A stretch of 38,277 nt of DNA, taken from Candidatus Zhuqueibacterota bacterium. Its GTDB lineage: Bacteria; Zhuqueibacterota; Zhuqueibacteria; Oceanimicrobiales; Oceanimicrobiaceae. This document shows, piece by piece, positions 1 through 38,277 of this stretch (position 1 is the stretch's first letter; each line of letters opens with the position of its first letter). The stretch is from NCBI GenBank assembly GCA_029262005.1, contig JAJDAG010000155.1, forward strand, positions 1 to 38,277, read 5' to 3'. A program made the position numbers and the translations under genes. The notes below the pieces were generated by a model. It was not told the origin of the DNA and made no database searches. It worked only from the letters and a program-made list of their open reading frames with translations.

Positions 1-2527
1 TGACAACAGGTTGTTTGGCATGCAGTTTTACGCTTAATTCAATGTCCTCGCCCAGGATGCGTTGAATCAATTTCAAAATATCCTCACAAGTTTCATTGAT
101 GCTTATGTTTTGCTTCTTAAGTAATTTTTGACGACTAAAACTCAGTAGTTGATCCGTGAGCGCAGTGGCTTTTTCAGCAGCTTTTAGTATTTCCAGAAAA
201 TCCTGATGTGCCGGCTCATTTGGTGAAGTTTCTTTCAGTCCGAACGCAGCATTTCCGAGAATGGCCGTCAGTAGGTTATTGAAATCATGTGCAACACCAC
301 CGGCAAGCGTACCAACTGTTTCCATTTTTTTTGACTGTAGCAATTGGTCTTCAAGTTCCCTTTGTGCGGTCAGGTCGCGTAGAATACCGCGAATGGCCAC
401 AATTTCACCTTTTTCGTTGCGAATGGCAGTGGACGTTTCTTGAACGTGGAGAATTGTTCCGTCTGTTTTTTTCATGCTCGAAGGAAAGTCTTTGACGTAA
501 CCGTTTTTGGCGAGCGTTTGCTTCAACGCTTCGCGCTCCATGGAACTGTCGTAGAGTTCATCGCCAATATTTACATTGAGCAAGTCTTCTTTGGAAGGAT
601 AACCAAATAAATCTACGCCGGCCTGATTAATGTCGAGAAATTTCCCTTCCGGAGAACTGATAAAAACCACATCTTTTGACTCTTCAAACAAAGTGAGATA
701 TTTTTCTTCAGCCTGCTTGCGCCATTTCATAAATCGTAACTTCATAATGGCCATGTTGATTGCATTGCACACCGACTTTACAAACTCAATTTCTTCAACT
801 TGCCATGTGCGGCGATATGTGACCTGATTAAAAACCAGAACAAAATAATCATTTTTGTGAAAGGCAAATGGGTACCAGAGCAAGCTTGTAATCTTCATGT
901 CGTTGTGGAGGACATCAAATGAGCCATCTTCTTTTATAGTTGGATGAACATCATCGACATGACTTTCCATCAATCTATGGTGCGCTCGCATATATTCCGC
1001 ACTTGCCTGGAAATGTCTAATTGGGTAAGTCGCCTTGGTTTGGGTGACCGCAGGAACGTTTGGGTTTAAGTGTTCACACAAAGCGATGGCTTGATTTTTA
1101 ATAAAGTCAATATCATACAACAGGCAACGATCCAGTTGCAGTGTTTTACCAACAATACCGGCCATATTATCCAGAATCGTGTCACGGTCGTCTTCCATAA
1201 TAATACATTTAGCAATCCGGTAAAGGGCGTTTGCGAAGTGCAGTTGCTGTTGCAACGCGTGTGCGGTTCGGTTGCGCTCGGTTATATCTCTGGCGATTAC
1301 TTGAATGGCACACTTACCATTCCGGGCAAAAGAAGTTGCCTCAACTTCTACATCCAGAACACTGCCATCCAGCCTGATGAATTTTTCCTCCAGGGAAGTA
1401 AATTTTGTGCCGTTTTTATTTTGCATTTCTTTAATAAGATGGCTGACTGCTTCCCTGCTTCCAGGATGCACATGTTCAATAATCGAACTGCCAATAACCT
1501 CGTCCGGTCTTTCCGCGCCAATTAGTTTGAGTCCAGCAGGATTGATAAAGGTGAGCTTGCCGTCATATTGTATGGCTATGAAGTCCGGCGAAAGGTCTAT
1601 CAAACGACGATACTTTGCTTCGCTTTGCAGCAATGCTGCTTCTGTAGTTCTCCGAAACCAATATGAGGCCAGCAGTTCAGCCACAATACGAACAGCCCTG
1701 ACTTCCTGTTCCGACCATTGGCGCTTTTCAATTGCGGTCAACGCGATCAAGCCCGCCAATTTGTTATTTTGACTCTGGATGGGCACAATGAGCATTGCCT
1801 GAACACCTTGCCCAAGATGTAGATTTGTTAGAGACTGCGTTTCAGTTTTTGCTTCGGCAGGTATGGCGACAATCTGGTTCAGAGTTAATTGCGGTAACCA
1901 CTTCTGAAAACAATCAAGATCTGTCTGCTTTTCTTCACTTTTGGAATTAGTACATTGGAACCAGCGCCAGGCCGCCGTGTTTTCCGGGTCAATCTTGCCC
2001 AAACAGGCTTTGTCGACTTTGATTACCATAGCCAATAGCCCTAAAATTGTTTGCAGATCAACTTGATTGGCGCTCATCAACATTCTCGATATTCGTGCCA
2101 CCGCCTCCTCAATTGCCAGGCGCTGTTTTAGCAGATTTTCATATTCTGCCTGCATGCGGTGTTTGTGTAACGCCAGCTCAATACTAGAAAGCAATTCCCG
2201 CTCATCGATGGGTTTGACAATGTAACCAAATGGTTCCGCGCTTTTGGCGTGCTGCAAAGTGGCGTCATCGGTATAAGCCGTCAGGAAGATGACGGGCACA
2301 TTGTGTTTTCTCTTAATAAGAGTGGCTGCTTTTGTGCCATCCGCCTCGCCCTGTAGTTTGATATCCATAAGCACGAGATCCGGGCGTATTTTTTCAGCAG
2401 CCGATAAAGCAGTTTCACACGAATCCACAACGGCGGTCACATCATACCCGGAATCACCTAGCATGTCTTTGATGTCTTGCGCAAGGATGTGCTGGTCTTC
2501 GACGATTAAAATTTTGGCTCGCAGCAT
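1..2527 (-). CDS. Hybrid sensor histidine kinase with N-terminal receiver, GAF and PAS domains (3' end outside window)
   Basis: The gene reads leftward from an ATG at 2527 and has no stop before the window edge, so about 842 residues are visible. A receiver domain (about 1-120) opens the protein, with phospho-acceptor Asp55 in the LMDIK context and conserved Lys105. After it come a GAF-like region (about 140-290), a PAS domain (about 310-420, ending in an ITERN linker), a second GAF region (about 420-590), a second PAS (about 595-715), and a histidine-kinase dimerisation segment with HDFNN around His747. The HATPase domain must lie beyond the left edge. An AAGGAA ribosome site precedes the start. 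The receiver-first layout suggests the kinase is itself the target of an upstream phospho-donor, plausibly the MASE1 kinase encoded in the same direction. It follows the receiver-PAS gene after 33 bp. Domain calls are confident; the signal sensed is unknown. Confidence 0.9.
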   Translation of the reverse strand, partial: MLRAKILIVEDQHILAQDIKDMLGDSGYDVTAVVDSCETALSAAEKIRPDLVLMDIKLQGEADGTKAATLIKRKHNVPVIFLTAYTDDATLQHAKSAEPFGYIVKPIDERELLSSIELALHKHRMQAEYENLLKQRLAIEEAVARISRMLMSANQVDLQTILGLLAMVIKVDKACLGKIDPENTAAWRWFQCTNSKSEEKQTDLDCFQKWLPQLTLNQIVAIPAEAKTETQSLTNLHLGQGVQAMLIVPIQSQNNKLAGLIALTAIEKRQWSEQEVRAVRIVAELLASYWFRRTTEAALLQSEAKYRRLIDLSPDFIAIQYDGKLTFINPAGLKLIGAERPDEVIGSSIIEHVHPGSREAVSHLIKEMQNKNGTKFTSLEEKFIRLDGSVLDVEVEATSFARNGKCAIQVIARDITERNRTAHALQQQLHFANALYRIAKCIIMEDDRDTILDNMAGIVGKTLQLDRCLLYDIDFIKNQAIALCEHLNPNVPAVTQTKATYPIRHFQASAEYMRAHHRLMESHVDDVHPTIKEDGSFDVLHNDMKITSLLWYPFAFHKNDYFVLVFNQVTYRRTWQVEEIEFVKSVCNAINMAIMKLRFMKWRKQAEEKYLTLFEESKDVVFISSPEGKFLDINQAGVDLFGYPSKEDLLNVNIGDELYDSSMEREALKQTLAKNGYVKDFPSSMKKTDGTILHVQETSTAIRNEKGEIVAIRGILRDLTAQRELEDQLLQSKKMETVGTLAGGVAHDFNNLLTAILGNAAFGLKETSPNEPAHQDFLEILKAAEKATALTDQLLSFSRQKLLKKQNISINETCEDILKLIQRILGEDIELSVKLHAKQPVV

Positions 2528-2560
2528 AGATACGTTCCTTCGTGTTAAGCAGTCACACTT

Positions 2561-3313
2561 TCAGTTTGGTGACCCCCGAAAAATAACAACGCCGCCTCGA
2601 ATATCTCCCTGTTTATCACGTATGGGAGCAGCGCTATCATCAATTGAAATAGCTTCGCCGTCACGCTTTATAAGCAAAACGTCAGCGGAAAACCGAATAG
2701 CATCCCCTGATTGAATTGCTCTGCGAATGGGACTTTCAACAGCACATTTTGTTTTTGCGTACACGATGTTAAATACTTTGTCATAAGGCAGGCCAATGGC
2801 TTCATCAAGCATCCAGCCGGTCAGGGATTCTGCAACCGGATTCAAAAAAGTAACCGCTTCATGAATATCTGTGGTAATGACACCATCGCCAATGCTGGTG
2901 AGAACATTGTCTAACCATTTTTCATTTTCTGCGATTTGCTGTTGTGTTGCATGTTTATGGAGCGCGAGTTCCACGGCTGCCTTGATTTCGTGCTCCTGGA
3001 ACGGTTTGAAAACATACCCACATGGCTGTGCTTTTTTGGCGCGTTGGATTATGGTTTCGTTTGCATAAGCAGATAAAAATATAACTGGAATTTGTAACCG
3101 CTGCCGTATTTCTATGGCCGCATCAATGCCATCTATTTCCCCCACCAACATAATGTCCATCATGACCAAGTCTGGTCTTAATGACTCAGCTATTGCGATT
3201 GCATCTTCGCCGCAGGCACTCATTCCTACAACTTCATAGCCGAAGTTGATTAATATTTCTTTCAAATCTTCAGATAAAATAAATTCGTCTTCTACAAGCA
3301 AAATGCTTGGCAT
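2561..3313 (-). CDS. Response regulator with C-terminal PAS domain
   Basis: A 250-residue protein. An N-terminal receiver (1-120) has the acidic pocket VEDE, phospho-acceptor Asp53 (MMDIM) and Lys103 (VFKPF). A single PAS domain (about 126-250) follows, with a typical core (GDGVITTD, FLNPVAESLTGW). There is no DNA-binding, HTH or enzymatic output domain, so it probably acts through protein contacts or as a sensor-relay module. The start is placed at the ATG at 3313, because the GGGGAGG ribosome site sits 6 bases upstream. A second in-frame ATG at 3319 directly abuts that site and is a poor start. It lies between two kinase genes on the same strand, 111 bp after the MASE1 kinase and 33 bp before the hybrid kinase, as expected for a phosphorelay operon. 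Confidence 0.9.
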   Translation of the reverse strand: MPSILLVEDEFILSEDLKEILINFGYEVVGMSACGEDAIAIAESLRPDLVMMDIMLVGEIDGIDAAIEIRQRLQIPVIFLSAYANETIIQRAKKAQPCGYVFKPFQEHEIKAAVELALHKHATQQQIAENEKWLDNVLTSIGDGVITTDIHEAVTFLNPVAESLTGWMLDEAIGLPYDKVFNIVYAKTKCAVESPIRRAIQSGDAIRFSADVLLIKRDGEAISIDDSAAPIRDKQGDIRGGVVIFRGSPN

Positions 3314-3424
3314 AAACATCCTCCCCTCATTATTCTTTCTAAATTATAATTCGCTTCCGTTTTCGCTGAAACATTCCGGTATCGGTTCTGTAGTGAGAAA
3401 ATGTGTTTTACTTCCGAGCGTTTG

Positions 3425-5365
3425 TCATGCGACCTCCAGGTTTTGTTTGTCGTTTTGAGAAAATCGAATTTTGTAAACGGTGCCATTTCCGCGATGAAGT
3501 TGAATTGTTCCTTTAAGTTGGTCCGCCAGCGTGTATACCAGGCGCAGGCCAAGAGATGCCGTTTTCTTTACGTCAAAGGAAGTTGGTAAACCAATGCCGT
3601 CATCGCCAACTTCAAGAACAAGAGTGTTCAGTTCCGTATTGTTTGGCATAGGTTCTGCCCGGGATAGCCCAATATGAATTTTCCCTCCATTGTTGCCTGG
3701 AAATGCATGCTTCAATGCGTTTATGACCAACTCATTAATAATCAGTCCGCACGGCACAGCAGTATCAAGAGAAAGTCGGATATCATCCACTTTTATTTGC
3801 ACATCAATCTTGTCAGCAGGCAAATCGTGAACGCGACACAGGTTGGCAGCCAAATCCTGGACATATTCATTGAAATCAATTCTTGCCAGGTCACTCGACA
3901 AATAGAGTTTTTCGTGAATCAGTGCCATAGAACGTATTCGGTTTTGGCTTGCTCGTAACATCGTTTGTACTTCAGGAGTCTTATGCCGGCGTGCTTGCAG
4001 ACTCAGCAGACTCGAAATGACCTGCATGTTGTTTTTTACCCGGTGATGAACTTCATTGAGGAGGGTGTTCTTTTCTTCCAGTGAAGCTTGTAGTTGCATT
4101 TCCACTTGTTTACGCTCTGTAATATCCTGAATAATGCCGCTGAAGCACCGTGGCCCAGTGGTGGCAACCTCGCCGACACTCAGAAGCATCGGAAAAACGC
4201 TGCCATCCCTGCGCTTCCCCTGAACTTCCCGGCTTATTCCGATGATTCCCGATCGGCCGGTTTGCTGAAAATTATTGAGATAACTGTCATGTGTCAGGCC
4301 AATGTTTTCCGGCATGAGCATAGAAACATTTTTGTTGATTACTTCACTCGCAGCATAGCCAAAAATGCCTTCTGCAGCCGGATTAAACGACCGAATCTTG
4401 CCATGAGCGTTTATGGTCATAATGCCTTCTGCCGCGCTGTCGACGATTGCGCGAGTGAGTTCTTCCCGATGGCGAAGTGCCATTTCAGCTTTTTTGCGTT
4501 CTGACAACACAGTGGCGACAATGAGGCCTGTTATGGACATGATGCCCATGAAAGCCACTTCCAGAATAAGTGTTTCCAGAGAGTGAGTCTGATTAAGTGG
4601 CCCCGAAGCTTTAGCACCACTATGTATGGCGACAACCGCCAAAAAGAGATTTGCGACCGTAACCCCTTTGACTCCGAAGCGTATTGCTATCCAAATGATG
4701 AACGGCAGTGGCAAGTAGGTCAGCGGCAAGCTATTCTCAAGTATAAGCTCCTGCATTCCAAAGACAGTCCAACTAATGGCTGCCAACAGAGAATACAAAA
4801 TGCAGATTTCCGCCCAGGTAGTCCACGATTGCCGAAACACGGGTTTCTCGTACCAAACCAGAATAGCCGGAGTCAATAGCAGGATACTCATGGCATTGCC
4901 AAGCCACCATGTAACCCAGACTAAAGAAAAATTTTCCCATAGGTATATGCCTGCCACGCAGAAGCCAGTGGTGCCAAGTGTGGCTGCGATGAGTGGACTA
5001 AATAGCGTTGCCAGACCAACAAACCTCAGCAAACTTGAAGTAGTTGCAAAGAATTTCCGGCCACCAGTGAAACGAGTTATCAACCAGGCCCCGAAAATCG
5101 GCTCGATAACATTACCCAAAATGCCCAGCATGTAGGCTTTAACCGGAACGCCGGCAGAATATGCCAGAAGCATGACTCCGATTACAATTCCGGGCCAGAT
5201 TCGTCTACCGAACAGGAGTACGGCAGCCAGTGCGATGCCGGAGGGTGGCCAAATATGTGTGACAGAGTTGAATTTCTGGAACTGAAGTCCCAATTGTCCG
5301 CCACAAAAGTAAAGTGCAGAAAAAAGAAGTATGCCAAGAGAATATTTAAGCGGGCTGCGTGGCAT
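3425..5365 (-). CDS. MASE1-PAS-HisKA_2 membrane sensor histidine kinase
   Basis: A 646-residue kinase. Residues 8-290 form a multi-helix integral membrane sensor of the MASE1 type; the early motif THIWPPSGIALA is characteristic. A PAS domain (about 300-418) ends in the usual DITERK linker. It leads into a HisKA_2 dimerisation segment in which His441 of HRVKNN is the expected phosphorylated residue. The ATPase domain follows, with an N-box (INELVINALKHA, about 530-545) and a G1 box (DDGIGLP). HisKA_2 kinases often partner receivers that lack DNA-binding outputs, which fits the downstream gene. An AAAGGGA site precedes the ATG. It is the first gene of the leftward signalling cluster. Confidence 0.92.
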   Translation of the reverse strand: MPRSPLKYSLGILLFSALYFCGGQLGLQFQKFNSVTHIWPPSGIALAAVLLFGRRIWPGIVIGVMLLAYSAGVPVKAYMLGILGNVIEPIFGAWLITRFTGGRKFFATTSSLLRFVGLATLFSPLIAATLGTTGFCVAGIYLWENFSLVWVTWWLGNAMSILLLTPAILVWYEKPVFRQSWTTWAEICILYSLLAAISWTVFGMQELILENSLPLTYLPLPFIIWIAIRFGVKGVTVANLFLAVVAIHSGAKASGPLNQTHSLETLILEVAFMGIMSITGLIVATVLSERKKAEMALRHREELTRAIVDSAAEGIMTINAHGKIRSFNPAAEGIFGYAASEVINKNVSMLMPENIGLTHDSYLNNFQQTGRSGIIGISREVQGKRRDGSVFPMLLSVGEVATTGPRCFSGIIQDITERKQVEMQLQASLEEKNTLLNEVHHRVKNNMQVISSLLSLQARRHKTPEVQTMLRASQNRIRSMALIHEKLYLSSDLARIDFNEYVQDLAANLCRVHDLPADKIDVQIKVDDIRLSLDTAVPCGLIINELVINALKHAFPGNNGGKIHIGLSRAEPMPNNTELNTLVLEVGDDGIGLPTSFDVKKTASLGLRLVYTLADQLKGTIQLHRGNGTVYKIRFSQNDKQNLEVA

Positions 5366-5991
5366 GCCTAAGTCCCTTTACGGAGCTCTGAGTCCCCGGG
5401 TATGTCAACGGTTCATGTTAACCAACCACCATTGTCCCAGCCCGGCACGTAAATTGAGGTGTTTCTTGAATGATGCTAGTGTGATTGTTTCGAGATGGAA
5501 GCAATTCCTGTTTAAGAATTGCTTCTAAGCCAGATATAAATCAATAGAATTCGATTATTCGCAATAAATTAATATAACCAGAATAAAATAAGCATACAAG
5601 CAAAAAGTTTTAAAAAAAGAGGTGAAATTTATATTTTTTATACAGCAAGGGGCTTGTGGTTTCGACAAATCTCAAAGTGAGTTGATCTTTTAACAGTATT
5701 TAACTAAATACAGACTCTATTGAACGGCAATTACTCACGCCTTTCCTTTGATTACCACGTTTTTAGAATTGGACAATTTTAACGAAGGATGAAATTGGCG
5801 TCTTGCAAATATGGCAAAAAATAATTCCTCGGCACCGCATGGTTTGCAAAGCCCGGTCAGCCGGAATCATTCGCATTGTTCCTCCTCCGCTGCAGTTGCC
5901 GAATTGTCATATCGAATCTAATTTTTTCGCGAAATCTGCTATTGGTCTGAACTGTACAGCCGCAGTTTTTAAAGTGGCTTTATCGGGGAAC
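5366..5991. other. Intergenic region, AT-rich, no supported gene
   Basis: This 626-bp stretch lies between the 3' end of the heme O synthase gene and the start of the MASE1 kinase gene, both leftward. The segment 5540-5660 is strongly AT-rich and could hold the leftward promoter of the kinase cluster. A hairpin lies at 5498-5525. No open frame here has a ribosome site together with recognisable protein content; a short rightward frame at 5803-6030 runs into the heme O synthase gene in antisense and is not credible. Confidence 0.6.
5498..5525. promoter_or_regulatory. Hairpin with 10-bp perfect stem upstream of the kinase cluster
   Basis: GAAGCAATTC at 5498-5507 is exactly complementary to GAATTGCTTC at 5516-5525, with an 8-base loop. 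It lies about 130 bp upstream of the MASE1 kinase start and 470 bp beyond the heme O synthase stop. It could be a protein-binding operator or a leader hairpin. No T-run follows on the leftward strand, so a classical terminator is less likely. Confidence 0.4.
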
Positions 5992-6855
5992 TTACAGGTT
6001 GACTTTATCGAGGAACATGAACGTGAATAGCGCCGGCAGGTAGAGGATCGAGGCATGCAGGAGATGCTTTGCACTGCGGTTAGACTTTTTTAGCATAACC
6101 TGTATACCGGCAGCAAGGAATGCCGTGCCTAAAAAGAACGCGCCGGCAAAATAAACAGGACCTGTTAAGCCAAGCAACGTCGGCAACAGACTGACGGTCA
6201 GAAGCGCCAGGCAATTAACAACAATGTGAAGACTCGTGTTGGTTCCAGCTTTGTCGATGACCGGCATTACGGGAAAACCGCCACGAGCATAGTCTTCCCG
6301 ATAAAGCCAGGCGATGGCCAGGAAGTGCGGCAACTGCCAAAAAAACAAGATGGCAAACAGAATCCATGCTTCCATACTGACATAGCCGCGCACGGCAACC
6401 CAGCCTCCCATAGCCGGAAGCGCTCCCGGCACTGCGCCTACTACAGTTGACAATGATGATTTTCTTTTCATCGGCGTGTAAATGAATACGTAGCTTGCGA
6501 GAGTTAAAATCGCGAGCAGGGAGGTCAGCAGGTTTACAGCAAGGGCCAAATGCAGGATGCCGGTTACTGAGATAAGAACGGCAAACAGTTTCACTTCCTC
6601 AGGTTTTAGTCGCCCGGCAGGCAAAGGACGGTTTCTGGTGCGTTTCATTTTGGCATCGATGTTTCTTTCGATAAGCTGGTTCAACGCATTGGTTCCAGCC
6701 GAAACCAGCCAGCTCCCCACAAGTGTATGCAGCAGGAGGAAGAAGTCAAGCTTGCCAAGGGTGCCAAGGTAAAATCCGCCGAAGGTACTCACGATTACCA
6801 TGAAAGTAACGCCGGGCTTTGTAAGTTCCAAGTAGTCTTTAAGCTTGTCAACCAT
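5992..6855 (-). CDS. cyoE: Protoheme IX farnesyltransferase (heme O synthase)
   Basis: A 287-residue UbiA-family membrane prenyltransferase that attaches farnesyl to heme b to give heme O. The first Asp-rich motif region is clear: NALNQLIERNIDAKMKRT at about 57-73, followed by RPLPAG. The second conserved loop appears as YREDYARGGFPVMPV. About eight hydrophobic helices alternate through the sequence. The start is set at the ATG at 6855 (MVDKLKDYLELTKPG), where homologues begin. A longer open frame extends upstream but overlaps the heme A synthase gene and has no family content. It lies 28 bp after heme A synthase, so the two enzymes making heme A are co-transcribed. The synonym ctaB is equally valid. 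Confidence 0.95.
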   Translation of the reverse strand: MVDKLKDYLELTKPGVTFMVIVSTFGGFYLGTLGKLDFFLLLHTLVGSWLVSAGTNALNQLIERNIDAKMKRTRNRPLPAGRLKPEEVKLFAVLISVTGILHLALAVNLLTSLLAILTLASYVFIYTPMKRKSSLSTVVGAVPGALPAMGGWVAVRGYVSMEAWILFAILFFWQLPHFLAIAWLYREDYARGGFPVMPVIDKAGTNTSLHIVVNCLALLTVSLLPTLLGLTGPVYFAGAFFLGTAFLAAGIQVMLKKSNRSAKHLLHASILYLPALFTFMFLDKVNL

Positions 6856-6883
6856 TATATCGCCTGGTATGTTAACAGTATCA

Positions 6884-7864
6884 TCATGCCGCAGCCGGTT
6901 CCATGATGTTTTTTTTGCGAAACAATTTATCTTCAGCGGGCAATAAGCGATAAGCTCTGAGTGTAAGCACCAGGCTGGTCGCCAGAATGAAGGCGCCGGT
7001 AGCAACGTGCGCCGTGGTTGGAATGACGGCCTTTTTTGACCAAATCGTAAATGCGGCAAGCGTGATTTGAATGATCAAGGCGGTTACCAGAACCACTGCT
7101 GGTCGCACCAGTTCTATCCGCTCGCGGTGATTGCGAATGATTTTGGCGACCGTGGTGATAATAAACATAGAAACCACAACAGCGCCAAGACGGTGCAAAA
7201 AGTGGATGGCCACTGCTTGCGACTGTATTGGCGGAATCACTTTGCCGAAAGCCAACGGAAAATCGGGTATCGCCAGCCCCGAGCCTGTGTGACGCATGAT
7301 GGCGCCGAGAATCAGTTGAATGTAGACTGCCACGGTTGTGAACAGCGTGATGTTAAAAACGGCCGGCTGAAGAGACTCAGGCGCCTCTTCAGCCGTTTTC
7401 CACTTTTCGGATGTGAATATTGCAATGGCGATGGTCATCAAGAAAAATGCCTGCGCCAAACAACCGTGCAGCACAGAAATTGGAGTTGGCAGGAGATACA
7501 ACACAGTTATTCCTCCCAAAATACCTTGCAGGATAACTGCTGCCAGTGCACAGAGGGCATACCATTTTAACCATTTTCGCGATTCTTTTGCCCAGACCCA
7601 GATAGTCAGGATGACGGTCAGCATGCCTACTACTGTGGCCACCATTCGATGCCCGTGCTCGTAAAGGATGCCACCGACCATTTTCGAAAGTGGAAATGAG
7701 AACATAAATTGACCATAAGTGTTGGGCCAATCCGGCACTGAAAGGCCTGAGCCGGTACTCGTTACCAGCCCACCTATAAAGATCAAAATAAATGTCATGC
7801 CCGCCAGCAGTTTCGAAAAACGATGCAGCCACAATCCGTTTTGTTTTTGCACCTGACTATCCAA
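6884..7864 (-). CDS. ctaA: Heme A synthase (COX15/CtaA family)
   Basis: A 326-residue membrane protein that oxidises the C8 methyl of heme O to make heme A for aa3-type cytochrome oxidases. The family signatures are visible: GGLVTSTGSGLSVPDWPNTYG near the N-terminus, EHGHRMVA, VLHGCLAQ, RHTGSGLAIPDFPLAFG, HFLHRLGA and a final TAHVATGA. Together these supply the paired heme-ligating histidines of the two four-helix halves. The frame begins at a TTG at 7864, which overlaps the end of the peroxiredoxin gene by 8 bp and has GAGGAA just upstream. A GTG four codons later is an alternative start. The overlap suggests translational coupling. No oxidase subunit genes are in this window. Confidence 0.94.
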   Translation of the reverse strand: MDSQVQKQNGLWLHRFSKLLAGMTFILIFIGGLVTSTGSGLSVPDWPNTYGQFMFSFPLSKMVGGILYEHGHRMVATVVGMLTVILTIWVWAKESRKWLKWYALCALAAVILQGILGGITVLYLLPTPISVLHGCLAQAFFLMTIAIAIFTSEKWKTAEEAPESLQPAVFNITLFTTVAVYIQLILGAIMRHTGSGLAIPDFPLAFGKVIPPIQSQAVAIHFLHRLGAVVVSMFIITTVAKIIRNHRERIELVRPAVVLVTALIIQITLAAFTIWSKKAVIPTTAHVATGAFILATSLVLTLRAYRLLPAEDKLFRKKNIMEPAAA

Positions 7865-8438
7865 AAAATTCCTCGAGTCCGCCCTGGGTTTCCTTCATTG
7901 TTTTGTCGCCCAGGTTCCAGTCCGCCGGGCAGACTTCACCATGTTTTTCGACAAATTGCAATGCATCAATCATACGCAGTGTCTCATCGACGCTTCTGCC
8001 CAACGGCAAATCGTTTACAACTTGATGACGGACAACAAAATCCGGGTCTATGAGAAACAGGCCACGATAAGCGATGCCGGCGCCTTCGACGAGCAGATCA
8101 TAATCCCCGGTGATGGTTTTGTTCATATCCGAAACGATGGGGTAAGACACACCCTGAATTCCACCCTTTGCTCTAGGTGTATTTAACCAGGCAAGGTGAC
8201 TATACTTTGAGTCCACGCTCACGGCAATAACTTCAACATCTCTTTTCTCGAACTCAGCAATCCGATCGCTGAAAGCGTGTAGCTCGGTCGGGCAAACAAA
8301 TGTGAAATCAAGCGGATAAAAGAATAGGATAATGTATTTCCCCTTTTTATCAGACAGTTTAAAATCTTCGATCATTTTATCGCCCTGTACTGCAACTGCA
8401 GTGAAATCAGGTGCGGTCTTGCCAACAAGTACTCCCAT
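7857..8438 (-). CDS. Typical 2-Cys peroxiredoxin (AhpC/Prx1 type)
   Basis: A 193-residue thiol peroxidase that reduces hydrogen peroxide and organic hydroperoxides in the cytoplasm. The peroxidatic Cys49 lies in YPLDFTFVCPTE, and the resolving Cys170 lies in HGEVCPADW. The C-terminal tail continues to EEFFG, as in full-length Prx1-type enzymes, so the protein is complete. An AGAAGGA ribosome site precedes the ATG. It is the first gene of a leftward operon with heme A and heme O synthases. This pairs peroxide defence with assembly of an oxygen-reducing terminal oxidase, which is sensible but not a standard arrangement. No dedicated AhpF-type reductase gene is nearby. Confidence 0.95.
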   Translation of the reverse strand: MGVLVGKTAPDFTAVAVQGDKMIEDFKLSDKKGKYIILFFYPLDFTFVCPTELHAFSDRIAEFEKRDVEVIAVSVDSKYSHLAWLNTPRAKGGIQGVSYPIVSDMNKTITGDYDLLVEGAGIAYRGLFLIDPDFVVRHQVVNDLPLGRSVDETLRMIDALQFVEKHGEVCPADWNLGDKTMKETQGGLEEFFG

Positions 8439-8930
8439 GGAAATAATTCCTTCTTTTTAGAATGTTTATTGTTGCCAGGGCTAGTGTATTGGAGCAGATT
8501 GTGACGGCTTATCTGCAACAACCCAACGACACGACTGGCTTAAATCTATGTGTTACTGATACTCAATTACTGTTTTTGTTATTTATAACAGGCAGGTAAT
8601 CAGTACAGCGTTTATTACAAATCCAAGATAAGTGCATATCCAACAAATGTCAAGTCAATTATGAAGTTCGTCTTTCATAATATAGCTCAATCGTTTGCTT
8701 TCTTAACCCCAAAAGTGCTGCCATTGGCGTGTTCGAATATGGAGAGGCCTGTGTACATAGAATGTTTTTTTCAGTATTTTTGCATTGCAGGGAGCTTCCT
8801 GACTGTGAAATCCATCTTGCATCTGACCCCACAATGGCTTATATTTGTTTTTGTTCTAAGTTTTTCAGGCGATGTTCGTATCTATCTGCACAACCTATTA
8901 TTTGACAGTATATTAACAAGTTGCATTTTC
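8439..8930. other. Divergent intergenic region
   Basis: This region separates the leftward peroxiredoxin operon from the rightward DUF493 gene and must carry promoters for both. A rightward frame is open from an ATG at 8661 into the DUF493 gene. Its first 90 codons have no recognisable domain and no ribosome site, so I treat them as non-coding. No strong repeat was seen. Confidence 0.5.
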
Positions 8931-9191
8931 ATGAATGGCATAGATAAAAAAGTTCAAATCGACTATCCTTGCAATTGGCAGTACAAGATAATCGGTACCG
9001 AACTGGACAAAATAAAAGCTGTCATCCGAGAAGTCTTGCCGGAAGGCAACTATCAGGCCGCTGAATCTATGAAAAGTTCACACGGAAAATATGTGAGTCT
9101 GAATCTGACCACGCAGGTAGCGGATGAGGAAGAACGGCATCGAATTTATCGCCTTATAAAAAATCATGCTGATGTAGAAATGGTAATGTAG
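8931..9191 (+). CDS. DUF493 family small cytoplasmic protein
   Basis: An 86-residue protein matching the size and pattern of the DUF493/YbeD family. This is a ferredoxin-like alpha-beta fold resembling the regulatory ACT domain. Visible features are DYPCNWQYKIIG at the start, a central KAVIREVLPE helix, GKYVSLNLTTQV as the core strand, and a final ERHRIYRLIKNHADVEMVM. The start is placed at the ATG at 8931, giving the usual family length; an earlier in-frame ATG at 8661 would add 90 residues of unrelated sequence. The biochemical role of the family is not settled. It sits 27 bp upstream of the FKBP gene on the same strand. Confidence 0.8.
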   Translation: MNGIDKKVQIDYPCNWQYKIIGTELDKIKAVIREVLPEGNYQAAESMKSSHGKYVSLNLTTQVADEEERHRIYRLIKNHADVEMVM

Positions 9192-9218
9192 AGCAACACA
9201 TTTTGAAAGGAAGTAGCA

Positions 9219-9692
9219 ATGAATAAATGGCTGACCATACTTGGTCTCATTAGTTTTATGACCTTAGCCTCGTCCTGTATTAGTGACTCTGATCAAAAAA
9301 AGGAAATTACGATGTCTGATGAGAAACAATTTTTAGTGGATAACCGGGAAAAAGAAGGCGTAATTGAAACCGCCAGTGGTTTACAATACAAAGTAATAAC
9401 AAGCACGGATGGTCCAAAACCTTCTGCAACAGATCAAGTCACTGTGCATTATCGCGGTTCGCTTATCGATGGCACGGAATTCGATAGTTCCTACAGCCGT
9501 GGCACGCCGGCTACATTTCCGCTTAATGCCGTAATCAGCGGATGGACTGAAGGGCTTCAGCTAATGAGCGTAGATAGCAAATACGAATTTTATATTCCCG
9601 CCGACCTCGGCTATGGCGCCCGTGGAGCTGGCGCGCAAATTGGTCCTGGTGCGACGCTTGTTTTTGTTGTTGAATTACTTAAAATCAACTGA
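9219..9692 (+). CDS. FKBP-type peptidyl-prolyl isomerase, predicted lipoprotein
   Basis: A 157-residue protein. It begins with a lipoprotein signal peptide whose lipobox LASSC places the modified Cys at residue 20. A short linker leads to a complete FKBP domain (about 50-157). Conserved elements include VTVHYRGSLIDGTEFDSSY, the hydrophobic-pocket segment VISGWTEGLQLM, YEFYIPADLGYG and a terminal LVFVVELLKIN. It should catalyse cis-trans isomerisation of prolyl bonds during folding of envelope proteins. AAAGGAAG precedes the ATG. The stop codon overlaps the next ATG by one base (TGATG), suggesting coupling to the following small gene. Confidence 0.93.
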   Translation: MNKWLTILGLISFMTLASSCISDSDQKKEITMSDEKQFLVDNREKEGVIETASGLQYKVITSTDGPKPSATDQVTVHYRGSLIDGTEFDSSYSRGTPATFPLNAVISGWTEGLQLMSVDSKYEFYIPADLGYGARGAGAQIGPGATLVFVVELLKIN

Positions 9693-10102
9693 TGAAATTA
9701 TCTGTTAAAACCTGCATTTGGGTGGGGATTTATTTCTCCGCCCTGATTTTTTGCAAACCTGCCGCAGCCCAGGTGGCTGCATTTTCCAATGACGCAGTCA
9801 ACGATGGCAGTAAGGCGCGCCAGGCCGTTATCGGCAATGCAAAGAATCCGCGCAATGGCTTTGTTCAGCCCGGTTCGGATGATGTTGCCGAAGCCAATGA
9901 GCAAACTCCGGAGTTGCATTTCATTTTTGCAGAGCAGCTTTTTGTCGCTGAAGAAATAACCACAGTTGCAGGAGATATGCACAAAAAAAACATGCTGCCG
10001 GCAATCACGATTGTGGCGTCTATGGAGAAATTATACTCACACAAATGCCAGGATCGGTTGCAACTTTTGGTACATCAACTTGGAATAACGCCGCTTCTTT
10101 GA
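9692..10102 (+). CDS. Hypothetical secreted protein
   Basis: A 136-codon frame starting in a TGATG overlap with the FKBP stop. The first 27 residues look like a Sec signal peptide: KLSVK, then a hydrophobic core, then PAAAQ. The rest matches no family I know and has no conserved-looking motif, repeat or cysteine pattern. Support comes from the start overlap and the signal peptide. Against it, the second half has irregular composition and the antisense strand is also open for 285 bp. It may be a lineage-specific secreted protein or a decayed gene. Confidence 0.45.
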   Translation: MKLSVKTCIWVGIYFSALIFCKPAAAQVAAFSNDAVNDGSKARQAVIGNAKNPRNGFVQPGSDDVAEANEQTPELHFIFAEQLFVAEEITTVAGDMHKKNMLPAITIVASMEKLYSHKCQDRLQLLVHQLGITPLL

Positions 10103-10452
10103 ACGCATACCTCCCCTTTGCCACAACCTTTTTTCTTGTTTAGTTCGGATTTATTGTGCATATTTGCCACACGTATAATTCCACACGTCATCGTTAACAT
10201 TAGTCTCATTACCCGAATTGCCAATTGAAAGGCATTTCATCAGGCCTTAGTGTTTTACTATTTAGTTTTTGACCGAAAGTCGGCGTCTTTGTCATTCCAG
10301 ATAAATGTTCACGCCTCTGAAATCACTCACCATGTTCAACGGCTTCGGAGTGATGACAAATTTGAAAGTTTCGGGCAACCACCAGGTAAGTTTTCTTACC
10401 CCACCCGATAAGGCCGAAAGCATATTACAGGCACGCAAACCCGGGAGACGTT
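10103..10452. other. Intergenic region holding repeat element A
   Basis: This 350-bp stretch precedes the radical SAM gene. Its right half (10257-10380) is a repeat element related to the one upstream of the WD40 gene. No coding frame is supported. The segment 10381-10452 ends with the GGGAG ribosome site of the radical SAM gene. Confidence 0.55.
10257..10380. repeat. Palindromic intergenic element, copy A
   Basis: The left end reads ACTATTTAGT then TTTTGACCGAAA, and the right end carries GAAAGTTTCGGGCAAC, giving imperfect inverted termini. Internal blocks shared with copy B are CATTyCAGAyAAAT, the following CTCACGC or TTCACGC, and TGATGACAAAyTT near the right end. The left end is almost identical to the reverse complement of the right end of copy B. 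The length matches copy B, and no protein is encoded. It resembles a miniature inverted-repeat element or a mobile regulatory hairpin. Confidence 0.65.
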
Positions 10453-12024
10453 ATGAAAAAATTAAAAATAGCGATAATTGACCTTGTAACCAAGGGTCCG
10501 ACTACAGCGCTTTGGGCCAGAGTTATGCACGCGAACTTTGCCGGCATTATGCCACAGATCGTTGCACTGTGGTGCGAACAGGCAGGCCATGATGTCACTC
10601 TGGAATGTTACACTGGATTTGAAGACATCGTTGAGGGATTTGACCAGAATTATGATCTTGTTTTTATTAGTTCATTTACACAGTCAGCCCAACTTGCCTA
10701 TGCTCTCAGCAATATGTTTCGTTCCCGCGGTGCTGTAACCGCTCTCGGTGGACCACATGCCCGCTGTTATCCGCAGGATGCGACTAAATATTTCGATTAC
10801 GTTTTGGGTTTTACTGACAAAGAAATAATTAAGGATGTGCTGCACGATGCTGAACAGCATAGGCCCGAAGGCTTATTTCTCTCTGCGAAACAGCAACCAC
10901 AAAATTTACCGGGTGTCCGCGAGCGCTGGAAATACATTCATGCAACTTTACAAAAAGCGCCGCTGATTCAAATTGTACCCATGATAGGCAGCTTGGGGTG
11001 TCCTTACACATGCTCTTTTTGTATCGATTCCGAGATACCCTACCAACAGTTGGAGTTGGACGTTTTGAAAGAAGATCTGCGTTTTCTGCTCAAAACAGTA
11101 AAGCGGCCGCATGTAGCATGGCACGATCCAAATTTTGGAATTCGTTTTGATGAGCAACTGGGCGCAATCGAAGAGGTGGTACCGCCGGGCAGCATTGATT
11201 TTATCGCCGAAAGCAGTCTGGCCTTGTTATCCGAACCACACCTTAAACGTATGAAAAAAAATGGCTTTAAAGCGCTTTTGCCTGGAGTGGAATCCTGGTT
11301 CGCTCTTGGCAACAAGTCAAAAACCGGTCAAGCTACCGGCATGGACAAAGTGAAGCAGGTGGCGGAACATATTAATCTGATTGGGAAGTACACACCCTAT
11401 GTGCAAGTCAATTTTGTTTTAGGGCTTGACCTGGATGAAGGCGATGCACCATTCGAGTTGACCAAACGGTTTCTTGATTTATCGCCTGTGGCTTTTCCTG
11501 CCTACTCACAACTGTCCGCATTTGGCCAGGCAGCTCCGCTTAATCTCGAGTATCAGAAAGCCGGACGCGTGTTGCCATTTCCGTTTCACTTTTTGAATAA
11601 CAACCATGCCATGAACGTAAAACCAATGAACTATTCCTGGATAGAGTTCTACGATAATCTCATCGATCTGTCTGAGTACACTTTTTCCTGGAAAGCCATA
11701 AATAAGCGTTTCAGAGCGATGAAAACGCCCATACCAAAATGGATGAACCTCTTGCGTGCGGTCTCGTCGGAAGGGTTTGGTCGAATTCGCTACTACAAAG
11801 AAATCCGCCGGCGTCTGGAGGCTGATCCTGAATTTCTTCCATTTTTTGAAATGGAAACGACCAAGGTGCCACAATTTTATGTCCAGCGTTTACAAAATGA
11901 TCTGGGCCCGCTCTGGGAATGGCTGCCCAAAGAGGCCATTGAACACGATCCCAAGGCATATCTGAAATCTGAAATGGCAAAAGAAGCTCAACCTGTGAAA
12001 GCAGAAGTCGTACTGCAGGAATAA
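10453..12024 (+). CDS. Cobalamin-binding-type radical SAM protein
   Basis: A 523-residue enzyme. Residues 1-150 resemble the Rossmann-like B12-binding domain seen in many radical SAM proteins: LVFISSFTQSAQLAYALS, then GGPHARCYP, then YFDYVLGF. The usual DxHxxG cobalamin histidine motif is not evident. A radical SAM core follows with the CX3CX2C cluster at Cys183, Cys187 and Cys190 (GCPYTCSFC), which should bind a [4Fe-4S] cluster and S-adenosylmethionine. The C-terminal 150 residues are rich in Trp and basic residues and match nothing specific. GGGAG precedes the ATG. Related proteins methylate or rearrange unreactive carbons in lipids, cofactors or peptides, but the substrate cannot be read from this sequence. 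It stands alone, between two copies of the palindromic repeat. Confidence 0.88.
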   Translation: MKKLKIAIIDLVTKGPTTALWARVMHANFAGIMPQIVALWCEQAGHDVTLECYTGFEDIVEGFDQNYDLVFISSFTQSAQLAYALSNMFRSRGAVTALGGPHARCYPQDATKYFDYVLGFTDKEIIKDVLHDAEQHRPEGLFLSAKQQPQNLPGVRERWKYIHATLQKAPLIQIVPMIGSLGCPYTCSFCIDSEIPYQQLELDVLKEDLRFLLKTVKRPHVAWHDPNFGIRFDEQLGAIEEVVPPGSIDFIAESSLALLSEPHLKRMKKNGFKALLPGVESWFALGNKSKTGQATGMDKVKQVAEHINLIGKYTPYVQVNFVLGLDLDEGDAPFELTKRFLDLSPVAFPAYSQLSAFGQAAPLNLEYQKAGRVLPFPFHFLNNNHAMNVKPMNYSWIEFYDNLIDLSEYTFSWKAINKRFRAMKTPIPKWMNLLRAVSSEGFGRIRYYKEIRRRLEADPEFLPFFEMETTKVPQFYVQRLQNDLGPLWEWLPKEAIEHDPKAYLKSEMAKEAQPVKAEVVLQE

Positions 12025-12116
12025 GCGCACGCAACTGCAAACCATCGACTCAGAAATTTGAACTTGTCTTGGAGGATTCAGCAACAAAACCTCTATAGCA
12101 ACTAAATCTCTGACCA

Positions 12117-12245
12117 AAATTGTGTTTGACCGGAAAACCAGGCTCTTTACCATTTCAGACAAATACTCACGCGCCAATCCCTAGCCCCGAACCGCAAGTT
12201 TGGCATGATGACAAACTTAGAGTTTTCGGTCAAACACTAAATAGT
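12117..12245. repeat. Palindromic intergenic element, copy B
   Basis: GTGTTTGACCGGAAAAC at 12122-12138 and GTTTTCGGTCAAACAC at 12222-12237 form an inverted pair that differs by a single extra G. The right end continues ACTAAATAGT, which matches the left end of copy A on the other strand. The first 14 bases, AAATTGTGTTTGAC, recur exactly near 19693. The element sits between the radical SAM stop and the WD40 gene start, so in RNA or as a cruciform it could fold into a long hairpin ahead of the WD40 gene. Confidence 0.7.
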
Positions 12246-12301
12246 TCACAAATGGTCTGTTTCTGATCCGCAAATCGACAAATTTCTTCTATGTTAATTA
12301 A

Positions 12302-15300
12302 ATGGAGGTTTGTTACAGGACTGGATTTTTTATATGTGAGAAAGTAAGTACTGTGGGAAAGGACACTATTAGTACGAACATCATAAAGTTACAGGCAATT
12401 GCCTTTTTTCTGTTTTGCCTATACTCTCCCGTTTTCGGTCAATCCCCCGAAATTATTTTAAAGACCCACCACTCAGGAAGCGTTAATGCCGTGCAATACA
12501 GCCCTGATGGCAATCTGTTTGCCACGGCCGGCGCCGATAACACCATCAAGCTTTGGTCGGTTGCATCAGGAGTGCTTTTGCGGACTTTGAGCAAACATGA
12601 ATCAGACATTTTTACCATTGCCTTCAGTCGGGACGGGCGCTATTTAGCCTCAGCCGGTTACGATCGAAAAGTCATTGTCTGGGATGTTTTCTCCGGGAAC
12701 ATTGCCCATACTTTTCTCGATCATGATTTGGCGGTCACGTCACTTGCGTTCAGCGCTGATGGCGCTCTACTGGCTTCAGGCAGCCGCGACAAGCGCGTAT
12801 CTATCAGGGACATGCAGGATGGAAAACTGCTGCATACCTTGAAATTACACCGTGGCGTGGTTACCTGCGTGGCCTTTGATGCGCAAGCTCAGTTTCTTGT
12901 TTCCGGCGATACTGAGGGTGACATTCTCATCTGGAATCCCCAAAGTGGTTTGCTTGGGCACAGGCTAAAAGCACATTCCGGTGGGGTGTCCTCGCTAACT
13001 TTCTTTGATGGTGGGGAACGCCTGGTAACCGTTGGCAAGGACGGACTGATAAAGCGATGGGCAACCAATACCTGGAGATTTGTCGATCTGTTAGGCAAAA
13101 GTGCTTTGCCTCTTACCGGATTGGCTGCCACTCACGAAGGGCCTTTGCTCGTTGTTACTTCCGGCAAAGACGCTCAGATTTGGGATGCAGCCACGCGCCG
13201 GATTAATCATGAGTTGTTGGGCCATAAGGCCGAAATAACCGCCATTGCCTTTTCTTCAGACGGCCTTTCGGTGGCAACCAGTGATGTTGAAGGTTTCGTC
13301 AATCAGTGGCGGGTACAAACAGGCACGCTTGCACAATCCATTGCGCCGCAATCTTTCAGCGCAAATAATATTGCGTTCAGCCCCGATGGCAAACGGCTCG
13401 CTTCTGCCAATGAAAGCGGCAGCCTCAAATTATGGGATATTGAAAAGGGCATTTTTACATATTCGATTCCTGCACACACCCAGCCGGTTTCAGGGATTGC
13501 ATTCGACCCAAACGGCCGGATGTTGGCCAGTGCCGGACTCGATGGGTCAGCAGCGCTGTGGGAAGTTAAAAACGGCACACTTTTGCAAAGGCTCTCTGCG
13601 GATAATGAGGCTGTTTACGCAGTTGGTTTCAGTCCAGATGGACGTTTGCTCGCCACTGCCGGTCAGGATAAAATGGTGCATTTGTGGCTGGCTGCCAACG
13701 GGCAACTTTTACGCAGCATGTCGGGACATTTAGCGCGAATTTGGTCAGTTGATTTTAACCCGACCGGCTCATTGCTGGTTACTGCAAGTGATGATTACAC
13801 CGTCCGAATTTGGAATGTGCGGAATGGCACTTTGCTTAAAACTCTCATCGGTCACACAGCTTTGGTACGAATTGCGCGTTTTAGCCCGGACGGCCGTTTC
13901 GTCGCTTCTGCCAGTTCCGACAAAACGATTCGGCTGTGGGAGGTTGGTTCCGGTCGTCAAACTTCTGTTCTACAAGGGCATACATCCAGCGTCAAAGCAG
14001 TGGCTTTTAGCCCGGATGGGCGCACACTCGCATCCGGCGGATTCGATAACAGCATCCGACTTTGGGATATTTCCACAGGACAGACTATACGCACACTCAT
14101 GGGACACTCGAATGATATCAACGCGCTGGCGTTCAGCGGCAATGGCAGTTGGCTTGCCTCAGCGGGGGCAGATGGCGCTGTTCGCTTGTGGGAACCGTTG
14201 ACCGGCGAAACTCAATTTGTTTTCGCCAATTTGCCAAATAGCCAATGGCTATCTTACCGGCCGGGTTCTCCATTTTATGCCGGCTCAAAGAATGCGCCGC
14301 AATTCGCCGCAATTCGTTTTGGTCTAAATATCGATAACCTGCAGCCACTTAGCCGCTTTTCAAGTGAACTACACACAGACAATCTGACAAAATCTTTGGC
14401 TGGCCCTGCACCTGTTTTGAATCGCTCAGAAAATGCTGCTCAAATTTTTGATCCGGGAAACTATAATTTGTGGTTTGCCGGTTTTGTGTTGCTTGCAATT
14501 GCCGGGCTTGTTTTTGCCTGGGTGTTGCGACAAAAAGCGCAACCACCTCAGAGCGACGCAAGCCACTTTTTTTCACGTGCTGGTTTTAGTGATATTCAAT
14601 CTGTTTCCGGGAACGCGCTTTTACTGGGGGCAAACGGGCAAATGATATGCCTGGCGTTAGAATGGAGAAATGGCCACACACTTGGCGACGAGAACTTACT
14701 GCAGACGCTCACCAAACGACGCCCAAACCCAAAGCAAAAATGGCGCGTCTATCTCATTTACGACAATGAGCCGCCCGACCACTCCGAAGTCCTGCGTTTG
14801 CGCACGGCTTTGACTTGCGTTACTATTCCGATTTCATCTGCGCTGCTGGCCAACTCCCTCAGCTCGAATCGTTGCAAAGAGACATTGATTGAGCTTGAGG
14901 CTGCTTATGTCAAGCGCACAGACCCGTATTATGAGGCGGCGCCGATTCAAGATGCCGGGTTGTTTTTTGGCCGCAAAGAATTTCTTGATCGTATTCCAGC
15001 AGAACTTGCAAATGGCGGTTGCATCGCCCTTTTAGGCTTGCCGAAGATCGGGCTTACTTCTATCGCAATGCAGCTCAGGCAGCGCTATGTTGATGCACCG
15101 GTCGCTTATCTCGATTCTGCTTCCGGACAGCACAGCGCTGAGGAATGTCTAACCGAAATTTATTGGCAACTGAGCGGTCTCAATCGTTCTCCGGGCGCCA
15201 GACCGCTGTCCCTAACAGATGCCTGTAAGAAGATCAAGCGACTGCATTCAACCGCTGGCGCAGCACAACCATTTCTGATAATTTTGGATGATCTTTTAGT

Positions 15301-15931
15301 GACAAAACGAACAGGTCTTTTGCCTGCACTTGAAAATCTCGCAACCCGCAAAAAATGTATTTCGGTACTAATTACAACCACCAACATTGAATCTGTCAGC
15401 ACAAAAACCGACCCGTTTGTCACAAGTTTTCAGCGTGAGGTGATCGGTTTTTTTCGACCGGCAACCAGTGAAACAATGATTCGCGGCCTGGGCGCTTTGA
15501 ACGAGACCTCCTGGATTGAAGACTCTGTTGAACGGATGTTTTATTACTGCGGTGGCCACCCATTTGTGACCAGACTGTTTGCAAGTATTGTGTGCAAACA
15601 AGGCAGTCTAAGGAAAATTGACTCGCAGCGGGTCGAAGCAGCAGCCACAGAAGTTGTGAACTCGATAAATACCAATGATATTGGCAATTTATTTGAAAAC
15701 GGGATCTGGCAAAGTTTTCTCAGCGAAGAAAAAGCAGTCATCAGGTTGATAGCCAGAAGCAAAGAACACGGCGTGCAACAGAGCGAAATTCCAGATAAAC
15801 TCATTCCAGCCTTGCACACAGTCGAAAACTATGGTATCGTAGGCAATGATGTGGGCCGACTGAGTTTAGGATCTCACCTGTTTAACGCTTGGTTGCACAT
15901 CAGGCTTCTGGCCGAAAAAACTTCAGCGTAA
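12302..15931 (+). CDS. WD40-repeat membrane protein with C-terminal STAND-like ATPase domain
   Basis: Up to 1,209 residues. A hydrophobic leader (about 29-47, ending SPVFGQ) should export the N-terminus. About 14 WD40 repeats follow (54-640), enough for two seven-bladed propellers; repeats 6 and 8 are degenerate. The stretch at 645-688 resembles a linker seen after WD40 arrays in other bacterial proteins. A transmembrane helix (722-741) comes next, then an uncharacterised alpha/beta region (750-880). From about 886 there is an AAA/STAND-like ATPase beginning FFGRKEFLDRI. Its P-loop reads GLPKIGLTS, so the Lys of GKT/S is replaced by Leu. Walker B-like FLIILDDL is at 991-998. The predicted topology is propellers outside and ATPase inside. 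The start is uncertain: the ATG at 12302 lacks a ribosome site, and GTG at 12353 gives a more normal signal peptide. Confidence 0.85.
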   Translation: MEVCYRTGFFICEKVSTVGKDTISTNIIKLQAIAFFLFCLYSPVFGQSPEIILKTHHSGSVNAVQYSPDGNLFATAGADNTIKLWSVASGVLLRTLSKHESDIFTIAFSRDGRYLASAGYDRKVIVWDVFSGNIAHTFLDHDLAVTSLAFSADGALLASGSRDKRVSIRDMQDGKLLHTLKLHRGVVTCVAFDAQAQFLVSGDTEGDILIWNPQSGLLGHRLKAHSGGVSSLTFFDGGERLVTVGKDGLIKRWATNTWRFVDLLGKSALPLTGLAATHEGPLLVVTSGKDAQIWDAATRRINHELLGHKAEITAIAFSSDGLSVATSDVEGFVNQWRVQTGTLAQSIAPQSFSANNIAFSPDGKRLASANESGSLKLWDIEKGIFTYSIPAHTQPVSGIAFDPNGRMLASAGLDGSAALWEVKNGTLLQRLSADNEAVYAVGFSPDGRLLATAGQDKMVHLWLAANGQLLRSMSGHLARIWSVDFNPTGSLLVTASDDYTVRIWNVRNGTLLKTLIGHTALVRIARFSPDGRFVASASSDKTIRLWEVGSGRQTSVLQGHTSSVKAVAFSPDGRTLASGGFDNSIRLWDISTGQTIRTLMGHSNDINALAFSGNGSWLASAGADGAVRLWEPLTGETQFVFANLPNSQWLSYRPGSPFYAGSKNAPQFAAIRFGLNIDNLQPLSRFSSELHTDNLTKSLAGPAPVLNRSENAAQIFDPGNYNLWFAGFVLLAIAGLVFAWVLRQKAQPPQSDASHFFSRAGFSDIQSVSGNALLLGANGQMICLALEWRNGHTLGDENLLQTLTKRRPNPKQKWRVYLIYDNEPPDHSEVLRLRTALTCVTIPISSALLANSLSSNRCKETLIELEAAYVKRTDPYYEAAPIQDAGLFFGRKEFLDRIPAELANGGCIALLGLPKIGLTSIAMQLRQRYVDAPVAYLDSASGQHSAEECLTEIYWQLSGLNRSPGARPLSLTDACKKIKRLHSTAGAAQPFLIILDDLLVTKRTGLLPALENLATRKKCISVLITTTNIESVSTKTDPFVTSFQREVIGFFRPATSETMIRGLGALNETSWIEDSVERMFYYCGGHPFVTRLFASIVCKQGSLRKIDSQRVEAAATEVVNSINTNDIGNLFENGIWQSFLSEEKAVIRLIARSKEHGVQQSEIPDKLIPALHTVENYGIVGNDVGRLSLGSHLFNAWLHIRLLAEKTSA

Positions 15932-16083
15932 CCCCCATTTTCAAACCCCATCCTTGCTGGTTTGAGTTGTCTCGCAGCAATTTTCCTGCTTTAATTTAGC
16001 TTGAATTATCCATTAATCAGGTTAATAAACGTGGGATAGCGCATGCTGAATCACATTCCTGCTGTTTCTGTTTTTTTGCGCGC

Positions 16084-17694
16084 CTAAGTCTGGACAGTCT
16101 GCAGTATACTCAATGCAACCGCCTCTGCCACTTTGAGCCCATCGATGGCAGAAGAGAGAATACCACCGGCATATCCAGCGCCTTCTCCCGCCGGATACAG
16201 GCCGGCCGTATTGACACTCTGAAAATCATCTTTGCGCTTAACCTGAACAGGTGAAGAAGTGCGAGTTTCAACCGCAGTTAAAACAGCATCTTTCATAGCA
16301 ATGCCCTTGATTCTCTTATCAAAAGCAGGTAGCGCTTCACGAATGGCTTCGATAGCATAATCCGGCAAGCTCCGGCTTAAATCACTCAAATGGATGCCTG
16401 GCGCGTAGGACGGCTCAACCGTGCCCAGCGCTTTAGACGGCCTGTTGGCGAGAAAATCCCCAACCAATTGTCCTGGTGCGTCATAAGTGCCACCGCCTAG
16501 CTCAAAGGCGCGTTTCTCCCAGTGACGCTGAAACTCGATTCCAGCCAACGGACCGTCCGGATAATCTTCGGGAGAAACGCCGACGACTATCGCGCTGTTT
16601 GCATTCCGCTCATTGCGCGAGTATTGGCTCATACCATTTGTAACAACACAGCCGGGCTCTGAAGTTGCCGCCAGCACCGTGCCACCCGGACACATGCAAA
16701 AACTGTACACAGAACGCCCATTGCGGCAATGATGAACGAGCTTATAATCGGCTGAGCCCAATAGCGGGTGCCCCGCATACATGCCGAAAAGACATTTGTC
16801 AATTAGAGTCTGCGGATGTTCAATACGAAATCCGATGGAAAACGGTTTGGGTTCCATGAAAACACACCGGTCAAAAAGCATCTGAAATGTGTCGCGGGCA
16901 CTGTGACCAACTGCCAGAACAACATACTCACTTCGGACTTGCTCCCCATTAGCCAGGGTGAGTCCGCGCACCTTATTGTCTTCAATTTGCAAATCTTCAA
17001 CGCGGGCCTGAAAACGAAATTCACCGCCCAGCGACTCAATGGTTGCGCGCAGATTTTCCACAATCTTCACCAATCTGTAGGTGCCTATATGCGGTTTATT
17101 TACAAACAGTATTTCCTCGTTAGCACCGGCCTTAACAAATTCGGTGAGCACTTTGCGTGCACGATTTTTGTGATCTTTTATCTGGGTGTATAGCTTACCA
17201 TCAGAAAATGTTCCGGCCCCGCCTTCGCCAAACTGCACATTTGATTCGGGATTGAGTTCCCTGTCGCGCCAGAAGCCAAAGGTATCAGCAGTGCGCTCTC
17301 TAACCTTTTTACCGCGCTCAAGAATGAGGGGACGAAAACCCATTTGCGCCAGACACAGAGCAGCGAACAAGCCACATGGTCCTGCACCAATTATAATGGG
17401 CCGCTCTGCCAAATCGCTCGGTGCTTGTGCCACAAAATGATAGTGGGTGTCCGGTGCCACCGTAACATGCGGATCACCTTGCATCTTCAAGAGGATTTCC
17501 TCCTCGTTGCTGATTTCCACATTCAGGCTGTAAATGAATGAAATCCCGCTTCGCTTGCGGGCATCCACACTGCGTTTAAAGATCGAATGGCCGAGCAACT
17601 CGGCTTTACTTATCTCCAGTTTATTGATGATGGCTGCTTCCATTTCCTCCTGAGTGTGTTCGAAGGGCAGCTTTATGTCTCTTAGTCTTAGCAT
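16084..17694 (-). CDS. FAD-dependent dehydrogenase (COG2509-type)
   Basis: A 536-residue flavoprotein. Residues 1-90 form a small N-terminal domain typical of this uncharacterised dehydrogenase family. The dinucleotide-binding loop IIGAGPCGLFAALCLA (Gly103, Gly105, Gly108) follows, ending with the acidic LILERG. Further family features are QFGEGGAGTFSDGKL, a YVVLAVGHSARD segment for the second FAD contact, and PAGEGAGYAGGI near the C-terminus. These proteins are predicted cytoplasmic oxidoreductases, and no substrate is established as far as I know. It is transcribed alone and leftward, convergent with the WD40 gene and divergent from the exporter operon. Confidence 0.9.
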   Translation of the reverse strand: MLRLRDIKLPFEHTQEEMEAAIINKLEISKAELLGHSIFKRSVDARKRSGISFIYSLNVEISNEEEILLKMQGDPHVTVAPDTHYHFVAQAPSDLAERPIIIGAGPCGLFAALCLAQMGFRPLILERGKKVRERTADTFGFWRDRELNPESNVQFGEGGAGTFSDGKLYTQIKDHKNRARKVLTEFVKAGANEEILFVNKPHIGTYRLVKIVENLRATIESLGGEFRFQARVEDLQIEDNKVRGLTLANGEQVRSEYVVLAVGHSARDTFQMLFDRCVFMEPKPFSIGFRIEHPQTLIDKCLFGMYAGHPLLGSADYKLVHHCRNGRSVYSFCMCPGGTVLAATSEPGCVVTNGMSQYSRNERNANSAIVVGVSPEDYPDGPLAGIEFQRHWEKRAFELGGGTYDAPGQLVGDFLANRPSKALGTVEPSYAPGIHLSDLSRSLPDYAIEAIREALPAFDKRIKGIAMKDAVLTAVETRTSSPVQVKRKDDFQSVNTAGLYPAGEGAGYAGGILSSAIDGLKVAEAVALSILQTVQT

Positions 17695-18322
17695 GTACGT
17701 GAACCTGACTCCTGTATTATCAGTGACGAGAAAGTTTTCCAGCGGTTGCCGGTAACCGGGATAAGTCTCATTTACCGGGTGATTTTGCGAACTTGCAAAG
17801 CAACAATGTTCTCAAGATTATGAAAAACCCCCAACAAGCATTTTTCCTGGTGCGGCAGTCTTATTGTATTCAGGCTGAATATAATCAGGGAAACCCACAG
17901 AAGCAACAACCAACAAAGACTCCCTGTCAACTATCTACCGGGAAAAAGCAGAATTTATTTTGCCAAGGACACGAAGCCGGATCCAGCAAAAAAAAACACG
18001 TGGTTAAGACTCATACTGCTTTTCTGTCCTCACAGGGGATTTACGCCCACACTCCGGATGAATTGACGCAGCAAAACCGTCAGATACATTTGCACAAAAA
18101 TAAGATATGTAATAAATTTAGTCCCACTCACCGTATTATTTTGACCACTCACCGTTTTAGTTTGGCTATTCACCGAATATTTGCAAACATTCACGCAGTC
18201 ACCTCGTTGAATGCAATTTAAAGTACATGCATTGGCTTGATTTTCTATTCCCAGATTCTTATCTTTTAAAGTTTGTTTACAAATACATACTAAGTGTAAC
18301 GACCAACAAATAGAGAGCAACA
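17695..18322. other. Divergent intergenic region with a degenerate repeat array
   Basis: This 628-bp region separates the leftward FAD dehydrogenase gene from the rightward exporter operon and should contain both promoters. A rightward frame at 17793-18221 is open, but it has no ribosome site, is rich in Gln, His and Lys, and runs through the repeat array, so I do not call it. The array lies at 18123-18210. Confidence 0.55.
18123..18210. repeat. Imperfect 22-bp tandem repeat array (4 units)
   Basis: Four units of about 22 bp start at 18123, 18145, 18167 and 18189. Units 1-3 share ACTCACCG or ATTCACCG followed by an AT-rich half (TATTATTTTGA, TTTTAGTTTGGC, AATATTTGCAAAC). Unit 4 keeps only ATTCACG. 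The units differ from each other and there are no unique spacers, so this is not CRISPR. Similar multiple short repeats occur at the ends of IS21-family elements, so it may be a relic of such an end. That origin is an inference. Confidence 0.55.
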
Positions 18323-19561
18323 ATGTCTGAAAAAAAAGCAGAAACCGCTGACTTATCAGCTTTGCGCATAGATCACGGTTCTGAATCCGAGCACAAGTCG
18401 AACGAAACGAGAATTCGAACATTCATGCTTATTGCGGTGGCGGTGGCAGTCGCCGTTGTTGTAATTCTTGTTTATATATTGGGTGGAAATTCTCAATCAT
18501 CGCCAGCATACAAACTGTTTGAGGTGAAAAAAATAAATCCTGTACAATCTGAAGCAATTTTAACAGCCAGCGGCTATGTTGTAGCACAACGCCAGGCAGC
18601 CATTGCCTCAAAAGGAACCGGGCGTCTCGAACTTTTGCGCGTCGAAGAAGGCGATGAAGTTCAGGCCGGTCAATTAATCGCGCAACTGGAACACGAAGAT
18701 GTCGATGCGGCACTGGCTCAGGCCAAAGCCAATTTGAGAATGTCCGAAGCCAACCACATCAAAATCGAATCAGAGCTGCATGAAGCGACGTTGAATCATG
18801 AAAGGCAAAAAGGATTAATGGCCAAAGGATTGATTTCGCAAGCTGAATATGATATTGCGGAGGCACGTTTCAAGAGCGCCAAAGCGACAGTGCTTGCAGC
18901 GAAAGCAGAGGTCGAATTTTCCCGGGCGGTTGTCGTGTCGGCAGAAGTCAATGTTGAGAACACCCGCATTCGGGCACCATTTGATGGCACGGTTTTAAGC
19001 AAAAATGCGGACGTTGGTGAAATGGTAGCGCCATTTGCAGCCTCGGCCAGCTCCCGTGGCGCGGTGGTAACCATTGCAGATATGAGCTCGTTGGAAGTTG
19101 AAGCCGACGTCTCCGAATCGAACATACAAAAAGTGCGCACCGGTCTTGTCTGTGAAATCACGCTCGATGCATTTCCGAGCGTACGGTATCCAGGTTATGT
19201 ACATAAAATAGTTCCCACAGCCGATCGCGCCAAAGCCACTGTTCTGACTAAAATTCGTTTTAAAGAGCGTGACAGCCGGGTTCTACCTGAAATGAGTGCA
19301 AAAGTGAACTTTTTAGCCAATAGTAATCCCGGCATAAAATCAGAACCTGTGACCGCGGTGCCGCAAAGTTCTGTGCTGAAAAGAAATGATCGGGAAGTTG
19401 TTTTTACCGTGAATTCAAACCGGGCAACTGAAACCCCGATACAAACCGGCAGAAAATTTGGCACTCTTGTAGAAATTCTGCAAGGAGTTGTGCCCGGCGA
19501 TTTAATCGTTTTAAATCCGACAGATGATTTGAAGGCCGGCAGTGCAGTATCGGTTAAATGA
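18323..19561 (+). CDS. Periplasmic adaptor (HlyD/MacA-type membrane fusion protein)
   Basis: A 412-residue protein. A short cytoplasmic N-terminus precedes one transmembrane helix (about 34-56). A split biotinyl-lipoyl domain follows (GTGRLELLRVEEGDEVQAGQLIAQLE, and later ENTRIRAPFDGTVL), flanking a coiled-coil hairpin (about 130-215). Beta-barrel and membrane-proximal regions then run to the C-terminus (VPGDLIVLNPTDDLKAG). It should bridge an inner-membrane ABC transporter to an outer-membrane channel. The next genes encode the matching ATPase and two permeases, but 297 bp of repeat-containing DNA separates the adaptor from the ATPase. The TolC-like gene at 31834 is the only outer-membrane channel in the window. 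Confidence 0.92.
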   Translation: MSEKKAETADLSALRIDHGSESEHKSNETRIRTFMLIAVAVAVAVVVILVYILGGNSQSSPAYKLFEVKKINPVQSEAILTASGYVVAQRQAAIASKGTGRLELLRVEEGDEVQAGQLIAQLEHEDVDAALAQAKANLRMSEANHIKIESELHEATLNHERQKGLMAKGLISQAEYDIAEARFKSAKATVLAAKAEVEFSRAVVVSAEVNVENTRIRAPFDGTVLSKNADVGEMVAPFAASASSRGAVVTIADMSSLEVEADVSESNIQKVRTGLVCEITLDAFPSVRYPGYVHKIVPTADRAKATVLTKIRFKERDSRVLPEMSAKVNFLANSNPGIKSEPVTAVPQSSVLKRNDREVVFTVNSNRATETPIQTGRKFGTLVEILQGVVPGDLIVLNPTDDLKAGSAVSVK

Positions 19562-19582
19562 GGATTGTAGTACAACTCATTC

Positions 19583-19633
19583 GTCTGACCGAAAATTCGA
19601 ACAGCCTGTCACATGGGCTTTCTTTTATGTAAG
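19583..19633 (+). repeat. Half-copy C1 of the intergenic repeat family
   Basis: It begins GTCTGACCGAAAATTCGAA and includes GGCTTTCTTTTATG. It aligns without large gaps, at about 70 percent by eye, to C2 at 19700-19751. The TGACCGAAAA core is the terminal motif of copies A and B. Confidence 0.5.
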
Positions 19634-19692
19634 ATGAGATTTGGGCATCCGGGTTTGGCTTTCAGCAGCGCCACCACACTATGAATTAAACT

Positions 19693-19751
19693 AAATTGTG
19701 TTTGACTAAAAACTCGAATAATGCCATCATTCCGGCTTTCCTTTATGCCTG
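19693..19751 (+). repeat. Half-copy C2 of the intergenic repeat family
   Basis: It starts with AAATTGTGTTTGAC, identical over 14 bases to the left end of copy B at 12117, then AAAAACTCGAA and GGCTTTCCTTTATG as in C1. There is no matching inverted right end, so it is a partial or decayed copy. Confidence 0.55.
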
Positions 19752-19858
19752 AATCTGGCGATTTGTGCAGGAGGTTCCCGCACAAAAGATCACGAAAATG
19801 ACTGTACCAGGCAACTTTTGCTCAGATACGATATACGAATAATGGGAGGACCACAAAT

Positions 19859-20524
19859 ATGTTGGTAAATGTAGAAAGTGTCAGTAAGTCATATAAACGC
19901 GGTACACAAAAAATTCCCGTGCTGCAAAACATCAATCTGGCCGTACCGGAAGGTGAGTTTCTTGCTTTAATGGGCCCGTCCGGTTCTGGTAAAACGACCT
20001 TGCTCAATCTCATTGCCGGCATCGATAAGCCGGACACCGGTACCGTGAAGGTCTCCGGTACGGACGTAACCAACTTGTCGGAATCGAAACTGGCCGGTTG
20101 GCGCGCACGCCACATTGGATTTATCTTTCAGTTCTACAATCTCATGCCGGTGCTGACCGCATTCGAAAATGTAGAATTGCCGTTGCTTCTTACTTCCTTG
20201 TCAAAAAAAGAACGCAGGAAACATGTAGAAGCAGCCCTTGATGTCGTTGGCCTGACTGACCGCATGCAACACTACCCGAATCAGCTATCAGGCGGCCAGG
20301 AGCAGCGCGTTGCAATCGCCCGCGCCATCGTCACGGATCCGACCCTTGTTGTTGCTGACGAACCCACCGGTGACCTGGACAAAGTTTCGGCCGATGAAGT
20401 ATTAACCCTGCTGGACAGATTAAATAAAGAGTTCAAGAAAACTATTATTATGGTCACCCACGATCCGCGTGCTGCAGAAAAAGCGCATGTCGCAAGACAT
20501 TTTGATAAAGGTGTTCTGGAATAA
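19859..20524 (+). CDS. ABC transporter ATP-binding protein (MacB/LolD type)
   Basis: A complete 221-residue ATPase. Walker A is GPSGSGKTT (39-47), the Q-loop is FIFQFYN (about 89-94), the signature is LSGGQ (143-147), and Walker B with its catalytic Glu is VVADEPTGDLD (Glu168). The switch His is at 201 (VTHDPR). The subfamily is the one powering FtsX/MacB-fold permeases in lipoprotein release or tripartite efflux. GGAGG lies 9 bases before the ATG. The permease gene follows after 27 bp. As the only such ATPase in the window, it could in principle also serve the ATPase-less permease at 29536-30768. Confidence 0.95.
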   Translation: MLVNVESVSKSYKRGTQKIPVLQNINLAVPEGEFLALMGPSGSGKTTLLNLIAGIDKPDTGTVKVSGTDVTNLSESKLAGWRARHIGFIFQFYNLMPVLTAFENVELPLLLTSLSKKERRKHVEAALDVVGLTDRMQHYPNQLSGGQEQRVAIARAIVTDPTLVVADEPTGDLDKVSADEVLTLLDRLNKEFKKTIIMVTHDPRAAEKAHVARHFDKGVLE

Positions 20525-20551
20525 ACCGGCAAAAACTGAGAGTTTCGAAAT

Positions 20552-21721
20552 ATGAAAATACTAAAGCTGATATTTAAAAACACGATGCGCCACAAACTGC
20601 GCTCGTTTCTAACAGCCGTCGGCATTGCCATCGCGATTATTGCCTTCGGGTTGCTGCGCACAATTATCGATGCGTACTTCGTCGGCGTTGACGCATCTTC
20701 CGACACACGGCTCATCACGCGTAATGCGGTTTCATTAACATTTCCCCTGCCATTGGCTTACAGAGAAAAAATAGCCAACGTGCCGGGAGTCTCCCTGGTT
20801 TCCTACGGCCAATGGTTTGGCGCCACTTACATCGACCAGAAAAACTTTTTTCCACAATTCGCGGTTGAACCGGAGACCTTTCTGCAACTCTACCCGGAGT
20901 TTCTTTTGCCTGAAGAACAAAAAAACACTTTTCTTAAAGAAAGGAACTCGTGCATAGTCGGCAGAAAACTGGCTGACAAATACGGCTGGAAATCCGGCGA
21001 CACCTTCCGACTTATCGGCACCATTTTTCCGGGAGATTGGGATTTCGTCATCCGCGGCATTTTTGACGGCCGCGATCCGGCGACGGATGAAACCTCGATG
21101 TATTTCCATTGGAAATACCTGGATGAACGATTGAATTTGACAGCACGATCACGCTCAGGGCAAATCGGCACCTACTACATAAGCGTGGAAAGCAGAGATA
21201 ATGTGGTTCGCGTTATCAAAGAAGTGGATGCCCTGTTTGAAAATTCCCTCGCTGAAACCCTCACTGAAACAGAAAGGGAATTTCAGTTAAGCTTTATTTC
21301 CATGGTAGGAACAGTCATCACCGCAGTGCGAATTATCTCAGTAGTGGTAATCGCGATTATTCTGCTGGTACTGGCCAACACCATGGTCATGACATCCAGG
21401 GAGAGAATCGCCGAATATGCTGTTTTGAAAACACTTGGCTTCAGACCACATCATATTGCGAGCTTGATTTTCGGAGAATCTATCACCATTGCCATTGTTG
21501 GCGGCCTGCTCGGGCTGCTTGTAACGATGCCAATGATTAAAGGATTCTCCATTTTCCTGACGCAAAATTTGGGCAGCTTTTTTCCGGTTTTTGAGATCAC
21601 AAACACAACCCTGGCACTCGCCATGACTGCTGCGCTTGCGGTTGGCCTCATCGCCGGAACGTTCCCAACTGTTTCGGCAGTGAAAATGAAAATATCGGAT
21701 GGCCTGCGCAGCGTCGGTTAG
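20552..21721 (+). CDS. ABC transporter permease, FtsX/MacB fold (first of two)
   Basis: A 389-residue permease. The N-terminal helix NTMRHKLRSFLTAVGIAIAIIAFGLL fits the MacB/FtsX pattern. A large periplasmic domain (about 45-255) precedes three C-terminal helices, with the conserved coupling segment SRERIAEYAVLKTLGFRPHHI between them and a final AVKMKISDGLRSVG. The gene follows its ATPase by 27 bp. With the second permease it would form a heterodimeric transport core driven by mechanotransmission through the periplasmic domains. The substrate is not evident. Confidence 0.93.
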   Translation: MKILKLIFKNTMRHKLRSFLTAVGIAIAIIAFGLLRTIIDAYFVGVDASSDTRLITRNAVSLTFPLPLAYREKIANVPGVSLVSYGQWFGATYIDQKNFFPQFAVEPETFLQLYPEFLLPEEQKNTFLKERNSCIVGRKLADKYGWKSGDTFRLIGTIFPGDWDFVIRGIFDGRDPATDETSMYFHWKYLDERLNLTARSRSGQIGTYYISVESRDNVVRVIKEVDALFENSLAETLTETEREFQLSFISMVGTVITAVRIISVVVIAIILLVLANTMVMTSRERIAEYAVLKTLGFRPHHIASLIFGESITIAIVGGLLGLLVTMPMIKGFSIFLTQNLGSFFPVFEITNTTLALAMTAALAVGLIAGTFPTVSAVKMKISDGLRSVG

Positions 21722-21848
21722 GTAAAAGGGAGGTTCGGCCGGATACTAGTGAAGTCACGCATTGAACGCCTCGGCGTTGCGATTCCCGTAAAGTTCTACA
21801 AAAACAATAAAAACCAAAGTTTGCACTCCGATAAACAGGACGATAAAA

Positions 21849-23015
21849 ATGAAAATACCGATGACATATAATTTACGAAATCTTGTAGCAAGAAAACTCA
21901 CCACGAACCTGACTATTCTCGGCATCGCTCTGGTTGTGTTTGTTTTTACTTCGGTTTTGATGTTAGCGGAAGGCCTCAGGAAAACGCTGGTAAGCACTGG
22001 CGATGCCGGCAACGTTATTTTTTTGCGAAAAGGTTCCACTGCTGAATTAACCAGTGGTATTCCACGAAGTCAAACCAACATCATTAAAGCGCTATCTGAG
22101 GCGGCGGTTGCCGAAAATGGCAAACCCCTTGTCGCTGGTGAACTCGTTGTCGTTAACAATTTACCTAAACGGGCAGATGGCGAATCGTCCAATATTGTCG
22201 TGCGTGGGGTTTCTCCCGAGTCGATGATTTTGCGTGATAAAGTTAAAATTATCGCTGGCAGAATGTGGCAGCCCGGAACATCCGAGATTATCGCAGGTCG
22301 GGGAGTTGCGGAAAAATTTAAAGGCTGTGGACCAGGTGAATCGGTCAAAATGGGTTCACGCACATGGACGGTGGTCGGCACGTTCGATGCCGGGCGCAGC
22401 AGTTTCGAGTCTGAAATTTGGGGCGATGCAGACCAGTTTATGGATGCCTTCAGCAGGCCGGTCTATTCATCGATAACTATGAAATTGAAAGACCCCGGTC
22501 TTTTTGCCGAGATGGCGGAGCGCTTGCAAAACGACCCTCGCCTTACTGTTGAAATCAAACCGGAAATACAGTTTTATGAAGAACAGTCCAGTGGACTCGG
22601 TCTATTCATAAAAATACTGGGTTTGACCATCACCATCCTCTTCAGTTTTGGCGCCATGACCGGCGCGGTAATCACCATGTATTCAGCGGTAGCGAACCGT
22701 TCCAGGGAAATCGGCACATTGCGTGCGTTGGGTTTCCGCAGACGAAATATCCTGGTTTCGTTTCTCTTCGAGTGTGTTCTGATTTCACTCCTGGGGGGAG
22801 GACTGGGCATACTTCTCGCAGCCGGCCTTCAATTTATGGATATTTCAACAACCAACTGGGCGACCTTTTCAGAGGTCGTATTCGGTTTCAATCTGACGCC
22901 GGGGATAATAACCGGTTCGTTGATCTTTTCAGTGGTTATGGGAATTATTGGCGGTTTTGCACCGGCCGTGCGCGCGTCGAAAATGCAAGTCGTCAACGCC
23001 TTGCGGGCATCTTGA
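21849..23015 (+). CDS. ABC transporter permease, FtsX/MacB fold (second of two)
   Basis: A 388-residue protein paralogous to the preceding permease. It has an N-terminal helix after LVARKLTTNLTILGIALVVFVF, a periplasmic domain (about 50-260), and three C-terminal helices containing the coupling motif NRSREIGTLRALGFRRRNI. It ends SKMQVVNALRAS. AGGA lies 8 bases before the ATG. A 127-bp gap with no recognisable feature separates it from the first permease. It is the last gene of the exporter operon; the DNA beyond is repeat-rich and then interrupted by an insertion sequence. Confidence 0.93.
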   Translation: MKIPMTYNLRNLVARKLTTNLTILGIALVVFVFTSVLMLAEGLRKTLVSTGDAGNVIFLRKGSTAELTSGIPRSQTNIIKALSEAAVAENGKPLVAGELVVVNNLPKRADGESSNIVVRGVSPESMILRDKVKIIAGRMWQPGTSEIIAGRGVAEKFKGCGPGESVKMGSRTWTVVGTFDAGRSSFESEIWGDADQFMDAFSRPVYSSITMKLKDPGLFAEMAERLQNDPRLTVEIKPEIQFYEEQSSGLGLFIKILGLTITILFSFGAMTGAVITMYSAVANRSREIGTLRALGFRRRNILVSFLFECVLISLLGGGLGILLAAGLQFMDISTTNWATFSEVVFGFNLTPGIITGSLIFSVVMGIIGGFAPAVRASKMQVVNALRAS

Positions 23016-23163
23016 GCATCAGAATTAATTGAAATGATTTGTCATTTCCGCCGAATGCCAATTAGGAATATTTCTGCGTGAAGCCCCGGGTCCAACCTGC
23101 CCGAGAGATTTCGATTGAAACATGGCAGGAGCATAGAGCTTTGTGAAAGCTTGTTGCCCAGCG

Positions 23164-23202
23164 CCCAAATGGTGGGCTCAGAAAGATGAACCCACACTAC
23201 CG
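23164..23202 (+). repeat. Direct repeat DR1
   Basis: It begins CCCAAATGGTGGGCTCA and continues with GAACCCACACTACCG. It aligns to the segment at 23458-23497 with roughly 80 percent identity and one single-base gap. The two copies enclose the 21-bp array. Confidence 0.6.
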
Positions 23203-23279
23203 GCTGTCTACGGTGTAGCACCCGGCAAATCCCCGTTTGTCTTTCTTGGCTAACCCGGCACTGTTCCGGCTTCCGCAAA

Positions 23280-23440
23280 CCATTTACGGCTGCGGGTTTA
23301 TCATTTTTAAGCGCGGGTTTACCATTTCTGTCAGACGCTCATTGATTTTTAAGCGCGCCTCACTCATTTTTTACTGCGGTTAAGCCATTTTCCGGTGCGG
23401 CTAACTCATTTTTGGGCGGCTCTGAGTCGTTTTGGGGTAA
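23280..23440. repeat. Imperfect 21-22 bp tandem repeat array
   Basis: Around seven units follow a CATTTT-N5-GCGG-N-TAA pattern. The clearest are CATTTTTTACTGCGGTTAAG, CATTTTCCGGTGCGGCTAAC and CATTTTTGGGCGGCTCTGAG, at 21-bp spacing near 23365-23427. Earlier units at 23280-23345 are more divergent. There are no unique spacers and no cas genes. The ACTCA-containing junctions resemble those in the array at 18123-18210, so the two may share an origin, perhaps as relic IS21-type multi-repeat ends (inference). Confidence 0.5.
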
Positions 23441-23457
23441 CGTTGTATTACTTTCAG

Positions 23458-23497
23458 CCCAAATGTTGGGTTCAAGAAGACGAACCAAACATACCGA
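23458..23497 (+). repeat. Direct repeat DR2
   Basis: It begins CCCAAATGTTGGGTTCA and continues with GAACCAAACATACCGA. It is the partner of the repeat at 23164-23202. Its end lies 2 bp from the left terminal inverted repeat of the insertion sequence. Confidence 0.6.
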
Positions 23498-23499
23498 AC

Positions 23500-23517
23500 T
23501 TAACCCAAGTTCACCAC
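23500..23517 (+). repeat. Left terminal inverted repeat of the insertion sequence
   Basis: TTAACCCAAGTTCACCAC, exactly complementary to 25515-25532. Confidence 0.9.
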
Positions 23518-23588
23518 GAAAAAACAGGAAAATAGTGAAAAACAGCTAAAATTAGGCCTAAGTTCAATATTTAGACAAGAAAAAACGA

Positions 23589-23604
23589 TGTAGTGACCTA
23601 TAAA
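23589..23604 (+). repeat. Subterminal direct repeat, left copy
   Basis: TGTAGTGACCTATAAA matches TGTAGTGACCCATAAA at 25439-25454 in 15 of 16 bases and in the same orientation. The copies lie 71 and 60 bp inside the respective terminal repeats, suggesting a transposase-binding or structural site. Confidence 0.5.
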
Positions 23605-23646
23605 GATTAAGCTTGTCAGGTATGTTGTGTATTCATATTTTTCCAT

Positions 23647-25047
23647 ATGTTTATCCGGACTGTTTATAAAAGAAGTAAGGCCAGTTCAACAAAATACGAA
23701 TACCAACAGCTGGTTGAATCCATTCGCACCGAAAAAGGCGTGCGTCAAAAGTTACTGTTATCTCTGGGGCGTTTGCCGATTTCCAAAGATAAATGGCCGA
23801 GCTTGTGCAAACGCATCACGGCCATCATCGGTGGACAAAAGTCATTTCTCAAGGCAGGGCCTGAGATTGAAGCGCTATCGCAAAAGTTTGCCGGGCAACT
23901 CATAGAAAAGCATGCTATTGAAATCGAGACCAACAATTATGAAACCGTTGATATTCAGTCGTTACAAAACCATAGAGTTCGGCGCATTGGCGGTGAATAT
24001 CTTGGCGTCGCCTTTTTCAACAAACTCCAGTTGCAACAATGTTTGAAAGCCTGCGGGTTCAGCCAGCGCCAGCTCGATATTGCCATGCTTTTGATTATCG
24101 GACGCCTGGTGCAGCCCGGAAGTGAAAGACATCTTCATCGTTGGGCACAACATCTATCGGGGCTTGACGAACTCATCAAAACCGACTTTACTCGTTTATC
24201 CCTTAATAGCTTATACAAAATGACCGATTTAATTTATGAGCACAAAACAGACATTGAAGCCCACCTTCGTGCGCGAGAAAATGATTTGTTTTCTCTGGAT
24301 GAAACGATAATCCTTTACGACTTGACCAACACCTATTTTGAAGGTCGGGCCGCTTCAAACGCCAAAGCCAAGTTCGGGCGCTCAAAAGAGAAACGTACCG
24401 ATTGTAAGCTTTTGACCTTAGGGCTTGTTATAGACGGCAAAGGCTTTCCCAAAACCAGTCGGGTTTTCGCTGGCAATCAGAGTGAGCCTGAAACGCTACT
24501 GGACATGGTCAAGGCGCTCCATGGAGCCGACCCAACAGAAAATCCAAAGCCTACCGTTGTCATTGATGCGGGTATCGCCACAGATGATAATCTCAAAAAA
24601 TTAAAAGAACATTATCACTATATTGCTATATCACGAAAAAAAATCGCCATTCCAGACTCAGATGACTACATCGTGCTTAAAGAGACCAAACAGGGCAAGG
24701 TCGAAGCAAAGCGTATCAGAGGTAATGACGAAGTCGTTCTGTATTGTAAAAGTAGCCTGAAACAACAAAAAGAACAATCCATGCAAGGTCGATTCGAACA
24801 AAACTTCGAAGAGCAGTTGACCTATCTTGCAAAATCCATTCACAAAAAAGGTTGCACAAAACGATATGACAAAGTGCTCGAACGCCTCGGCAGGCTAAAA
24901 GAAAAGTACAAACAGATTGCCCGTTTTTACCTGGTTCAGGTGGAAGAAAAAGATGGTCTGGCATGCCGGGTTACCTGGGATTATTTGAAAGAACAGTCAA
25001 ACCAACGATTTTCAGGCACTTATTTTTTTGCGAACAGACCGTTTTGA
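23647..25047 (+). CDS. IS1634-family transposase, N-terminal part (before frameshift)
   Basis: 466 codons covering the N-terminal and most of the catalytic domain of an IS1634-type DDE transposase. Two catalytic aspartates are visible: Asp225 in LYDLTNTYFEG and Asp307 in VVIDAGIATDDN. The frame then reaches SGTYFFANRPF and stops, whereas relatives read SGTYFLRTDR at this point. The T7 run at 25023-25029 therefore carries one T more than needed to stay in frame. The catalytic Glu lies in the downstream frame, so this product alone should be inactive. No strong ribosome site precedes the ATG. Confidence 0.88.
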   Translation: MFIRTVYKRSKASSTKYEYQQLVESIRTEKGVRQKLLLSLGRLPISKDKWPSLCKRITAIIGGQKSFLKAGPEIEALSQKFAGQLIEKHAIEIETNNYETVDIQSLQNHRVRRIGGEYLGVAFFNKLQLQQCLKACGFSQRQLDIAMLLIIGRLVQPGSERHLHRWAQHLSGLDELIKTDFTRLSLNSLYKMTDLIYEHKTDIEAHLRARENDLFSLDETIILYDLTNTYFEGRAASNAKAKFGRSKEKRTDCKLLTLGLVIDGKGFPKTSRVFAGNQSEPETLLDMVKALHGADPTENPKPTVVIDAGIATDDNLKKLKEHYHYIAISRKKIAIPDSDDYIVLKETKQGKVEAKRIRGNDEVVLYCKSSLKQQKEQSMQGRFEQNFEEQLTYLAKSIHKKGCTKRYDKVLERLGRLKEKYKQIARFYLVQVEEKDGLACRVTWDYLKEQSNQRFSGTYFFANRPF

Positions 25048-25453
25048 CTTATCAGAGAAAGACATCTGGTCTATCTATATCATGCTGACACAATTAGAAG
25101 ATTCTTTTCGAACGCTTAAATCAGAGCTTCTATTGCGTCCGGTTTTTCATCAGAAAGAAAACAGAAGTGATGCCCACATATTCATCACGCTGCTTGCCTA
25201 TCACTTGCTACATAGCATTCGAAGTTGTTTGAAGCAAAAAGGCATTCGGTTGAGTTGGCGACAAATTCGCGACAGAATGTCAACGCATTGCAGATTGACT
25301 AATCGAATTAAAACCAAAGCAGGGCACACTCTTTTTATCAGAAAGTGTTCCGAGCCTGAAGATTTCCATAAAACAATTTACGAAATTTTAGGTTTGGAGC
25401 ACATACCATGCAAAACTAAAAAACACATGCTAAAAATCTGTAGTGACCCATAA
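25028..25453 (+). CDS. IS1634-family transposase, C-terminal part (after frameshift)
   Basis: 141 codons in the +1 frame relative to the first part. They continue the transposase with LRTDRFDLSEKDIWSIYIML, then QLEDSFRTLKSELLLRPVFH, which supplies the third catalytic residue (Glu24 of this segment) and the downstream Lys31. The C-terminal GLEHIPCKTKKH is typical of the family tail. Joining the two parts by dropping one T at 25023-25029 gives a full-length transposase of about 601 residues. Independent translation from the TTG at 25028 is unlikely. Confidence 0.85.
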   Translation: MRTDRFDLSEKDIWSIYIMLTQLEDSFRTLKSELLLRPVFHQKENRSDAHIFITLLAYHLLHSIRSCLKQKGIRLSWRQIRDRMSTHCRLTNRIKTKAGHTLFIRKCSEPEDFHKTIYEILGLEHIPCKTKKHMLKICSDP

Positions 25454-25454
25454 A
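25439..25454 (+). repeat. Subterminal direct repeat, right copy
   Basis: TGTAGTGACCCATAAA includes the stop codon of the transposase and matches 23589-23604 in 15 of 16 bases. Confidence 0.5.
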
Positions 25455-25514
25455 TAGTCTCAAAGCATCAAAAAGAACCTAAGTCGTTTAAAATAAACTG
25501 GCCTCGTTGAAAGT

Positions 25515-25532
25515 GTGGTGAACTTGGGTTAA
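25515..25532 (-). repeat. Right terminal inverted repeat of the insertion sequence
   Basis: It is exactly complementary to 23500-23517. Its last four bases (TTAA) overlap the stop codon of the leftward tonB gene. Confidence 0.9.
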
Positions 25533-26176
25533 TGTTCATTTCGAAATTGATAGGCTTGAGAAACCCAGGATGGTACCGGTTTGCCATTTTCACGGGCCGG
25601 CGCGAAACTGCTGGCGAATGCAGCCTCCACGGCTCCTTGCGCACACCTCTCACTACCCGTTTCATTCTTGAGAACCACGACGTCAATGACTTTGCCGCGT
25701 GCGTCAATCTGAATGCTCAATTCGATAGCACCGTCCGCATCATGACATTCAGGCACTCTCCTGACCAATGGCCGCGGTGGACGTATTTGGGTTTGTTTCA
25801 CACCTAAGTCCGAATTAACCAACTCTGCAATATTTTTGAGATCAAGGTCTGTTAACTTGATGGTAATATCTTCCGGAATAGCCGGGTCTTCCGTAGGAAC
25901 CGGTACCGTTGGTTTGACTGGTGGTGGTTTAAGATACGCCTGCCGCGTACGAGGTATATCTTCAGCATGGATTATAATGCTGAAACCTTCACCCTCCATG
26001 AGCTGTAGTTTCACTTTAGGAGTAACCAGGACAAGCAGATTGAGAAATAAAAGGGTGAGAGCCAGCGCTCGATGCATATTCAGACTGTATTCAGATTGTC
26101 GGTTTAGTCGTTTTTCTTGCAATTTCACTCTGGTTCTCTTGTGGAAAACAGTAACGGGCCCAGTCTCAAAACGCAC
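25529..26176 (-). CDS. tonB: TonB-type energy transducer
   Basis: A 215-residue protein. A basic cytoplasmic N-terminus is followed by one membrane helix (about 36-52, ALALTLLFLNLLVLV) and a proline-rich periplasmic linker (PPPVKPTVPVPTEDPAIPED). The TonB C-terminal domain covers about 135-215: VPECHDADGAIELSIQIDARGKVIDVVVLKN, then ARENGKPVPSWVSQAYQFRNEH. It would carry proton-motive energy to outer-membrane receptors or act in envelope assembly; no ExbB/ExbD genes are in the window. The domain ends about where the family does, so the protein looks complete. Its TAA stop falls inside the outer TTAA of the insertion sequence, so the stop may belong to the target site or to the element. Confidence 0.87.
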   Translation of the reverse strand: MRFETGPVTVFHKRTRVKLQEKRLNRQSEYSLNMHRALALTLLFLNLLVLVTPKVKLQLMEGEGFSIIIHAEDIPRTRQAYLKPPPVKPTVPVPTEDPAIPEDITIKLTDLDLKNIAELVNSDLGVKQTQIRPPRPLVRRVPECHDADGAIELSIQIDARGKVIDVVVLKNETGSERCAQGAVEAAFASSFAPARENGKPVPSWVSQAYQFRNEH

Positions 26177-26321
26177 CGGCTAACCTATAAGTTTCGTACG
26201 GTTTTATTGAGCTTGTTGATTAAGGCCGCTTTTCAATTACAGAAAACTTAGAACAGAAAGCATCAACATCGTTATTAACAAGATATTGACATTAAAATTC
26301 AAACTAACTCAAACAGGACTA

Positions 26322-29171
26322 TTATTCGGTCAATGTTATTTCGATCGATCTCTTCGTTGCTTGCAGGCTCAGTAAGTCTGTCACTTGCAACGTCAGTTTA
26401 TAGGTTCCTGGCTTCAATTTACTGACATCAAGAGGCACAAACTCAGTCACTATTTGCTGATTTCCGGTGAGGTCATTTTGAATGGAAATGCTCTTCTTCG
26501 AATTTCTGGAAAACAGGCTTTTAAGAAAACCTTTTTTCTGTTTATCAGTGGAAAGTTTTGTTTTAATTCGGTAGCGCGTTTCATTTTCATGGTCTAACGA
26601 TAACCCATAAACTTCGAAGCAAACTGTCACCATCTCCGAGCGGCTAAACTTCCGCGTGGGGTTGGGGATGACGGTCACATCACCTCTGCGAAATTTCGAC
26701 TCATCCACGTTGGCGGAAACATCAAATGCGACGAGCATATCGCTCATTCCTAATCCCGGCTTTGCAAAATTTGGAACTTTGACTACAAGGCTAACGCCAC
26801 CAAGTTTGCTCTTAGCGTCGTCCTCAGCGAAAACAGACAGGTTGTACGAACCTGACTTAAGATAAAAATCATATTTCTCAATAAAAAAGCCGTGATGAAA
26901 TTGCGAGTCACTTCGAATTAAGCTGGTCGTTTCATTCATTCGGTCCACTTTCTGCCACTCTTGGTCAAAAATGCCGGCTCCGTGCTCAATAGTAACCTCT
27001 TCATCAGTCCCTTGTTCATTGGTAAACAATTCTTTGATGGGGATGCCGGTAAAGATTTCCATGTGGGTCTTGTCGTTCGCCCCTCGACGATTGGCGATCA
27101 CGTAGTACATTGGCAGCCCCGTACGGCTTCTGTGCCATTGGTGGGTATCGCTAGACATCGCAAGTTGAACGGTTTGGCGACTCGACTCAACCATGTCGTA
27201 GAGAATACCTGAGACAGCCGTTTCACCGCCTGCCCGCATCGTCCTGTTTTCAGCTGCTACCGTCATTTTCCCTGCTTGAAAATTGTCGGGCTTTAACGCC
27301 AGATAAAGTCTGTTTATGTCTGAATCCCAGCCCAGACGATCTTCGACAATATTAAGCTGGGACAAATACGGTGTCAGGCGCCAATTGTTGCCCGACCCCA
27401 ACTTGCCCTCAAGCACGAAATGAAAAATCATCTTTGGATGTTCGCCGTTTGCATAGTACATCCACGATTCATTGGAATTCGTGATATCAGCGGTCCTCGC
27501 GACTTTGTCAGGCTTACCGTGTCGAATGTAGACAAGTCCTTTATCGTTAAATTCTTCATTCAGCTCATAAATTTTTGGAAACGACAGTTGGTGCACGATG
27601 TCAGGGTTGTCTCGCTGCATACGGATGGTATCGTACCAGTACAGCTTCTCAGCATAATTTAGTCTTGAGAAATGCGATACGACCCTCTGATTTTGCCGGG
27701 TTGCAGGCACAGGATCCCTGGCATTCCAAAACCTCACAAAGAAATCCTGTTTTTGTTCTGGGGCTTTGAGTTTTCGATAGAAATCGAGCTCCAAGTCGGT
27801 AAAGAGATATTTCGTCGCAGCAAACATGAACTCGGCATCTGTGGTTGTCCGAATTGAGTTTAATGCGTTATTAAAATGTATATGTGCCGTATCCTGTCGA
27901 CCGGCAGCCAGGTCGTTTCGGACCAATGAAAGGTATAAAGTCGTGTGACTGATCCTGCTGTCACGAAGAATCAGACCCTGCAGAATTGAATCTGCTTTTG
28001 CATAAACTCCTTGCCTGCGGTACCAAATGCCCCTCACGTAGTCAGGCCAGTCACCGATAGTCACCTCGGTAAAAAAACTGTCCAGTTGAGCAGGGCTTTT
28101 TTGCTCAAGAACGATACGATAGTAATACAAAAGAGCGGTGTTGGCCTGTGTTAGCTCAGGTTTTAAGCTTACCTGGCGTTGCGCCAGCCGCAGCATTTTA
28201 AGCCAGCGGCCCTGTTCTTTTTCTACTTGAGCTGCCTGGTACAAGACGTCTTCGTAGGTAGGGTCTAACTGAATCACCTTCTTGAAGGATTTGCGAGCCC
28301 TGCCCATAATAAACCGCTTTACCAGATGCACGCTGTATTTTGCGGTTTCCCGAAGCGCCAAGCCTCGGTGGTAGTTAGCTTCCAGATCGTTTTCAAGATC
28401 AAGTTCAATGAGCTTGTGATACCAGCTCTCAACTTCCGGCCAATCCTTCTCGAGAAAAGCAAGCTGTCCCAGGCGGCGACGCAAGTACCTTGAATATACA
28501 TTGATTACTGCCGCCAGCCTGTATGTTTCTCGTGCGGCCGCGAATTGCCTGGCATTATACTGTACATCCGCCTCAACGAGCAATTTCATATAATTGGGAT
28601 TACTTTCGAATAGCCGGTGTGTTTCAATGTGGTCAGGCTGTCGTTTAAGAGCCTTGTTGAGATGCACGTTGAACGCTTCCCAATTCTTGTTGGCCTTCGC
28701 CACCCTGGCCAGGCCCACATAACTTTTAAAATAGCTTTTATCCAACTTCCTGGCTTCATTGTAGGCATCCTTAGCTTCCTTAAATTGTCCGGCAGTCAGA
28801 AGGCTGTCACCTGTATGCAGTATCGAGTGAAGCGGGTATTGGTTCAACCAATAGTTATTCGCCTCTTGATCAGTCGAGTCTATTTCTAGCGCCCGGAGAA
28901 ACCATCTGCTGAATTTGGGCCAATCCTCCTTTTGATAGGCGATTTTCCCTAACCCTTTCATTGCTTCTATGGAATTTGGTTCAAGATCCAGTGCCATCTT
29001 GAAAACTTGTTTGGCTCTGTCAAGCTCATCAAGTGTCACCAGGTAGGCTGCCTGGGCTAAAATTTTCTTGATTAGATTGGGGTTGTCCTGAGCCTGAACG
29101 GCGTTGCAAGTCAGAGCAATTAACAAAATCCATTTTGCACTACAAAAAGACAGACCGCGCTCTCTTCGCAT
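26322..29171 (-). CDS. Secreted TPR protein with GWxTD-type domain
   Basis: 949 residues from the chosen ATG at 29171, which gives a clean Sec signal peptide (basic MRRERG, hydrophobic core, NAVQAQ). An ATG 11 codons earlier is possible but spoils the signal n-region. Residues 30-450 contain TPR-like helical repeats (for example LDRAKQVFKMALDLEPNSIEAMKGLGKIAY). The region at about 465-610 fits the GWxTD-type domain pattern: FFVRFWNARDPVPATRQN, then DKGLVYIRHGKPD and ESWMYYANG. The remaining 340 residues form beta-rich modules of unknown type. GWxTD proteins are common in several FCB-related and Acidobacterial lineages, and their role is not established. The gene lies between the ATPase-less transporter cluster and tonB on the same strand, suggesting an envelope role. 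Confidence 0.87.
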   Translation of the reverse strand: MRRERGLSFCSAKWILLIALTCNAVQAQDNPNLIKKILAQAAYLVTLDELDRAKQVFKMALDLEPNSIEAMKGLGKIAYQKEDWPKFSRWFLRALEIDSTDQEANNYWLNQYPLHSILHTGDSLLTAGQFKEAKDAYNEARKLDKSYFKSYVGLARVAKANKNWEAFNVHLNKALKRQPDHIETHRLFESNPNYMKLLVEADVQYNARQFAAARETYRLAAVINVYSRYLRRRLGQLAFLEKDWPEVESWYHKLIELDLENDLEANYHRGLALRETAKYSVHLVKRFIMGRARKSFKKVIQLDPTYEDVLYQAAQVEKEQGRWLKMLRLAQRQVSLKPELTQANTALLYYYRIVLEQKSPAQLDSFFTEVTIGDWPDYVRGIWYRRQGVYAKADSILQGLILRDSRISHTTLYLSLVRNDLAAGRQDTAHIHFNNALNSIRTTTDAEFMFAATKYLFTDLELDFYRKLKAPEQKQDFFVRFWNARDPVPATRQNQRVVSHFSRLNYAEKLYWYDTIRMQRDNPDIVHQLSFPKIYELNEEFNDKGLVYIRHGKPDKVARTADITNSNESWMYYANGEHPKMIFHFVLEGKLGSGNNWRLTPYLSQLNIVEDRLGWDSDINRLYLALKPDNFQAGKMTVAAENRTMRAGGETAVSGILYDMVESSRQTVQLAMSSDTHQWHRSRTGLPMYYVIANRRGANDKTHMEIFTGIPIKELFTNEQGTDEEVTIEHGAGIFDQEWQKVDRMNETTSLIRSDSQFHHGFFIEKYDFYLKSGSYNLSVFAEDDAKSKLGGVSLVVKVPNFAKPGLGMSDMLVAFDVSANVDESKFRRGDVTVIPNPTRKFSRSEMVTVCFEVYGLSLDHENETRYRIKTKLSTDKQKKGFLKSLFSRNSKKSISIQNDLTGNQQIVTEFVPLDVSKLKPGTYKLTLQVTDLLSLQATKRSIEITLTE

Positions 29172-29535
29172 GTTTACCCTGCGACAATTATTGGTTATCA
29201 TCAATAGTTTATCACTCTTTGAACATTTTTTATTTAATACAAGCCATGACTCTATTTATTCCGTAATGGATGCCAATGGTAGTATCGCGAACACTCAGAG
29301 TCAAGAGCGTGTGGGAGTGGGAAGTGTATGGCTTTAAGTTAAAACAACCCATTAACAATGTCAAAAGAAAAAAGTCGAAATATGCAATAACCGAACGTTT
29401 TTCAGAGAAAAAATTGTGCGATAAAACGAGCTGATGTGCTGGTTGCCTGATCTGTTCTCAAAAGCTGGTTCTGGTGCTGCGTTTGTTGTACAATCAAACA
29501 TCCTTGTTGATTGGGGTGTGTCCGGAATTTATTTC
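29172..29535. other. Intergenic region between the permease and TPR/GWxTD genes
   Basis: This stretch lies between the leftward MacB-type permease stop and the leftward TPR gene start, so it probably holds a promoter for the latter. A modest hairpin (CAATCAA at 29491-29497 with TTGATTG at 29507-29513) lies just beyond the permease stop and could be a weak terminator, though no T-run follows on the leftward strand. No coding frame is supported. Confidence 0.4.
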
Positions 29536-30768
29536 TCACTCATAGCGTAAAGCCTCAATCGGATTCAATCTGGCAGCTTTCAGAGCAGGGTAAAGTCCGA
29601 ATGTAACACCGACTACGACTGACGAACTAAATGCAATTGTAATTGCCTCAAAAGACGGTTCAACTGGAATATCAATGGCAGCCCCCAACAGTTGACCGGA
29701 AAACACGCCGAGTAAAATTCCAAGCAACCCGCCTGAGCCGCTAAGCAGAATCGATTCAAATAGAAACTGAAGGATGATATCTTTCAGTTTCGCGCCGACT
29801 GCTTTTCGGATACCAATCTCGCGCATTCTTTCAAGAATTGAAGCAAGTAGGATATTCATGATACCGATGCCACCAACAAAAAGAGAAAGCATCCCAATGC
29901 CGGCCGTGACCAGGGTAGCGGTTTTTGTAATTTCTTCCGTACGTCGAAAAAAATCTCTCCTGGTTTTTATTTCATAGTCCAATCTACCGGAATTGCGCGT
30001 TTTAAACATCTCCTGCACTTGTTGCATAGCTTGTTCTAATCTGTCCGTTTTTGCTTTACAAACGATCCTCTGAACGGAGTTCAGACCTAACACTTTTTCT
30101 GCAGTTGTTGCGGGGATAAGCACGGTGATAGAACGAATTGAACCCAGGTTTGTAAAGGACTTTTTATAGCTGCCAACAATTTCAAATTCATGGCCTTGAA
30201 TTCGAATAGATTGCAAAGGTCCGTTGTTATTAAACAAACCTGATTGTTCTTCGATTACACATACTTTGCGGAGTAAGAGCAGATCCATTTGTGTCAGATT
30301 GCGGCCGGAGAGAACTTGCAAAGACTTTACTTTCTGATAATACGGTGTTGTCGCAACATAATTGATCTGTATCTGCTGGTTATTCAGCTTGGTTTGGTTG
30401 CTGTATTCGGCAACAGTTGCGGTCCATTTTACTTCGAAGCAAGAACGCATGATGGCATCTGCATCTTGAGATGAAAGCTGTCTGGTCTGGTTTGACACCA
30501 CTTTATGATGTGTTTGAAAAGCACGGCCAGTTTCATTTCTGAAGTGGGTATTTAAAGAACGCGTTGGTTCTATCCAGAAACCGAGAGCGCCCATCAGTTG
30601 AATTTGTTCTTCAACTTTATTCTCATATCCTTTGCCGATTGCCAGGACTGTAACAACTGCGGCTATTCCAACAACAACACCGATGATCGTCAAAAATGAA
30701 CGCAACGGGTTACGGAATAAAGAGTGGAACCCTTCGAGAAAAATGTAATTGATCTTGCTTTGAACCAT
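29536..30768 (-). CDS. MacB-type ABC transporter permease lacking an ATPase domain
   Basis: A 410-residue permease. Its N-terminus is typical (INYIFLEGFHSLFRNPLRSFLTIIGVVVGIAAVV). A large periplasmic domain (about 55-280) and three C-terminal helices follow, with the coupling motif ERMREIGIRKAVGAKLKDI and a final AARLNPIEALRYE. This fold needs a cytoplasmic ATPase, but none is fused here and none lies in this gene cluster. The first 20 codons overlap the end of the adaptor gene by 59 bp in another frame. Because those residues match the family, the overlap looks real. It may use a remote ATPase such as the one at 19859. Confidence 0.92.
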   Translation of the reverse strand: MVQSKINYIFLEGFHSLFRNPLRSFLTIIGVVVGIAAVVTVLAIGKGYENKVEEQIQLMGALGFWIEPTRSLNTHFRNETGRAFQTHHKVVSNQTRQLSSQDADAIMRSCFEVKWTATVAEYSNQTKLNNQQIQINYVATTPYYQKVKSLQVLSGRNLTQMDLLLLRKVCVIEEQSGLFNNNGPLQSIRIQGHEFEIVGSYKKSFTNLGSIRSITVLIPATTAEKVLGLNSVQRIVCKAKTDRLEQAMQQVQEMFKTRNSGRLDYEIKTRRDFFRRTEEITKTATLVTAGIGMLSLFVGGIGIMNILLASILERMREIGIRKAVGAKLKDIILQFLFESILLSGSGGLLGILLGVFSGQLLGAAIDIPVEPSFEAITIAFSSSVVVGVTFGLYPALKAARLNPIEALRYE

Positions 30769-31837
30769 ATTGGAGGTCTTGTATTTTGTCTCCGGGATTT
30801 ATATCAAGAATTCCCGTTGTGATAACCGTATCCCCTGGTGTCAAACCGCTGATAATCTCAATAAAGTGATCGTTGGTCAAACCAGTGGTGACTGATTGTT
30901 GAGTTGCTTTACTATTGTGAGCGAGCATCACGACAGTGGTGTTATTCCGGTAGAGGAGAGCTTCGAGCGGAACAAATACAGCGTCCGTTTTTTCCGCCAG
31001 CACAAACCGTGCGTCAACTTCGGAACCTACCAATAATTTGTCTTTTGAATTATTCCGTATAGCGGCAAGCACCGAAAATTCCGGACTGGCGCCATTGCCG
31101 CTCCCGTAGTTTTGATTCTGTTCACTGGCGACTCGTGCCATTTCAATCACTGTGCCTTCACGGACTCCGTTTATGAGCTCTGAGCTAAATAGGACAGTCT
31201 GTCTCAAATACACCTGCGACATGATATGCTGAGGTACTGAAATATCAACTGCGAATGAAGAAGTATCGACAATTGTACCGAGAACCGCACCTGCTGTTAC
31301 GATGTCTCTGTTGTGGATCCTTTTCTCGACTAAAATACCAGTCAAAGAATTTTTGACCGGCCTCAATTCCAACTGCTCTTTCAGATTTTGAACCTGTTTC
31401 TCTGTTTTGAACTTACGAATTCTCAACTCTTTAACCTCGCGTTGCGAAACCGCTTTGGCGAGTAGTAATTCTTCCTGATTCTGGAGTTGCTCTATCAAAA
31501 CCTCCAGATCGAGTTGTGTGAACTCATATTCCTGCCTTTTCTGTAGCAGAAAATGTTTGGACAGTTGAACCGACGCAATCGTCGTTCCCTTTCGCAGAAA
31601 TTGACCTGGCATGATTTCAGAATCAAATACAATTCCCGTGATAGGAGAAACTATGATTTCTTTTCTGCGGGCAACGATTTTACCTCTCGCCAGGGCGCTC
31701 GCAGTAAACTGCCCTTGTCGAACCGGGACAAGCGTTACCATTAAAGCATCGTGTTTGGGCTGCTTTGCAAAGAAAAAAAACCAAATAGAGCAAAAAACTG
31801 TGATTACAATTAAGCCAATAATTATTTCACGTTTCAT
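30710..31837 (-). CDS. Periplasmic adaptor (HlyD/MacA-type)
   Basis: A 375-residue membrane fusion protein with an N-terminal transmembrane helix (4-23). A lipoyl half-motif (GIVFDSEIMPGQFLRKGTTIASV) leads into a coiled-coil (about 95-155). The second lipoyl half (VKNSLTGILVEKRIHNRDIVTAGAVLGTI) and beta-barrel regions follow, ending LTPGDTVITTGILDINPGDKI. It should link the downstream permease to the upstream TolC-like channel. Its ATG overlaps the TolC-like stop (ATGA) and its own 3' end overlaps the permease by 59 bp, so the three genes are clearly one transcription unit. Confidence 0.9.
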   Translation of the reverse strand: MKREIIIGLIVITVFCSIWFFFFAKQPKHDALMVTLVPVRQGQFTASALARGKIVARRKEIIVSPITGIVFDSEIMPGQFLRKGTTIASVQLSKHFLLQKRQEYEFTQLDLEVLIEQLQNQEELLLAKAVSQREVKELRIRKFKTEKQVQNLKEQLELRPVKNSLTGILVEKRIHNRDIVTAGAVLGTIVDTSSFAVDISVPQHIMSQVYLRQTVLFSSELINGVREGTVIEMARVASEQNQNYGSGNGASPEFSVLAAIRNNSKDKLLVGSEVDARFVLAEKTDAVFVPLEALLYRNNTTVVMLAHNSKATQQSVTTGLTNDHFIEIISGLTPGDTVITTGILDINPGDKIQDLQYGSKQDQLHFSRRVPLFIP

Positions 31838-33315
31838 TGTATTCTCTCAATCCACTCGAAAAACTCACCTGTCGCCCGGGCCAGGCCGGCTCTTTCAATG
31901 ACGGATGATATTTTTACACTATTAAGAGCGTTCAAAGCTGCATTGTAGCGGTCACGTACGTTCTCAATTTCTGTTGAAGAAATCTGTCCTGATTTGAATT
32001 TGAGCTCGGAGATATGCAGAGCTTCCTCAGCAATTACCAGGCTCAAGGCCAGTGACATAACCCGCCGCTGATTGAGCTTGAGCGTGCGATAGCGGCTTTC
32101 GATATCGATTGCCATGTCTTCCTTTAGAAGTTCAAGGTTTTTACTCTGTATGGCCAGTGAGCGCTTGGCAATCTCCTGTTGCGCAGTATTGCGCCCACCG
32201 TCATTAATGGGCAAAGATAGAGTAGCCTGTACATTCAAACCATAATTGGGCAGACGAGTAAAGGCGTTTAGCACAGAGTTTTCCGGTAAGGAGTTAAGAT
32301 TATACAAAAGGTCGAAACGCAAGGTTGGCGAAAACAGACTTGCTGTCTGTGCCAGGCTGAGTTTAGCCAGTGCCAGTCCTATTTGGGCTTGCTTAATTTC
32401 GAGACGATTGCGCTGTGCTTTATCAATTATTTGTTCGAGGCCCATGCCCAGGCTATCTCTCGGAATTTCCGGAGAAAGAGTAAGAGGCGATGTTGTTTTA
32501 TCCCCGAGCAATCTCTTGAAAACAATCGTTTGTGTTTGCAGCGTATTGCGCGTCTGCGCCAGCGCATCCACTGCAAGCCGGTACTGCACTTCCAGGTTTA
32601 ATACTTCGGACTCAGCGATCATGCCGGATTTCAGCTTGAGTTTTGCCAGCTCCCACAATCTGAATGAAGAAGTCGAATCCCTCAAGCTTTGCTCCAGGCT
32701 GCGGTTAACCTGCCAGACCTGGTAGTAGGACTCAATGACTGCAAGCGCCAACTGCTCCCTCTGCAAAGTGAAATCGTACCCGGCAAGTTTGAAGTTTTTT
32801 CGCGCTTGTATCCTGTCTGCGTGACCAGAAACAATTCCCGCTGCCGAAAGTGGCTGCGACAGGCTAAGCGAAAGCTGGGTGTTGTTATGAAACGTCGGCG
32901 ATGAAAACCCATCGATGGTGGTGGCAACCCCGGCCGAGGCAGTCAAGCGGCTGCCAAAAGGAGTAAGAAAAATCTGTTGTACTCGCAAACCTGGAAAAAC
33001 TTGTGAACGAATTAGTGTTGCCGGAGATGATGTCTCTTCGTTTGACAAGACCGGCTCATTTTGTGAAACATCGTGCAAAAATCTCAAATCGGTATTGAGC
33101 GTTTTCCGGTACACTGCTTCTGCGGCTATCAGTTGCGCCCGCGCGCTTTGAAACCGCTGTTCTGTGTTGTACAGAATTGTTTTGTTGTGCGCAAGCGCCT
33201 GCTGTATCGCCTCGTAGAGTGTGAGCGTTTGGGCTGAAGCGTTTGTCGCGTACAGCGTCAAAGCACTAAAAACAACCGTGAACAGTAAGTGATTTTTTCC
33301 CAAACCGATTTTCAT
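31834..33315 (-). CDS. TolC-family outer-membrane efflux channel
   Basis: A 493-residue protein from the ATG at 33315, which gives a Sec signal peptide (KIGLGKNHLLFTVVFSALTLYATNASAQ). An upstream in-frame TTG at 33345 would spoil this and is rejected. The mature part begins LTLYEAIQQALAHN, a TolC-family hallmark. It is dominated by long heptad-rich helices with internal duplication (LELKQAQIGLALAKLSLAQTASLFSPT in the second half). It would form the trimeric outer-membrane exit duct for the adaptor and permease encoded immediately downstream, and could also serve the exporter at 18323-23015, which has no channel gene. Confidence 0.92.
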   Translation of the reverse strand: MKIGLGKNHLLFTVVFSALTLYATNASAQTLTLYEAIQQALAHNKTILYNTEQRFQSARAQLIAAEAVYRKTLNTDLRFLHDVSQNEPVLSNEETSSPATLIRSQVFPGLRVQQIFLTPFGSRLTASAGVATTIDGFSSPTFHNNTQLSLSLSQPLSAAGIVSGHADRIQARKNFKLAGYDFTLQREQLALAVIESYYQVWQVNRSLEQSLRDSTSSFRLWELAKLKLKSGMIAESEVLNLEVQYRLAVDALAQTRNTLQTQTIVFKRLLGDKTTSPLTLSPEIPRDSLGMGLEQIIDKAQRNRLEIKQAQIGLALAKLSLAQTASLFSPTLRFDLLYNLNSLPENSVLNAFTRLPNYGLNVQATLSLPINDGGRNTAQQEIAKRSLAIQSKNLELLKEDMAIDIESRYRTLKLNQRRVMSLALSLVIAEEALHISELKFKSGQISSTEIENVRDRYNAALNALNSVKISSVIERAGLARATGEFFEWIERIQ

Positions 33316-33415
33316 TTTGTTCTTTTTCGTTTTTAAACAGGCCAACTTGATTGGTTGGAGTTTTGATCTTTGATTATTGAAATTTATTTGTGTTTTGGAA
33401 TTTGGGATTTATTTT

Positions 33416-36094
33416 TTATTTCCTAGTCATCTTCCGGCTTCCAAGTTCCAGCACATCGCGGAACATCCAATATTCGAGTTCGTAAATTCTGCGCCGCATG
33501 TCATCGGGGCGGCTCATGGTCGAGCCCATTTGTTTGTCGGTAAATAAAAATGAAGTCGCCAAAGCTGCCAACATGCCCCTACCAACATTCTTTGTCGCCA
33601 GCACCGGCAAGATACGAGTGGTATCGACGCGACTTTGCGCTTCGTTCTTCTCTATCTGCGGTTGTAATTGGATATTTACCGGTAATTTACCTGTGTCCGT
33701 TTCTGCTTTTCTATCGGCATTGTCGTTAGTCGCTTTTTGTAGAAATGCTTTTGCAAATAACCTGGGCCTTCCACCCTGAACGACACCTGCGTAAATAGCT
33801 TTGACAGTGTTTGTATCAACAGCCGTTCTAAATAGCCGCACATCGGCCAGGGAATTTGGCGTGGGATGCATGTTTACACCAAAAAGACCAAGCAACTCAT
33901 TTGCATGTTGGTGGCCGTGATGGCGGGGATCGTCGATGATGAAAAGTCTGCCCCCGCGCTGCAAAAAAGCGTCCGTTTGCTCCAGATCACTCGCAGAAAA
34001 AGAACGCGACGGATTAATCACGACAACAACGTCGCTCTCCTGCAAGGCTTGCGCGTAGGTTGTCTTCAAGGTTGGGAACAGCCCTAAGCGCTGTAACCAG
34101 ACGTAAAAAGTGTGGTAACTGTGGTCTGCCTGTTGGGTGACATGGTAAACCGGCAACTCAAAATGCGAGTACTGGCTTTCAAATGCCACCTGAGTGAATT
34201 TCGTGTGGGGCGTTGGTAAGGGATAATTCAACCGGTTGCTCATTTCTATAGCTTTACTTACCACCGGCATAGTTATCAGGCCGGTGAATAGCAAGATGAG
34301 CAGCGCTTGCTCGCCTGGAAATTCAGCAGCCTTGAACAGTGCAGATAGCAGTGTTAAACAACCCAAAATCAACAATGCTTGCCGCAGCCACCATCCAACC
34401 AGCAGGCTGTTTTCCCGGTTCAGCCATTCAATGATTCCGAGTAGCAATTCCGGTTTTCCGGGGATGAACATGTAGAAATTCGACCAGACCGTGCTGTCTG
34501 TGAAGAGAAACACCCGGCCTTTACCAAATGCAGCGCCGGCGGCTTGAGGGAAGAGGCCAAACTCCATGGCTTCATTGTTCTTCGCCTCTTTTGGGAAAAA
34601 ACTCCGTTGGGAGTAGTCCAGGTATAATGACTTCACTCCGTATCCGATAATTGCATTGTCAGCCAGCAGTGGCGCTTCCAACATGCAACCGGTGGCAAAC
34701 ATGAATCTCGGCATGTTTTGCACGACCGGGTGCGGCATAACTTCAGGTTTCTCGTAAAGAGATAATTCACCGTCCAGATCATACTGGCCATCGTAGCGGT
34801 ACTTGAAACCAAATTGGGAAGCCAATGGGTTGAGATTGGTGGTGATTCCGAAAACATTGGTGTGGTCACCCACCATAAACAAGCCGCCGCCATTTTCAAC
34901 AAACATCCGCATGGCGCTGATCTCTTGTTGGGAAAACGGTGTAGTCGGGGTCTTAATTAACAGAATATCATAGTCTGCCAACCGTTCATTTGTGATAGTT
35001 TCAAAATTTTGTTCTACCGAATAAAATTGCTTTAAATACTCTGCCAGGGAATAATAATTATAAGTCGATTTTTCGCCATACCAGTTTGTGCCGAACGCTT
35101 CAGTTGTCCATTCCCAATCGCTGTGCTTTTCATCAATTAAAATCCGCCCGGCCTTTTTGTTACCAGGATCGGCAAATCCGAAAAAGCCGGCCCAGCAGGC
35201 AACTGACAGAGCAAACAACAGGGCCGGCGCTAAAAGTCGTTTGTTCGGTGTTGGTAACTGTAAATAAATAGTTTTTACCTTGGTCCTGCCACCCAGGGGC
35301 AGGACATGATTTAAAAGAAACAATAGAGGCAGCAAACTGGCCGAGAGCAAATCGAGCCGCCAAAAGACGTTGGCGCTCTCCAGGTTCAGATAACTCAAAA
35401 TCATAGCAACCGCTCTTACCGGCATGTAAAGTGCAAGAATACCCAAGAGAACCAAAGAAGACTTTTTGGGCATTTTAAACAAAAGAAACAGAATGAACCC
35501 GCCGAGCAGGATGTTGAGAACAGCAAAGTGCGCCATCATCTCCCAGCTTGGAATGAACGTGAAAACTTTATCTGAGCTTTGTACAAACAGCTCGCCATCG
35601 GCGCTGGAAGCAGGCACGCCGAAGAGGTCAATTAAGAACGCCATCACCGGCGCCGGCCAATCCAGACGATGAAAGCGTGAAGCAAACAAAGTAAAAAACG
35701 GCAGGAGCGCTGCCTGAGCAGCCATTATCAAACCACAGATGAAAAAAGAACTACTAACTTGGTTGAGAAAACCCGGCTTTTCTTTTGGTCCTGCTTGAGA
35801 TGGAATTAAAGCAACCCCGATTGCGGCCAGAAGAAAGTAGGCCGGCAGAGAATAAGGAAAAGGCAGGAACACGCAACCTACCGCCGGCGCGCTCAGCCAG
35901 GCCAAACTCTGCTGCCGATTTATGCTGAAATTGACAACCGGCCGCGAAGCGATGCCACAAACTACTGCGGCAAACAAAGAAAAAATAACAAACCACAACT
36001 GTGTTGGTGTGTGTATATTTACCGGCGCATAAAATCCCGTTAGCGGATACCAACTTAGAGAGAGTAAAATAACGGTTAGCCAGAGCAGGTTCAT
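33416..36094 (-). CDS. Large membrane protein: exosortase-like N-terminal region plus two GATase1-like domains
   Basis: 892 residues from the ATG at 36094, which has AAGGAAG 5 bases upstream; the in-frame ATG at 36109 and an earlier one at 36184 lack such a site. Residues 1-310 contain about nine membrane helices. The segment at about 150-265 follows the exosortase layout (LFGVPASSADG, a short beta stretch, then helices with MPVRAVAMI), but the catalytic Cys position reads SWEMM and the His position reads FWRLD; only the Arg (227) remains. A GATase1/DUF4350-like domain (about 318-570: YDILLIKTPTTPFS, FVENGGGLFMVGDHTN) follows. Next come two more helices and a second such domain (SDVVVVINPSRSFSASDLEQTDAFLQRGGRLFIIDDP). 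GldG-type proteins of gliding and ABC systems carry related domains. Its function is unknown. Confidence 0.75.
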   Translation of the reverse strand: MNLLWLTVILLSLSWYPLTGFYAPVNIHTPTQLWFVIFSLFAAVVCGIASRPVVNFSINRQQSLAWLSAPAVGCVFLPFPYSLPAYFLLAAIGVALIPSQAGPKEKPGFLNQVSSSFFICGLIMAAQAALLPFFTLFASRFHRLDWPAPVMAFLIDLFGVPASSADGELFVQSSDKVFTFIPSWEMMAHFAVLNILLGGFILFLLFKMPKKSSLVLLGILALYMPVRAVAMILSYLNLESANVFWRLDLLSASLLPLLFLLNHVLPLGGRTKVKTIYLQLPTPNKRLLAPALLFALSVACWAGFFGFADPGNKKAGRILIDEKHSDWEWTTEAFGTNWYGEKSTYNYYSLAEYLKQFYSVEQNFETITNERLADYDILLIKTPTTPFSQQEISAMRMFVENGGGLFMVGDHTNVFGITTNLNPLASQFGFKYRYDGQYDLDGELSLYEKPEVMPHPVVQNMPRFMFATGCMLEAPLLADNAIIGYGVKSLYLDYSQRSFFPKEAKNNEAMEFGLFPQAAGAAFGKGRVFLFTDSTVWSNFYMFIPGKPELLLGIIEWLNRENSLLVGWWLRQALLILGCLTLLSALFKAAEFPGEQALLILLFTGLITMPVVSKAIEMSNRLNYPLPTPHTKFTQVAFESQYSHFELPVYHVTQQADHSYHTFYVWLQRLGLFPTLKTTYAQALQESDVVVVINPSRSFSASDLEQTDAFLQRGGRLFIIDDPRHHGHQHANELLGLFGVNMHPTPNSLADVRLFRTAVDTNTVKAIYAGVVQGGRPRLFAKAFLQKATNDNADRKAETDTGKLPVNIQLQPQIEKNEAQSRVDTTRILPVLATKNVGRGMLAALATSFLFTDKQMGSTMSRPDDMRRRIYELEYWMFRDVLELGSRKMTRK

Positions 36095-36364
36095 AAGCAC
36101 TTCCTTCATTGTTTGGCATATTAAAAACAGGAGTCGAAACACTACCAGAGGCGCAGGATAGCTCAACGGGTTGTGCTCGCTCACCAGAACGTGAGTGCGA
36201 ATTTAAATCAACAGTAAACAGACACTCAGTGATAAGATGTTTCTTGTCGGCGAAGAACACTTCATTTCAATTTTGGACTCATGGTTTATGAAAACTCGAC
36301 AAACGTTTTATACCTGTCTTGGCCCTTTCTTTAGCCTTTGGCATGATGTTCGAACAAAGCAACC

Positions 36365-37447
36365 TCAATTCACCGGCCCCCAGCTAGGACTCTTCACCTC
36401 TTCCACCAGCTTAAAATATTCGCTGCCATCAACGCTTAAAATATACAAATCAAGCCACCACCTGCCATTTGGAGCTTGTACCCAGGTACTGATTAGAATC
36501 TTTTCTCTGTCAGGCGAAAGCGTGGCCCAGGCCAAATTCTCCACTTGTCTCAAAACCTTACGGTCAGTACCTTCAAGGTTAATAACGGTAATCTCCGCCT
36601 GCGATGTGCGGCGATTGAACCAAAGATATGATGCAAAAAGGAGACGTTGGTCAAGACTGGTGAAGCCGATGGGCACATTGAATACACCGGAGCTTGAGTC
36701 GTCAAGCACTTGAGTAAAAGTTTTCCCAAAGTCCATGCTAATCTTCAGCGCAGTTGTGAATCCGACTGCTATTTGCTTACCATCGTCGCTGAAAACCGGT
36801 GGCGAACTACGTTCCCGAAAATTATGAAGTAATTCATTTGTCACGGTGTTTATTATGTGATAAAACCCAGATGCGGCAGTTGTGTCTTCGTGATTGTCCT
36901 CAAAATGACGAAAAGCAAGATGCTCACTATCAGGGAACCAAGTCGGATCAACATTGAAGCCGTCATTAGTCATTTTCTTTGGATTGTTACCATCGTTGTC
37001 AACAATCCAAATATTCTGTTCGCCAACTATGTTTGGCTCAACATTGGATACATAGGCGAGTTTTCTGCCATCCGAGGACCATGCCAATCCGAGAGTTAGC
37101 CCTCCGTTAATTAACCCCAGTGGTGTTAGCAATTTTTTATCTTTACCATCAGGCCTTATAGTAAAAAGCCCTGTCGAATAAATCGGATCATCGAAATAAG
37201 AAAGATAAGCAATGCGATTAGCTGTGGGGGACCACTTTATTAAAGGGTCAATATCTCCACTCGTCTCAATGGCAGTTGTTTTAGGGGCATATATATCATC
37301 CAGTGTAAATAAGTGGTAGTCTTGACCAAGATAGGTGATTCGGTATTTGTCGCCATTGTCACTAACAGGACTGTTAGGTCCATTGCAAGCAATTATGAAA
37401 CTGATTAAACAAATAACAACTATCGGGTTTCTACTAGTATGACTCAT
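36365..37447 (-). CDS. TolB-like beta-propeller lipoprotein
   Basis: 360 residues from the ATG at 37447, which has GGAG 7 bases upstream; an in-frame ATG 33 bp earlier is less well placed. A lipoprotein signal (IVVICLISFIIAC) gives a lipid-modified Cys near residue 21. The mature part consists of repeated WD40-like/PD40 blades with the characteristic SPDG-type turns: IKWSPTANRIAYLSY, LAWSSDGRKLAYVSN, PTWFPDSEHLAFRHF, PPVFSDDGKQIAVGF and ATLSPDREKILISTW. It is anchored to a membrane facing the periplasm or outside and probably mediates protein contacts. No enzymatic motif is seen. Confidence 0.85.
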   Translation of the reverse strand: MSHTSRNPIVVICLISFIIACNGPNSPVSDNGDKYRITYLGQDYHLFTLDDIYAPKTTAIETSGDIDPLIKWSPTANRIAYLSYFDDPIYSTGLFTIRPDGKDKKLLTPLGLINGGLTLGLAWSSDGRKLAYVSNVEPNIVGEQNIWIVDNDGNNPKKMTNDGFNVDPTWFPDSEHLAFRHFEDNHEDTTAASGFYHIINTVTNELLHNFRERSSPPVFSDDGKQIAVGFTTALKISMDFGKTFTQVLDDSSSGVFNVPIGFTSLDQRLLFASYLWFNRRTSQAEITVINLEGTDRKVLRQVENLAWATLSPDREKILISTWVQAPNGRWWLDLYILSVDGSEYFKLVEEVKSPSWGPVN

Positions 37448-37475
37448 TTTACACTCCATATAGAAATCAAACTCG

Positions 37476-37509
37476 GTCAACGAGCGGGGCTGTTGCCCCG
37501 CTCGTTGAC
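37476..37509 (-). terminator. Strong hairpin after the Cys-rich protein gene
   Basis: A perfect 15-bp GC-rich stem (GTCAACGAGCGGGGC at 37476-37490 paired with 37495-37509) encloses a 4-base loop, 11 bp beyond the leftward Cys-rich gene's stop. On the leftward strand it is followed by GTTTGATTTC rather than a clean T-run. It is most likely a terminator or processing hairpin that limits read-through into the lipoprotein gene. Confidence 0.75.
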
Positions 37510-37520
37510 TGACAACATGG

Positions 37521-38234
37521 TTACCAGACTAACGGATGAGTAAAGTTATTCGTATTTGTTGATGAGGTCGAACCAACAGAGCGGTTTTCAGTATGTTGCC
37601 GCCAACTGTTAGGGTCCCAATACACAATCCATCCTTTGATCTGATAACTCGTACTCGTAGTCGTCCTGGTGTACGTTTTGTCATAGGAGCCATCACCTAC
37701 GTCAAAAATACCAATATCTCGCCAACTGCCTTCGTCGTTCCACTTAATCTTGGTACCATCATCGTCTAAAAACATCCCGTGCGGCAAACCATCCGGTAAG
37801 TATGCTGGAGGGCCGCGGTAAGTCCAGACGTTGTGTGGTCCTGCGTGATTGCATTGCCACTTATGGCCCCCTTTAAAGCGGTAGTTTGCACAGTTGCCGC
37901 CAACGCAAGTGCTGCCGCAAGTATTGCCGCTGCAGGTACTCGCGCAGGTACTCCCACAAGTGCTGCTACAAGTAGAATAACATGTATAGCTCGAACCACA
38001 AACCGTCGGTGAGCAGGTAGAGATGGTCGTTAGCAAAGCATCCGGAGATGGGCAATCCGATGCTTCGGTAGCCATGGATTCTTCCGCCGGTTCCGGGTTG
38101 CCTTCGAGCCGGGCCAGGCTGTTTTCCAGCGAAGCTGCGAACAAAGGCGAGGCCTTCATTTCCGCACCGGGGTTGGCGTAGGCCGCAGTAGCTGCAAGCA
38201 CCAACGCCAGAAATGAAAAAATAAGCTTGTTCAT
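37521..38234 (-). CDS. Secreted cysteine-rich protein with C-x3-C repeats
   Basis: A 237-residue protein. A clear Sec signal peptide (LIFSFLALVLAATAAYA, cleaved near 20) precedes an acidic propeptide-like stretch (22-60). A Cys/Ser/Thr/Gly-rich block follows, with cysteines at 61, 74, 79, 85, 89, 93, 97, 101, 106, 110 and 115; five consecutive ones are exactly four residues apart (TCYSTCSSTCGSTCASTC). The C-terminal 120 residues are Trp/Gly/Tyr/Asp-rich with one Cys (128) and no family I recognise. GGAGG lies 8 bases before the ATG. The Cys block could be disulfide-bonded, metal-binding or a modified-peptide core. It is the rightmost gene, upstream of the lipoprotein and TolC-type genes on the same strand, and separated from them by the hairpin at 37476. 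Confidence 0.8.
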   Translation of the reverse strand: MNKLIFSFLALVLAATAAYANPGAEMKASPLFAASLENSLARLEGNPEPAEESMATEASDCPSPDALLTTISTCSPTVCGSSYTCYSTCSSTCGSTCASTCSGNTCGSTCVGGNCANYRFKGGHKWQCNHAGPHNVWTYRGPPAYLPDGLPHGMFLDDDGTKIKWNDEGSWRDIGIFDVGDGSYDKTYTRTTTSTSYQIKGWIVYWDPNSWRQHTENRSVGSTSSTNTNNFTHPLVW

Positions 38235-38277
38235 GATGAAACCTCCAGTTTAGTTTTTGAGGTTTACGAGTTTTGAG

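Follow-up and report, generated by a model that had tools for sequence, protein, structure and literature searches.

STAND proteins are usually viewed as cytoplasmic switches driven by ATP, and in the classical STAND receptors, which are cytoplasmic, the ATPase precedes the sensor. These receptors operate a nucleotide switch, according to the accessible part of PMC6468293. Inactive STANDs are described for bacterial conflict systems (iSTAND, iSTAND2 and an eroded two-gene nSTAND2 member), where, in the accessible sections of PMC7159879 and PMC8195603, they are proposed to act as a sensor or an assembly component. The membrane Ser/Thr kinases of Planctomycetota, as presented in the available portion of PMC11032199, combine periplasmic WD40 or TPR arrays with one transmembrane (TM) helix and a cytoplasmic kinase.

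Here we analysed a window of 38,277 nucleotides (the whole stretch of DNA under study) from an uncultured KSB1 bacterium (Candidatus Zhuqueibacterota). It encodes what seems to be a single-pass membrane protein, joining an exported pair of WD40 propellers to a cytoplasmic STAND-type ATPase without catalytic residues.

Results

The domain order of the 1209-residue protein, from N- to C-terminus, is a signal-like stretch, 14 WD40 blades, a single TM helix, a segment of about 120 residues and an AAA+ domain. The gene and its N-terminal features are:

12302..15931, + strand: open reading frame of 1209 aa, start ATG; signal-like N-terminus, 14 WD40 blades, TM, segment resembling restriction endonucleases (REase-like) and pseudo-STAND
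12380..12442, + strand: signal-like hydrophobic stretch, residues 27-47, start codon uncertain (hydropathy 1.86 at residue 27)
12458..14215, + strand: WD40 array of 14 blades from residue 53 to about residue 638, numerically 2 x 7 (Pfam, blade spacing)
14216..14470, + strand: linker from propellers to membrane, residues about 639-723, partly conserved in the homologue alignment
14471..14527, + strand: TM helix, residues 724-742 (hydropathy, flanking charge)

The Pfam matches in the N-terminal part were to WD40 families (WD40 E 9.9e-125). Blade starts were picked by eye at residues 53, 93, 135, 177, 219, 261, 302, 344, 386, 428, 470, 512, 554 and 596, and the blade-to-blade spacing computed from them by script was 40-42 residues; the protein thus has 14 of the tandem GH/WD repeats, each some 40 residues long, that define WD40 proteins. 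For the C-terminal 530 aa Pfam gave nothing meaningful, with a single CcmH match at E 0.072, and the C-terminal part had no useful match in NCBIfam and none in PADLOC, where the full protein matched only inside the WD40 region. A sequence search of the PDB gave no useful match, and a first scan of genome contigs with the window protein alone gave no useful result.

The preliminary description had proposed the order WD40-TM-ATPase, and a search for homologues of this order bore it out: two full-length homologues with the identical order were found, both in the same KSB1 family; they match the whole length of the window protein at 37% and 32% identity, with frames open throughout. The architecture and the motif losses described below are common to members of three genera. 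Identity is higher in the later blades (49% and 48% over residues 358-675 and 367-675) than in the C-terminal part (38% and 29%). The cytoplasmic part is nevertheless whole and in frame in all three proteins (about 450-490 residues), and its alignment, in which the homologues are 37% and 26% identical to the window protein, has 78 columns identical throughout. Pfam gave only sub-threshold matches for this part of homologue L022 (best NPHP3_N, E 8.4e-4) and no match for that of L023.

Hydropathy along the window protein has two maxima, at residue 27 (1.86, signal-like) and residue 724 (2.38, TM), and two lesser peaks (1.54 and 1.41) fall within the predicted ATPase and the segment. A possible cleavage site near VFG/QS was noted by eye in the signal-like stretch, and both homologues likewise carry a hydrophobic stretch ahead of the blades. 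Net charges over the 15 residues before and after the TM helix are -2/+1 in the window protein, -1/+2 in L043 and +1/+1 in L023, so that the positive-inside pattern would place the C-terminus in the cytoplasm in two of the three WD40-TM proteins, the third having no charge difference. The topology is based on hydropathy and charge only, with no charge difference in one protein; hydropathy, and flanking charge in two of the three, support the exported propeller and cytoplasmic ATPase that had been claimed.

The cytoplasmic part comprises the following features:

14555..14920, + strand: 122-residue segment (752-873), a probable catalytically dead restriction-endonuclease-like domain (model and structural alignment)
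14954..15928, + strand: AAA+ domain of pseudo-STAND type, its C-terminal parts helical and winged-helix-like (AlphaFold model, Foldseek/structural alignment, 12-module alignment)
15035..15061, + strand: degenerate Walker A GLPKIGLTS, residues 912-920, Lys replaced by Leu918 (codon CTT at the Lys position)
15272..15295, + strand: degenerate Walker B FLIILDDL, residues 991-998, Asp996 kept, Glu position 997 occupied by Asp
15551..15562, + strand: GGHP motif, residues 1084-1087, present in 12/12 modules

The segment was modelled with a pLDDT of 83.8 and a secondary-structure order alpha-beta-beta-beta-alpha-beta-alpha-beta-alpha, to which the PD-(D/E)XK core order alpha-beta-beta-beta-alpha-beta can be matched. 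In structural alignment the best nine rows were restriction endonucleases only, with likeness to the nuclease domains of FokI, BspD6I and EcoT38I across the whole domain, at Z scores of 6.5-6.9 that stay under 8; Foldseek alone returned no match at E <= 0.001. By eye, the 12 modules compared below share no acidic/Lys columns that could represent the catalytic D and (D/E)xK. The segment thus probably has the fold of restriction endonucleases but lacks their catalytic residues, and for want of these residues a role as an adaptor is more likely than one as a nuclease. The earlier suggestion that the segment might be an effector has therefore become less likely. The segment is not unique to this protein, as it recurs with STAND domains in other bacteria.

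Structure prediction of the C-terminal part yielded an AAA+ fold of the Orc/Cdc6 kind, at moderate confidence (mean pLDDT 70.5, pTM 0.56, P-loop region <50). The nearest structure was 1w5t_A (Z 14.4, rmsd 9.1, 223 aligned); the top 16 rows of the structural alignment were all Orc/Cdc6, many of the top alignments having an rmsd of 8-10 A, and plant NLRs were also present at Z 10.5-11.2. Foldseek by its own ranking placed an RFC clamp loader first and Cdc6 second.

The Walker A Lys makes contact with nucleotide phosphates. It is absent in all three WD40-TM proteins, where the position holds L, L and A, and present in 9/9 other modules; the lysine-less P-loop reported previously is thereby confirmed, the Leu itself being present in two of the three. 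A sequencing error was rejected as the cause, because L043 (CTC) and L044 (GCG) also lack the Lys, so that three genomes agree with different codons. The Walker B had been regarded as intact; this holds for the first Asp, kept in 3/3, but not for the second position, which is D/G/C in the trio versus E in 9/9 other modules. At this position, 997, the window protein alone retains an acid (DD), its two homologues having none, and about 14 residues are missing from it directly after Walker B. The trio thus lacks the functional GxxxxGK[ST] Walker A of STAND proteins, and the two homologues of the window protein also lack the pair of Walker B acids.

The nine other modules have 19 invariant columns in common; of these the trio keeps nine, is mixed at seven and is changed throughout at three, namely K918, E997 and N1037. 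Those kept include both P-loop Gly residues, Ser920, Asp996 and the GGHP of the helical part, which we take to be the Gly-x-Pro motif of STAND NTPases; residue 919 has a hydroxyl in all three (T/S/T). P-loop position 4 is basic in the trio (K/R/K) and was considered as compensation for the lost Lys; this was rejected, because the position is already Lys in 8/9 of the intact modules.

The module of segment plus STAND ATPase recurs behind tubulin-like, NACHT or TPR domains, behind a TM anchor, or alone. The nine other modules are L045 (Tubulin_2), L046, L047 (NACHT), L048 and L075 (TPR), L076 (TM) and L059-L061. They are homologous to the window protein over the STAND and more weakly over the segment (32% identity for L045, 19% for L048). 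GK[ST] and DE, lost in the WD40-TM trio, are intact in every one of the nine, and in none of them was a WD40 array seen. Homologues with an intact GKT thus exist, but in other architectures; this suggests that the change in the trio is a derived loss and leaves the finding of a lysine-less P-loop standing. In four of the nine a second STAND-like gene directly follows, one with TIR and one with a predicted nuclease domain. The gene of L045, the closest intact relative, overlaps a STAND-TIR gene and has a TPR-S gene about 0.8 kb upstream of it. The contig of L048 is classed as viral and has an integrase-like ORF near by (by eye), and the partner of L048 carries the predicted nuclease domain. A scan of a phage collection and a viral scan with L045 gave no useful match, and a viral scan with L048 found only L048 itself.

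In a tree of the 12 modules, with the segment included and the Walker columns removed, the WD40-TM trio formed one branch with support 94/96, below the program's star threshold, and L044 was on a long branch. The first tree had 25 rows, made up of ten modules that recur among the 12, 11 of the 18 other KSB1-class matches and four partner genes; there, L044 fell outside L045 on a weakly supported node (84/52). L016/L074, a TPR-STAND that matches only from the ATPase onward, was excluded from the 12 modules, and 17 of 19 plasmid records (16 Klebsiella, 1 Qingshengfaniella), whose matches begin no earlier than query residue 106 or 121, were left outside the comparison.

A further protein of the KSB1 family, the TPR-TM-STAND (L020 and orthologues), has a signal-like stretch, repeat sensor, TM and STAND like the window protein; unlike it, the P-loop is intact and the stretch from TM to STAND short. 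It adjoins a STAND-kinase gene in three genomes. As an obligatory partner it was rejected: G000 is without a match at E <= 1e-10, and in G005 just the TPR part is matched, at 24%. A more divergent or distant partner may exist, and the 14 AAA_16 matches of G000 at E <= 1e-4 include one TIR-NB-ARC-TPR protein (L095).

Upstream of the window gene lies one further feature:

12122..12237, no strand: imperfect inverted repeat, arms 12122-12138 and 12221-12237

The palindromic repeat noted earlier is thus real as an inverted repeat, although imperfect; it matched no Rfam family, and over 11900-16200 sites resembling promoters or terminators were in no excess over shuffles. The Pfam scan of the neighbourhood covered 23 ORFs of the window, counting the gene under study, and six other ORFs of L022 and five of L023; the window listing holds 48 ORFs of at least 100 aa, many of those beyond the 23 overlapping them. 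The direct neighbours are a radical SAM and a FAD protein in the window, ClpB (AAA+ but not STAND) and a DUF3857/transglutaminase protein in L022, and in L023 an aldehyde dehydrogenase and a protein that Pfam does not match. A relative of the uncharacterised L023 neighbour protein occurs about 6 kb from the WD40-TM gene in L022. No second STAND gene adjoins the WD40-TM gene at any of the three loci, and Pfam found no MoxR or vWA genes in the scanned ORFs. A location in defence islands is not seen among the scanned window and L022 ORFs, which contain no HipA/HsdR-type genes; the L023 locus has a HipA_C gene (E 7.6e-47) at a distance of about 4.7 kb from its WD40-TM gene and an HSDR_N_2-like gene (E 1.1e-5) at about 2.6 kb, so that it may have a defence context. 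As a conserved neighbour, the uncharacterised L023 protein was rejected: 8/8 genomes of the family have it, but G000 carries it on a different contig.

Discussion

Judged from three sequences, the WD40-TM-STAND protein of KSB1 appears to be a conserved pseudo-enzyme receptor, and its features suggest transmembrane receptor signalling without ATP consumption. Taking into consideration that: (i) change is selective for catalytic columns while an AAA+ fold is still predicted, and (ii) domains that resemble sensors (TPR, NACHT, tubulin-like) precede the STAND in intact relatives; we lean, by a little over even chances, towards an inner-membrane single-pass receptor or scaffold whose pseudo-STAND is a docking platform independent of nucleotide. 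The propellers would bind an envelope ligand or protein, and binding would turn or cluster the receptor. The cytoplasmic part, presumably incapable of the classical STAND ADP/ATP switch, would offer a docking platform of adaptor segment, pseudo-ATPase and winged helix, and might recruit a putative cytoplasmic partner, by analogy with inactive subunits of other AAA+ assemblies. Against this stand the adjacent second STAND gene at 0/3 loci, the candidate partner TPR-TM-STAND not found in G000, and a sample of three sequences with an unstarred trio branch and a model of moderate confidence. A bolder and distinctly less probable version is an inside-out NLR-like pseudo-NTPase receptor, with an exported double propeller and a platform without ATP switch, signalling by clustering alone and possibly serving a mixed STAND ring as its inactive, membrane-bound subunit.

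Nucleotide could instead still be bound and not hydrolysed, with ATP or ADP as a structural or sensory ligand. The P-loop Gly residues, the hydroxyl at 919, Ser920 and Asp996 of Walker B, kept in 3/3, speak for it, as do the AAA+ fold retained in the prediction and the acid at 997 in the window protein alone; but the phosphate-contacting Lys and the Walker B Glu are both lost in 3/3, and the basic P-loop position 4, Lys also in 8/9 other modules, is no apparent compensation. Binding without hydrolysis, as first proposed, is on these sequences doubtful, and we consider this explanation unlikely. An anti-phage or conflict receptor monitoring the envelope, an outward-facing cousin of the conflict-like segment-STAND proteins, is just as improbable: the gene settings of L045 (STAND-TIR, TPR-S), of L048 (virus-classed contig, nuclease partner) and of L023 (HipA_C and HSDR_N_2-like genes) agree with it, whereas Pfam identifies no conflict gene among the direct neighbours of the three KSB1 genes, the scanned window and L022 ORFs hold none of the HipA/HsdR kind, and PADLOC matched the WD40 region only.

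Somewhat less credible again is a mainly envelope protein that acts through its propellers and has a cytoplasmic part in decay, a relic with no role beyond anchoring. The lower conservation of the C-terminal part (38% and 29%, versus 48-49% in the later blades) and the deletion after Walker B in the window protein fit decay, but an in-frame, whole cytoplasmic part in 3/3 with 78 identical columns is hardly expected of a relic. The likeness of the segment to whole nuclease domains could also point to an active nuclease effector, freed or switched on by the receptor; given that the strands expected to bear PD-(D/E)xK have no common acidic/Lys set in the 12 modules by eye, that Z stays below 8 and that Foldseek alone was empty, we give this very little credence.

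If the reading as a WD40-TM-STAND receptor is true, a STAND scaffold can pass a signal on without nucleotide, and the protein would be a natural test of how the inactive STANDs proposed for conflict systems act. The comparison also outlines a recurring two-domain module in which a STAND follows a probable dead REase fold, with N-terminal sensors of several types ahead of it.

Like the classical STANDs (MalT, NACHT or NB-ARC with C-terminal WD40), the window protein pairs an ATPase with a repeat sensor. With the inactive conflict STANDs it shares a STAND-clade AAA+ with eroded NTP-binding motifs (PMC7159879, PMC8195603); in the accessible sections of these papers, those proteins lie in MoxR-vWA ternary or two-gene operons, whose partner genes were not seen in the scanned KSB1 ORFs, and an exported WD40 array with a TM helix, as in the window protein, is not described for them. 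With the Planctomycetota kinases, as far as the available portion of PMC11032199 goes, it shares a long periplasmic WD40 array, a mostly single TM and a cytoplasmic signalling domain, the output being a kinase there versus an REase-like segment and pseudo-STAND here, with WD40 N-terminal. The WD40-TM-STAND combination was not found in the open-access literature, which omits most subscription journals. Both inactive STANDs and periplasmic WD40-TM-kinases are thus already described, to the extent of these partly accessible sources, and what is new, within the open-access literature searched, is the combination of a WD40-TM part with an inactive STAND in one protein.

Architecture and distribution of the WD40-TM protein

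The gene at 12302-15931 (+) lies on contig C63 of a 5.77 Mb genome (98.7% complete) and encodes a protein of 1209 aa, the N-terminal part of which is WD40 by Pfam. By count, its fourteen blades, spaced at 40-42 residues, form two seven-blade propellers. They lie between a signal-like stretch and a single strong transmembrane (TM) helix, placed at residue 724 by hydropathy, which is followed by a 122-residue segment (752-873) and a STAND-type ATPase. Topology was judged from hydropathy and charge, and the charges flanking the helix point to a cytoplasmic C-terminus for two of the three WD40-TM proteins described here, being neutral in the third. Within the window's own genome no second copy of the C-terminal part (E <= 0.001) or of the WD40 part (E <= 1e-40) was found besides this gene.

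The C-terminal part is present in 3 of 63 genomes of the class (E <= 1e-10) and was matched in 8 of 82 phylum genomes (E <= 1e-8), with full-length matches only in the same three, namely the window genome, G003 (locus L022) and G005 (locus L023). The WD40-TM-ATPase order, pointed out in the preliminary description, recurs in both full-length homologues obtained from these searches, L022 and L023 (37% and 32% identity over the whole protein), which belong to candidate division KSB1 genomes OFTM356 and OFTM177 of the same family; all three proteins run from signal-like stretch through WD40 array, TM helix and segment to ATPase. Searches of the other five family genomes, two of which are less than 90% complete, did not return the gene.

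The segment-STAND module in other proteins

Searching the genome contigs with a profile built from these three C-terminal parts retrieved L045, a 1381-aa frame with Tubulin_2 at its N-terminus (E 4.9e-64) followed by a complete segment and an ATPase with the motifs GLRKVGKTS and FDEVD. At L045 2530-10993 a STAND-TIR gene overlaps this Tubulin_2-segment-STAND gene and a TPR-S gene lies about 0.8 kb upstream, and the three make up a candidate conflict locus. When plasmids were searched with L045 by tblastn, 19 records matched, of which two from Nostoc (L046 and L047) were used; a plasmid search with the window protein matched these two alone. L047 carries NACHT, and in both records the module gene is followed by a second STAND-like gene.

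From a viral collection came L048, on a contig classed as viral. Its 357-4413 region holds a TPR-segment-STAND gene and, overlapping it, a second STAND-like gene that encodes a predicted pPIWI-associating nuclease domain; an ORF judged by eye to be integrase-like lies nearby (4694-5761). A 398-genome sample of the phylum of L045 (E <= 1e-20) yielded its own genome and three more (L059, L060 and L061); these segment-STAND proteins, from three genomes, are 664-683 aa long and have a C-terminus that by eye is HEPN-like. A further sample, of 388 relatives (E <= 1e-25), gave five matches: the three KSB1 members, L075 of the TPR type, and L076, in which a signal-like stretch and a short N-terminal part are accompanied by a TM helix. 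The module set thus comprised 12 sequences, three WD40-TM and nine others.

Selective loss of catalytic residues

The replacement of the P-loop Lys, first noticed in the window protein, extends to its homologues: the Lys is missing in all three WD40-TM proteins, whose Walker A motifs read GLPKIGLTS, GLPRVGLSS and GFRKFGATS, and the nine other modules read G[LM]R[KS]xGKTS. At the second Walker B position the three have D, G and C, and the nine others E. Among the 19 columns invariant in the nine, the WD40-TM proteins all retain nine, with both P-loop Gly, Ser920, Asp996 and GGHP among them; seven are mixed, and three differ in every WD40-TM protein, namely those of the Walker A Lys, of the Walker B Glu and of an Asn in an NPxF stretch. 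GK[ST] is intact in the printed frames of 18 other KSB1-class matches (L004-L021), mostly TPR-TM-STAND proteins.

A tree built from the 12 modules without both Walker motifs puts the WD40-TM proteins on one branch (support 94/96, not starred) and separates these plus L045 from the other rows (100/99); in a 25-row tree built without the segment, the placement of L044, the module of L023, is unresolved. On the simplest reading, the loss happened once, upon fusion of the module to the exported propeller, and three genera then retained the dead domain.

Predicted folds

The AlphaFold model of residues 752-1209, built with five aligned sequences, had a mean pLDDT of 70.5 (below 50 in the P-loop region) and a pTM of 0.56. 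RFC clamp loaders and Cdc6 were its first PDB rows in Foldseek, and when the top 1000 Foldseek chains were compared by VIA-align, Orc/Cdc6 ranked first (1w5t_A, Z 14.4, rmsd 9.1) and plant NLRs came further down (Z 10.5-11.2).

Modelled alone, the segment reached a pLDDT of 83.8, with the order alpha-beta-beta-beta-alpha-beta-alpha-beta-alpha. Foldseek gave no match at E <= 0.001, small GTPases being the first rows, and the nine best VIA-align rows were all restriction endonucleases (Nt.BspD6I, R.BspD6I2, EcoT38I and FokI; Z 6.5-6.9, rmsd 3.4-3.8 A over 102-121 of 122 residues). Because a Z below 8 can reflect no more than a shared arrangement, and Argonaute MID domains score almost as high (Z 6.4), a restriction-endonuclease-like fold is probable, not proven. 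By eye, the alignment of the 12 segments has no PD-(D/E)xK residues in common, and nuclease activity is therefore unlikely.

Genomic context

TPR-TM-STAND proteins with an intact P-loop occur in six of the eight genomes of the KSB1 family, and in three (G003:C61, G002:C33 and G004:C155) a STAND-kinase gene follows within 1 kb, its kinase domain being recognised by Pfam in one (L089) and by eye in the other two. The pair in G003:C61, with the same layout in G002:C33 and G004:C155, is:

L020 286-2376: TPR-TM-STAND gene; TPR and Ig-like Big_7, TM, STAND; signal-like stretch at the start, P-loop intact
L089 1498-3429: STAND-kinase gene, soluble; Pkinase (Pfam E 5.2e-45)

Such pairs look like a membrane sensor and a kinase effector coupled through two STAND domains, and show that sensor-TM-STAND wiring, even next to a kinase, is present in the KSB1 lineage. 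A TPR-TM-STAND protein was not found in the window genome, and in G005 the sole match, at 24%, is confined to the TPR part, so this protein is not the required partner of the WD40-TM protein there.

Upstream of the window gene, 277 bp away on the same strand, is a radical SAM gene, and downstream, on the opposite strand, an FAD-protein gene. The Pfam scan covered 23 ORFs of the window, counting the gene itself, together with six further ORFs of L022 and five of L023, and the direct neighbours of the three WD40-TM genes are ordinary genes. Other features are:

L023 4768-5694 (-): HipA_C gene (Pfam E 7.6e-47), about 4.7 kb from the G005 WD40-TM gene
L023 6828-7784 (-): HSDR_N_2-like gene (Pfam E 1.1e-5), about 2.6 kb from the same gene
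L023 8334-9965 (-) and L022 from 18219: uncharacterised protein without a match in Pfam, with a hydrophobic stretch close to the N-terminus
Window 12122-12237: imperfect inverted repeat that stops 64 bp short of the WD40-TM gene, on its upstream side
Window 26322-29204 (-): TPR protein with GWxTD domain (Pfam)
Window 36365-37480 (-): PD40 propeller protein (Pfam)

The HipA_C and HSDR_N_2-like genes are the sole hint of a conflict context around the three genes. The uncharacterised protein of L023 is found in all eight family genomes, and the inverted repeat is matched in part, over short stretches, at three other places in the window genome. That genome also encodes a TIR_2-NB-ARC-TPR protein of 781 aa with GxxxxGKTT (L095 850-3192, G000:C205).

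Class assignment and comparison with known systems

The comparisons show, at the level of sequence, the architecture of the window protein, a selective change of catalytic residues and the retention of fold motifs. By fold and motifs the protein looks descended from STAND proteins, but its nucleotide-site features are not those of a STAND, and we therefore call it a pseudo-STAND. It falls outside the definitions of the iSTAND ternary system and the nSTAND2 operon, since the partner genes of the one and the partner gene of the other were not seen among the scanned ORFs. No description of a WD40-TM-STAND protein was found in the open-access literature searched. Counting against a pseudo-STAND receptor are the number of sequences (three), a model of moderate confidence, a topology drawn solely from hydropathy and charge, and that no partner was found.

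As such a receptor, the protein would probably bind something in the envelope with its propellers and pass a signal through the TM helix by clustering or rotation, and the cytoplasmic part would serve as a platform that recruits a partner and has no ATP switch. PMC11032199 describes, in Planctomycetota, periplasmic WD40 or TPR arrays that a TM helix connects to a kinase in the cytoplasm; these parallel the window protein in repeat array, TM helix and predicted topology. For such a platform, the parallel is with the inactive STANDs of conflict systems, which PMC8195603 and PMC7159879 propose to be sensors or assembly subunits.

Follow-up and report, generated by a model that had tools for sequence, protein, structure and literature searches.

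A gene pair with exosortase-like membrane domains lacking the catalytic cysteine, and its link to N-terminally tagged, Cys-rich exported proteins

Exosortases and archaeosortases are cysteine enzymes that work with C-terminal tags, and in the PEP-CTERM tail the order is motif, helix, basic residues. Archaeosortase A requires Cys173, Arg214 and Arg253 (PMC9263693), so the third catalytic residue is known to vary. Rhombosortase with GlyGly-CTERM proteins, and myxosortase with MYXO-CTERM proteins, each combine one membrane machine with tagged exported proteins, often adjacent if there is a single target (PMC3237569), and rhombosortase provides the precedent for a sorting protein that adjoins one dedicated target (PMC3237569). 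The gene pair described here resembles these systems in that arrangement, but they have other folds, working catalytic residues and C-terminal tags. DUF4350/GldG-like proteins of archaea were earlier proposed to be part of a secretion or membrane-remodelling complex (PMC5898192). Wording of the pseudo-exosortase type was found in the literature only regarding myxosortase, in a search that left out subscription papers, the main archaeosortase survey among them.

The DNA analysed (the window) is a stretch of 38,277 nt from Candidatus Zhuqueibacterota bacterium (assembly GCA_029262005.1, contig JAJDAG010000155.1), and the genome it comes from carries no PF09721 exosortase. The protein of interest is designated B, and A denotes its paralogue with the same layout. 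The start codon of B is the ATG at 36094, and homologues start at the corresponding position. The features of B are:

33416-36094, reverse strand: gene B (892 aa), combining an exosortase-like membrane domain with two GldG/DUF4350/GIFT-like domains
35291-36094, reverse strand: exosortase-like membrane domain, residues about 1-268, from hhalign and an AF2 model
35540-35548, reverse strand: S183-W184-E185 at the exosortase Cys site; [ST]x[ED] in most homologues, never Cys
35414-35416, reverse strand: R227, aligned with the exosortase Arg and kept in 25 of the 27 homologues covering the site
35360-35365, reverse strand: F244-W245 at the exosortase His site; mostly FW, FF or YW in homologues, not His
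34415-35161, reverse strand: GldG/ABC_transp_aux/GIFT-like domain 1, residues about 312-560, predicted extracytoplasmic
34859-34870, reverse strand: GDHT motif, residues 409-412, near invariant and alike in A and B
33425-34147, reverse strand: DUF4350-like domain 2, residues about 650-890

Residues 1-310 of B are not assigned to any family by Pfam, NCBIfam or PHROGs scans, and none of the Pfam or NCBIfam exosortase models matches B, the likeness being below their detection. A profile of the B membrane domain (22 sequences) was aligned by hhalign with a profile of 30 exosortases collected with PF09721. The match has a probability of 74 percent (E 2.8e-5, score 41.9) and places LFGVPASSADGELFV of B on the exosortase stretch MGIPVLREGNILHM, with SWEMM within one residue of the exosortase ACSG motif and R227 on the Arg. 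Block-shuffled B profiles, 100 per block size, score at best 23.8 with blocks of 7 and 33.1 with blocks of 20, and reversed-profile controls score no more than 21.1. The match depends on profile depth, as a smaller profile pair gave a probability of only 20 percent (E 1.1e-3). An ABC-2 permease fold was the result that would have refuted the sequence-only reading, in which the exosortase likeness had been proposed by eye; it was found neither by profile nor by structure searches, PF12679 scoring 14.7 (E 0.36) in hhalign. The CPBP/Rce1 protease control (PF02517) scored 14.5, and the EExxxR motif of that family is absent from the membrane domain alignment. ABC-2 permease and CPBP protease origins of the membrane domain were both ruled out by their low scores.

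The AF2 model of B residues 1-310 has a mean pLDDT of 84 and a pTM of 0.84, with ten-residue means mostly above 90 over residues 140-265. It runs from helix 109-140 through helix 147-157 and strands 162-165, 168-172 and 177-180 to the SWE site, which is followed by helix 189-205 and by helix 210-238 carrying R227. The exosortase model has helix 118-142, strands 148-150, 153-156 and 159-162, Cys167, helix 170-186 and helix 201-222 with R212. The order of secondary structure is equal in the two models, and a three-strand insert ahead of the Cys site is predicted in both. Foldseek returned no match for the B model among PDB and viral structures, or for the exosortase model among viral structures, so that there is no direct structural confirmation of the B fold; sequence searches of the PDB with the B and exosortase profiles also found no relative.

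Paralogue A likewise has two GldG/GIFT-like domains, behind a membrane domain that bears only a distant similarity to its counterpart in B. Its match to the exosortase profile has a probability of 41 percent (E 2.8e-4, score 34.4), with shuffles (100 at each of two block sizes) reaching at most 30.5. The A motif TxSG falls on the exosortase ACSG, with Ala, Met, Val or Ile in place of Cys, and the exosortase Arg is not conserved. The strongest argument for homology is that two diverged families match the same exosortase site. If the likeness were instead convergent, arising from hydrophobic composition, then the N-terminal domain would be an unrelated membrane fold, and the moderate hhalign probabilities, lower still with the smaller profiles, leave some room for this. 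Against it, A and B, although divergent, align in register at the same motif, all of the 200 shuffles per family, the reversed profiles and the two membrane decoy families score lower, the three-strand insert is predicted for both B and exosortase, and neither ABC-2 nor solved folds give a match, making convergence highly improbable. The exosortase likeness of B is more than chance, being supported by these controls and by the conserved sites, and homology of its membrane domain to the exosortase fold is demonstrated at the level of sequence profiles, without a structural superposition.

The motifs picked out by the sequence-only reading are correctly positioned: SWEMM at residues 183-187, MPVRAVAM at 224-231 (including R227) and FWRLD at 244-248. 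Of up to 28 aligned homologues, 25-26 conserve these sites. Among the 28 aligned rows of B none has Cys at the exosortase Cys site, while 26 have an acidic residue there (E/D185), and FW, FF or a similar pair stands at the His site; the survey thus bears out the proposed loss of Cys and His with retention of the Arg. R227 is the sole invariant residue of the membrane domain alignment, and both E/D185 and R227 are conserved across bacteria and archaea. B shares with exosortases and archaeosortases (PF09721) the membrane profile, the order of helix, three strands and helix before the active site, and the Arg site, but it lacks the Cys and His, so the family is not an exosortase by the defining criteria, and it is fused to two GldG/GIFT-like domains. 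Further differences are that A lacks both Cys and Arg, that A and B are a gene pair, and that their partner has an N-terminal rather than a C-terminal tag. The description of the domain as catalytically dead stands for cysteine chemistry only, because of the conserved acidic residue at the Cys site, which the sequence-only reading had missed. We would argue from R227, as the only invariant residue, and the conserved E185 that the site in B is used for something.

One such use would be enzymatic: E185, R227 and H142, or the GDHT motif, could cleave or modify the tagged Cys-rich protein described below, by removing the tag or joining a lipid or sugar. The conservation of R227, E/D185 and GDHT favours this, as does H142, which is kept in 21 of 28 rows, and a third residue that varies would have its parallel in archaeosortase A (PMC9263693). 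On the other side, the Cys nucleophile that defines exosortases is missing from A and B, and A is also without the Arg. The position of H142 does not correspond to that of the exosortase His, and we know of no enzyme with a residue set of this type in the exosortase fold. A working enzyme is possible, if unlikely.

The C-terminal two thirds of B contain two DUF4350/ABC_transp_aux/IFT52_GIFT stretches, at residues about 340-435 and 660-854, consistent with the fusion to two GldG/DUF4350-like domains that had been read from the sequence. B matches the GldG equivalog model TIGR03521 weakly (32.8 bits) and does not meet its curated cut-off of 389.85; judged by these matches, B is related to GldG at the domain level only. 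A sequence search of the PDB with the whole of B gave only weak IFT52 GIFT matches. Both extracytoplasmic domains of A and B resemble GldG/ABC_transp_aux (PF09822, TIGR03521), DUF4350 (PF14258) and IFT52 GIFT (PF23355; 5fmr, 5fms), but GldG itself has no exosortase-like domain fused to it. None of the PADLOC defence models matches A, B or the Cys-rich protein.

Clustering the neighbours of A/B loci revealed a recurrent Cys-rich exported protein, represented in the window by:

37521-38234, reverse strand: Cys-rich exported partner, 237 aa, 12 Cys, no Pfam/NCBIfam family
38100-38150, reverse strand: N-terminal tag SPLFAASLENSLARLEG, straight after the signal peptide of the partner
37890-38018, reverse strand: xxTC repeat region of the partner, residues about 73-115

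The window's partner has eight TC dipeptides, against 1.3 expected. Across loci, a signal peptide is followed by [ST]P[LA][FY]xxxLxxxIxxLE and, in most cases, by Cys-rich repeats. These are TCDGxxTC repeats in Eisenbacteria and others, xxTC repeats in KSB1, Bacteroidota, Theionarchaea and Methanothrix, and TMNPMDxxC repeats in Desulfobacterales, the last with the same SPLF or TPLF tag. No Pfam or NCBIfam family covers any equivalent of the partner. The Cys-Xaa-Xaa-Xaa repeat radical SAM target (TIGR04117) is similar in having Cys at every fourth residue, but its match to the partner is not significant (E 0.071), and no family of radical SAM genes is recurrent next to A/B. The Methanothrix major sheath protein MspA was considered for the archaeal Cys-rich protein and set aside, a published account describing it by its aromatic content and amyloid nature.

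Gene A is the immediate upstream neighbour of B in the majority of homologous loci, from Bacteroidota to Thermoplasmata and Methanothrix. The adjacency is seen in bacteria (Blastocatellia, Desulfobacterota, Eisenbacteria, Phycisphaerae and Verrucomicrobiota among others) and in archaea (Thermoplasmata, Theionarchaea and Methanothrix). In the window's own genome, A is on another contig, C130 (876-3326, reverse strand), which shares one feature with the window:

38137-38277, no strand: exact 141-bp overlap of the window's right end with contig C130, found nowhere else in the assembly

This unique overlap places A, together with a small PF05635 protein, upstream of the Cys-rich gene, and its length suggests an assembly-graph join. 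B is damaged in several genomes: it lies beside istA/istB-like genes in one Bacteroidota locus (L159, 902-5521), is truncated near a transposase-like gene in another locus (L033, 4914-7641), and is reduced to fragments in a KSB1 genome (G028; L019, 5485-6108). From such broken copies the A/B system seems to be easily lost. Both the widespread two-gene family (A and B) to which the architecture belongs and the dedicated tagged partner of the pair (37521-38234) go beyond the sequence-only reading.

The genes around B, also named in that reading as TolC, MacA and MacB genes and a beta-propeller protein, are confirmed as:

36365-37480, reverse strand: TolB/PD40-type beta-propeller protein, of a family that recurs in L019, L022, L033, L040 and L050
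31834-33345, reverse strand: TolC-family outer-membrane channel
30710-31837, reverse strand: MacA/HlyD-type periplasmic adaptor
29536-30768, reverse strand: MacB/FtsX-type permease without ATPase domain

With short gaps and on one strand, the window order is Cys-rich protein, propeller, B, TolC, MacA, permease. A Bacteroidetes locus (L160) has A (split by a frameshift), a Cys-rich protein, two propellers, two outer-membrane-like proteins, a second Cys-rich protein, a propeller, B, TolC, MacA and the MacB permease, so that it holds the whole cluster of A, Cys-rich protein, propeller, B, TolC, MacA and permease, like the window's genome. The Bacteroidota locus L159 has B, Cys-rich protein, propeller, TolC, adaptor and permease. 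No ATPase gene is seen beside the permease in the window (29536-30768), L159 (10918-12126) or L160 (16728-17990); with no ATPase domain in the permease either, the exporter has to rely on an ATPase from elsewhere or on a different mode of action. Downstream of the cluster, the window carries a TPR protein with a GWxTD domain (26322-29204), probably unrelated.

The TolC, MacA and ATPase-less MacB genes in these three clusters, together with the GldG/ABC_transp_aux domains of A and B, would fit a GldG-like accessory of an ABC exporter (FtsX/MacB-type permease plus TolC) that secretes the Cys-rich protein, the membrane domain being only an anchor. Yet TolC-MacA-MacB genes are present in only part of the diderm A/B loci, no such exporter stands beside the archaeal and several bacterial ones, and in archaeal loci only A, B and tagged proteins recur. 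The strong conservation of R227 and E185 would also be unneeded in a plain anchor, and we consider this role quite improbable.

Tags were sought preferably with a profile (A4), a DNA pattern being too strict, and noisy beyond close relatives. A motif scan of A/B loci found about 20 small exported proteins with the tag, while the same scan of 60 control loci gave only four stretches, all within exosortases. Across 82 genomes of the phylum, tag matches at E of 1e-13 or below occur only in G000, G028 and G037, all three of which carry A (with B in G000, with a broken B in G028). A tagged fragment adjoins a propeller gene in G075, and an A-like gene is present in G052, where the tag finds no match. 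By our own arithmetic, an overlap of three between two sets of four genomes among 82 would arise by chance with a probability of about 2e-4. The tag profile matches 12 of 30 A/B genomes, and seven more have the motif beside the pair, giving 19. The partner usually adjoins the A/B pair; some genomes (G245) have several tagged proteins at separate places, as in sorting systems, and some A/B loci lack a tagged protein, e.g., L030, L039 and L044. The partner does not carry a C-terminal tripartite sorting tag, its tag being N-terminal, after the signal peptide.

That the pair travels with tagged Cys-rich proteins across bacteria and archaea suggests protein sorting that relies on an N-terminal rather than a C-terminal tag. 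Our best explanation, held at a probability of about 0.5, is that A/B is a membrane complex of exosortase descent without a Cys nucleophile, which recognises the N-terminal tag and hands over or matures Cys-rich surface proteins; its mechanism is inferred, and there is no biochemical evidence. The inferred topology is a membrane domain of about eight helices followed by GIFT-like domains outside. The exosortase-like domains of A and B would bind the partner's N-terminal hydrophobic segment and tag. With basic residues inside, then a helix, then the motif outside, the partner N-terminus may mimic the geometry of the PEP-CTERM tail from the opposite end of the protein, so that both would offer the same face to a membrane receptor. 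The extramembrane GIFT-like domains would retain the Cys-rich part and deliver it to maturation or assembly or, in diderm bacteria, possibly to export by the neighbouring TolC-MacA-MacB-type system. This recognition and hand-over to assembly or export are inferred. One point against this explanation is that in some members the tag lies behind a possible signal-peptidase site and may leave the membrane. The sequence-only reading had also suggested a binding or assembly platform, which, as an inference, fits the new data.

There is a real chance that the whole A/B system is of a new kind. A new class of cell-surface system, in which two Cys-less exosortase descendants read an N-terminal tag that mirrors PEP-CTERM, and use an as yet unknown chemistry or chaperoning for the maturation or assembly of Cys-rich repeat proteins, is a tentative proposal with slightly less than even odds. 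If true, the exosortase fold has been reused for recognition or other chemistry in both domains of life. The analysis gives a handle to three protein families not described as such in either Pfam or NCBIfam, and the idea is directly testable because partner, tag and machine are adjacent.

The tagged proteins have further features. Most of the Cys-rich proteins of L026, L028, L035, L045, L048 and L187 have a second conserved motif at their end, approximately TERTTWGKLK. The Desulfobacterales TMNPMDxxC proteins (L024, 3-2045; L184; L183) contain up to 47 Cys, with a dockerin-like stretch at the end of the L024 copy. In a Thermoplasmatota locus (L047, 2181-12101), one A/B pair is flanked by four small SPLF, SPLY or HPLF proteins that contain few Cys and of which two have a RIFxWSLLK stretch in common. 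In a Planctomycetota genome (G250; L185, 1471-2784), the signal segment of a TPR protein is followed by an SPLY tag (profile E 0.0025); the tag may also mark proteins without Cys repeats.
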